This document shows, piece after piece, positions 1-33,145 of a stretch of DNA of 33,145 nt. Made by a program: the position numbers and the translations under genes. The notes below the pieces were generated by a model. The model ran no database searches, was not told the DNA's origin, and was given only the letters and a program-made list of their open reading frames with translations. Source of the DNA: Verrucomicrobiota bacterium (lineage in GTDB: Bacteria; Verrucomicrobiota; Verrucomicrobiia; Limisphaerales; J093); NCBI GenBank assembly GCA_012517065.1, contig JAAYVR010000248.1, positions 1 through 33,145 on the forward strand, read 5' to 3'. How positions within the stretch are numbered: the first letter of the stretch is position 1; every line of letters begins with the position of its first letter.

Positions 1-130
1 ACATTTGTATTTCCGCCGGTGCGCATTGTTCAGAGCATCTACGGTGCGAAGCCGTAACCGGAAGAACCGTGTGCGGGAAAACCGCTCGCACGGGTCTGTG
101 GGGGAGCCGGTGGGAGACCACCGGCTCTAC
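1..130 (+). mobile_element. 3' end of a group II intron (domains V and VI), truncated by the window edge
   Basis: Bases 64-96 fold into a group II domain V shape. A 9-bp lower helix (64-72 with 88-96) has one A66.G94 mismatch and ends in a T.G pair. It is followed by a two-base bulge (T86, C87), a 4-bp GC upper helix (73-76 with 82-85) and a GAAAA loop. Directly after it, 104-113 pairs perfectly over 10 bp with 118-127 around a GAGA tetraloop, as expected for domain VI, and CTCTAC at 125-130 resembles an intron 3' end. The usual AGC catalytic triad would fall at 65-67, where I read AAC, and no bulged branch-point A is visible in domain VI, so this copy may be decayed. An 18-codon open frame ending in TAA at 55-57 could be the tail of the intron-encoded reverse transcriptase, but it is too short to identify. 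Confidence 0.62.
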
Positions 131-137
131 CCGGATC

Positions 138-291
138 AGCATCCGAAGGGTTCCGCCACAGACTTTGGCAACCGGGGATTGGGACAAGGGACAGTTTGCG
201 GGGCACGCAGCAAGTCGGGCACAAAACCAAAACAACGAGCCTGTCACCCTATTTTGGCCCACACTAAGACAACGAGCCTGTCACCCTATTT
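138..291 (+). repeat. Dispersed REP-like repeat, copy 1, with two identical 23-nt motifs
   Basis: Bases 138-254 align by eye, at roughly three bases in four, to the reverse complement of 24753-24869. The end of the unit carries the 23-mer beginning ACAACGAGCCTGTCACCC at 232-254, and the same 23-mer recurs exactly at 269-291. Short open frames here are interrupted and unlike any protein family, so I regard the stretch as noncoding. Motifs of this type (GTGTCTGTCCCC / GAGCCTGTCACC) recall REP elements mobilised by REP-associated tyrosine transposases. That link is inference, as no transposase gene is in the window. Confidence 0.75.
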
Positions 292-320
292 GCGTGTTTC
301 TAGACTGTGCGAGAGTGGCT

Positions 321-335
321 GGTGAGATTTCGGGG
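321..335 (-). repeat. Intergenic CCCGGAAATCTCACC-family repeat, copy 1
   Basis: GGTGAGATTTCGGGG is the reverse complement of the core found at 17740, 27694 and 31430. It lies 32 bases beyond the stop codon of the aldo/keto reductase gene. Like the 27743 copy, it is followed by GGCT and, some bases on, GCATG. Confidence 0.6.
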
Positions 336-366
336 CTAGAGATGCATGGGATTGCAGCAACAGGGG

Positions 367-1413
367 TTAAGCTGCGCCGTAGGGGCATCCAGGGAAAAGC
401 TGGTGCTGACGGTGGGGCACATTTGCCGCCATCGAATCCTCGCGGACAAAGATGGAGTCGCAGGTTTGGGCGAGGGCTTTCAACTCATCCAGCTCGGTTT
501 CAGTGGGTTCACGGTACGCCCTGCAGGCTTTGACTGCCTTGTCCAAGAGATCGATGAACGACGGTGGGATGCCGGCTGCGACTCCCGGCCGAGAAAGCGT
601 AAAACGCCATGCGAGGTTTACTTCGTGTTCTTCTTCGACAGATCGGTACCACCACTGGCGGGACCGGGGCGTGCTTTGCGGCCATGCGCCGCGGCTCATG
701 GTTTTGATGGCGATGACGGCGGCGCCTTTGCGGTCGGCTTCTTCAAGGACAGCCCGGCCGAAATCGCGTTTGTAGTATTCGACGAAGTTGATCGGGAACA
801 TGACGGTGTCGAAATCGAAGCTTTTGAGAGCTTCGAGGGCGGCTTTGGTGGAATGTGCGGAGAAACCGATGAACCTGATTTTGCCTTCCTCTTTTGCTTT
901 GATGAAAGTTTCCATTGCTCCGCCCGGGCCGAGCGCTTGTTTGACTTCGTCGATTCTGACGAGGTGGTGCAACTGGTAGAGGTCGAAGTGATCGGTCTTG
1001 AGGACGCGCAATGAGTTTTCCAATTCCTTTCTTGCGCCCTCTTTGTCGCGCATTTTGGTTTTGCAGGATAGAAAGATGCGGTCGCGGTCGATGCCTTGGA
1101 GTCCGACGCCCATTTTGGTTTCCGCCTCGCCGTTGCCGTAAGCGGGGGCTACGTCGAAATAATTGACTCCGTTATCGAAGGCTCTGTGGAGGCCTTCGGT
1201 GCCTGTTTTCTGGTCATAATGGACGAGGGCGAGGCCGGGGAATCCGACGACCGAGATTTGGCGGCCGGTACGTCCGAGGGTGCGTTTGGGTACGGGGGAT
1301 TCGGGTTTAGAGGGCTCGGGTGGGTTTTGGGCTGCGGGGGCGAGTTTGGGCAGTCCGACGACGAATACACCTGTGGCGCTGCCGACCGTTTTAAGAAAGG
1401 TCCTTCGTTTCAT
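367..1413 (-). CDS. Tat-exported aldo/keto reductase family protein
   Basis: 348 residues. The N-terminus MKRRTFLKTVGSATG is a twin-arginine signal (RRTFLK) followed by a hydrophobic stretch, so the protein is predicted to fold in the cytoplasm and be exported. The body is an aldo/keto reductase TIM barrel starting near residue 43 (RTLGRTG). The expected tetrad is visible: Asp87 and Tyr92 in VNYFDVAPAYG, Lys118 in SCKTK and His149 in LYQLHH. Family members use NAD(P)H to reduce carbonyls, but a Tat-exported member would need bound cofactor, so the physiological substrate is unknown. The tail after about residue 300 carries FPGCPYG rather than a ferredoxin domain. The gene is divergent from the pilus motor block. 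Start is ATG at 1413; no clear Shine-Dalgarno is seen. Confidence 0.9.
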   Translation of the reverse strand: MKRRTFLKTVGSATGVFVVGLPKLAPAAQNPPEPSKPESPVPKRTLGRTGRQISVVGFPGLALVHYDQKTGTEGLHRAFDNGVNYFDVAPAYGNGEAETKMGVGLQGIDRDRIFLSCKTKMRDKEGARKELENSLRVLKTDHFDLYQLHHLVRIDEVKQALGPGGAMETFIKAKEEGKIRFIGFSAHSTKAALEALKSFDFDTVMFPINFVEYYKRDFGRAVLEEADRKGAAVIAIKTMSRGAWPQSTPRSRQWWYRSVEEEHEVNLAWRFTLSRPGVAAGIPPSFIDLLDKAVKACRAYREPTETELDELKALAQTCDSIFVREDSMAANVPHRQHQLFPGCPYGAA

Positions 1414-1505
1414 TTTGCGCTATGTTTGGGATGAAAATAGGACTGGTTATAAGCAAAAGCAAGTTTGGCAACTCGGCATGAGGCTTGCTCAAAACTGATG
1501 TGTGA

Positions 1506-1523
1506 TTGTATTGTCAAATACAA
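1506..1523. promoter_or_regulatory. Inverted repeat in the divergent intergenic region, possible operator
   Basis: TTGTATT (1506-1512) and AATACAA (1517-1523) form a perfect 7-bp dyad around GTCA, in the 281-bp gap between the divergent aldo/keto reductase gene and the pilus motor block. The lower strand also reads TTGACA across its centre, but no convincing -10 lies at the right distance. A regulator site is possible; nothing identifies the protein that would bind it. Confidence 0.3.
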
Positions 1524-1694
1524 AAGGCGGGCGTGATTCGTCCGTCTGGTCTGAGTGGGTGCAGAGCAGAGTGGGATTTGATTGAGAGCAAAGATTGACG
1601 AACCGATGGAAGGCTGACAATGTTTGGGGTTGCGCCGCAAGAGTGCGCGGGGCGCAGCGATTTGTCGGCCGTACAACCATAGAACAGGACAAAA

Positions 1695-3401
1695 GTGGCA
1701 GCCAGAGACGATTATCTGTTGGACAGTCTGCTTGAGATGGGCTACGTGACCAACGAGCAGTTGGAGCCCATCCGTGCCGAAGCCGATTCGACGGGCGAGG
1801 GTGTTGTTGACACTCTTGTTGCGAAGGGGGTGATTTCGGCTGAGGTTGTGGCGCAGGCCAAGGCCACTCATTTCGGCACAGAGTTTATCCGGCTGAGCGA
1901 GATGCGGCTTCCTGACGATGTTATTGCCGCGGTGCCGAGGCACGTGGCCAAGCGGTATAGCGTCGTGCCCGTCCGGAAGGAAGAGGGGGGCATTGTTGTT
2001 GCGATGGTGGACCCGTCGGATTTGGACACGCTGGACGGTCTGCAACATTCGCTTGGGACTTCGGTGATACCGGCCGTTGCGAGCCCTGAAGACATCGAGG
2101 CGGCAATTGCCAAGTATTACGGTGTCAAGGAAGACTCGGTGAGCAAGATGATCCAGGACATCACCGAGGGTGAGGTTGATGTTGGGCAGATTACAGCGGT
2201 TGCGACTGACGATGGTTCGACCGTTGAGGCTGATGCTCCGATAATCAAGCTGGTCAACACGATGATCGTGGAGGCCTTCAAGATGCGCGCCTCGGATATT
2301 CATCTGGAACCGTTGGCGAAGCGGTTTCGGGTGCGGTACCGGATTGACGGGATGCTACACGAGATGAAGAGCCCGGCCAAACGGCTGCAGGCGCCCATCA
2401 TCAGCCGCATCAAGATCATGTCCAACATGTCAATCGCCGAACGCCGAATACCACAAGATGGACGCATTCAGGCGCAGGTTGGCGGCAAGACGATTGACCT
2501 GCGTGTTTCATGCATTCCAACGACCCACGGCGAAAGCATAGTGATGCGTCTTCTCGACAAGGAAGGGCTGCGTCTTGGTTTGCCTGAACTGGGCTTTTTC
2601 ACAGATGACCAACAGACGTTCGAGCGCATGATAGGTTTGCCGGACGGAATAATCCTGATCACGGGGCCGACCGGTTCGGGCAAGACTACTACGCTTTACG
2701 CGGTGTTGAATTTCATCAACCGACCTGACCGCAAGATTATTACCGTTGAGGACCCGGTTGAGTACGTGCTTTCCGGAATCAACCAGGTGCAGGTCAATGA
2801 AACGGTCGGTTTGACGTTTGCTGCGGCTCTGAGGTCAATGCTTCGCCAGGCGCCAAACGTGATCATGTTGGGTGAGATTCGCGACCTTGAGACTGCGACG
2901 ATCGCGATCAACGCCTCGTTGACTGGTCACCTTGTGTTCTCGACGGTGCACACCAACGACGCTCCGAGCGCTGTCACACGTTTGATTGATATCGGCGTCA
3001 AACCGTTTCTTGTGGCTTCCTCTTCGCGGTGCTTGATGGCGCAGCGGCTTGTTCGGAAAGTGTGCAAGCGTTGTGGACAGCCGTACACGCCGACTGAGCG
3101 CGAACTGAAGGCGCTGAAGATAGACGCTGCTCAGGCTGCTGGCGCGACTTTCCGGAAAGGCAAGGGGTGCCCCGAATGCAACAAGACTGGTTACAGGGGC
3201 CGTATGGGAATTTTCGAGATATTTGTTATCGATGATGAAGTGCGAAAACTGATTTACGACAAGGTTTCTTCGAGTGTTCTTCGCGCCAAGGCGCGCGAAT
3301 CCGGGATGCGAACCTTGCGTGAGGATGGGACGCGCAAAGTGCTGGCGGGTCTGACAACGCCCGACGAAGTGATTCGGGCGACGGCGATGGATGTGGATTG
3401 A
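1695..3401 (+). CDS. pilB: GspE/PilB-family secretion/pilus assembly ATPase, paralogue 1
   Basis: 568 residues. A MshEN-type N-terminal domain (about 1-145) is followed by the hexameric secretion ATPase core. Walker A GPTGSGKT is at 324-331, the Walker B/Asp-box region VIMLGEIRDLET around 389-400, the His-box TGHLVFSTVHTND around 410-422, and a zinc-binding four-cysteine element at C457, C460, C492 and C495. The family powers extension of type IV pili or type II pseudopili from the inner-membrane face. The segment before Walker B reads RQAPNVIMLGE, not the usual RQDPDxIxxGE found in the second paralogue at 4636. Start is GTG at 1695 behind AGGAC. The gene heads the co-directional block with pilT, a second pilB and pilC. 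A gspE assignment is equally possible because no pilins are nearby. Confidence 0.93.
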   Translation: MAARDDYLLDSLLEMGYVTNEQLEPIRAEADSTGEGVVDTLVAKGVISAEVVAQAKATHFGTEFIRLSEMRLPDDVIAAVPRHVAKRYSVVPVRKEEGGIVVAMVDPSDLDTLDGLQHSLGTSVIPAVASPEDIEAAIAKYYGVKEDSVSKMIQDITEGEVDVGQITAVATDDGSTVEADAPIIKLVNTMIVEAFKMRASDIHLEPLAKRFRVRYRIDGMLHEMKSPAKRLQAPIISRIKIMSNMSIAERRIPQDGRIQAQVGGKTIDLRVSCIPTTHGESIVMRLLDKEGLRLGLPELGFFTDDQQTFERMIGLPDGIILITGPTGSGKTTTLYAVLNFINRPDRKIITVEDPVEYVLSGINQVQVNETVGLTFAAALRSMLRQAPNVIMLGEIRDLETATIAINASLTGHLVFSTVHTNDAPSAVTRLIDIGVKPFLVASSSRCLMAQRLVRKVCKRCGQPYTPTERELKALKIDAAQAAGATFRKGKGCPECNKTGYRGRMGIFEIFVIDDEVRKLIYDKVSSSVLRAKARESGMRTLREDGTRKVLAGLTTPDEVIRATAMDVD

Positions 3402-3508
3402 TGAAAGGGATGCACTTTGGCAGGATTGCGTTTTGCGGCGCGTTTTGGGGACTGAGTTTGTTGCCCCCGGCCAGAAGCCTGTATCGTGGGTTTTCGCGTT
3501 GGTTTTAG
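3401..3508 (+). CDS. Possible coupled micro-ORF (35 residues), unproven
   Basis: The ATG at 3401-3403 overlaps the TGA stop of the upstream ATPase as TGATG, an arrangement typical of translational coupling. The frame stays open for 35 codons to TAG at 3506-3508. The peptide has a hydrophobic middle (IAFCGAFWGLSLLPP) and an arginine-rich end, and resembles no family I know. It fills most of an otherwise unusual 125-base gap before pilT. It may equally be chance. Confidence 0.15.
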   Translation: MKGMHFGRIAFCGAFWGLSLLPPARSLYRGFSRWF

Positions 3509-3526
3509 CTGTTATTGTGTTTTGCC

Positions 3527-4633
3527 ATGTCGTACTCGATGTCTGATTTGCTGCAACTGATGGTGCAGGAAGGAGCATCTGACCTTCACCTGCGGGTGGG
3601 CGTGCCGCCGGTGATCCGCCTGCACGGGATTCTTCACAGGGTTGAGGGGCCGCCATTGCGACCCGAGGACACCGAAGAACTGATGCGAACGATTACCTCG
3701 GAGGAAAACGTTCAGCAGGTCCGCGAACGCGGGACTGTGGACTTCGGTTTTGCGTTCGGAGAGTTGGCGCGGTTCCGCGTGAGTGTTTTCAAAGAGCGCG
3801 GGAATTTCGGCGTGGTTGCCCGGCAGATCCCGAACAAGATGATGACGCTGGAGCAGATCGGCCTGCCGCCGTCCGTGCGCGAATTGCTTTACAAGCCGCG
3901 TGGATTGGTTCTGGTTACTGGGCCGACCGGGTCGGGGAAGACGACCACACTTGCGTCGATGATCAACATCATAAATGAGGAACGCGACGACGCGCACATT
4001 GTTACCATCGAGGATCCGATCGAGTATTATCACAAGCACAAGAAGGCGATCATAACACAGCGCGAGGTGAACGTTGACGTTCCGAACTTTGCCGAGGCGC
4101 TGAGGCGTGTTTTGCGGCAGGACCCGGACGTGATTCTGGTGGGCGAGTTACGCGACCTGGAAACGATGGATGCGGCGATCACTGCTGCTGAAACCGGGCA
4201 CCTTGTCTTTGGGACCTTGCACACGACCGGCGCGGCCAAGACAATTGACCGTCTTGTGAACGCATTCCCGGTGACGCAGCAGGAGCAAATCCGGATTCAG
4301 CTTTCGACTGTTTTGCAGGCGGTTATTTCACAGTTGCTTTTGCCGAGATGCGACAAGCCGGGCCGGGTGGCCATATTTGAGATCATGATCAACACCCCGT
4401 CGATCAGCGCGCTCATACGCGACAACAAGACGTTTCGTATCCAGTCGGACATTCAAACCGGAGCAAAATACGGGATGGTCACGCTCGACAGCTTCTTGTT
4501 GGACAAGTACCAGGCGGGAATGATTTCCCAGGAAGAGGTTATTACGAAGGCCCAGGACCCGGTTTCGATATTGCAAAAACTGCAGGAACTTGAAGCGGGC
4601 AAAGCATTGGCTGAAGTTGAAGGTCGCAGGTAA
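3527..4633 (+). CDS. pilT: Type IV pilus twitching/retraction ATPase PilT
   Basis: 368 residues from ATG 3527 (an upstream TTG at 3515 is less likely; ATG 3539 is also possible). The [10 protein letters not shown]-terminal motif is characteristic of PilT. Walker A GPTGSGKT is at 132-139, the Asp/Walker B segment [13 protein letters not shown] at about 198-210, and the His box [12 protein letters not shown] near 223-234. The C-terminal [10 protein letters not shown] segment corresponds to the AIRNLIRE motif needed for retraction. It lacks the MshEN domain and zinc cysteines of the flanking PilB paralogues, as expected. PilT depolymerises pili, giving twitching motility and DNA uptake. Its presence argues that the block serves true type IV pili rather than only a type II secretion system. 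Its stop is 2 nt from the next start. Confidence 0.95.
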
Positions 4634-4635
4634 TC

Positions 4636-6336
4636 ATGGCTGATATTTCATCAAATCCGTTGTTGGCTTTGATTCGCGAGCGCGGGTTGGCGGACGACAT
4701 GCAGCTCGAAGAAGTAATGGCAGAGCACGCTCGCACTGGCCGCCCGGTTGGCCAGATTCTGCTCGACTATGGAATAGTGGATACCGACACCCAGCTCCAG
4801 ATAATCGCGGAACATCTGGGGACGGAAGCGGTTACGATCAATGAGCTAGATCTGACCCCGGAAGTGATTGAGACAGTGCCGGCAGCCACAGCGCGAATGT
4901 ACCAGTGTTTGCCGGTGGCCGTCGAAGGCGGTGTGGTTAAGATTGCGCTGGTTGATCCGCTCAACCCGGCGGTGATCGATGAGCTGGGGTTCTCACTGGG
5001 CAAAGAAGTGCGCATTGTGGTTGCTGACCCCGCCCAGGTCGAGAAACTGATTCGGAAGTTTTATCCTGAGGACAGCGAGGGCGTTGGGGATTTGCTCAAG
5101 CAGCTTGGGGCGGATGAGGACATTGCCAAGGAGGTTGTCGAGGCTGAGGGCGGTTCGATAGACCTATCGAGCCTTGCCAATGAAGCTCCGATAATCAAAT
5201 TCGTGAACCTAGTGTTGTTCCAAGCGGTGCAGGATCGTGCAAGTGACATTCATTTCGAGCCGTTCGAAGACGAATTCAAGATTCGGTATCGTGTTGACGG
5301 TGCTTTGTACGAAATGACTCCGCCGCCGAAACATCTGGCTTTGCCGGTGACGTCGCGCATCAAGGTTATGGCCGATCTTGACATTTCGGAGCGGCGTTTG
5401 CCTCAGGACGGGCGCATATCGCTTACGATTGGGGGGCGCCAGGTTGACATGCGTGTTTCGACTTTGCCGACGCAATTTGGCGAGTCTGTGGTGCTTCGTG
5501 TTCTGGACCGGTCGGCCATGCAACTCGAGATGGAGAACCTCGGTTTTCCGAAGTTCATTTATGACTACATGGTTGAGGCGATCCAGCAGCCCAATGGCAT
5601 TATTATTGTTACCGGACCGACCGGCTGCGGCAAGACCACGACGCTTTACTCGTGTTTGAGGCGGATTAACACGATCGACTCGAAACTTTTGACGGTTGAA
5701 GACCCGGTCGAGTACGACATCGAAGGCATCATGCAGGTGCCGGTGCACGAGGCTGTTGGGATGACTTTTGCCAAGGCATTGCGCGCGTTTTTGCGGCAGG
5801 ACCCGGACATTATCATGGTGGGTGAAATGCGCGATTTGGAGACGGCGCAGGTGGCAATCCAGGCGTCATTGACCGGTCACTTGGTTATGACGACGCTTCA
5901 TACCAATGACGCCCCGGGAGCTGTCACGCGCATGATTGACATGGGCGTCGAACCGTTCCTGATTTCATCCACTCTTTTGGCGGTGTTGGCGCAACGGCTG
6001 GTCAGGATGATCTGCAAGCGGTGCCGGACGCCATTCGAGCCGACAGAGTCGCAGCTTGCGCTGCTGAATCTGTCTCCGCACGACGTTGGTGACAAGGTGT
6101 TTTACTATGGGCGTGGGTGCAAGGAATGCAACGATACCGGGTACCGCGGGCGAAAAGGAATCTTCGAGCTATTGCCGATCAGCGAGCCAATACGCATTTT
6201 GATAAACGAACGTTCACCCACGGCTGTGATAAGGCAGAAAGCGATTGAATTGGGAATGGTGACTCTGCGCGAAGACGGTTTGCGGTGCATTTTCGACGGC
6301 GATACCACCATTGAAGAAGTGCTGAAGTACACTTGA
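4636..6336 (+). CDS. GspE/PilB-family secretion/pilus assembly ATPase, paralogue 2
   Basis: 566 residues. An MshEN-like N-terminal domain (about 1-145, with [14 protein letters not shown]) is followed by the ATPase core. Walker A GPTGCGKT is at 327-334, [14 protein letters not shown] ends near 400, [15 protein letters not shown] lies at about 411-425, and the zinc cysteines are C460, C463, C495 and C498. It shares order and length with the gene at 1695 but is clearly divergent, so it is an old paralogue rather than a recent duplication. Two assembly ATPases on either side of pilT suggest either two alternative extension motors or one motor each for a pilus and a type II-like machine. Tight spacing (2 nt after pilT, 14 nt before pilC) supports co-transcription. 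Confidence 0.93.
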
Positions 6337-6350
6337 TTTGGAGAAACCCT

Positions 6351-7706
6351 ATGCCGAAGTTCAATTACGTCGCGATGGATTCCCGTGGCAAAGAGACCAA
6401 GGGAACACTCGAAGTCGCCAATCAGAACGAAGCCATTACCCGCCTCAAGGAAATGGGGTTTTTCCCGACGAAAGTCGTTGAGGCGGAAAAGCCCAAGGAA
6501 AAAGGGGGCAAGAAAGGCAAACCCGCCCCGGCTGCTGGCGAGAGAAAGAAGGGCAAAGGGATCAACATCAACATCCCGTTCCTTGGAGGCAAGGTTGGAA
6601 CGAAGGTTATGACTGCTTTCACGCGGCAGCTTGCGACGTTGGTGGATGCAGGGTTGCCGTTGCTGCGTGGGATGCGGGTGCTCGAGCGTCAGGAACGCAA
6701 CCCCACGCTCAAGCAGATCATCGGTGAGATGGCTGTTGCGATTGAAGGCGGCAGTACTTTTTCGGAGGCGCTGGCGCAACATCCGAAAGTTTTCAACCGG
6801 CTCTATGTCAACATGGTCAAGGCGGGCGAGCTTGGCGGTGTTTTGGAAGTTGTCTTGAACCGCCTTGCCGAGTTCATGGAAAAAGCGCAGAAGATCAGGG
6901 GCAAAGTCAAGGCTGCTCTGTTCTATCCCGTGGCGGTGTTGACGGTGGCGACGGTGATTCTTGGTGTGTTGATGGTGTTTGTGGTGCCGCGGTTTCAGGC
7001 GATATTCTCCGACATGCTGGAGGGGGCCGCACTTCCGGGCTTTACGCGGGTTGTATTGGATATTGCAAATGCGATCAAGAGCAGAACCATCCTGCTGTTT
7101 GACGGGCCGCCGTACGTGCTTCCCGGGCCTGTGATTTGGATCATCGTGGGCATTATCGTGGCGTTCAAGCTGTTTGTAAGGTGGCGCAAGGGGCGTTGGT
7201 TATGGGACAAAGTGAAACTCAACATGCCTGTCTTCGGTCCTGTGATAAGCAAGGTTGCCATTGCGCGATTCACTCGGACGTTGGGCACGCTGGTCAGCAG
7301 CGGTGTTCCAATTCTTCAGGCGCTCACGATTGTAAAGGAGACGTCTGGCAACGTTGTCATTGGGGAGGCTGTGTCCCGCATTCATGAGAGCGTTAAAGAG
7401 GGCGATACGATTACCGCGCCGCTGGACGCGTCCAATATCTTCCCTCCGATGGTGGTGAGCATGGTGGACGTTGGTGAGCAGACCGGTGCGCTTCCGGAAA
7501 TGTTGATGAAGATCGCCGACACTTACGAGGAAGAGGTGGATAACGCGGTGTCGGCCATGACTTCGCTTCTGGAGCCGGTCATGATCGTTTTTCTGGCTGT
7601 GATTGTTGGTAGCATTGTAATTGCGTTGTTCCTGCCGTTGATAGACCTCATCAACCGCCTTGGCAGTGAGGGTGAGGGCAGCAAGTCGGAAGGCACTGCT
7701 GAATGA
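6351..7706 (+). CDS. pilC: PilC/GspF-family inner-membrane platform protein
   Basis: 451 residues from ATG 6351, preceded at a normal distance by GGAGAAA, one of the clearest ribosome sites in the window. An upstream in-frame TTG at 6333 is unlikely. It opens with KFNYVAMDSRGKE, typical of PilC, then a lysine-rich linker (about 46-75). Two T2SSF domains follow: the first around 90-212 (FTRQLATLVDAGLPLLRG, KAGELGG), the second around 300-425 (FTRTLGTLVSSGVPILQAL, VGEQTGALPEML). Hydrophobic spans near 195-220, 265-285 and 420-440 are transmembrane. The family forms the platform that couples PilB/PilT ATPases to pilin addition or removal. Confidence 0.94.
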   Translation: MPKFNYVAMDSRGKETKGTLEVANQNEAITRLKEMGFFPTKVVEAEKPKEKGGKKGKPAPAAGERKKGKGININIPFLGGKVGTKVMTAFTRQLATLVDAGLPLLRGMRVLERQERNPTLKQIIGEMAVAIEGGSTFSEALAQHPKVFNRLYVNMVKAGELGGVLEVVLNRLAEFMEKAQKIRGKVKAALFYPVAVLTVATVILGVLMVFVVPRFQAIFSDMLEGAALPGFTRVVLDIANAIKSRTILLFDGPPYVLPGPVIWIIVGIIVAFKLFVRWRKGRWLWDKVKLNMPVFGPVISKVAIARFTRTLGTLVSSGVPILQALTIVKETSGNVVIGEAVSRIHESVKEGDTITAPLDASNIFPPMVVSMVDVGEQTGALPEMLMKIADTYEEEVDNAVSAMTSLLEPVMIVFLAVIVGSIVIALFLPLIDLINRLGSEGEGSKSEGTAE

Positions 7707-7740
7707 CGTTACGGGTTCTACTCATTCGTACTCCATACAA

Positions 7741-10700
7741 ATGAAAAACCTTCGTTGGCTGCAAGTCGGCCTGGGCATCGCCCTGTTGGCGTCGATAGTT
7801 GTCTTGTTCAAACCGTCTTTGCGATCCGGTGCAACCGGTCGCGGCAATGCCGATCCGCCGGTTTCGGCCAGAAGCGTTGATTCAGCAAAGACAAACCCGC
7901 TGCTCTCAGTCGCTGCTTGTGAGCAAGGGAATTTCCCATCGCCCAAGCTTGAGACAGCGGTCAAGCCTACCGACCGCCCTGTCACTGAGAACTCTGCGCC
8001 GGAGGCGATACACGCTGAATTCGCCAACTGGGTTGGCGAGTTCCTCAGCGCAAGAGCTTCTGGAACTGCACTTCCATCGTTTGCCAAAGGCAGCCGCCTT
8101 GCCGCCGCGCGCCGCGCGGCTCTGGCGCAGGCCATCAAAGAAGACCCGCAATCGGCTTTGGAAATGGCTGTTCCGTGGCAGTGGCGCGAAGTGCTCCCGC
8201 CAGAAATCACCGCGCATTTTGAGGAGGTTGTGAGCGCGCGAGGGAACCTTGATGTTTTCTGTGCGCTGCCTCTGCCGGGGCCGGATTACCGCGAGTTCAG
8301 GCCCGGTCTGATGCGTTATGCGACTATCAATGGCCGAACTTATCAGGCTTATGTCTATGGGAAACGCGCCCGGCAAATGAGCCAGCGCAACATTGCCATC
8401 GAAGGCATTGCGGTGGACAATTTACTGGCGATTTCCGAGGAACCGGTTCGGGTGCTGGATGCGGACGAAACCCGGGCGATGACGCGGGTTGGCAAAGCGC
8501 CGGCATCTGCCAAGTGCGCTCTCTGTGGTTCCGGGCCGGTGGCGGGGCAGGATCGTCTCTTGGTTTCGCACGGCGGTCAACTTCTTGATGTGTGCTGTCT
8601 TTCGCACGCTGGCGAGTTGGGGCGCACTCTCGCCGAGGTTGAACAGCGGGGACAGATTGCGCTTGCGTCTTCCGGTGGTGATACGTTTGGAGGGAACAGT
8701 TGGTGGACCAGCCAGCCTCCCGCGAGCCTGCAGGGTTCATTTGGCACAAAACGGGTGCTTTACATGCGCGTGGTGTTTCGTGATGACATTCGCGTGCCGA
8801 TCAGCGAGGGCGAAGCAATGGCCATCATGGACGAGGTTGACGCTTTTTACAAGGAGGCCTCTTACAACAAGACTGCTTTGATAACCACTGTAACGCCGGT
8901 GCTGACGCTTCCGCATCCGAAGCTCAACTATTCGACTTTGGGGCCCGGCGCGCTCTTACAGGACGCAATGACGGAAGCGATCAAACTCGGGTACAAGACT
9001 GAGAACTACGACCAGCTTATTCTGCAGTTCACGAGTGTTCCCGGCTACGAATGGGGCGGGTTGGGCGGCGGCGGAGTGGTTTGGATACAAGGTGCAGGCG
9101 TTGGGTTGATTGTCCACGAATTGGGCCACTGTTACGGGCTCGGGCACGCCAACTTCTGGGAGACGCGCCGCCCAGTTCTGCCGACCACGCCGCAGTTGCC
9201 GTTCGACATCGACAGTCTCGTCGGGCACGACAGTATCATCGGGGTGGGAGATGACATTGAATACGGGGATATCTTTGATGTTATGGGCAGCGGCGGCGGT
9301 GAGGCCACTGCAAGGACAAACCAGATGCTCACAGCGTTTGCGGGGCACTTCAACGCAATCGGAAAAGCACAGCTTGGATGGCTCACGGAGGCTTACATCG
9401 TCAAGGTCGCAACTGACGGAACAAACCGGATATACGTCCATGACACGCCGCGGTTGGTGGAAGGCCGGAGTTACGCGCTTCGGATTGCCAAGGACGCCCA
9501 GCGGGAGTACTGGATCAGTGCAAGGACCAAGGTTCCCAATCGTTGGTTGACGAACGGCGTTGAATTGCACTGGGCTGCATGGCAACAGGCGCAAGGGTAC
9601 AGCCAGTTGCTTGATACAACGCCCGGTTCGATCCACGGCCGCCAAGACGCTGCCATAGCTGTCGGCCGGACTTACGCCGATGAAGAATCAAAGGTTTATA
9701 TCACGCCTGTTGCCAGAGGCGGATCGGGCACCAACACATGGTACGACGTGGTTGTTTTCAGGGGCGAACGAAAAGACAACCTGCCGCCAGTGGTCACACT
9801 CTCGGTCTCGACGAACAAGACCCGACCGAACCAGCCGATAACTTTGACGGCGGATGCGATCGATCCGAATGGCGATGCGATGTCTTTTTACTGGGATTTG
9901 GGAGACGACACGGCCGGGCCAAATGCGGCAAGCATTGTTAAGGATTGGGCAACGCCGGGTGATTACGTTGTGCGCTGCGAGGTCAGCGACCTTCGCGGGG
10001 GCATAACCAGCAAACACATTGTGATCAGGGTCGGCGACCCCACCACGCTCAGAGTCAGCGGTTTTGTTGTTGATAACGCAGGAATGCCACTTCGGGGTGT
10101 TCGAGTCTCGAACGGTTCATTGACGGAGGGTGAGTACGAATATGCCGAGAACTACAAGTGGACCTACACGGACAGCGACGGAGCGTTTACTTTGGTTGGC
10201 CTGACAAACGGGGATTATCACGTGGGGGCCTATATCAATGGCTACGTAACAACACCGGCCAACTTTGGAGTTCCAATTACCTTGCGGGACCGTGACGCTT
10301 CCGGACTGACGTTCATTGCAAACCCGCTCCCACGGGTCACTGCAGAAGTTGTGCAGCATGCAGACGGTCCAACGAAGAAACCCGGCATTTTCCGGCTGAA
10401 ACGGACTGGTGACACCAATACGGCGCTCCAGGCGTTTTTCCTGTTGGGCGGCTCGGCAGCCGAACGCAAGGATTACGCAAGAATCAGCAATTCAGTTGTG
10501 AATCAAACCAACGTTGTGCCCACTCCGTTCGGCCCGAACACCCTTACTTTCAAGTTCTACGCTGTGGATTTTCCGACGGGCGTGGTTGAGACGAATATTA
10601 CGATCACGCCTCTTGTAACCAACGCGCCTGCTGGACAGGACAAAGATGTCGCGCTCACGGTCATGTATCCGCTGGAGGTCATGCGGCTCGAGCTTACGAA

Positions 10701-13700
10701 TGGCGAAGGCGGGCTCCTGGCCACGAACACCAATTATGTGTTTTTCAGCGATTGGGAAATCCGCAACGTGAACGGGCAAGAAACATGGTTCCAAAATTAC
10801 ACTGACTACGTGCCATGGTGGCCCGGTGAGGCTCGTCTCAGGATCGCCGCGCAAAAGGCGACATTGCCAATTGTGTCTCTGTTGGCTTCGGCAGCCGCCA
10901 CGGAGAATGCAATTGATGCTGCGCAATTCACCGTGCTCAGGAGCGGCGTGATGGATGTTCCTGTGACGGTTCAGTTGACTGTCGAGGGGACAGCCGTGCC
11001 GGGGTCGGATTACGAGGCTCTGCCAAGCAGCGTGGTTATTCCCGCGAACGCCTCGTTTGTGACCATCCCGGTTTATGTGCGGCCCAACCTGTATCTTGAC
11101 GGCAACCGGACGGTCAAACTCAAGATCGCCGCCGACCCGGCGTATCAGGTCGGTACCGGCGAGGCCACAGTTACCATTGCCGACAACGACCTCCCACTGG
11201 TGACCATTACGGCTACGCAGCCTGTTGGCAGTGAGTCTGGCTCCGTTACCGCGGTCATGATGGTCACACGTGCGGGAGACATGACGCGCGAATTGACAGT
11301 TAACTATTTGGTTTCGGGAACTGCGGTAAGCGGCCGTGATTACCGAGCGCTGCCAGGGGCGGTAACAATTCCCGCAGGCCAGCCGTCAGCGGCGATAGTT
11401 GTTACGCCGCGCGACAATGGAATTCGCGACGGTGGCAACACCGTCCAGGTGTTCATATCGGATAGTCCGACATACAACGTCGGCTATCCCAACGCTGCCA
11501 CAGTCTTCATCCAAGACAGGGCGCTTCCCGTTGTTACAGTGAGAGCCACTGACGAAACTGCTGCCGAACCCAGTGAAACTGGCGAGTTCGTGCTCACGCG
11601 AACCGGCGACACCAGCCGCGAGTTGGAAGTGTTCATCAAGACCGGCGGCACTGCCAAACCGTTTGCGGATTACGTGTCTTTGGGCGAGCGCGTGGTGTTC
11701 CCGCGGAATGCTTCAACGGTGACACTGACAGTTGCGCCCGTGGACGATCGATTGCGTGAGGACCAGGAAACGGTGATTTTGGAAGTTCTGCCCGGACTGG
11801 ATTATTACGCAGGATCGCCGTCGCAGGCGGTGGTGACAATCAACGATGACGATTCCAGCTCGGCATTGGCTGTTGGATTCAGTTTCTTGAGTTCTACCAA
11901 CTATGAGACGCCAGGCCAGGCGCTTATCGCTGTCGCAATCACAGGCAACCCGCAAGAGGACAATCCTGTGACTGTCGATTACAAGGTCACTGGCGGAACT
12001 GCCATTCCTGACGTTGATTACCCGCTGACGAGTTCAACGGGCCGTCTGATGTTCGTTCACGGCCCGGATGGTGGCAAGGACCAGTACACCAACCGCACCC
12101 AATTGATACCTTTTGTTTACACCAATGACAGCGAGGCGAAGCCGGACAGGACTGTGGTGCTGACGCTCATAGCGCCGCCGCCGTTCATAAGCAACTGGCT
12201 CAGCACCAATGACATCACCATTACAAATGAAAGCGGCGAAACGATCACAACCAACGAGGTTGTGACCAACTCGACGTTGGTTACGATCCCGATGAACGCG
12301 TCATTTGATGTCTATCAGAGTCACACGCTGACCATACTTGACGATGACGCTTCGGTGATCACCGTTGAAGCAACGGACCCGGTGGCGTATGAGCAAGGTT
12401 TGGACCCGGCCGTGTTCACGATCAAGCGCACAGTGGTAACGAACCGCGCCCAGAAAGTCCGGTTCCAATTGTCCGGTCTTGCTGCTAATGGCAGCGATTA
12501 TCAGACCATCGAAACAACAGTTGAGATTCCGCCAGGGTGGGATTCGATTCAAATCCCTGTAATGCCGGTTGATGACCCGGTTCAGGAGTACATCGAGGAT
12601 GTCAAACTAACGCTGCTAGAGACGCCCGGCGCGCAGATTGGCGACCCGAGCGCTGCCACGGTGACCATAATTGACAACGATGGGACAGTGGAGTTTGCCC
12701 GGACTGCGTACTCTGTGCCTGAGAACGTCGGCATTGCCAACATCCCGGTTCGGCGTACTTCTGACACCAACGCGTTGGTGACAGTCGATTTCACGGTCAC
12801 CGCGGGCACCGCCGTGCCAGATGTCGATTTCGTTGTGACCAATGGTGTGCTGGTGTTCCAACCTGGGGAGACAGTCAAGAACCTCCAAGTCCCGGTCCTT
12901 GACGATCTTGTGACGGAGCCAACCAAGACAGTTAACCTGACATTGCTCAACCCCAGTGGCGGCGCAGCGTTGGGCGGCCAGACAACAGCCGTGTTGAATA
13001 TCGAGGACGACGACACTGCGGTCGAGTTTGCCGGCGCCGCATTTACAGTGTATGAGCACGAGACCAACGCCGTTGTCACTCTGCGCAGGATTGGTGTTTT
13101 GACTAACGTCGCCCAGATCACCTTCGTTGCCACCAATGGAACTGCGGTTGACGGCGTCGATTTCGTCGCCACAAATCAGACCGTTTCTTTCGTGCCGGGA
13201 CAGACCTTGACAAATGTGTTTCTGAGGGTTCTCGACAATACCTTGATAGAATCGAACAAGACGGTATTACTCACGCTGCTAACCAATGAGCTTGTGACCA
13301 CAAGTGTGGGACCGCAAGGGAACGCCACACTGACAATTGTGGAGAACGATTGCGCCATTCAATTTGCCGCGACGAATTACTCCGTCATCGAGTACGCCAA
13401 GGTTGTTAATCTCGATGTCCAGCGTATTGGCGGGACAGTTCATCCTGTGCAGGTTGATTACAGAACGGTGGACGGTACTGCAAACTCCGGCCGCGATTAC
13501 CAGAGCATTTCCGGCACGATAACATTTACGGGTGATACGAATGTGCTGGCTCTTGATGGTTCCGGCAGGCTTGTGTTCCAACCCGGTGAAACCAACAAGA
13601 CCATTCAGGTCCGCATTTTGGATGACAATCTCGGCGAGGGCGATGAGTTGTTTTTGGTTCGCCTGCAAAATCCGCGGGCTGCGGTCAATGTGCCGACGAA

Positions 13701-16383
13701 CACCGTTGTGTTGGGGCCGGTCACAAGTGCTGGAGTCACAATCATCGACGACGAAACGCCCGGGCAGGTTGATTTTGCGTTCAATCCGGGCCAGGGCGCC
13801 GATGGTCCTGTCTATGCGCTTGCATTGCAGAGCGATGGCAAGGTGGTAATCGGCGGGGCGTTTACGAGCATCGACGGAATTATTCTCAACCGCGTGGCGC
13901 GGTTGCATGAGGATGGTTATCTGGACAGTTTTCTGACGCCGGGCGAGGGGACTGACGGCGACGTTCATGCGATTGCTGTACAGCCCGACGGCCGCATTCT
14001 GATAGGCGGAGATTTCCGAAGTGTCAACGGCGTGCCAAGTATTCGGCTGGCCCGGTTGAATGCTGATGGGTCTGTACACGACGGGTTCAAACCGGGGCTT
14101 GGACCTGACGGCCGCGTCAGGGCCATCGCTGTTCAGCCCGATGGCGCGATCTTGATCGGCGGCGACTTCAATTCAGTGGTTGGCGCGCCGCGCGTTGGGA
14201 TTGCAAGGTTGACGTCAGACGGGATGGTTGATCAAACGTTTGATCCTGGTGCGGGCGCGCCCGGTGTCTATGCAATCGCGGTTCAACCTGACGGCAAGAT
14301 ACTGATCGCAGGCGCTTTCACGAGCGCGGCGGGCTCGGCGCAGCGGTACATTGCCCGGCTGAATCAGGACGGGTCGCTTGATCGCACATTCAACACGGGC
14401 GCCGGTCCGGACGGCATGGTGCGGTCAATTGCGCTTCTGGCTGACGGCCGAATCGTGATCGGCGGAGACTTTGAAACCTTCGCGGGCATATCGCGGTACG
14501 GCGTGGCCAGACTTAACGCTGACGGGTCCCTCGATACTGCCTTTGAACCGCCAACCGATGCCGACGGCGTCGTGTACGCCGTTGGGGCGCTATCCGACGG
14601 AAAGGTCATGGTTGGCGGCGCGTTTACGACGTTTGGCGGTTTGCCGCTTGCACGTTTCGCTCGGCTTAACCCGAACGGGACTGTGGACACCAGTTTCCAG
14701 ATTGGCACGGGCGCCAATGACCTTGTGCGTGCGCTGGTCGTGCAGCCTGACACGGCGGTTGTCATTGGCGGCGATTTCACAGAAGTCAACGGGCTCGACC
14801 GGAAGCGGATCGCGCGCATCCACGGCGACGAGAAGTTCCGGTTGAACACGGTCCAGTTCAGCGCGGCATTCTATCGCGCACCGGAAAACGGAACAAACGC
14901 CGTTATCACTGTCGTGCGCGGGGGCGATGTCACAACCAGCTTTGCTGTGAATTATGGGACGCGTGATGGCACCGCGATCGCAGGCAAGGATTATACAGAA
15001 ACAAACGGCTCGCTCACATTCGCCGCGGGTGAGACTGTGAAGACATTCGAGGTGCCGATTCTCGACAACCTGCTTGCCGAGGGCGACAAAACCGTCGGTT
15101 TATTCCTCACGAATATTCCGTCTGGATTCAGCCTGTCTGCAAGGTTGACGGCGACGCTGGTCATCGAAGACAACGAAAGCGCTCTGGCTTTCAGTGCGCC
15201 GACCTATACGGTGAGCGAGGGTGCTGGTGTTGCGACGATCACCGTGCGTAGGACCGGGCCGAACGCAACTGAGGCAAGCGTTGACTACGAAACGCGCGAT
15301 GACACTGCGGTTGCAGGAAAAGATTACGGGGAAACAAGAGGCACATTGTACTTCATGCCCGGCGAATCCGAAAAGAGCTTTGATGTGCCGATAATTGACA
15401 ACGACCAGATTGATCCGGACAGGAGTTTGTTTGTTGTTCTGAACAATCCAATCGGCGGGCCGGTTCTCGGGCTTCAATCGACAGCGGTTCTGACCATCAC
15501 GGATAACGACCGCGTCGAGTTCTACAGCCTTAACATTGTTCCGGCGATTGGCGGCACTGTCACGCCATCGTCCGGTTCATACAATGTTGGCACTGTGCTG
15601 TCGCTGTTCGCTGCTCCCGACAGAGATTACAAGTTCTCGGGCTGGACCGGGACGATCAACTCGGCGGCGAATCCGTTGTTTATTGTGATGGACAAGAACT
15701 ACACGCTCAAAGCCAACTTTGTGCCTGTACAGTTCACTTACACGTTCGAGCCGCCGTTTACGGCCGCGAATCTGGCATCGGCTCCATGGGTAAGCTCGAC
15801 GACCAAGCCATGGCAGCTCCAGTCGGCCACGGCTTCTGGCGGCCGGTTCGCACTCCGATCGGCCCCAATTGGCGACGGTGAAGACAGCACGCTGTCTTTG
15901 GTTGTGGTGACACGCGCCGGGGCGGGTTCGTTTGATTTCCGCGTTAGTTCAGAGGCAAACTGGGACTTCTTCGAGTTCTACGTCAACGGCGTGAAGATCG
16001 ATCGCTGGTCTGGAGACGTTCCGTGGCGATCCTACCAGTTCAACCTTGTTGCGGGCCGAAACACGCTCACATGGCGCTATGTCAAGGACAACAACTTCAG
16101 CAGCGGCCTTGACGCAGCGTTTATTGACAATCTGTTTGTGCCGCTGGATGTGCCTGACCCGACCGATCCTGCGGCCCGGTTGTCGGTGATTGATCTTCCG
16201 TCCACTGGATTCCATATTCTGCTCGAGGGACGGGCTGGCAATACTTACGTCACAGAAGTCAGCAGTGACCTTGTCGAGTGGCAGCCCATCTCAACCAACA
16301 CGCTCGGCGGCACTACAGCGATTATTACGGACCTCCAGGCGCCCGCTCGCTCGCATCGGTTCTACAGAGCGTACACGCGCTGA
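7741..16383 (+). CDS. Giant secreted metzincin-like protein with Calx-beta, delta-60 propeller and InlB-type repeats
   Basis: 2880 residues from ATG 7741 (MKNLRWLQVG then a hydrophobic span); a longer frame from 7660 overlaps pilC. Domains in order: signal sequence/anchor; pro-region with a CxxC...CC element (C259, C262, C285, C286); metzincin-type protease with HELGHCYGLGH at 459-469 and Met-turn DVMGSG at M515, resembling M6/M11 peptidases; PKD-like domain about 681-764; carboxypeptidase-regulatory-like domain about 769-840; about eight Calx-beta domains about 1040-2007 (plus a degenerate one before), many ending in xxIxDND; seven delta-60 repeats about 2009-2364 (PDGxILIGGDF); two more Calx-beta about 2367-2590; one InlB-type repeat about 2592-2664; a beta-sandwich about 2665-2803; and a C-terminal module with DLVEWQPISTN and RFYRAY. 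Expected to be exported, calcium-binding and cell-surface or released. It lies 34 nt after pilC and 33 nt before serS. Confidence 0.9.
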   Translation: MKNLRWLQVGLGIALLASIVVLFKPSLRSGATGRGNADPPVSARSVDSAKTNPLLSVAACEQGNFPSPKLETAVKPTDRPVTENSAPEAIHAEFANWVGEFLSARASGTALPSFAKGSRLAAARRAALAQAIKEDPQSALEMAVPWQWREVLPPEITAHFEEVVSARGNLDVFCALPLPGPDYREFRPGLMRYATINGRTYQAYVYGKRARQMSQRNIAIEGIAVDNLLAISEEPVRVLDADETRAMTRVGKAPASAKCALCGSGPVAGQDRLLVSHGGQLLDVCCLSHAGELGRTLAEVEQRGQIALASSGGDTFGGNSWWTSQPPASLQGSFGTKRVLYMRVVFRDDIRVPISEGEAMAIMDEVDAFYKEASYNKTALITTVTPVLTLPHPKLNYSTLGPGALLQDAMTEAIKLGYKTENYDQLILQFTSVPGYEWGGLGGGGVVWIQGAGVGLIVHELGHCYGLGHANFWETRRPVLPTTPQLPFDIDSLVGHDSIIGVGDDIEYGDIFDVMGSGGGEATARTNQMLTAFAGHFNAIGKAQLGWLTEAYIVKVATDGTNRIYVHDTPRLVEGRSYALRIAKDAQREYWISARTKVPNRWLTNGVELHWAAWQQAQGYSQLLDTTPGSIHGRQDAAIAVGRTYADEESKVYITPVARGGSGTNTWYDVVVFRGERKDNLPPVVTLSVSTNKTRPNQPITLTADAIDPNGDAMSFYWDLGDDTAGPNAASIVKDWATPGDYVVRCEVSDLRGGITSKHIVIRVGDPTTLRVSGFVVDNAGMPLRGVRVSNGSLTEGEYEYAENYKWTYTDSDGAFTLVGLTNGDYHVGAYINGYVTTPANFGVPITLRDRDASGLTFIANPLPRVTAEVVQHADGPTKKPGIFRLKRTGDTNTALQAFFLLGGSAAERKDYARISNSVVNQTNVVPTPFGPNTLTFKFYAVDFPTGVVETNITITPLVTNAPAGQDKDVALTVMYPLEVMRLELTNGEGGLLATNTNYVFFSDWEIRNVNGQETWFQNYTDYVPWWPGEARLRIAAQKATLPIVSLLASAAATENAIDAAQFTVLRSGVMDVPVTVQLTVEGTAVPGSDYEALPSSVVIPANASFVTIPVYVRPNLYLDGNRTVKLKIAADPAYQVGTGEATVTIADNDLPLVTITATQPVGSESGSVTAVMMVTRAGDMTRELTVNYLVSGTAVSGRDYRALPGAVTIPAGQPSAAIVVTPRDNGIRDGGNTVQVFISDSPTYNVGYPNAATVFIQDRALPVVTVRATDETAAEPSETGEFVLTRTGDTSRELEVFIKTGGTAKPFADYVSLGERVVFPRNASTVTLTVAPVDDRLREDQETVILEVLPGLDYYAGSPSQAVVTINDDDSSSALAVGFSFLSSTNYETPGQALIAVAITGNPQEDNPVTVDYKVTGGTAIPDVDYPLTSSTGRLMFVHGPDGGKDQYTNRTQLIPFVYTNDSEAKPDRTVVLTLIAPPPFISNWLSTNDITITNESGETITTNEVVTNSTLVTIPMNASFDVYQSHTLTILDDDASVITVEATDPVAYEQGLDPAVFTIKRTVVTNRAQKVRFQLSGLAANGSDYQTIETTVEIPPGWDSIQIPVMPVDDPVQEYIEDVKLTLLETPGAQIGDPSAATVTIIDNDGTVEFARTAYSVPENVGIANIPVRRTSDTNALVTVDFTVTAGTAVPDVDFVVTNGVLVFQPGETVKNLQVPVLDDLVTEPTKTVNLTLLNPSGGAALGGQTTAVLNIEDDDTAVEFAGAAFTVYEHETNAVVTLRRIGVLTNVAQITFVATNGTAVDGVDFVATNQTVSFVPGQTLTNVFLRVLDNTLIESNKTVLLTLLTNELVTTSVGPQGNATLTIVENDCAIQFAATNYSVIEYAKVVNLDVQRIGGTVHPVQVDYRTVDGTANSGRDYQSISGTITFTGDTNVLALDGSGRLVFQPGETNKTIQVRILDDNLGEGDELFLVRLQNPRAAVNVPTNTVVLGPVTSAGVTIIDDETPGQVDFAFNPGQGADGPVYALALQSDGKVVIGGAFTSIDGIILNRVARLHEDGYLDSFLTPGEGTDGDVHAIAVQPDGRILIGGDFRSVNGVPSIRLARLNADGSVHDGFKPGLGPDGRVRAIAVQPDGAILIGGDFNSVVGAPRVGIARLTSDGMVDQTFDPGAGAPGVYAIAVQPDGKILIAGAFTSAAGSAQRYIARLNQDGSLDRTFNTGAGPDGMVRSIALLADGRIVIGGDFETFAGISRYGVARLNADGSLDTAFEPPTDADGVVYAVGALSDGKVMVGGAFTTFGGLPLARFARLNPNGTVDTSFQIGTGANDLVRALVVQPDTAVVIGGDFTEVNGLDRKRIARIHGDEKFRLNTVQFSAAFYRAPENGTNAVITVVRGGDVTTSFAVNYGTRDGTAIAGKDYTETNGSLTFAAGETVKTFEVPILDNLLAEGDKTVGLFLTNIPSGFSLSARLTATLVIEDNESALAFSAPTYTVSEGAGVATITVRRTGPNATEASVDYETRDDTAVAGKDYGETRGTLYFMPGESEKSFDVPIIDNDQIDPDRSLFVVLNNPIGGPVLGLQSTAVLTITDNDRVEFYSLNIVPAIGGTVTPSSGSYNVGTVLSLFAAPDRDYKFSGWTGTINSAANPLFIVMDKNYTLKANFVPVQFTYTFEPPFTAANLASAPWVSSTTKPWQLQSATASGGRFALRSAPIGDGEDSTLSLVVVTRAGAGSFDFRVSSEANWDFFEFYVNGVKIDRWSGDVPWRSYQFNLVAGRNTLTWRYVKDNNFSSGLDAAFIDNLFVPLDVPDPTDPAARLSVIDLPSTGFHILLEGRAGNTYVTEVSSDLVEWQPISTNTLGGTTAIITDLQAPARSHRFYRAYTR

Positions 16384-16416
16384 GAATCCAAACATCGCAA
16401 GGAAGAATCCAACACG

Positions 16417-17718
16417 ATGCTGGACATTCGCATCATCCGGGAAAACCCCGACGCGGTGAGAGAGCGGCTTGCGGCCCGCGGCATCTCCGACAAGGACCAC
16501 GTTGCAGAGTTGCTGGCCCTGGACGAGCGCCGCCGAAGCCTGTTGGTCGAGGTCGAGTCGTTGAAGGCGCAGCGGAATCGTGCTTCCAAAGAAATCGGTG
16601 CGCTGCTGGCCCAGAAAATGACCGCCGAGGCCGAAGCGAAGAAGGCTGAAACGCGGGCAATTGGCGATCGAATCGCCGCGTTGGATCGCGAGGTCGCGCA
16701 GGTTGAACAGGAACGCGAGGCGATTTTGATTCGCCTTCCGAATCTTCCCCATGCAAGCGTGCCAATCGGCCGGTCTTCGGCAGACAATGTTGTGGTGCGG
16801 AGTTGGGGTGAACAACGGAAATTCGATTTTACCCCTGCCGGGCATGTGGACTTGTGCGAGCGACTGAAGCTTGTTGATTTTGCCCGTGGCGCCAAGCTTT
16901 CAGGCAGTGGCTTCCTTCTCTACACGGGATGGGGGGCAAGGCTTGAACGCGCGCTGATCCAGTTCATGTTGGATTTGCACGTCGAGAAACACGGTTACAC
17001 CGAGGTGTCGCCGCCGTTCATTGTCAGTCGGGATTGCATGTTTGGCGTGGGGCAGTTCCCAAAGTTTGAAGATCAGGCCTATGCAGTTCAGGAAGGGCTG
17101 GATTCTTCCACGCTGGGCAAGCTGTATCTGCTTCCGACGGCCGAAGCCCCGGTGGCAAACATCCATCGCGAAGAGATACTCAAAGATGCTGCGCTTCCGA
17201 TTCGGTATGTTGCGTACAGCCCCTGCTTTCGCGCCGAGGCTGGAGCGGCCGGGGTCGATACACGCGGCATGATTCGCGTGCACCAGTTCGACAAGGTTGA
17301 ACTGATAAAGGTCGTTGCTCCGGAGCGCGGTTACGACGAGCTCGAGTCGATGGTTGCAGATGCAGAGGAAGTTCTGCAGCTCCTTGGTTTGCATTACCGC
17401 GTGGTGCTTCTTTGCACCGGGGACATGGGATTTGCAAGTGCCAAGACGTACGACATCGAAGTCTGGGCACCTGCGCAGCGACAATACCTCGAAGTCTCAA
17501 GTTGCTCCAATTGTGCTGACTTCCAAGCGCGCCGCATGAATCTGCGCTACAAGACTCAATCCGGTGAAAACCGGTTCCCCCACACACTCAACGGCAGCGG
17601 CACGGCTCTTGCGCGACTGTTTGTCGCTCTTCTCGAGACACATCAACAATCCGACGGAAGCATAGCCATACCGGTTCCCCTCCAACCTTACCTGAAATCC
17701 CCGATAATTCGGGCGTAG
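16417..17718 (+). CDS. serS: Seryl-tRNA synthetase
   Basis: 433 residues, full length for bacterial class II SerRS. It charges tRNA-Ser (and tRNA-Sec where present) with serine in the cytoplasm. The N-terminal tRNA-binding antiparallel coiled coil spans about 27-105. The catalytic core shows TAEAPVAN near 241-248 (serine-binding TxE), motif 2 CFRAEAGAAGVDTRGMIRVH from 270, and motif 3 LNGSGTALARLFVALLE near 397-413. Start is ATG 16417 behind AAGGAAG. It sits 33 nt after the giant secreted protein gene, so read-through from the pilus block is possible, though function is unrelated. Confidence 0.97.
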   Translation: MLDIRIIRENPDAVRERLAARGISDKDHVAELLALDERRRSLLVEVESLKAQRNRASKEIGALLAQKMTAEAEAKKAETRAIGDRIAALDREVAQVEQEREAILIRLPNLPHASVPIGRSSADNVVVRSWGEQRKFDFTPAGHVDLCERLKLVDFARGAKLSGSGFLLYTGWGARLERALIQFMLDLHVEKHGYTEVSPPFIVSRDCMFGVGQFPKFEDQAYAVQEGLDSSTLGKLYLLPTAEAPVANIHREEILKDAALPIRYVAYSPCFRAEAGAAGVDTRGMIRVHQFDKVELIKVVAPERGYDELESMVADAEEVLQLLGLHYRVVLLCTGDMGFASAKTYDIEVWAPAQRQYLEVSSCSNCADFQARRMNLRYKTQSGENRFPHTLNGSGTALARLFVALLETHQQSDGSIAIPVPLQPYLKSPIIRA

Positions 17719-17739
17719 CGGCTGAAAAAGCAGGTTGAG

Positions 17740-17815
17740 CCCGGAAATCTCACCGGAGTGAAGGCATGGCTGAATCCGATAGCTTGGCCTGACAGATTCC
17801 CGGGTCAGGCGATTG
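17740..17815 (+). repeat. Intergenic CCCGGAAATCTCACC-family repeat, copy 2
   Basis: This copy lies between the convergent 3' ends of serS and the glycogen synthase gene. It begins CCCGGAAATCTCACCGGAG and is followed by TGAAGGCATGG and, later, GGTCAGGCGATTGTGC. The copy at 31430 has the same order (CCCGGAAATCTCAC, TGAAG, GGTCAGGCGGTGATGC), so similarity extends over some 60-75 bases, not just the core. Confidence 0.65.
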
Positions 17816-17828
17816 TGCGCATGCGAGG

Positions 17829-19295
17829 TCAGTGATTGCTTCGGGCTGCCTGGGCCGCCGCAGCGTAGAGTTGGATGTATTCTTGGACCGGACGATCCCA
17901 TGCATGGTCTGAGGCGGCGGCATTGGCTGTTATCCTTGCCCAGTGCTTGCGCTGTTTGAACAGCGCAAGCGCCCGTTCAATTGCATGCTCGAGTTCGTCC
18001 TCGGTGGGGGTTTGGAGGAGCCAGCCGTTGCCTTCTCCCGTGATCGGATTGTACTCCGTGAAATTATCTGCCAGACCGCCCGTACGGGTCACGACGCATG
18101 GGACGCGGTGTCTCAGAGCGACGACCGGGCGTGTCCCGCACGGCTCGAATTCCGACGGGTAAAGGAAAATGTCGATGGCGCGAAATACGACTTTTTGTTC
18201 TGCTGTGCTGTAGCTGCGAACGAACCTCACGTTGCGCGGCCACCGCTGTGCCAGCATTTCGAGGTTTGCTGATGTTTCGACTGCGTACTGATCCTTCGGA
18301 TGTCCCTCGCCAAGGTAAACGAATTGCAGTCCGCCGTTGGTTTTTTCCAGCAGGCGGCCAATAACGGTCGCAGCGAGTTTGACACCTTTCTGTTTGTCGA
18401 TTCGGGACACCATGCCAAGCAGTGGAATTTGCTTTCGACACTCGAAGCCAAATTGGTTCTGAAGCTCGGCTTTTGTCCGTGCTTTGTCTTCAGGAGTGAT
18501 CGATGGCCATTCATGGTACGAGATGCCATTAACAATCCCGACGAAATCCTGTGCGCGTTCTTGATAGTCTCTTTCGAGGCCGAAACCTCCGAACGGCGTC
18601 AACATTTCCTCGCGGTTTGTACGCGAAACGGCGTTGAGTTTGTGAGCGTATCGGACGCCTCCCCGCAGAAGGCAGAACTTGTCAGGTTCACCCGGTTGTT
18701 CAAGGTTTGGCCAGTGTTCGCCGTTGATCCCCAGCTCGGGGAATCGGTGTCCCGGAATCCACCCGCCCATATGCTTTGCATTGTGAACGGTCAGCACCGA
18801 AGCGGTTTGTTGGAATATGGGATTGTTGCCGTACTTTGCGCGGAGAAGAACGGGCACCAAAGCTGTTGGCCAGTCATGAGCGTGCAGAATATCCGGCCGG
18901 TCCATCAATCCAAGATGCACCATCGCTTCGATGGCTCGGAATGCTCCTTCGCAAAGGGCGAGCGCGAAATCCAGTGGGCTGGGGCCTTCGTAAGCTTCAC
19001 GTATGAGTCCGGGGATTGACAGGAAACAATGTGTCACGCCGTTGTAAACTCCTCGCAACACGCTCATTTCGTATTTGTGCGGGCCGATGGCGACAGAACA
19101 TGAGACACCCCCTTCGATGCACGGAGGCGGATTTGCTTGCATTGACTCGTACCACCCGGTCACAAGATGGGTGGTCAGCCCTGTACGGCTCAATGCCGCA
19201 GCCAGTTCGCCGCAAACGTTGCCCAATCCGCCCTTGCGATAGAAAGGCTCTGCCTCGGGCGCTACCAGAATCACATTTCGAATTGGTGGTGTCAC
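17829..19295 (-). CDS. glgA: Glycogen/starch synthase (GT5 family, ADP-glucose type)
   Basis: 488 residues from GTG 19295 (MTPPIRNVILVAPEAEPF), which places the first beta strand at the usual distance. An upstream TTG at 19340 would add 15 residues. The N-terminal ADP-glucose motif, normally KTGGL, reads RKGGLGNVCGEL, a modest variant. C-terminal landmarks are FEPCGTRPVVALR and RTGGLADN, matching the EPCG and GGL motifs of GT5 enzymes. DILHAHDWPTALVPVLL and LTVHNAKHMGGWIPG are further GT5 signatures. It would elongate alpha-1,4-glucan from nucleotide-glucose in the cytoplasm. Transcribed toward serS; no other glycogen gene is adjacent. Confidence 0.9.
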   Translation of the reverse strand: MTPPIRNVILVAPEAEPFYRKGGLGNVCGELAAALSRTGLTTHLVTGWYESMQANPPPCIEGGVSCSVAIGPHKYEMSVLRGVYNGVTHCFLSIPGLIREAYEGPSPLDFALALCEGAFRAIEAMVHLGLMDRPDILHAHDWPTALVPVLLRAKYGNNPIFQQTASVLTVHNAKHMGGWIPGHRFPELGINGEHWPNLEQPGEPDKFCLLRGGVRYAHKLNAVSRTNREEMLTPFGGFGLERDYQERAQDFVGIVNGISYHEWPSITPEDKARTKAELQNQFGFECRKQIPLLGMVSRIDKQKGVKLAATVIGRLLEKTNGGLQFVYLGEGHPKDQYAVETSANLEMLAQRWPRNVRFVRSYSTAEQKVVFRAIDIFLYPSEFEPCGTRPVVALRHRVPCVVTRTGGLADNFTEYNPITGEGNGWLLQTPTEDELEHAIERALALFKQRKHWARITANAAASDHAWDRPVQEYIQLYAAAAQAARSNH

Positions 19296-19615
19296 TTGTC
19301 CCAGCACATTGCAAACCCGCCGTATCGCAACGCAGCCCAATCAGTTCGGACTTTGCACAGTCCAGTTTCGGCTGCGCCGCGTTGTGTCTCAAACGGCGCC
19401 GCACAGATTCCGCGCGATTCCCTGTTGGCGTCAACTTGAAAAACGTTGCGTTGGTGTACCAGAATTGTCCGGACCACGGGCGTATTTGCCGCACACAACG
19501 CATAAGATGCGCCCGCGGGCAGGTGTGGCGCGTGGGCTTTCGCTCTGTCCAAGGTGTTGGCAGGAACGCTATTCCGGACTTCCATTTGAGACCTCGTTTG
19601 CACAAGATTGGCGCC
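19296..19615. other. 320-bp divergent intergenic region
   Basis: This stretch separates the divergently transcribed glycogen synthase gene and the membrane-anchored repeat-protein gene, so it should contain both promoters. I looked for sigma-70 boxes, dyads and RNA-like hairpins and saw none convincing. Open frames continue through it from the antisense of the synthase gene but resemble no protein. Confidence 0.5.
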
Positions 19616-21469
19616 ATGGACGAACCGTCGCGCAGAAGGCAATTGGCCGATCGATATCTCAATTATCCATTGATATCGATGCTGATTCTCAGCCCTGCGT
19701 TTCCTTTGACCATCGCGGGGTTGATCCTTTTGGGAATCCTGATTGGCCTTTGCATTCCGAAGCTTTGGGTGACCAGTCCGCCCGATTTCAGTCCAAAGAT
19801 CAAAGTGAGTGCTATTGACCTTGCCCAGGCTGCAATACTGAGGCATCGAGCCAGAAAGCTTGAATCGGAGGGCAAGTTCGAAGAAGCGCATTATTCGTGG
19901 CAAAGTGCAATCGCGAACAATCAAGGCGATGCTTCCCTTGTTGCTGCAGCTCTGACCAATATCATCCGGGTTCAGAATCCGCCTCAGCAAATGATTAACG
20001 CTGCTGTAAACCAGGCGTTCTGGCTGATGCGGTTGACACGGACCAACGATCTCGCTCGCGCAGTTGCAGGCGCAGTTTTTGTAAAGTGTCGCGTGCCCGA
20101 GTTCACCTACAATCTTCTGCAGAACCTTCAACCCCCTTTGCCACCCGCACAGGAAACCGCAATGCTTAAAGCATTGTTCTTAACCGGCAGAATAGGAGAA
20201 TACCGCGACCGCCGGGACAAATTCAGGCAATTGCTGCCGTCTGATCGTGAACTCGACGTTTGCGATGCGGGCTACATGGCCGAATGGGGGCCAGCCGACA
20301 AAGCTGCTGAAGCACGAAAACTCCTCGCCAGCGCAATTGAGGACCGGGACCTGCAGGAATTTGCATGCCGCGTGCAGACGGTTGTGGCCGCAAGGGTTCA
20401 AGACCCCGCAAGATACGAATATGCCCTTGAACGGCTCCGCCAAATCCAGGCTGATACAACCGCAGACCATATTGGCTACTGGAAGCTGCTCGAAGCTGCT
20501 GGGCGTCTGGCTGATGCGCGTCGATTGGCGGAAAGTTATCCCTATCCACCAACCACACCTGCCGAAGTCCTACAATTCAGCAGTGCGCTCATTTCCCTCG
20601 GCGCAACGGATCAAGCCGAGAGGTTGTTTGCACGTTACGCTCCGGCTTTTGCAAACACCGACAATGTGGACGTCGCTGCAATCTGGGTCCGATACGCCGA
20701 GCTGCTTATCCAGTCCAGGAAATGGGATGATCTGCAGACACTCGCAGTGCAGTTGAGAACACTCTCGCCGATTCGCACAATGCTGACTGGATACAGTTAT
20801 TTTCTCGAAGGACGCGCAGCTCTCGCCAGGGGCCGGACGGAAGAAGCAGCCGCTAATTTCAAGAAATGCGTCGAAGAGCCTTTCTATGTGCCGGCCGCGG
20901 GCATGCACACCGCGCGTAGCCTGCTGCTGCTCGGACACGCCGATCTTGCAGATCAGATTATTGGACAATTGGAACAGTTTCTGGCGAATGATGTTGAATA
21001 CTGGCAGTTGGTTTTCGAAATCAGCTATGCGCTAAAACAAGATGAAGCCCGGCTCTTGCGTGCTGCAATAAAGGCGCGCGAGCTCGAGCCAAACAAACTG
21101 GTGTATAATGTGAATTACGCCGCCGCCTTGCTTATATGCCGTCAGAATCCGGCCGAGGCGGCGAAAATCACGCTGACGTTTTTTCAAAGTTACCCCGATT
21201 CTCTCATTGCGACGGTCAACCACTGTTTTGCTCTGGCATTGAACAAACGGTTCGACGAAGCAGCCGATATCCTGAAGAAGATCAATACCGCCGCGCTCGG
21301 CGGGTTCGAGTCAACCATTTGCCATTTGTGTTGGCTCGAGATTCATTTCGGCCGTGGCGAACTGGATTCGGCTCGCGAAGATTTGAAACACATCAACACG
21401 AAACTGCTTTTCCCGGGGCAGATCAAATGGATCGAATCGGTGCGCCACCAGATTGAATCGGCGCGATAG
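19616..21469 (+). CDS. Membrane-anchored helical-repeat (TPR-like) protein of unknown function
   Basis: 617 residues from ATG 19616 (MDEPSRRRQLADRYL). The open frame extends further upstream to 19016 but that part lies antisense to the glycogen synthase gene and looks spurious. A single strong hydrophobic segment around residues 22-46 (PAFPLTIAGLILLGILIGLC) predicts one membrane anchor with the bulk on one side. The rest is alanine/leucine-rich and helical, with TPR-like pairs such as KLESEGKFEEAHYSWQSAI near 80, GRAALARGRTEEAAANFKKC near 405 and ALALNKRFDEAADILKKIN near 550. It is likely a protein-interaction scaffold. The stop (TAG 21467-21469) overlaps a GTG by one base, but the methyltransferase more plausibly begins at 21634. 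Confidence 0.75.
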   Translation: MDEPSRRRQLADRYLNYPLISMLILSPAFPLTIAGLILLGILIGLCIPKLWVTSPPDFSPKIKVSAIDLAQAAILRHRARKLESEGKFEEAHYSWQSAIANNQGDASLVAAALTNIIRVQNPPQQMINAAVNQAFWLMRLTRTNDLARAVAGAVFVKCRVPEFTYNLLQNLQPPLPPAQETAMLKALFLTGRIGEYRDRRDKFRQLLPSDRELDVCDAGYMAEWGPADKAAEARKLLASAIEDRDLQEFACRVQTVVAARVQDPARYEYALERLRQIQADTTADHIGYWKLLEAAGRLADARRLAESYPYPPTTPAEVLQFSSALISLGATDQAERLFARYAPAFANTDNVDVAAIWVRYAELLIQSRKWDDLQTLAVQLRTLSPIRTMLTGYSYFLEGRAALARGRTEEAAANFKKCVEEPFYVPAAGMHTARSLLLLGHADLADQIIGQLEQFLANDVEYWQLVFEISYALKQDEARLLRAAIKARELEPNKLVYNVNYAAALLICRQNPAEAAKITLTFFQSYPDSLIATVNHCFALALNKRFDEAADILKKINTAALGGFESTICHLCWLEIHFGRGELDSAREDLKHINTKLLFPGQIKWIESVRHQIESAR

Positions 21470-21633
21470 TGCCGATCGCAGTTTTGAAATCGGACGTTTT
21501 GTTCTGTCAGAATGCGCCGCCGGAAGCGTTTTTGGCAGAGAAATGTGGGGCAGAAAAGCGAGGTCTTGGCAAGGTTTGTGAATGTGACTTGCGCTTTCCG
21601 CAGATTTCTGAGACCAAGTTTTCTGTTTTCGGC

Positions 21634-22494
21634 ATGTTTTACTTAAAGTATTTGTTCGCAAATGTCCGGCTTGCGCTGCGATTGCTGCTTCGAGGCGAGT
21701 GGCAGCGCGTTGTGCTGGCCGTCTATGCACGTCTGTACGTGCTTTTCTACCGCATTGTTTTTCCCATTGTTCGCCCTTTTGTTCGAAATCCAAAAGGGGT
21801 GATTGACAGTCCGGGCGTCAGCGTCGAGACGGATCATCCTGTGGCAATCACATCACCCGATTATGCTGTTCCGCACGGGACACGGTACAACAACAGCACA
21901 AACCGCAAGTTCGTGCTGCTCATGCACGAACATTTCCGGAGCGTGTTTCCAGATTGCACACTGGCGTTCATGGACCTCGGGTGTTCCGGGGGGCAACTGG
22001 TCGCCGATTTCGCCTCGCTTGGCTGGGTGGCGGTCGGCTTGGAAGGGTCCGATTACTCACTCAAACACAGGCGCGCAAACTGGCGGGATTTGGCGAATCG
22101 CAATCTTTTCACCTGTGACATTAGCAAACCTTTCCGTGTTAAACGAGAGGGCCGCGATTTGCAGTTCCACCTGATCACAGCGTGGGAAGTCCTCGAGCAC
22201 ATCTCGATGCGGGACCTCGAGACTGTATTCAAGAACATAACCGAGCATTTGTTGCCGGGGGGATGTTTTGTCGCGTCAACCAGCTCGAGCACGAGCATTG
22301 TCAACGGGGTTGAGCTGCATCAAACCCGGATGCCCAACGCCGAATGGCGGTCGTGGATCGAACAGCGGTTTCCTGAGTTGGAACCGGTTGATTTGCACCT
22401 GCGCATCTATCAGCATGTCCGATTCGATTTCGGCGAACCATCCTTCCTTGCATATCGAAAGAAAGGTGGAACAGATTCCGGTACACCCCGCTAG
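21634..22494 (+). CDS. Class I SAM-dependent methyltransferase
   Basis: 286 residues from ATG 21634 (MFYLKYLFANVRLALRLLL). The frame is open from GTG 21469, overlapping the preceding stop as TAGTG, but the extra 55 residues are cysteine-rich and unlike the family. SAM-binding motif I is MDLGCSGGQLVADFASLG (about residues 113-130), followed by the acidic strand VGLEGSD. The later motif LITAWEVLEHI (about 180-190) is typical of class I enzymes acting on small molecules or glycans. The N-terminal 40 residues are basic and hydrophobic and may sit at the membrane. Substrate unknown. Likely co-transcribed with the TPR-like gene. Confidence 0.82.
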   Translation: MFYLKYLFANVRLALRLLLRGEWQRVVLAVYARLYVLFYRIVFPIVRPFVRNPKGVIDSPGVSVETDHPVAITSPDYAVPHGTRYNNSTNRKFVLLMHEHFRSVFPDCTLAFMDLGCSGGQLVADFASLGWVAVGLEGSDYSLKHRRANWRDLANRNLFTCDISKPFRVKREGRDLQFHLITAWEVLEHISMRDLETVFKNITEHLLPGGCFVASTSSSTSIVNGVELHQTRMPNAEWRSWIEQRFPELEPVDLHLRIYQHVRFDFGEPSFLAYRKKGGTDSGTPR

Positions 22495-22534
22495 CCGTGA
22501 AATCGCATCGGCTCACCGGCCGAGGACACCCACG

Positions 22535-22555
22535 CAATGAGCCTGTCACTCTGTT
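22535..22555 (+). repeat. Solo GAGCCTGTCACC-type motif overlapping a stop codon
   Basis: CAATGAGCCTGTCACTCTGT resembles the end motif of the repeats at 232, 269 and 24755. It abuts and partly covers the stop codon (22554-22556) of the agarase-like hydrolase gene on the other strand. Only this end motif is present, not the longer unit. Confidence 0.5.
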
Positions 22556-24575
22556 AGTTGGCTGAAGCCAGGTTTCCGACGGATTCAACTCGGAAATCGC
22601 TGAATTGGACCCACCGCTCGGTGTCGCGGGGACCTTGGTAACAGTGAATGCTTGCCATGGGCTGATTGTTGGCAGGCACCGGCAGGTCACATTCGCCAAC
22701 CGACTGCCATTTGTCCGTGCCAACAGGCCGAAAGCGGCCATACAAGGTCTTGCCGCGCGCCCTCAGTTGAAGTTCCACAGCAAAGGCGTTGATGGGGATG
22801 ATCGCAATGGGGCGGGTCCTGTCCTTCTCTTCTCTTCCCATTACGATGCACAATTTGCCGTCCACAAGTTCTTGTCCGAGTTTCACCATGTGTGCGTCAT
22901 CGTAGTACCATGCGAGGTTTGCCTGTTCGTACTGGCCTGTTGGGTGGTTCTGGACCGTAACCGAGATCAGAACTTCTTTGTCGTCGGGTTGTGGAATGGG
23001 GCGCACCAACACGTTGCGCGCGTCATTGGCACCTCCCCAGAGGTTGCCGGGTTGAATGCGGATTTCCAAGCCGGACGACGTTACGCGCCATGCGCTTTTA
23101 TCTTCGCGCAACCATTGCCATCCGTCGCCCAGCTTGCCCGCGAAGTCGTCACGGAACACGAGTCTGGCCGATTCTGCGTGCCAAACCTCGGCAAGTGCGT
23201 TCACCGATTTCATCGTCTCGGTCAGTTCCGGATACGGGCGATCGTTCTCGTCCACGACACCGTAATTTGAATTCTCCCCATCGAACCTTCCTTCTTTTGG
23301 CTGGTCGTTATGCTGAAACCAGTTGTACCCGACGACCGTCGGTTCGTGGAGTATTAGCTGAACGTATTGCTTGAAAGCCGCTGCGCGGGCCTTTTGATCT
23401 GGCACCTTTGGTCCTGCCCCTCGCGTGTTTGGCAGGCCGGAATCCTGCGCGCGGAAAGTGAATTCGCCTATGACCAGCGGGCGATCGAACTCTGCGTACT
23501 TGCGCACCACGGGCGTGGGGTCCACCAGGTAACAGTTGAATGATATTGCGTCCAAATGCCGGGCTGCGGCCGCGAGCACAGGTCTCGGCGGCAAATACGC
23601 GAATCTGCACCCGAGATTCAGATGATTCGGATCAGCTTGGCGCAAGGCAGTGCGCGTGGCTTTGAAATAGCGTTCTGCAACCTCGCCTGCGAACGCTTCG
23701 CAATCGGCCACGAAAGCTGCTCGTGCCGGGTTAACCTCATTCGCAGCGCGCTCTTCCAGTTCGTTCTGGGCGTAGAATGGTTGTCGGACGAATGGCTGGG
23801 CGATATTGGTTGCTCTTTCAAGTTCATCCCAAGATGAAATCTGCATTTTCCACACCTTGGTGAATTGCTGGATGTCGGGGTATCGCCGTGCGAGGAACTG
23901 GAGCGCAGCTTGTCGTCCGGCGGAATTCGCCGGCCGATTCAAGAACAGCGTGAGAAGCTCCTCTTTTCCGCGCCAGTCGGGTCCCCAGCGCAGTTCATTG
24001 TCTGTGAACCACCCCAGAATTGCCTTTTCCTCCTTGCGCGGGTTGCAGCGTTCCAATGTGCGGTTGCGGCAAAACGATTCGAAATCCGGGTCAAAGACAT
24101 CGGGGAAGATTCCTTGCAACCACGCCTGACCGCCCCGGATTTCTTTGGCGACGAATTGTGCGCCCAAATCCAGAATGGGGGCGCAAGCGAGCCTCTTGCC
24201 GTCAACTTCAAATTGGATCAGGCGATCGTCAGACCATGCGCCCACGGTGTTGAATCCCCATTCCAACAACCGTTTTGCGGCTGTCTCCCGCCATGCGTTC
24301 ACGCTTCCATATTTCGCTTGCACGGCCTCTCGATACGGCGATCGGTCTGTTCCCTTGATTCTGTCGCCGTCGAACTGGACATGGCACACGCCTTTGAGGA
24401 TTGTTTGCTTTCCTTCCGGTGAAATCAGCCACCATCGCCCGTCTTGTTTTTCCGCTCTGTAGAAACCGGTTTCTGCGGCCTCGATCGAGGTTGTCAGAAC
24501 GGCGGTTGTGATCATTGCGGCGAAATGCAATCCAACGAAACGTGCGGCCATTGATTGGGTCTGCATACTGGCCAT
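22554..24575 (-). CDS. Secreted agarase-like glycoside hydrolase with DUF1349-like C-terminal domain
   Basis: 673 residues from ATG 24575; ATG 24566 or 24551 and a TTG at 24605 are alternatives. The N-terminus is a signal peptide (hydrophobic FVGLHFAAMITTAVLTT, cleavage near SIEAAE). GFYRAEKQDGRWWLISPEGK and GYNWFQHNDQPKEGRFDGEN are typical of agarase-like clan GH-A barrels. Candidate acid/base is Glu194 in WFTDNELRWG and candidate nucleophile Glu371 in VIGEFTFR. From about 472 a beta-sandwich (FRDDFAGKLGDGWQWLRED, ANLAWYYDDAHMVKLG) resembles the DUF1349 concanavalin-like fold. It probably cleaves a beta-linked polysaccharide in the periplasm or outside, but the substrate cannot be read from sequence. 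It is convergent with the methyltransferase gene. Confidence 0.82.
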   Translation of the reverse strand: MASMQTQSMAARFVGLHFAAMITTAVLTTSIEAAETGFYRAEKQDGRWWLISPEGKQTILKGVCHVQFDGDRIKGTDRSPYREAVQAKYGSVNAWRETAAKRLLEWGFNTVGAWSDDRLIQFEVDGKRLACAPILDLGAQFVAKEIRGGQAWLQGIFPDVFDPDFESFCRNRTLERCNPRKEEKAILGWFTDNELRWGPDWRGKEELLTLFLNRPANSAGRQAALQFLARRYPDIQQFTKVWKMQISSWDELERATNIAQPFVRQPFYAQNELEERAANEVNPARAAFVADCEAFAGEVAERYFKATRTALRQADPNHLNLGCRFAYLPPRPVLAAAARHLDAISFNCYLVDPTPVVRKYAEFDRPLVIGEFTFRAQDSGLPNTRGAGPKVPDQKARAAAFKQYVQLILHEPTVVGYNWFQHNDQPKEGRFDGENSNYGVVDENDRPYPELTETMKSVNALAEVWHAESARLVFRDDFAGKLGDGWQWLREDKSAWRVTSSGLEIRIQPGNLWGGANDARNVLVRPIPQPDDKEVLISVTVQNHPTGQYEQANLAWYYDDAHMVKLGQELVDGKLCIVMGREEKDRTRPIAIIPINAFAVELQLRARGKTLYGRFRPVGTDKWQSVGECDLPVPANNQPMASIHCYQGPRDTERWVQFSDFRVESVGNLASAN

Positions 24576-24752
24576 CAGAGTGAATGACAGGCCGGGGGGA
24601 GTCAACGTTTCTGCGACTTCTTCATTTGCTACCGCCGAACAAACATCAGCACGTTATCTTGAAGTTCCGAGGAAGATTGCTCGGTTTCTCTGTATCTCCT
24701 TCTCTGACAGCCAGTAAGGCGGTCACAACGGCAGGGCCCTTGTGAGTGAGCT

Positions 24753-24930
24753 GGATAAGGTGACAGGCTCGCTGTTTGGGTGTGGCCCCCTGATTGCGGC
24801 GTGGCCAGCAAATTGCCCCTTGTTCCGATCCGCAGTTGCTGAAGTCTGCGGAGGAACTTCTCGGATGCCAACATGGGTACAGACACATTGTTTTCGGCGC
24901 CATGCCGATATGGGGACAGACACGTTGTTT
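24753..24930 (-). repeat. Dispersed REP-like repeat, copy 2, with three end motifs
   Basis: The lower strand of 24753-24869 aligns with 138-254 on the upper strand, beginning GGCATCCGAG and ending GCGAGCCTGTCACCTTAT. Two further divergent end motifs precede it on the lower strand: ACAACGTGTCTGTCCCCATA (24908-24930) and ACAATGTGTCTGTACCCATG (24871-24893). Copy 1 carries extra motifs on one side only, so the motif number and placement vary between copies. It lies in the gene-free stretch 24576-25236. Confidence 0.72.
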
Positions 24931-24945
24931 GGGCATAGAAACAAA

Positions 24946-24963
24946 GCGGCAGCAAGCTGCCGC
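24946..24963. repeat. Short perfect palindrome, REP-like
   Basis: GCGGCAGC (24946-24953) and GCTGCCGC (24956-24963) form an 8-bp perfect hairpin around AA. It sits 15 bases from the last GTGTCTGTCCCC motif. The continuation GCACTCCAAGCGCTTCGCG recalls a sequence I associate with dispersed verrucomicrobial repeats; that is memory, not a search result. Confidence 0.6.
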
Positions 24964-25068
24964 ACTCCAAGCGCTTCGCGCCTACCGACGCCCACTGCAT
25001 CCGCGACAGCGCATGAAAAACCATCGGGATCAGCGGCGCTCTTCCTTGCGACGGAGTCGCAGGGGACA

Positions 25069-25166
25069 TTTTGCAGCCCGGCTTGGGAGACAGCCACAGG
25101 GGACGCGGATGCCGGGTCACTCTGCCCGTCAGGCAACTGTGGTTCCGGTTGCGCCGGGCTGCGAAA
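25069..25166. repeat. 98-base imperfect inverted repeat
   Basis: TTTTGCAGCCCGGC (25069-25082) pairs with GCCGGGCTGCGAAA (25153-25166) at 13 of 14 positions. Inside, CCACAG can pair with CTGTGG, and TGCCGGG with CCCG...GGCA, so the whole segment can fold as one long branched hairpin. It lies 70 bases beyond the stop of the peroxiredoxin gene. No open frame here resembles a protein. It could be a small nonautonomous element, an attenuating RNA structure or a REP pair. Confidence 0.5.
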
Positions 25167-25236
25167 TATGCGGGCCAGGGTTTGCCTGGGTCGAGTTCCC
25201 GCCGCGACGGGGTTTGCTGCTCTATTGCAGGGGGCT

Positions 25237-25851
25237 CTATTGAAGCGCTTCGAAAACCTTGCCGACGAGTGTCTGGCTGGGTTTGAGCGTCTTTGCGCCT
25301 TTGTGCCACTTCGCCGGACAGGCTTCGTCGGGGTGCTCTAGCAGATACACGTTTGCTTCGAGCTTGCGAAGAAGTTCTTCGGCGTTGCGGCCGACGTTGT
25401 AGAAGTTCACTTCGGAAGACACCAGCAGGCCGTCTGGGTTTATGATGAATGTGCCTCGGAGTGCAAGGCCGGTCTGTTCATCATAGACGCCAAAGAGTCT
25501 GCTTACTTCGCCGGTCCGGTCTGCGCCCATTGGGAACTGCAACGTAGCGAGAAGCTTTTCCGCGTCTTTCCACGCAAGGTGCGTGTACTTTGTGTCGGTC
25601 GAGATTCCAATGACTTCGGCGCCGAGTTTCTTCAGAGCCGGGTACAACGCGTTGACGTCGGCCAACTCGGTTGGACAAACAAAGGTGAAATCTGCCGGAT
25701 AGAAGAACAGGATTGTCCACTTCTTTTCCTTTCGCAGGGATTCTAGCGATATCTTCCCGAATTCGCGATTAACAGGATCGTATGTTTCGAGTTCAAAATT
25801 CGGCACCGTCATGCCGACCTTCATGTTGTTTGCTTCACACATGGCTTCCAT
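25237..25851 (-). CDS. 2-Cys peroxiredoxin (AhpC/Prx1 type)
   Basis: 204 residues from ATG 25851; ATG 25842 and ATG 25824 (195 residues, MKVGMTVPNFELETY) are also plausible, while a TTG at 25920 is unlikely. The peroxidatic cysteine is Cys59 in FYPADFTFVCPTEL. The resolving cysteine is Cys178 in ACPAKWHKG, close to the C-terminus as in typical 2-Cys enzymes. The family reduces hydrogen peroxide and alkyl hydroperoxides in the cytoplasm, being recycled by AhpF or thioredoxin. Neither an ahpF nor an oxyR gene is adjacent. It is divergent from the PQQ-propeller gene. Confidence 0.94.
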   Translation of the reverse strand: MEAMCEANNMKVGMTVPNFELETYDPVNREFGKISLESLRKEKKWTILFFYPADFTFVCPTELADVNALYPALKKLGAEVIGISTDTKYTHLAWKDAEKLLATLQFPMGADRTGEVSRLFGVYDEQTGLALRGTFIINPDGLLVSSEVNFYNVGRNAEELLRKLEANVYLLEHPDEACPAKWHKGAKTLKPSQTLVGKVFEALQ

Positions 25852-26045
25852 CTTGTTTGTGTTTACGACCGTTGCAGGTTCACTTGCTGTCTCAGCACGC
25901 CCGGTTTCGAATCGTGTCAATCATTTTGCCCATCGCCGGGCGTGGCACGGCCTCATCAAAGACCAGAATCGACGAATGTCAAATGCGCACTCGGATGCAA
26001 TCTGCGCTTGATCAAACCAGATGAGCCGTGGAGATTGGGCGTCCC

Positions 26046-27686
26046 ATGAATCTGTTTGATGAAGTTGGTCTGTCGAGCTGCGATCGTTCAGATGCAGATG
26101 ACTCGGGTGGCTCGACCCTGTTGCCTAGGCTGGGAAGTCTGGCAGTGCGGATGGCATGTCAGGTTTTTGCTCTGTGGATCGTACTCAGCGCTCTGACCTT
26201 GCATGCTGCCGACCAACCGCAGTGGGGGCACGCATGGACAAGGAACCTCGTTTCCGAAGAGCGGGGTTTGCCAGGCGAGTTCGATCCTGCCACCGGCCGC
26301 AACATCAAATGGGTTGCCAAGCTCGGCACTGAAACGCATTCGACCCCTGTCATAGGCAGCGGGCGCGTTTTGATCGGGACAAACAACGGTTCGCCTCGTG
26401 ATCCCAAGCACAAGGGCGATCGTGGTGTTTTGATGTGCTTTGATGAAAAAGACGGTCGATTTTGCTGGCAGTTGGTTGTGCCAAAACGCACCGAGGATGT
26501 TTTCTTTGACTGGCCCAATGCCGGGATTTGTTCTGCTGCGACCATCGATGGCAAACGCGTCTATGTCGTCAGCAACCGCAGCGAGGTCATGGCGATCGAC
26601 ATCGACGGATTCGCCAACGGCAACGACGGGCCGTTTGTTGATGAGGGCCGCCACATGTCGCCGCCGGAAGATGCGCCACTGGAACCTGGCCCAACGGATG
26701 CGGACGTTTTGTGGGTTTTTGACCTCACAACTGGTGCGGGCATTTGGGCTCATGACGCCCCTTGCAGTTCGATTCTTGTCCACGGCCCTCACCTGTATCT
26801 GAACACGAGCACCGGCGTTGACAACACCCACAAGCGCATCAGAACGCCCGATGCGCCGAGTCTTGTTGTGCTCGACAAAGCCACGGGCACTTACCTTGCG
26901 CGCGACGGCGAGCCCATCGCACCAAACATCTTTCATTCCACATGGTCACCTCCTGCACTCGCGAAAGTGAACAATCAGTCTCTGGTTTTCTTCGCGGCCG
27001 GCAACGGTGTTTTGTATGCTTTCGAGCCGCTGTCGCTCGAAGCTGGTTCTGCAAACGCACTTACTGCCGGTGCTGCTTCTCCGGCGCCAGCCCCGGCGCG
27101 GTTGAAAACGGTTTGGAAGTTCGATTTTGACCCTGCAGCGCCCAAAACGAATGTTCACAGGTTCAACAGCAACCGCCGCGAAAGCCCCAGCAATTTCTAC
27201 GGCATGCCCGTCGTTCATAACGGGCGAATCTATCTGGCTGGTGGTGGCGACGTTTTCTGGGGGAAGAACGAGGCATGGCTTAAGTGCATAACGGCTTTTG
27301 GAGACGGGAAGCATGCCGCTGGCACAGAACTGTGGGCGTACCCTTTGGTTCGCCACACGTTGTCAACACCCGCAGTTTACAACGGCATGGTTTTCATTGC
27401 CGATTGCGGTCAAACCCTTCACTGCGTCGATGCAGAAACCGGACGCGGATACTGGAAACACGAACTGAACGGCGAGATTTGGGCTTCGCCGTTTGTCGCC
27501 GACGGCAAGGTGTATCTCGGCACTCGCCGGGGCCAATTCGTTGTGATGGCGGCAGCGCGGGAAAAGCAGGTTATCAGCACGATCGATTTTGGCGCGCCGA
27601 TTAGTTCCACCGCGACCGCGGCAAACGGGGTGTTGTACGTCGCGACAATGACGCATCTATACGCGATTTCAGCCGGCGCGAATTGA
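26046..27686 (+). CDS. Exported PQQ-type beta-propeller protein
   Basis: 546 residues from ATG 26046. The hydrophobic signal VFALWIVLSALTLHAA sits about 40 residues in, so GTG 26145 (MRMACQVF...) may be the true start; ATG 26151 would leave the signal without a positive charge. The mature part is built of PQQ/outer-membrane-lipoprotein-like propeller blades, e.g. STPVIGSGRVLIGTNNG, SAATIDGKRVYVVSNRS, GMPVVHNGRIYLAGGGD, STPAVYNGMVFIADCGQTLH and SPFVADGKVYLGTRRGQFV. No dehydrogenase catalytic signature or disulphide pair was seen, so it is more likely a binding or scaffold propeller, as is common in verrucomicrobia and planctomycetes, than an alcohol dehydrogenase. Confidence 0.85.
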   Translation: MNLFDEVGLSSCDRSDADDSGGSTLLPRLGSLAVRMACQVFALWIVLSALTLHAADQPQWGHAWTRNLVSEERGLPGEFDPATGRNIKWVAKLGTETHSTPVIGSGRVLIGTNNGSPRDPKHKGDRGVLMCFDEKDGRFCWQLVVPKRTEDVFFDWPNAGICSAATIDGKRVYVVSNRSEVMAIDIDGFANGNDGPFVDEGRHMSPPEDAPLEPGPTDADVLWVFDLTTGAGIWAHDAPCSSILVHGPHLYLNTSTGVDNTHKRIRTPDAPSLVVLDKATGTYLARDGEPIAPNIFHSTWSPPALAKVNNQSLVFFAAGNGVLYAFEPLSLEAGSANALTAGAASPAPAPARLKTVWKFDFDPAAPKTNVHRFNSNRRESPSNFYGMPVVHNGRIYLAGGGDVFWGKNEAWLKCITAFGDGKHAAGTELWAYPLVRHTLSTPAVYNGMVFIADCGQTLHCVDAETGRGYWKHELNGEIWASPFVADGKVYLGTRRGQFVVMAAAREKQVISTIDFGAPISSTATAANGVLYVATMTHLYAISAGAN

Positions 27687-27693
27687 CCGTTGG

Positions 27694-27757
27694 CCCGAAA
27701 ATCTCACCAGCCGCCCCCGGAATATGCCCATCGCTTCGATACGGTGAAATTTCCGGG
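27694..27757. repeat. Inverted pair of CCCGGAAATCTCACC-family repeats
   Basis: CCCGAAAATCTCACC (27694-27708) and GGTGAAATTTCCGGG (27743-27757) are complementary at 13 of 15 positions with a 34-base spacer, starting 8 bases after the stop of the PQQ-propeller gene. The arrangement is that of a REP pair, and in RNA it would form a stable stem at the 3' end of the transcript. No T-run follows, so an intrinsic terminator is not indicated. Confidence 0.65.
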
Positions 27758-27800
27758 CTTGGCATGCAGTGGCGCTGACATCTGTTCTGGAAGCGCAGAC

Positions 27801-27829
27801 TTGGAAAACGCGCCGTTCTCGTGTATAAG
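27801..27829 (+). promoter_or_regulatory. Sigma-70-type promoter for the lytic transglycosylase gene
   Basis: TTGGAA (27801-27806) and TATAAG (27824-27829) are separated by exactly 17 bases, four and five matches to the -35 and -10 consensus. Transcription would begin around 27835-27837, which coincides with the preferred GTG start codon at 27836. Confidence 0.5.
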
Positions 27830-27835
27830 TGCCGT

Positions 27836-28429
27836 GTGAAGAGCCGCAGAATCGCTATTGCAACTTTGGCTGTACTGGTTGCTGCGGGCTTTTTCATTGT
27901 CTGGCAGTTTTCAGAACGCCGCCTAGAACACAGTCAGGACACTCACATCCTTGGCGCCGCTGGACGGTACGGCGTTGACCCTGCACTGGTTAAGGCTGTG
28001 ATATGGCGCGAGAGCCACTTTCATCCAAAGGCTCGAGGCAGGGCAGGCGAGGTTGGCCTTATGCAGCTTACCGATGCCGCCGCACAAGAATGGGCTGAAA
28101 CAGCAGGAGTCTATCCGATTTCAGAAACGCATTTGCTTGACCCCGCTACAAACACGCTTGCAGGGACGTGGTACTTGGGCAAGTTGATCCGACGTTATCA
28201 GCGGGCCGATGACCCCTTGCCGTACGCCTTGGCGGATTACAACGCAGGACGTGCGAATGTGTTGAAATGGGCCGATGGCGAGGCTTCCACGAATAGCGTC
28301 GCATTCATCGACAGGATCGCTTTCCCGAGTACAAGGGCTTACGTGCTGGCTGTGCTCGAAAGACAGAAGCACTACCGCCGCGACTTTGCCTCTGTGAAGC
28401 AGCGCTTTCCTGCTGGCAGCGTGAGATAA
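27836..28429 (+). CDS. Membrane-anchored lytic transglycosylase (SLT family)
   Basis: 197 residues from GTG 27836 (MKSRRIAIATLAVLVAAGFF), giving a basic N-terminus and one hydrophobic signal/anchor. GTG 27821 is a possible earlier start, but it lies at the promoter -10. The Slt domain begins near residue 38: catalytic Glu59 in VIWRESHFHPKARG, then GEVGLMQLT (about 71-79) and ALADYNAGRANVLKW. Family members cleave the beta-1,4 MurNAc-GlcNAc bond of peptidoglycan, leaving 1,6-anhydro ends, in the periplasm. At under 200 residues it is a minimal single-domain enzyme. No Shine-Dalgarno precedes the start. Confidence 0.9.
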   Translation: MKSRRIAIATLAVLVAAGFFIVWQFSERRLEHSQDTHILGAAGRYGVDPALVKAVIWRESHFHPKARGRAGEVGLMQLTDAAAQEWAETAGVYPISETHLLDPATNTLAGTWYLGKLIRRYQRADDPLPYALADYNAGRANVLKWADGEASTNSVAFIDRIAFPSTRAYVLAVLERQKHYRRDFASVKQRFPAGSVR

Positions 28430-28430
28430 T

Positions 28431-28463
28431 GCAACCCACTGAGCTTGATCGAGTGCAGGTTGC
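28431..28463 (+). other. Hairpin directly after the transglycosylase stop codon
   Basis: GCAACCCACT (28431-28440) pairs with AGTG-CA-GGTTGC (28452-28463), ten base pairs with a two-base bulge. It begins two bases after the TAA stop. No run of T follows, so it may stabilise the 3' end or act with Rho rather than be an intrinsic terminator. Confidence 0.35.
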
Positions 28464-28628
28464 GGCCTCCTCTCGTTGTCGAGAACAAAGCTCCTTTGGT
28501 CAGCAGCTTCATATCACTGCCGCCGCAGAGTGAATGCGGTCCTGATCGCGGCCGACATTGAAGGTTCGCCCAGTTCAAAATTGCCCTTGCAGCCTGTGGC
28601 AGGGGGCTTACCCTTTCCCGCCCGAACT

Positions 28629-29804
28629 ATGCAATACAGGATATCACAACAAGCAGCTGCGTTGTCGCCGTCTTTGACCCTCGCTATCGACGCTAAGGCA
28701 AAACAAATGAAGGCCGAGGGACGCAACGTGATCGGCTTTGGCGCGGGTGAACCCGATTTCGACACGCCCAAGCACATCAAAGATGCCGCGGCGCGCGCTC
28801 TTGCCGAAGGTTTTACAAAGTACACCCCAAGCAGCGGCATTCCAGAGCTCAGGAAAGCAATCGCAGAGAAGTTCAAACGCGACCACGGCCTCGACTACAA
28901 GCCTTCCCAGATCATTGTGTCATGCGGCGGCAAGCACTCCTGTTTCAACACTATAATGGCCACATGCCAGCCGGGCGACGAAGTGATCATCCCTGCACCC
29001 TACTGGCTTAGTTATCCCGAAATGGTGAAGCTTGCCGGCGCGAAACCCGTTATCATCAGCACAACCGACGCCACCGAATTCAAGGTGACACCAGGCCAAC
29101 TCGAAGCTGCCATCACTCCGCAGACTCGACTCTTCATTCTGAACTCGCCGAGCAATCCAACCGGCACGGTTTATTCTCCGTCAGAACTGAAAGCCCTTGG
29201 CGATATATGCGTGAAACACCACGTCCTCATCCTCAGCGACGAAATCTATGAGAAACTTGTGTACGACGGCGCGCACCATGTCAGTGTGGCTTCTTTTTCT
29301 CCGGATCACTATGCGCACACCATAATCACGAATGGGTTTTCAAAGGCCTATGCGATGACCGGTTGGCGACTCGGCTATTTGGCGGCACCGGAACCAATCG
29401 CGGCTGCGATCGACGCCATTCAAAGCCACAGCACCAGCAACCCGACCTCATTTGCCCAGAAAGGCGCAGTGGCGGCGTTGACCGGTCCGCAGGATCACCT
29501 CACAGAATGGCTTCAAGAGTATGCCAAACGCCGCCAAATCGCTCACGAATGGCTCAATCGAATCCCCGGAATGACCTGCGTCAACGCCAGAGGCGCTTTC
29601 TATCTGTTTCCGAACATCGCAAAGTTCGGTTTGGACTCGAGGACATTCTGCGCACGACTGCTCGAGGAAGAACTGGTGGCGGCAGTCCCGGGAATAGCAT
29701 TCGGCGCTGACAATTACATTCGCATCAGTTACGCCACCAGCCTCGCAAACATCGAGGAAGGTTTGCGGCGCATCGAAAGGTTTGCTCGGCGGCTTGCCGG
29801 TTAG
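28629..29804 (+). CDS. aspC: Class I aminotransferase, aspartate aminotransferase type
   Basis: 391 residues from ATG 28629 (MQYRISQQAAALSPSLTLAI); the frame is open back to 28476, but that region is unlike the family. PLP-binding residues are visible: Lys239 in NGFSKAYAMTGWRLGY forms the Schiff base, Asp204 in ILSDEIYEKL contacts the pyridine nitrogen, and Asn176 lies in SPSNPTGT. The substrate carboxylate arginine is in NYIRISYA. This is the AspB/Ib-subgroup pattern (FGAGEPDFDTP, KYTPSSGIPELR) of enzymes transferring amino groups between aspartate or related amino acids and 2-oxoglutarate. Substrate specificity is not certain. Its stop overlaps the stop of the convergent gene. Confidence 0.93.
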   Translation: MQYRISQQAAALSPSLTLAIDAKAKQMKAEGRNVIGFGAGEPDFDTPKHIKDAAARALAEGFTKYTPSSGIPELRKAIAEKFKRDHGLDYKPSQIIVSCGGKHSCFNTIMATCQPGDEVIIPAPYWLSYPEMVKLAGAKPVIISTTDATEFKVTPGQLEAAITPQTRLFILNSPSNPTGTVYSPSELKALGDICVKHHVLILSDEIYEKLVYDGAHHVSVASFSPDHYAHTIITNGFSKAYAMTGWRLGYLAAPEPIAAAIDAIQSHSTSNPTSFAQKGAVAALTGPQDHLTEWLQEYAKRRQIAHEWLNRIPGMTCVNARGAFYLFPNIAKFGLDSRTFCARLLEEELVAAVPGIAFGADNYIRISYATSLANIEEGLRRIERFARRLAG

Positions 29805-30220
29805 TCCGGCTCGTTATCGGACTCCTTCTGCTTGCGGCGGTCGCGGTACTCAGCAATCCATCGCCGCACTGTTTCGAGCAGTGTGCCGGGCGGGTGTCGT
29901 TCGAGCCATGCGCGGAGGCGTTCTTCGGAAACCGGAAGGCTGGCGATTGTTGGCTGGGGTGGAAGACTTTCCAAGAGATGGATTACTGCTGGCATTGATT
30001 CAAACAGCGCTTCATCCATCAAACTCGGGTTTTCTGCGGACAAGTAAGCATTTATGTCCGCCCATGTGCCGTCCGGGCGGAGAACGTACAGGCTCTCCGC
30101 CACATCATCGGATCCAGGTGGATAACCTGTCTGTGTTACAAGGAACGGGCCGCGTTGGTTCGGGAGCGGGCTGAGGTCCCAAACTTTGACCTTACTGTAG
30201 TCGTTCGTTATCTTTGGCAT
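29801..30220 (-). CDS. Small hypothetical protein, unknown function
   Basis: 139 residues, start ATG 30220 preceded immediately by AGGGG. I recognise no domain. The N-terminal half (VWDLSPLPNQRGPFLVTQTG, SLYVLRPDGTWADINAYL) looks beta-rich; the C-terminal half is a charged helix (SEERLRAWLERHPPGTLLE, ETVRRWIAEYRDRRKQKE). It is soluble, with no signal peptide. It lies 49 bases downstream of the M29 aminopeptidase gene in the same direction, so the two may share a transcript. Its TAA stop (29801-29803 on the lower strand) overlaps the stop of the aminotransferase gene. Codon positions look coding throughout. Confidence 0.65.
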   Translation of the reverse strand: MPKITNDYSKVKVWDLSPLPNQRGPFLVTQTGYPPGSDDVAESLYVLRPDGTWADINAYLSAENPSLMDEALFESMPAVIHLLESLPPQPTIASLPVSEERLRAWLERHPPGTLLETVRRWIAEYRDRRKQKESDNEPD

Positions 30221-30269
30221 CCCCTAAGCTCGGATAATTCGGTGTCGGTCAGGGCCTAACACCCATGGT

Positions 30270-31379
30270 TCATTTCAATTTGCTGGGATTCAAGCCCTGC
30301 AGGTCCTTGGGAACAAAGAGCCCATCTTTGCGTATGAGCTCCCCATCCAGGTACACTTCGCCCCCGCCCCACTCTGGACGTTGAATGAGCACCATGTCCC
30401 AGTGGACAGCGGACTTGTTGCCATTGCCGCAGTCCTTGTATGCGGCACCCGGAGTCAGATGCAAGGACCCGGCAATTTTTTCGTCAAACAGAATATCGCA
30501 CATTGGCTCAGTGATATAGGGGTTAAACCCAAATGAAAACTCGCCCAGGTATCTCGCGCCCGGGTCGGTGTCGAGAATCGCGTTCAGCTTTTTCTCGTTG
30601 GATCCGGTGGCGCGAACCACTTTCCCATCCTTGAGTTCGAGCTTGATGTTCTCGAACCGTGTCCCGGCGTAAATCGTTGGTGTGTTAAACTGGATGACGC
30701 CATTGGCAGACTTGAGCGTCGGACAGGTGAAGCATTCGCCGTCGGGTATGTTCCGCAATCCACAGCACGGTTTGGCGCCGATCCCTTTGATGCTGAACTC
30801 GATGTTGGTCCCAGGGCCCTGGATCTTTACCTTGTCGCCGCGCCGCAATCGCTTCTCCAGAGGCGCGACTGCCCGCGCCATCTTTCGGTAATCAACAAGG
30901 CACACGTCGAAGAAGAAATCCTCGAACGCCTCGGTGCTCATTCCGGCAGACTGTGCCATGCTCGGTGTTGGCCATCGGAGCACAACCCAGCGCGTTTTGC
31001 TGACCCGATGCTCGAGGACCGGCCGCATTGTCCGATTGAACAACTTCAAGCGGTCCGCGGGGACGTCAGCAGTTTCATTCGCATTTGCGCTTCCCCGAAC
31101 TGCAACGTACGCCTGCATTTTTCGCATCCGGTAAAGCTCGATGTCGCGCAGTAGTTTTGCATGTTCGGCATCGGTATTAAGCATCACCTCGCGTGTCACG
31201 CGCGTGTGCCGAACCTCGACCACCGGGATTGCACCGGCAGCGCGCACCTCGCGCATCAGGGCAACAACAAATTCATCCGGTGCTTCAATCATGTCCAACA
31301 ACACGCGATCACGTCGTTTCAATGCTGTCGAATACTGAACCAAAACCTTGGCAAGTCGGATGTATCGAGGATCAATCAT
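30270..31379 (-). CDS. M29-family metallo-aminopeptidase
   Basis: 369 residues, the usual length for thermophilic-type (M29) aminopeptidases. Expected ligands of the two-metal centre can be matched: Glu215 in PDGECFTCPT, Glu280 in YLGEFSFGFN, His307 in SLHLTPG, and His326 and Asp328 in SAVHWDMV. RWPTPSMAQSAGMS near 135-148 and GTRFENIKLELKDGKV near 239-254 are also typical. It is a cytoplasmic enzyme removing N-terminal amino acids from peptides. A nearby cysteine-rich spot (CC at 205-206, C216, C219) is unusual for the family. Start is ATG 31379 without a clear ribosome site. Confidence 0.88.
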   Translation of the reverse strand: MIDPRYIRLAKVLVQYSTALKRRDRVLLDMIEAPDEFVVALMREVRAAGAIPVVEVRHTRVTREVMLNTDAEHAKLLRDIELYRMRKMQAYVAVRGSANANETADVPADRLKLFNRTMRPVLEHRVSKTRWVVLRWPTPSMAQSAGMSTEAFEDFFFDVCLVDYRKMARAVAPLEKRLRRGDKVKIQGPGTNIEFSIKGIGAKPCCGLRNIPDGECFTCPTLKSANGVIQFNTPTIYAGTRFENIKLELKDGKVVRATGSNEKKLNAILDTDPGARYLGEFSFGFNPYITEPMCDILFDEKIAGSLHLTPGAAYKDCGNGNKSAVHWDMVLIQRPEWGGGEVYLDGELIRKDGLFVPKDLQGLNPSKLK

Positions 31380-31429
31380 AGTTGGACGGAGACTACAGAA
31401 GCAGACCTGTCGCGTCGAGTGGCAACTGA

Positions 31430-31490
31430 CCCGGAAATCTCACTGAAATGAAGCTTTGGATGTCTTGGTCTGGTCAGGCGGTGATGCTTG
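31430..31490 (+). repeat. Intergenic CCCGGAAATCTCACC-family repeat, copy 4
   Basis: It begins CCCGGAAATCTCACTGAAAT and continues with TGAAG and GGTCAGGCGGTGATGC, parallel to the copy at 17740. It lies 50 bases upstream of the aminopeptidase start on one side and runs into the first codons of the zinc-ribbon gene on the other. Confidence 0.6.
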
Positions 31491-31752
31491 CCCGAAATGC
31501 CAGGCCGACCTCCGTGTATGCCTCAATTGCGCTCGCTACAACGAGCGTGCCGCTCACCAATGTACCGAACTCCGCGCCGAGCCGGTAGCCTACAAAGATC
31601 GGGAAAATCACTGTGAGTGGTTCAGCTTCGCAGTGCGTGACTTCACACCAAGAACCGGGCCTGACCGGGCCGCAACCGCACGCGAAGCGTTCCGCAAATT
31701 GATCAGGGTGCGGAGTATGCGGGCCGAAGGCATGGAGCGCACCGTTCGCTGA
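31456..31752 (+). CDS. Small zinc-ribbon-like protein
   Basis: 98 residues from TTG 31456; a TGA lies three codons upstream in frame, so the start cannot be much earlier. TTG 31465 is an alternative. CPKC (residues 12-15) and CLNC (22-25) are followed by ARYNERAAHQC, AEPVAYKDRENHCEWF. This matches a small bacterial family, usually of unknown function, with CPxC...CxNCxxYD...QC...DKxxxNxCxxF, probably binding zinc. The remaining half is an arginine-rich helix (TAREAFRKLIRVRSMRAEG), with AREAFRKL fitting the same family. Its first codons are covered by a dispersed repeat. The stop is three bases from that of galK, convergent. Confidence 0.7.
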   Translation: MDVLVWSGGDACPKCQADLRVCLNCARYNERAAHQCTELRAEPVAYKDRENHCEWFSFAVRDFTPRTGPDRAATAREAFRKLIRVRSMRAEGMERTVR

Positions 31753-31755
31753 GTC

Positions 31756-33006
31756 TCAAGCAGCGCCATCAACAACTTCGCATTCCCATGACTCGAGCTT
31801 GCGCCCGAAAGCTTTTTCGTACCCGGAAGCCATGCGCTGTCGGAACGCCTCAGCATGACCGCGTTTGACCAGGTTCAAAGTGGCCCCGCCAAAACCGCCG
31901 CCTGTTAGCCGCGCGCCGATGCAAGCCGGATCGGATTTTGCCAGTTCAACCAGTAGATCGAGTTCCGGACAACTGTTTTCGAAGTTCTCTTGCGAGCTTT
32001 TGTGGCTTTCGAACAAAAACCTGCCAAACAACTCGAGGTCATTTGACCGAAGCGCCTGAGCACCGAGTTGGACTCGGTTATTCTCGCCCACCACGTGCGC
32101 GGCGCGACGGTACTGGAGGTCGGTAAGCTTGCGGCGGCCCGATTCAAGGTCAGATGGCGAAACAAATCGCAGTGAATGAACGCCGAGCGCGTGCGCAGCC
32201 TCTTCACAGCAACGACGCCGTTCGTTGTATTCACCAGCTACAAGAGCGTGTTTCACCCCGGAATGACACACCACCACCGAAAGCCCTTCAGGGAATGGCA
32301 CCCAGTCAACCGTCAAGTTAAGGCAATCAATCAAGACAACCTTGTTCGCCCGGCCGTACAACGAGGAAATGTAGTCAAGCAAACCGCAATTCACGCCGAC
32401 AAACTTGTTTTCAGCGGCCTGGCAAATCTTGGATAGGATCATTTTCTCTGCAATGCTCAGTTCGGGCAGAGAACCATCCGGCTTCCGAGAAGGAGGAAGC
32501 CCGACACCCGTTTCAGTCAAGCTGTAAGGATAAAGATCCCGAACTACAAGTGCGGTGCTGACCAACAGGGCCGCCGAGCTGCTCAAACCGGCGCCGAGCG
32601 GAATCGTGCTATGTATCGCTGCATTGTAACCGCCCATGCGCACCCCGCGTTTTCCCAGCTCGATCAGTAATCCCTTCGCATAGTCCGACCACGGCACGGC
32701 CGGGTCCTTCGCAATGCTGTCTATTGAAAACTTTGCAGTCTGTCGAAACTCTGCTGACACAAGCTCGACAACACCATCTGCGCGTGGCGATGCGGCTTGC
32801 GTGATGCACTTGTCCACCGCAAGAGCCATCACAAAACCCTGATTATAATCCGTGTGATTGCCCAACAATTCCACTCTGCCTGGAGCACGGGCGCTGCAGG
32901 CTGGCTTCTGGCCGAACTTCTCTATGTACAAGGATTCGACTTCGCTGGTCTTCACAGCCGTCGATCTATGCCAGATTCGGACCGTGCGGTCACCACCAAA
33001 ATCCAT
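31756..33006 (-). CDS. galK: Galactokinase (GHMP kinase)
   Basis: 416 residues from ATG 33006; GTG 32955 would give 399 and the more usual N-terminal length. The galactokinase signature GRVELLGNHTDYNQGFV (43-59), ATP loop PLGAGLSSSAAL (136-147) and C-terminal GARLTGGGFGGATLNLV are all present. The catalytic aspartate is expected at Asp211 in NCGLLDYISSLYG, where most galactokinases have MDQ. A roughly 20-residue proline-rich insertion follows YPYSLTETG (about 160-182). It phosphorylates galactose at C1 for the Leloir pathway. No galT or galE is in view. A TATAAT on the lower strand at 33136-33141 may be its -10, with the -35 outside the window. Confidence 0.93.
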   Translation of the reverse strand: MDFGGDRTVRIWHRSTAVKTSEVESLYIEKFGQKPACSARAPGRVELLGNHTDYNQGFVMALAVDKCITQAASPRADGVVELVSAEFRQTAKFSIDSIAKDPAVPWSDYAKGLLIELGKRGVRMGGYNAAIHSTIPLGAGLSSSAALLVSTALVVRDLYPYSLTETGVGLPPSRKPDGSLPELSIAEKMILSKICQAAENKFVGVNCGLLDYISSLYGRANKVVLIDCLNLTVDWVPFPEGLSVVVCHSGVKHALVAGEYNERRRCCEEAAHALGVHSLRFVSPSDLESGRRKLTDLQYRRAAHVVGENNRVQLGAQALRSNDLELFGRFLFESHKSSQENFENSCPELDLLVELAKSDPACIGARLTGGGFGGATLNLVKRGHAEAFRQRMASGYEKAFGRKLESWECEVVDGAA

Positions 33007-33135
33007 TGTGATTCAGACACTGGGGGGAGGGCGCGCGGAATGGCCGTAGGAACGGCGTTTTTCGAGAGGCCAGTACCCTGAATGTGGGTTTCTGACAAAG
33101 AAGTGAATTTCGTGCTTGATTTCTGTGTCTATATA

Positions 33136-33141
33136 ATTATA
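33136..33141 (-). promoter_or_regulatory. Possible -10 box upstream of galK
   Basis: The lower strand reads a perfect TATAAT inside an AT-rich palindromic tract at the right edge. Transcription from it would give a leader of about 120 bases before the galK ATG. The -35 would lie beyond the window, so the promoter cannot be confirmed. Confidence 0.28.
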
Positions 33142-33145
33142 TTAC

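What the first reader, a model, noticed from the sequence alone, without database searches (positions are those of the whole stretch)
7741..16383. Metzincin-headed giant protein in a pilus motor operon: candidate new secreted effector/adhesin
A full HExxHxxGxxH motif and Met-turn are fused to PKD, carboxypeptidase-regulatory, about ten Calx-beta, a seven-unit delta-60 propeller, InlB-type and lectin-like modules. I know of no characterised protein with this order. It lies 34 nt downstream of pilC, so it may be co-expressed with, and exported or displayed by, the pilus/type II-like machinery. Functions could include calcium-dependent adhesion, predation or matrix degradation.
Basis: partly seen in the sequence, partly recalled or inferred. 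Interest (0 to 1): 0.75.

Follow-up and report, generated by a model that had tools for sequence, protein, structure and literature searches.

The report
Giant protease-adhesin linked to pilus machinery
A Verrucomicrobia bacterium encodes a 2,880-residue exported protein that joins a zinc protease to a long calcium-binding, sugar-binding stalk; relatives keep the whole protein and encode it at the end of a gene row that starts with pilus/secretin export parts, so it is probably a surface or extracellular degrading enzyme sent out by that machine.

Summary
The ORF is real (7741-16383, 2,880 aa) and the listed domains are present. The head is a metzincin (HELGHCYGLGH, Met515) whose predicted fold is closest to the M6 peptidase InhA2 (Z 21.4), with a prodomain holding one invariant cysteine. 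The protein is not a one-off: collinear full-length orthologues occur in 11 other genomes, eight of them in its own family.

But in all eight other family genomes with the giant, it directly follows coaE at the end of a co-oriented locus. Where the contig reaches far enough, that locus runs pilM-pilN-pilO-secretin-exported proteins-protease-coaE-giant. So a pilus/secretin link is supported by a different, stronger route. In the window's genome that locus survives on other contigs without the giant, which now sits beside pilB-pilT-pilB-pilC.

Best reading: a zymogenic M6-like protease on a Ca-binding stalk with a sugar-binding tail, exported by a type IV pilus/type II-like machine. Export and activity are untested. 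Extras: a conserved two-piece secretin, and S8/M36 protease heads alternating on one body at one locus.

The parts
7741..16383 (+). giant gene, 2,880 aa, 307 kDa, pI 4.7
   Evidence: collinear orthologues
7756..7809 (+). N-terminal hydrophobic segment (signal peptide or signal anchor; no clear AxA cleavage site)
   Evidence: sequence; similar in orthologues
7993..8670 (+). prodomain (aa 85-310); invariant Cys259 (codon 8515-8517), followed ~24 residues later by a mostly conserved C-x2-[SAG]-H
8668..9774 (+). M6-like metzincin catalytic region (aa 310-678); zinc site 9115-9147, Met-turn codon 9283-9285
9781..10020 (+). PKD domain (aa 681-760)
10054..10260 (+). carboxypeptidase-regulatory-like domain (aa 772-840), just under the Pfam cut-off
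10860..13760 (+). Calx-beta array, eight repeats (about aa 1040-2006)
   Evidence: repeat-end motifs at aa 1144-1999
13786..14821 (+). delta-60/DUF5122 propeller, seven units (about aa 2016-2360)
   Evidence: sequence
14848..15510 (+). two further Calx-beta repeats (about aa 2370-2590)
15523..15726 (+). InlB-type (Flg_new_2) repeat, start of the ~285-aa tail shared with proteins of the ancestral locus
15790..16149 (+). carbohydrate-binding-like beta-sandwich (aa 2684-2803)
16156..16380 (+). C-terminal '..RFYR' module; 56 profile matches in this genome
1695..3401 (+). PilB-type ATPase 1 (MshEN + T2SSE)
3515..4633 (+). PilT-type ATPase
4636..6336 (+). PilB-type ATPase 2
6333..7706 (+). PilC/T2SSF; orthologues conserved in the family but not next to the giant outside this genus
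16417..17718 (+). serS, 33 nt downstream; on other contigs in the relatives

Best explanation
The giant is an exported zymogen. A signal peptide or anchor takes it across the inner membrane. A prodomain with an invariant cysteine keeps an M6/InhA-like zinc protease silent. A Ca2+-stiffened stalk (10 Calx-beta, a seven-unit propeller, PKD) carries an InlB-like plus sugar-binding tail and a C-terminal module common to many proteins of this genome. It leaves the cell by the type IV pilus/type II-like machine (PilM-N-O plus a two-piece secretin) whose genes head its ancestral locus, possibly powered by the PilB/T/B/C motor beside which it now sits in this genus. Outside, tail and stalk hold it on a polymer or on the cell surface and the protease digests protein there. 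Shown: the gene, its domains, an intact invariant zinc site, whole-length conservation, locus conservation and the genus-specific move. Inferred: export route, cysteine latency, calcium binding, location, substrate.
For: Zinc site and Met-turn invariant. Head fold closest to the InhA2 zymogen, Z 21.4 over 309 residues, against 10.5 or less for every other entry listed; all 18 heads hit the NCBIfam M6 domain weakly. Cys259 invariant in the full-length orthologues. Nine of ten Calx-beta repeats end in an acidic motif of the D-x-[DE] kind. Tail domain matches VesC, Z 15.0; VesC is a type II secretion substrate (PMC13393428). PrtV, an M6 protease with PKD domains, leaves by type II secretion (PMC4519245). 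Locus pilM-pilN-pilO-secN-secC-exported proteins-S8/M36 protease-coaE-giant, one strand: all eight family genomes outside this genus that hold the giant have coaE directly upstream of it, and six have pilM on the same contig; PilM and secretin named by Pfam. The own genome keeps the locus without the giant and has the giant beside pilB-pilT-pilB-pilC, as does a second assembly of the genus. In the own genome the giant's ~285-aa tail is matched nearly end to end (about 40% identity) only by two proteins of that locus.
Against: No expression, secretion or activity data. The locus also holds housekeeping genes (coaE, a 5'-3' exonuclease), so neighbourhood need not mean function. Orthologues in G047, G026 and G053 lie in other surroundings. 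The genome has five secretin matches and several motor ATPases, so another machine could export it. Model coordinates could not be read, so Cys259 near the zinc is not shown. The signal sequence lacks a clear cleavage site.
Confidence: 0.5

Rival explanations
1. Same protease-adhesin, but exported by another route (the separate type II-like system on contig C182, or an unknown sorting path that reads the C-terminal '..RFYR' module); the neighbourhoods are incidental.
For: C182 carries a GspE/F and pseudopilin-like row and a secretin. The C-terminal module has 56 matches across the genome, most of them away from pilus genes; of 15 plus-strand copies checked, 13 end within 4 residues of the stop.
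Against: The exported proteins of the locus sit on one strand directly behind pilM-N-O-secretin in genome after genome.
Confidence: 0.3
2. One reading: co-transcribed with pilC in this genus and displayed on, or exported by, this pilus motor as an operon partner.
For: 34-nt gap, same strand, no consensus promoter or terminator; same arrangement in a second assembly of the genus.
Against: Adjacency absent in all other genera; pilC is followed there by pilin-like or unrelated genes. Sitting behind motor genes does not by itself make a substrate.
Confidence: 0.15
3. Mainly a Ca2+-dependent surface adhesin; the protease head serves only self-processing or release from the surface.
For: Three quarters of the protein is Calx-beta, propeller and binding modules, as in the adhesin BapP (PMC12153261); VesC frees itself by autocleavage (PMC13393428).
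Against: The catalytic region is among the best conserved parts (54-72% identity within the family, against mostly 40-63% for the stalk), and the same head occurs on many shorter proteins.
Confidence: 0.05

Closest known systems
InhA2, M6 peptidase zymogen (PDB 4yu5, 4yu6)
   Same: Best fold match to the head (Z 21.4, 309 residues); made as a zymogen; one of its beta-sandwich domains also resembles the giant's tail domain (Z 8.9)
   Different: 18-19% identity; ~700-residue chains without the giant's Calx-beta and delta-60 parts; third zinc ligand here is His (M6 usually has Asp, from memory)
PrtV of Vibrio cholerae (M6 + two PKD; PMC2613228, PMC4519245)
   Same: M6-type protease with PKD domains, N- and C-terminal processing, stabilised by Ca2+, exported by type II secretion
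   Different: 918 aa; only M6 and PKD domains described; not compared by sequence here
BapP of Pseudoalteromonas tunicata (PMC12153261)
   Same: Tandem Calx-beta repeats plus a beta-propeller in a large Ca2+-dependent surface protein
   Different: Described as an adhesin, without a protease head; compared there with RTX adhesins, whereas the giant shows no RTX repeats
VesC of Vibrio cholerae (PDB 6bqm)
   Same: Tail domain fold (Z 15.0, rmsd 2.0, 111 residues) on a secreted protease
   Different: Serine protease head; ends in GlyGly-CTERM, which the giant lacks
Paralogue on contig C73 of the same genome (L046, 1,905 aa)
   Same: Same kind of head (40% identity), PKD, CarboxypepD_reg, seven Calx-beta
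   Different: No delta-60 propeller found; Ig-like domains near the C-terminus instead

Membership tests
Metzincin clan | HExxHxxGxxH plus Met-turn | tested here: met
   aa 459-469 and M515, invariant in the homologues aligned
Peptidase family M6 (InhA) | fold of the InhA catalytic region | tested here: met
   InhA2 Z 21.4 over 309 residues; next other entry 10.5
Peptidase family M6 (InhA) | curated sequence-model score (TIGR03296 cut-off 110.8 bits; PF05547) | tested here: not met
   34.2 bits for the window head; PF05547 hit by 1 of 18 heads. Hence 'M6-like', not filed as M6
Peptidase family M66 | Pfam PF10462 gathering score | tested here: met
   28.3 against 20.6 bits, but only 56 of 306 profile positions around the zinc site
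Peptidase family M66 | M66 catalytic fold over its length | tested here: inconclusive
   no M66 entry recognised among the rows shown, which excludes nothing
Cysteine-switch zymogens | prodomain cysteine bound to the catalytic zinc | tested here: inconclusive
   Cys259 invariant; model coordinates not available
Type IV pilus / type II exported protein | gene linked to the machine across genomes | tested here: met
   pilM-N-O-secretin...coaE-giant locus; the pilC link is not conserved
Type IV pilus / type II exported protein | secretion depends on the machine | not testable with these tools
   needs mutants
RTX/Bap-type Calx-beta adhesin | Calx-beta array in a large exported protein | tested here: met
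   10 Calx-beta
RTX/Bap-type Calx-beta adhesin | RTX nonapeptide repeats | tested here: not met
   no such family in the Pfam and NCBIfam scans
GlyGly-CTERM protein | C-terminal Gly-rich stretch, membrane helix, basic tail | tested here: not met
   protein ends ..SHRFYRAYTR with no such helix

The most novel reading that the evidence does not exclude
A lineage-specific export machine, built from type IV pilus parts (PilM-N-O) and a secretin made as two separately exported polypeptides, serves a set of large surface proteases that share a body and tail and carry different catalytic heads (S8, M36, M6-like), the giant being the largest.
Probability: 0.3. Interest if true: 0.75.

Novelty: new variant of a known kind. 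Interest (0 to 1): 0.5.

Why it matters
Large multi-domain proteins of uncultured Verrucomicrobia are common and almost all uncharacterised, and how this phylum exports them is not settled. A 2,900-residue protease conserved end to end across genera, with a fixed place behind PilM-N-O-secretin genes, names a machine and a set of candidate cargoes and so makes the export question testable. The alternation of S8 and M36 heads on one body at one locus suggests a platform on which the enzyme changes while stalk and tail stay. The two-piece secretin, if real as protein, would be an unusual way to build an outer-membrane channel.

Tried and rejected
Assembly chimera: rejected, since a second assembly of the genus (G001, giant 91-98% identical) has the same pilB-pilT-pilB-pilC-giant order. 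pilC neighbourhood as ancestral: rejected. Conserved serS neighbourhood: serS is on other contigs than the giant in the relatives. Locus still joined to the window in this genus: the ends of C136 and C155 share only ~100-bp repeats with the window, which proves no adjacency. M66 (StcE-like) identity: Pfam hit short, fold favours M6; M66 chains were not seen among the listed rows, which excludes nothing. PDB by sequence profile: only weak hits to matrixins around the zinc motif. GlyGly-CTERM and RTX signals: absent. Cysteine switch by model: the tool gives no coordinates, so left open. Whether the S8/M36 alternation is a head swap in place or loss of old paralogues: body tree groups M36 bodies only at 94/94 with long branches, unresolved. 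Literature on Verrucomicrobia with Calx-beta or metalloproteases, on C-terminal sorting and on split secretins gave nothing on this architecture.

Full report
WHAT IS THERE. The window is the whole of contig C102 of a 5.26 Mb, 95% complete metagenome-type genome. The ORF 7741-16383 is intact (2,880 aa, 307 kDa, pI 4.7). Three things were missed: a prodomain before the catalytic part, the class of that catalytic part, and a C-terminal ~75-residue module ending in RFYR.

THE HEAD. Pfam calls M66 over 56 of 306 profile positions; NCBIfam calls the M6 domain weakly in all 18 heads scanned. An AlphaFold2 model of aa 85-680 (mean pLDDT 81.5) matches the M6 zymogen InhA2 at Z 21.4 over 309 residues; the next other entry is at 10.5. 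I therefore call it M6-like; its score lies far below the curated M6 cut-off. The zinc site is invariant. In the prodomain Cys259 is invariant in the full-length orthologues and is kept in nearly all relatives that have a prodomain of this type, in a C-x2-[CST]-G context, usually followed by C-x2-[SAG]-H. A cysteine latch on the zinc, as in other metzincins (PMC6949598), is a fair guess but is not shown.

THE STALK AND TAIL. Nine of ten Calx-beta repeats end in an acidic motif of the kind that binds calcium in this fold (function from general knowledge). A model of aa 2657-2880 (mean pLDDT 69) gives a beta-sandwich for aa 2684-2803 that matches VesC residues 398-508 at Z 15.0 and rmsd 2.0. VesC is a type II substrate whose scheme shows an Ig fold and a carbohydrate-binding domain (PMC13393428). 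The last module has 56 matches at E<=0.01 in the genome; of 15 plus-strand copies, 13 end within 4 residues of the stop (the minus-strand rows of that table are not oriented and were ignored). It may be a sorting or attachment module; that is inference.

CONSERVATION. Of 58 related genomes, 35 hold the head, often on shorter proteins. Eleven hold a collinear full-length version (2,702-3,043 aa as called) with mostly 40-65% identity per 120-residue block within the family. Eight of these are in the window's family; three are in other families of the order. Two family members in the named collection are Verrucomicrobia MAGs RA.bin27 and ADurb.Bin006. More distant heads occur in Planctomycetota, Myxococcaceae, Shewanella and others.

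NEIGHBOURHOOD: pilC. The giant follows pilC in the window and in G001, the only other genome of the genus held. The pilB-pilT-pilB-pilC block is present in the other family genomes examined, but there the giant is on another contig, and pilC is followed by pilin-like or unrelated genes.

NEIGHBOURHOOD: the ancestral locus. In all eight other family genomes with the giant, the gene before it is coaE, on the same strand. In G010 and G002 the coaE and giant reading frames overlap, which suggests translational coupling. Upstream come, in order, pilM, pilN-like, pilO-like, secretin first piece, secretin second piece, (5'-3' exonuclease), a ~640-aa and a ~500-aa protein, a ~1,000-aa exported protein, and a protease-headed protein of 1,230-1,550 aa; G005 and G006 add a propeller protein and a headless relative. 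Six genomes have pilM and the giant on one contig; in G005 and G006 the contig ends inside the locus. G004, which lacks the giant, keeps the locus up to coaE. The window's genome keeps it too, on C298 (pilM-N-O) and C136 (secretin to coaE, then propeller and headless protein), again without the giant. So the giant left this locus in the window's genus and now lies beside the motor half of a type IV pilus. Within the genome its ~285-aa tail is matched nearly end to end only by two proteins of C136, which ties it to that locus by descent.

HEADS THAT CHANGE. At the position before coaE the body and tail are homologous in all genomes (about 45-50% identity), but the catalytic head is a subtilase (S8) in G002, G003, G004, G010, G011, G013 and a fungalysin (M36) in G000, G001, G005, G006, G012. 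G012 and G003/G011/G013 are of one genus. Whether heads were swapped or old paralogues sorted is unresolved.

HOW IT MOST LIKELY WORKS. Exported as a zymogen, passed through the secretin by a type IV pilus/type II-like machine, then active outside on protein substrates while stalk and tail bind calcium and sugar. Precedents: PrtV, M6 with PKD domains, needs type II secretion (PMC4519245); BapP shows Calx-beta plus propeller in a calcium-dependent surface protein (PMC12153261). Export route and substrate remain inference; five secretin matches in the genome leave other routes open.

VERDICT. Observation confirmed; interpretation partly supported. All domain kinds are known; the fixed combination, its locus and the changing heads are a new variant. 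Interest 0.5.

Noticed in passing
L206:10804-13849 (G013); same in L203, L204, L205, L209, L211, L212; own genome C136:20229-21700: The secretin of the pilM-N-O locus is encoded as two ORFs. The first (signal peptide, TPR, Gly-rich insert) stops inside the secretin domain (profile position 44); the second (~195-205 aa) has its own signal peptide and carries positions 51-169 with the VPVLGDLPLLGRLF signature. Seen in at least seven genomes.
   Followed up: partly
L156:7899-12479 (M36), L036:3884-7675 (S8), L043:12291-16817 (M36), L039:3910-7593 (S8): At one syntenic position before coaE, a homologous ~760-aa body carries either a subtilase or a fungalysin head, even within one genus.
   Followed up: partly
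G000, 56 places, e.g. window 16153-16377: A C-terminal ~75-residue '..RFYR' module without a Pfam name ends many large proteins of this genome; a candidate sorting or attachment signal of the lineage.
   Followed up: partly
window 79-292 and 24755-24929; L156:332-450; L158:352-409: Interspersed ~100-bp repeat shared between the window and the ends of contigs C136 and C155 (78-93% identity); probably what breaks the assembly there.
   Followed up: no
L046:1330-7044: Paralogue of the giant in the same genome (1,905 aa): same head, seven Calx-beta, Ig-like domains near the C-terminus.
   Followed up: partly
window 18300-19019 and 19016-21469: Two overlapping ORFs (239 and 817 aa) without a usable Pfam match.
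   Followed up: no
L076: Record titled Klebsiella pneumoniae (MAG bin-52) carries a distant head homologue ending in ..RYFRFSVW; the species label looks doubtful.
   Followed up: no

Follow-up and report, generated by a model that had tools for sequence, protein, structure and literature searches.

REPs are described as repeats of 20-40 bp that are tagged by GTAG or CGTC at one end; those of the GTAG kind go with RAYT genes and have been reported in a verrucomicrobium, O. terrae (PMC3733652). REPINs consist of two inverted conserved sequences around a divergent spacer and form hairpins (PMC3116915 and PMC8049555), and bacterial MITEs (Correia/NEMIS, RUP, ERIC) are presented as a class with target duplication (PMC2229807). 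TIRYT tyrosine transposases (TIRtrons) are accompanied by moderately abundant TIR repeats, some of them self-complementary (PMC3733652).

The element described here was recognized through a conserved 15-mer in the window, i.e., the whole 33,145-nt stretch of DNA analysed. It is like REP/BIME sequences in forming high-copy palindromes downstream of genes, and unlike them in measuring 65 bp instead of 20-40 bp, in carrying YYRR words at both flanks with no GTAG or CGTC tag, and in that its single 15-mer end is by itself no palindrome. The first-pass annotation had classed the family as REP/BIME-type, an assignment that is supported neither by unit size nor by the GTAG/CGTC tag nor by RAYT linkage. 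With REPINs the element shares two inverted conserved ends, a divergent spacer, a hairpin, an intergenic location and hundreds of copies, and its singlets resemble decayed doublets (PMC3116915, PMC8049555); it differs from REPIN/RAYT systems in that no RAYT association was found, its flanking words are other than GTAG and its composites show a 4-bp duplication. Like the MITEs of PMC2229807, it is shorter than 200 bp, has terminal inverted repeats and no coding capacity, forms a stem-loop and is mostly intergenic, whereas no parental IS was found for it, its ends have no TA motif requirement, a duplication was seen only in the composite form, and it lies exactly adjacent to stop codons. It is like the TIRYT repeats of PMC3733652 in being moderately abundant, in part self-complementary and present in genomes with tyrosine transposases, yet it was not found flanking a tyrosine transposase, and the GGGGWSAS word is carried by the other repeat family of the window and not by the element. 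Judged by its organization, with two inverted conserved ends and a divergent spacer, the element has more in common with a REPIN or a MITE than with REP/BIME. A literature search that covered a minority of subscription papers returned no description of the exact core string or of the element family; the family appears to be new, and its kind is already known.

Core motif and anatomy of the element

The core CCCGGAAATCTCACC had five matches in the window at up to 3 mismatches; shuffled sequences averaged 1.03 and never exceeded 4 (0 of 100 reached 5). All five matches lay at the positions previously noted (321-335, 17740-17754, 27694-27708, 27743-27757, and 31430-31444). A genome-wide search with two mismatches, as the first-pass annotation had proposed, yielded 773 matches in the 5.26-Mb genome, far above the 5 obtained with the reversed pattern; at one mismatch the counts were 488 and 1, respectively. 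The core is a genome-wide family and no chance motif, and there is support for the earlier view of these repeats as an intergenic palindromic family that occurs in many copies and differs from that at position 138.

Anatomy and context were determined in a 737-kb sample of the same genome (40 stretches plus the window), which was picked partly from contigs known to carry matches, so that any copy density extrapolated from it would be biased upwards. Among inward-facing core pairs, 42 of 50 close pairs shared one spacing, 50 bases start to start. The unit is ~65 bp long and consists of CCCGGAAATCTCACC, a non-coding interior of 34-35 nt, and GGTGAGATTTCCGGG, the two ends forming 15-bp terminal inverted repeats; CCCGGAAATCTCACC is thus one terminal inverted repeat of this element and no free-standing REP unit. 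A profile built from full copies detected 86 loci at E < 1e-3, of which 65 are 65 bp long. Two interiors occur in the genus, A (GGAATGAAGCTTTGGGTGTCTTGGTCTGGTCAGGC) and B (GGAGTGAAGGCACGGGCGAATCCGAGGGGGTGAGC). A second module of ~70 bp (CCCGCATATT...AATATGCGGG), whose copies are nearly identical to one another, frequently adjoins the left end of the element, which it joins at CGGG/CCCG, and we refer to this arrangement as the composite form. Outside CCCGG the flank reads Y-Y-R-R on both sides (110 ends), mostly as CTAG, CTAA, TTAG, or CTGG and also as TTGA; elements below 25-38 bits (thresholds vary among analyses) or near the end of a stretch were excluded from the flank and context counts.

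Copies in the window

The element-related features of the window are as follows.

321..335, minus strand: lone element end with 1 mismatch, adjoining copies of the other repeat family
17740..17804, plus strand: full element with a B-type interior; core exact at the left end (17740-17754) and degenerate at the right end (~17790-17804)
22491..22532, minus strand: weak candidate for a partial relic of the element, matched by the profile at E 0.0032 (model positions 34-75)
27694..27757, minus strand: full element with one mismatch in each end, matched by the profile at 27690-27761 (E 2.4e-10)
31430..31484, plus strand: truncated element with interior type A; core (31430-31444) with 1 mismatch, right end unrecognisable

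The element at 17740-17804 (profile match 17736-17809, E 1.9e-12; flanks TGAG and TCAG), whose right end had been overlooked, lies between convergent genes, with serS ending 21 bp to its left and a glycosyltransferase gene ending 24 bp to its right. At the corresponding site G001, a genome of the same genus with ~90% DNA identity, holds a different repeat mosaic. The cores at 27694-27708 (plus strand) and 27743-27757 (minus strand), with one mismatch each, had been taken for two head-to-head copies; because the core is one end of a ~65-bp inverted-repeat element, they are the two ends of a single one, which lies 7 bp beyond the stop codon of a PQQ/BamB-like gene and has a diverged counterpart in G001. 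The truncated element (profile match 31426-31484, E 2.6e-16, model positions 3-61 of 77) is common to the window and G001 and continues into a small cysteine-containing ORF; a peptidase M29 gene has its 5' end 50 bp away. An aldo/keto reductase gene ends (3' end) ~31 bp from the lone end at 321-335, for which no partner was seen in the window, and the site at 22491-22532 coincides with a replacement breakpoint relative to G001. The gene ends meant in the earlier statement that most copies lie near a gene end are mostly 3' ends; at 31430 the neighbouring end is a 5' end.

Several other features of the window were recorded. The small ORF (98 aa, 31456-31752) carries a CPKC motif, is common to G001 and has no Pfam or NCBIfam match; its start codon would fall within the truncated element, and it is possible that element sequence serves as its gene start. 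The other repeat family (GGTGACAGGCTCGTTGTTT, GGGGACAG...), at 135-295 and 24755-25180, is very abundant, BLAST against the 737-kb sample returning 124 and 48 pieces, and contains a GGGGWSAS-like word that is reported in some tyrosine transposase TIRs (PMC3733652). A 572-bp repeat mosaic occupies 24614-25187; in its place G001 carries one 65-bp A-type element flanked by short sequences. Across the whole window the only Rfam match above the gathering score was a group II intron (62-136, 43.9 bits; its 3' part, at the window edge), and the element was unmatched. A very long ORF with internal repeats extends from 7741 to 16383, and these repeats are reminiscent of Calx-beta motifs.

Gene context

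Genes were predicted with a simple home-made caller (531 genes, 82.6% coding in the 737-kb sample), on which the stop-codon count below depends. Cores with up to 2 mismatches lay wholly outside predicted genes in 111 of 117 cases, partly inside in 3 and inside in 3, in line with the earlier statement that they lie outside or at the edge of genes and far from the equal density inside genes that was to have counted against the family. None of 77 elements was wholly inside a gene, and 5 partly overlapped a gene call, one of them by 85%. Enrichment at gene 3' ends, which had been proposed as a check, was evident at the element border itself: of 77 facing 3' ends, 15 were at distance 0 and none at 1-3 bp, and therefore the border word TRR is the stop codon; by comparison, 0 of 67 facing 5' ends were at distance 0. 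Among 67 classified copies, 21 lay between convergent and 16 between divergent genes; since convergent space makes up 19,036 of 101,736 intergenic bases, the former are somewhat over-represented.

At L080 and L074 comparison with G001 shows a stop position that is native and not made by the insert: the proteins end in ...KSES* compared with ...KSGP* in G001 at L080 and in ...KATA* compared with ...KAAA* at L074. By eye, G001 also has the aligned stop triplet in position at two further loci, L054:3609 and L075:9451. L069 is an exception to the native stop position, by one residue, and at L061 G001 likewise has the element's left end.

Presence and distribution among relatives

When 77 scored elements were compared with G001, the alignment spanned 10 of them; another 9 fell in gaps between two aligned flanks, 26 had one aligned flank, and 32 lacked synteny, a count limited to the sequence stretches compared. 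Looser criteria and more sequence gave 12 spanned, 9 gaps, 68 with one flank and 20 with none among 109 elements, and in the reverse direction the 86 G001 elements were divided into 9, 3, 45, and 29, respectively. At many gap sites, including 17740 and 24614-25187 of the window, the other genome holds another repeat mosaic. The insert lies between equal 4-bp words at L080:7571, L054:3609, L074:4346, and L115:4743 of G001, where the other genome has a single related word, and the first of these is a clean insertion of a single unit; with the ambiguous sites L192:741, L144:1028, L176:1031, and L054:7949, equal words were thus seen at 4 of 8 insertion sites. Separately, a 733-bp insertion relative to G001 was noted at L067 (12376-13108); an element forms one of its borders, and a second, degenerate one lies within it.

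G001 contains 351 cores, two genomes of a sister genus contain 84 and 20, and the other relatives contain 0 to 5. Of 293 genomes examined from the order, four carry exact end pairs around any interior of 28-40 nt, with 47, 34, 23, and 2 copies; the control gave 0. Viral contigs gave 0 matches to the end pairs, and a virus was accordingly discarded as vector. The sister-genus copies (14) have the same ends around a 34-nt interior that is unrelated by eye, which we read as an indication that the ends alone may be under constraint. Their left flank CTAA is conserved, and the right word is constant, mostly TCTG-like, and no copy of the left. At the one sister-genus locus tried for an insertion site, usable synteny between the two genomes was absent.

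Target duplication

Flank words were equal in 9 of 16 composites, whereas shuffling the pairs predicts 4.74 (p 0.0037), and mean flank identity was 3.38 versus 2.87; two putative right-hand composites were set aside. For 134 single copies, some of which resemble composites with a mutated junction, equal flanks numbered 2/40, 2/39, and 2/55 in the three score classes against 1.3, 0.9, and 2.4 expected, i.e., there was no excess in any class. A 4-bp duplication is therefore supported for the composite form only, and the reading of a duplication at every copy is rejected by this test as far as single copies are concerned. Because the right word in the sister genus is constant instead of repeating the left one, an HUH-type mechanism may also apply. 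YTAR targets are IS5/IS701-like; a literature search on this point found nothing, and for that reason no IS family is claimed for the element.

Search for the mobilising enzyme

None of 22 DDE_Tnp_1 loci in four genomes had such ends, a result that applies to this transposase family only, and no long inward pairs of unpaired ends occurred in 0.92 + 1.09 Mb (~2.0 Mb of the genus). Two candidate autonomous parents were rejected: on C112 both ends of the inward pair belong to separate 65-bp elements, and on C55 the left end belongs to a 65-bp element of its own. Y1 matches in the own genome number 8, and a single one scores above the NCBIfam RAYT cut-off; two of the 8 loci hold an element, several hundred bases away, and the best RAYT has another repeat in its flanks. 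None of 24 RAYT-like matches in four genomes, drafts in which a RAYT gene may have gone unassembled, was flanked by an intact element, and a RAYT partner was rejected on this basis. The only core (up to 3 mismatches) within the 70,029 bp of their flanks is a degenerate copy ~250 bp from a broken RAYT relic in G001. RAYT genes at L262 and L263 (own genome, G002) are flanked by other palindromic repeats, of the GGACGGCCGCGCTCC and GGTGTCCAGCCTTCAGGCTGC types, which are candidates for the true REP partners of those RAYTs.

Hairpin structure

Manually typed consensus sequences folded into a long stable hairpin (-33 to -43 kcal/mol). In 111 non-composite copies (18 composites excluded) 1305 stem cells were paired compared with 1293 (sd 7.3) for shuffled partners (p 0.07); the lower-scoring, older classes gave p 0.57 and 0.34 and the 22 best-scoring copies p 0.011, and no compensatory change was shown in older stems. 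Because stem pairing is barely above shuffle, the copies seem to decay freely, which speaks against a maintained RNA function; selection on RNA structure, considered as a candidate, found little support in this test.

Discussion

Copies of the element are interspersed between genes, differ in presence among close relatives, and carry a YYRR word at their flanks. We consider it probable (roughly 60%) that the element is a non-autonomous mobile hairpin of MITE/REPIN-like kind which is served by a transposase in trans and whose survivors stand at stop codons. The enzyme would recognise the element ends and use YYRR words as insertion targets, duplicating 4 bp of target in the case of the composite form. 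Since many YYRR words include TAA, TAG, or TGA, insertion behind a gene's own stop codon would leave the gene whole; insertions within genes would be purged by selection, and survivors would therefore accumulate exactly behind stop codons, where the copies would decay and not be kept as structures. This reading is favoured by the fixed spacing and boundaries, by the 773 matches versus 5, by the sister-genus ends and the full end pairs in four genomes of the order, by presence and absence between relatives with equal 4-bp words at four sites, by the composite flanks, by the absence of elements wholly inside genes, by the 15 of 77 facing 3' ends at distance 0, and by the native stop positions at L080 and L074. 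It is opposed by the lack of any mobilising gene found, by single copies without duplication, by the constant right flank of the sister genus, by the four ambiguous insertion sites, and by the dependence of the stop-codon count on a home-made gene caller. A stronger version, in which the YTRR target doubles as a stop-codon word so that the stop is kept or regenerated on insertion, and the system is tuned to gene 3' edges by an enzyme reading one end sequence in two genera around any interior, is offered tentatively, with the odds against it.

Some of the opposing observations would be expected if the copies were a REPIN population propagated by a RAYT or another Y1 (HUH) transposase, with the left YYRR as target, the right word belonging to the element and no duplication. 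The single copies without duplication and the sister-genus flanks (left CTAA conserved, right TCTG-like word constant) agree with this, as do the Y1 genes of the own genome and the hairpin of two inverted conserved sequences with divergent spacer, which is that of REPINs (PMC3116915 and PMC8049555). However, composites have equal flanks, the 70,029 bp around 24 RAYT-like matches contain a single core, next to a broken relic, and just 2 of 8 Y1 loci have an element, several hundred bases off, the best RAYT being accompanied by another repeat; we therefore regard this explanation as rather doubtful. A structure maintained by the host at gene 3' ends (terminator or mRNA stabiliser) and spread by duplication would account for the stable hairpin, the adjacency to stop codons and the 21 of 67 copies in convergent space (19,036 of 101,736 intergenic bases), yet it is improbable given stem positions that hardly covary (p 0.07; 0.57 and 0.34 in older classes), 16 of 67 copies between divergent genes, no Rfam match, and the gain and loss of copies between relatives. 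We assign even less weight to a by-product of recombination among intergenic repeats with common CCCG/CGGG words and no mobile unit: the two relatives do hold different mosaics at 17740 and 24614-25187, the second module does join at CGGG/CCCG, and other abundant repeat families share the intergenic space, but the fixed boundaries, the clean single-unit insertion at L080:7571 and a sister genus that keeps the ends with the interior replaced make it very unlikely.

The family is real, abundant, and lineage-restricted, and its likeliest identity is that of a non-autonomous mobile hairpin whose copies persist at the 3' edges of genes since the target word leaves stop codons in place. An uncultured Verrucomicrobiota lineage thus carries hundreds of copies of a probable mobile hairpin for which no description was found, and palindromes at gene ends should not be assumed to be terminators or REPs. 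Insertion at YTRR that preserves stop codons would be a testable rule for how small transposons may crowd gene 3' ends while leaving genes unbroken.
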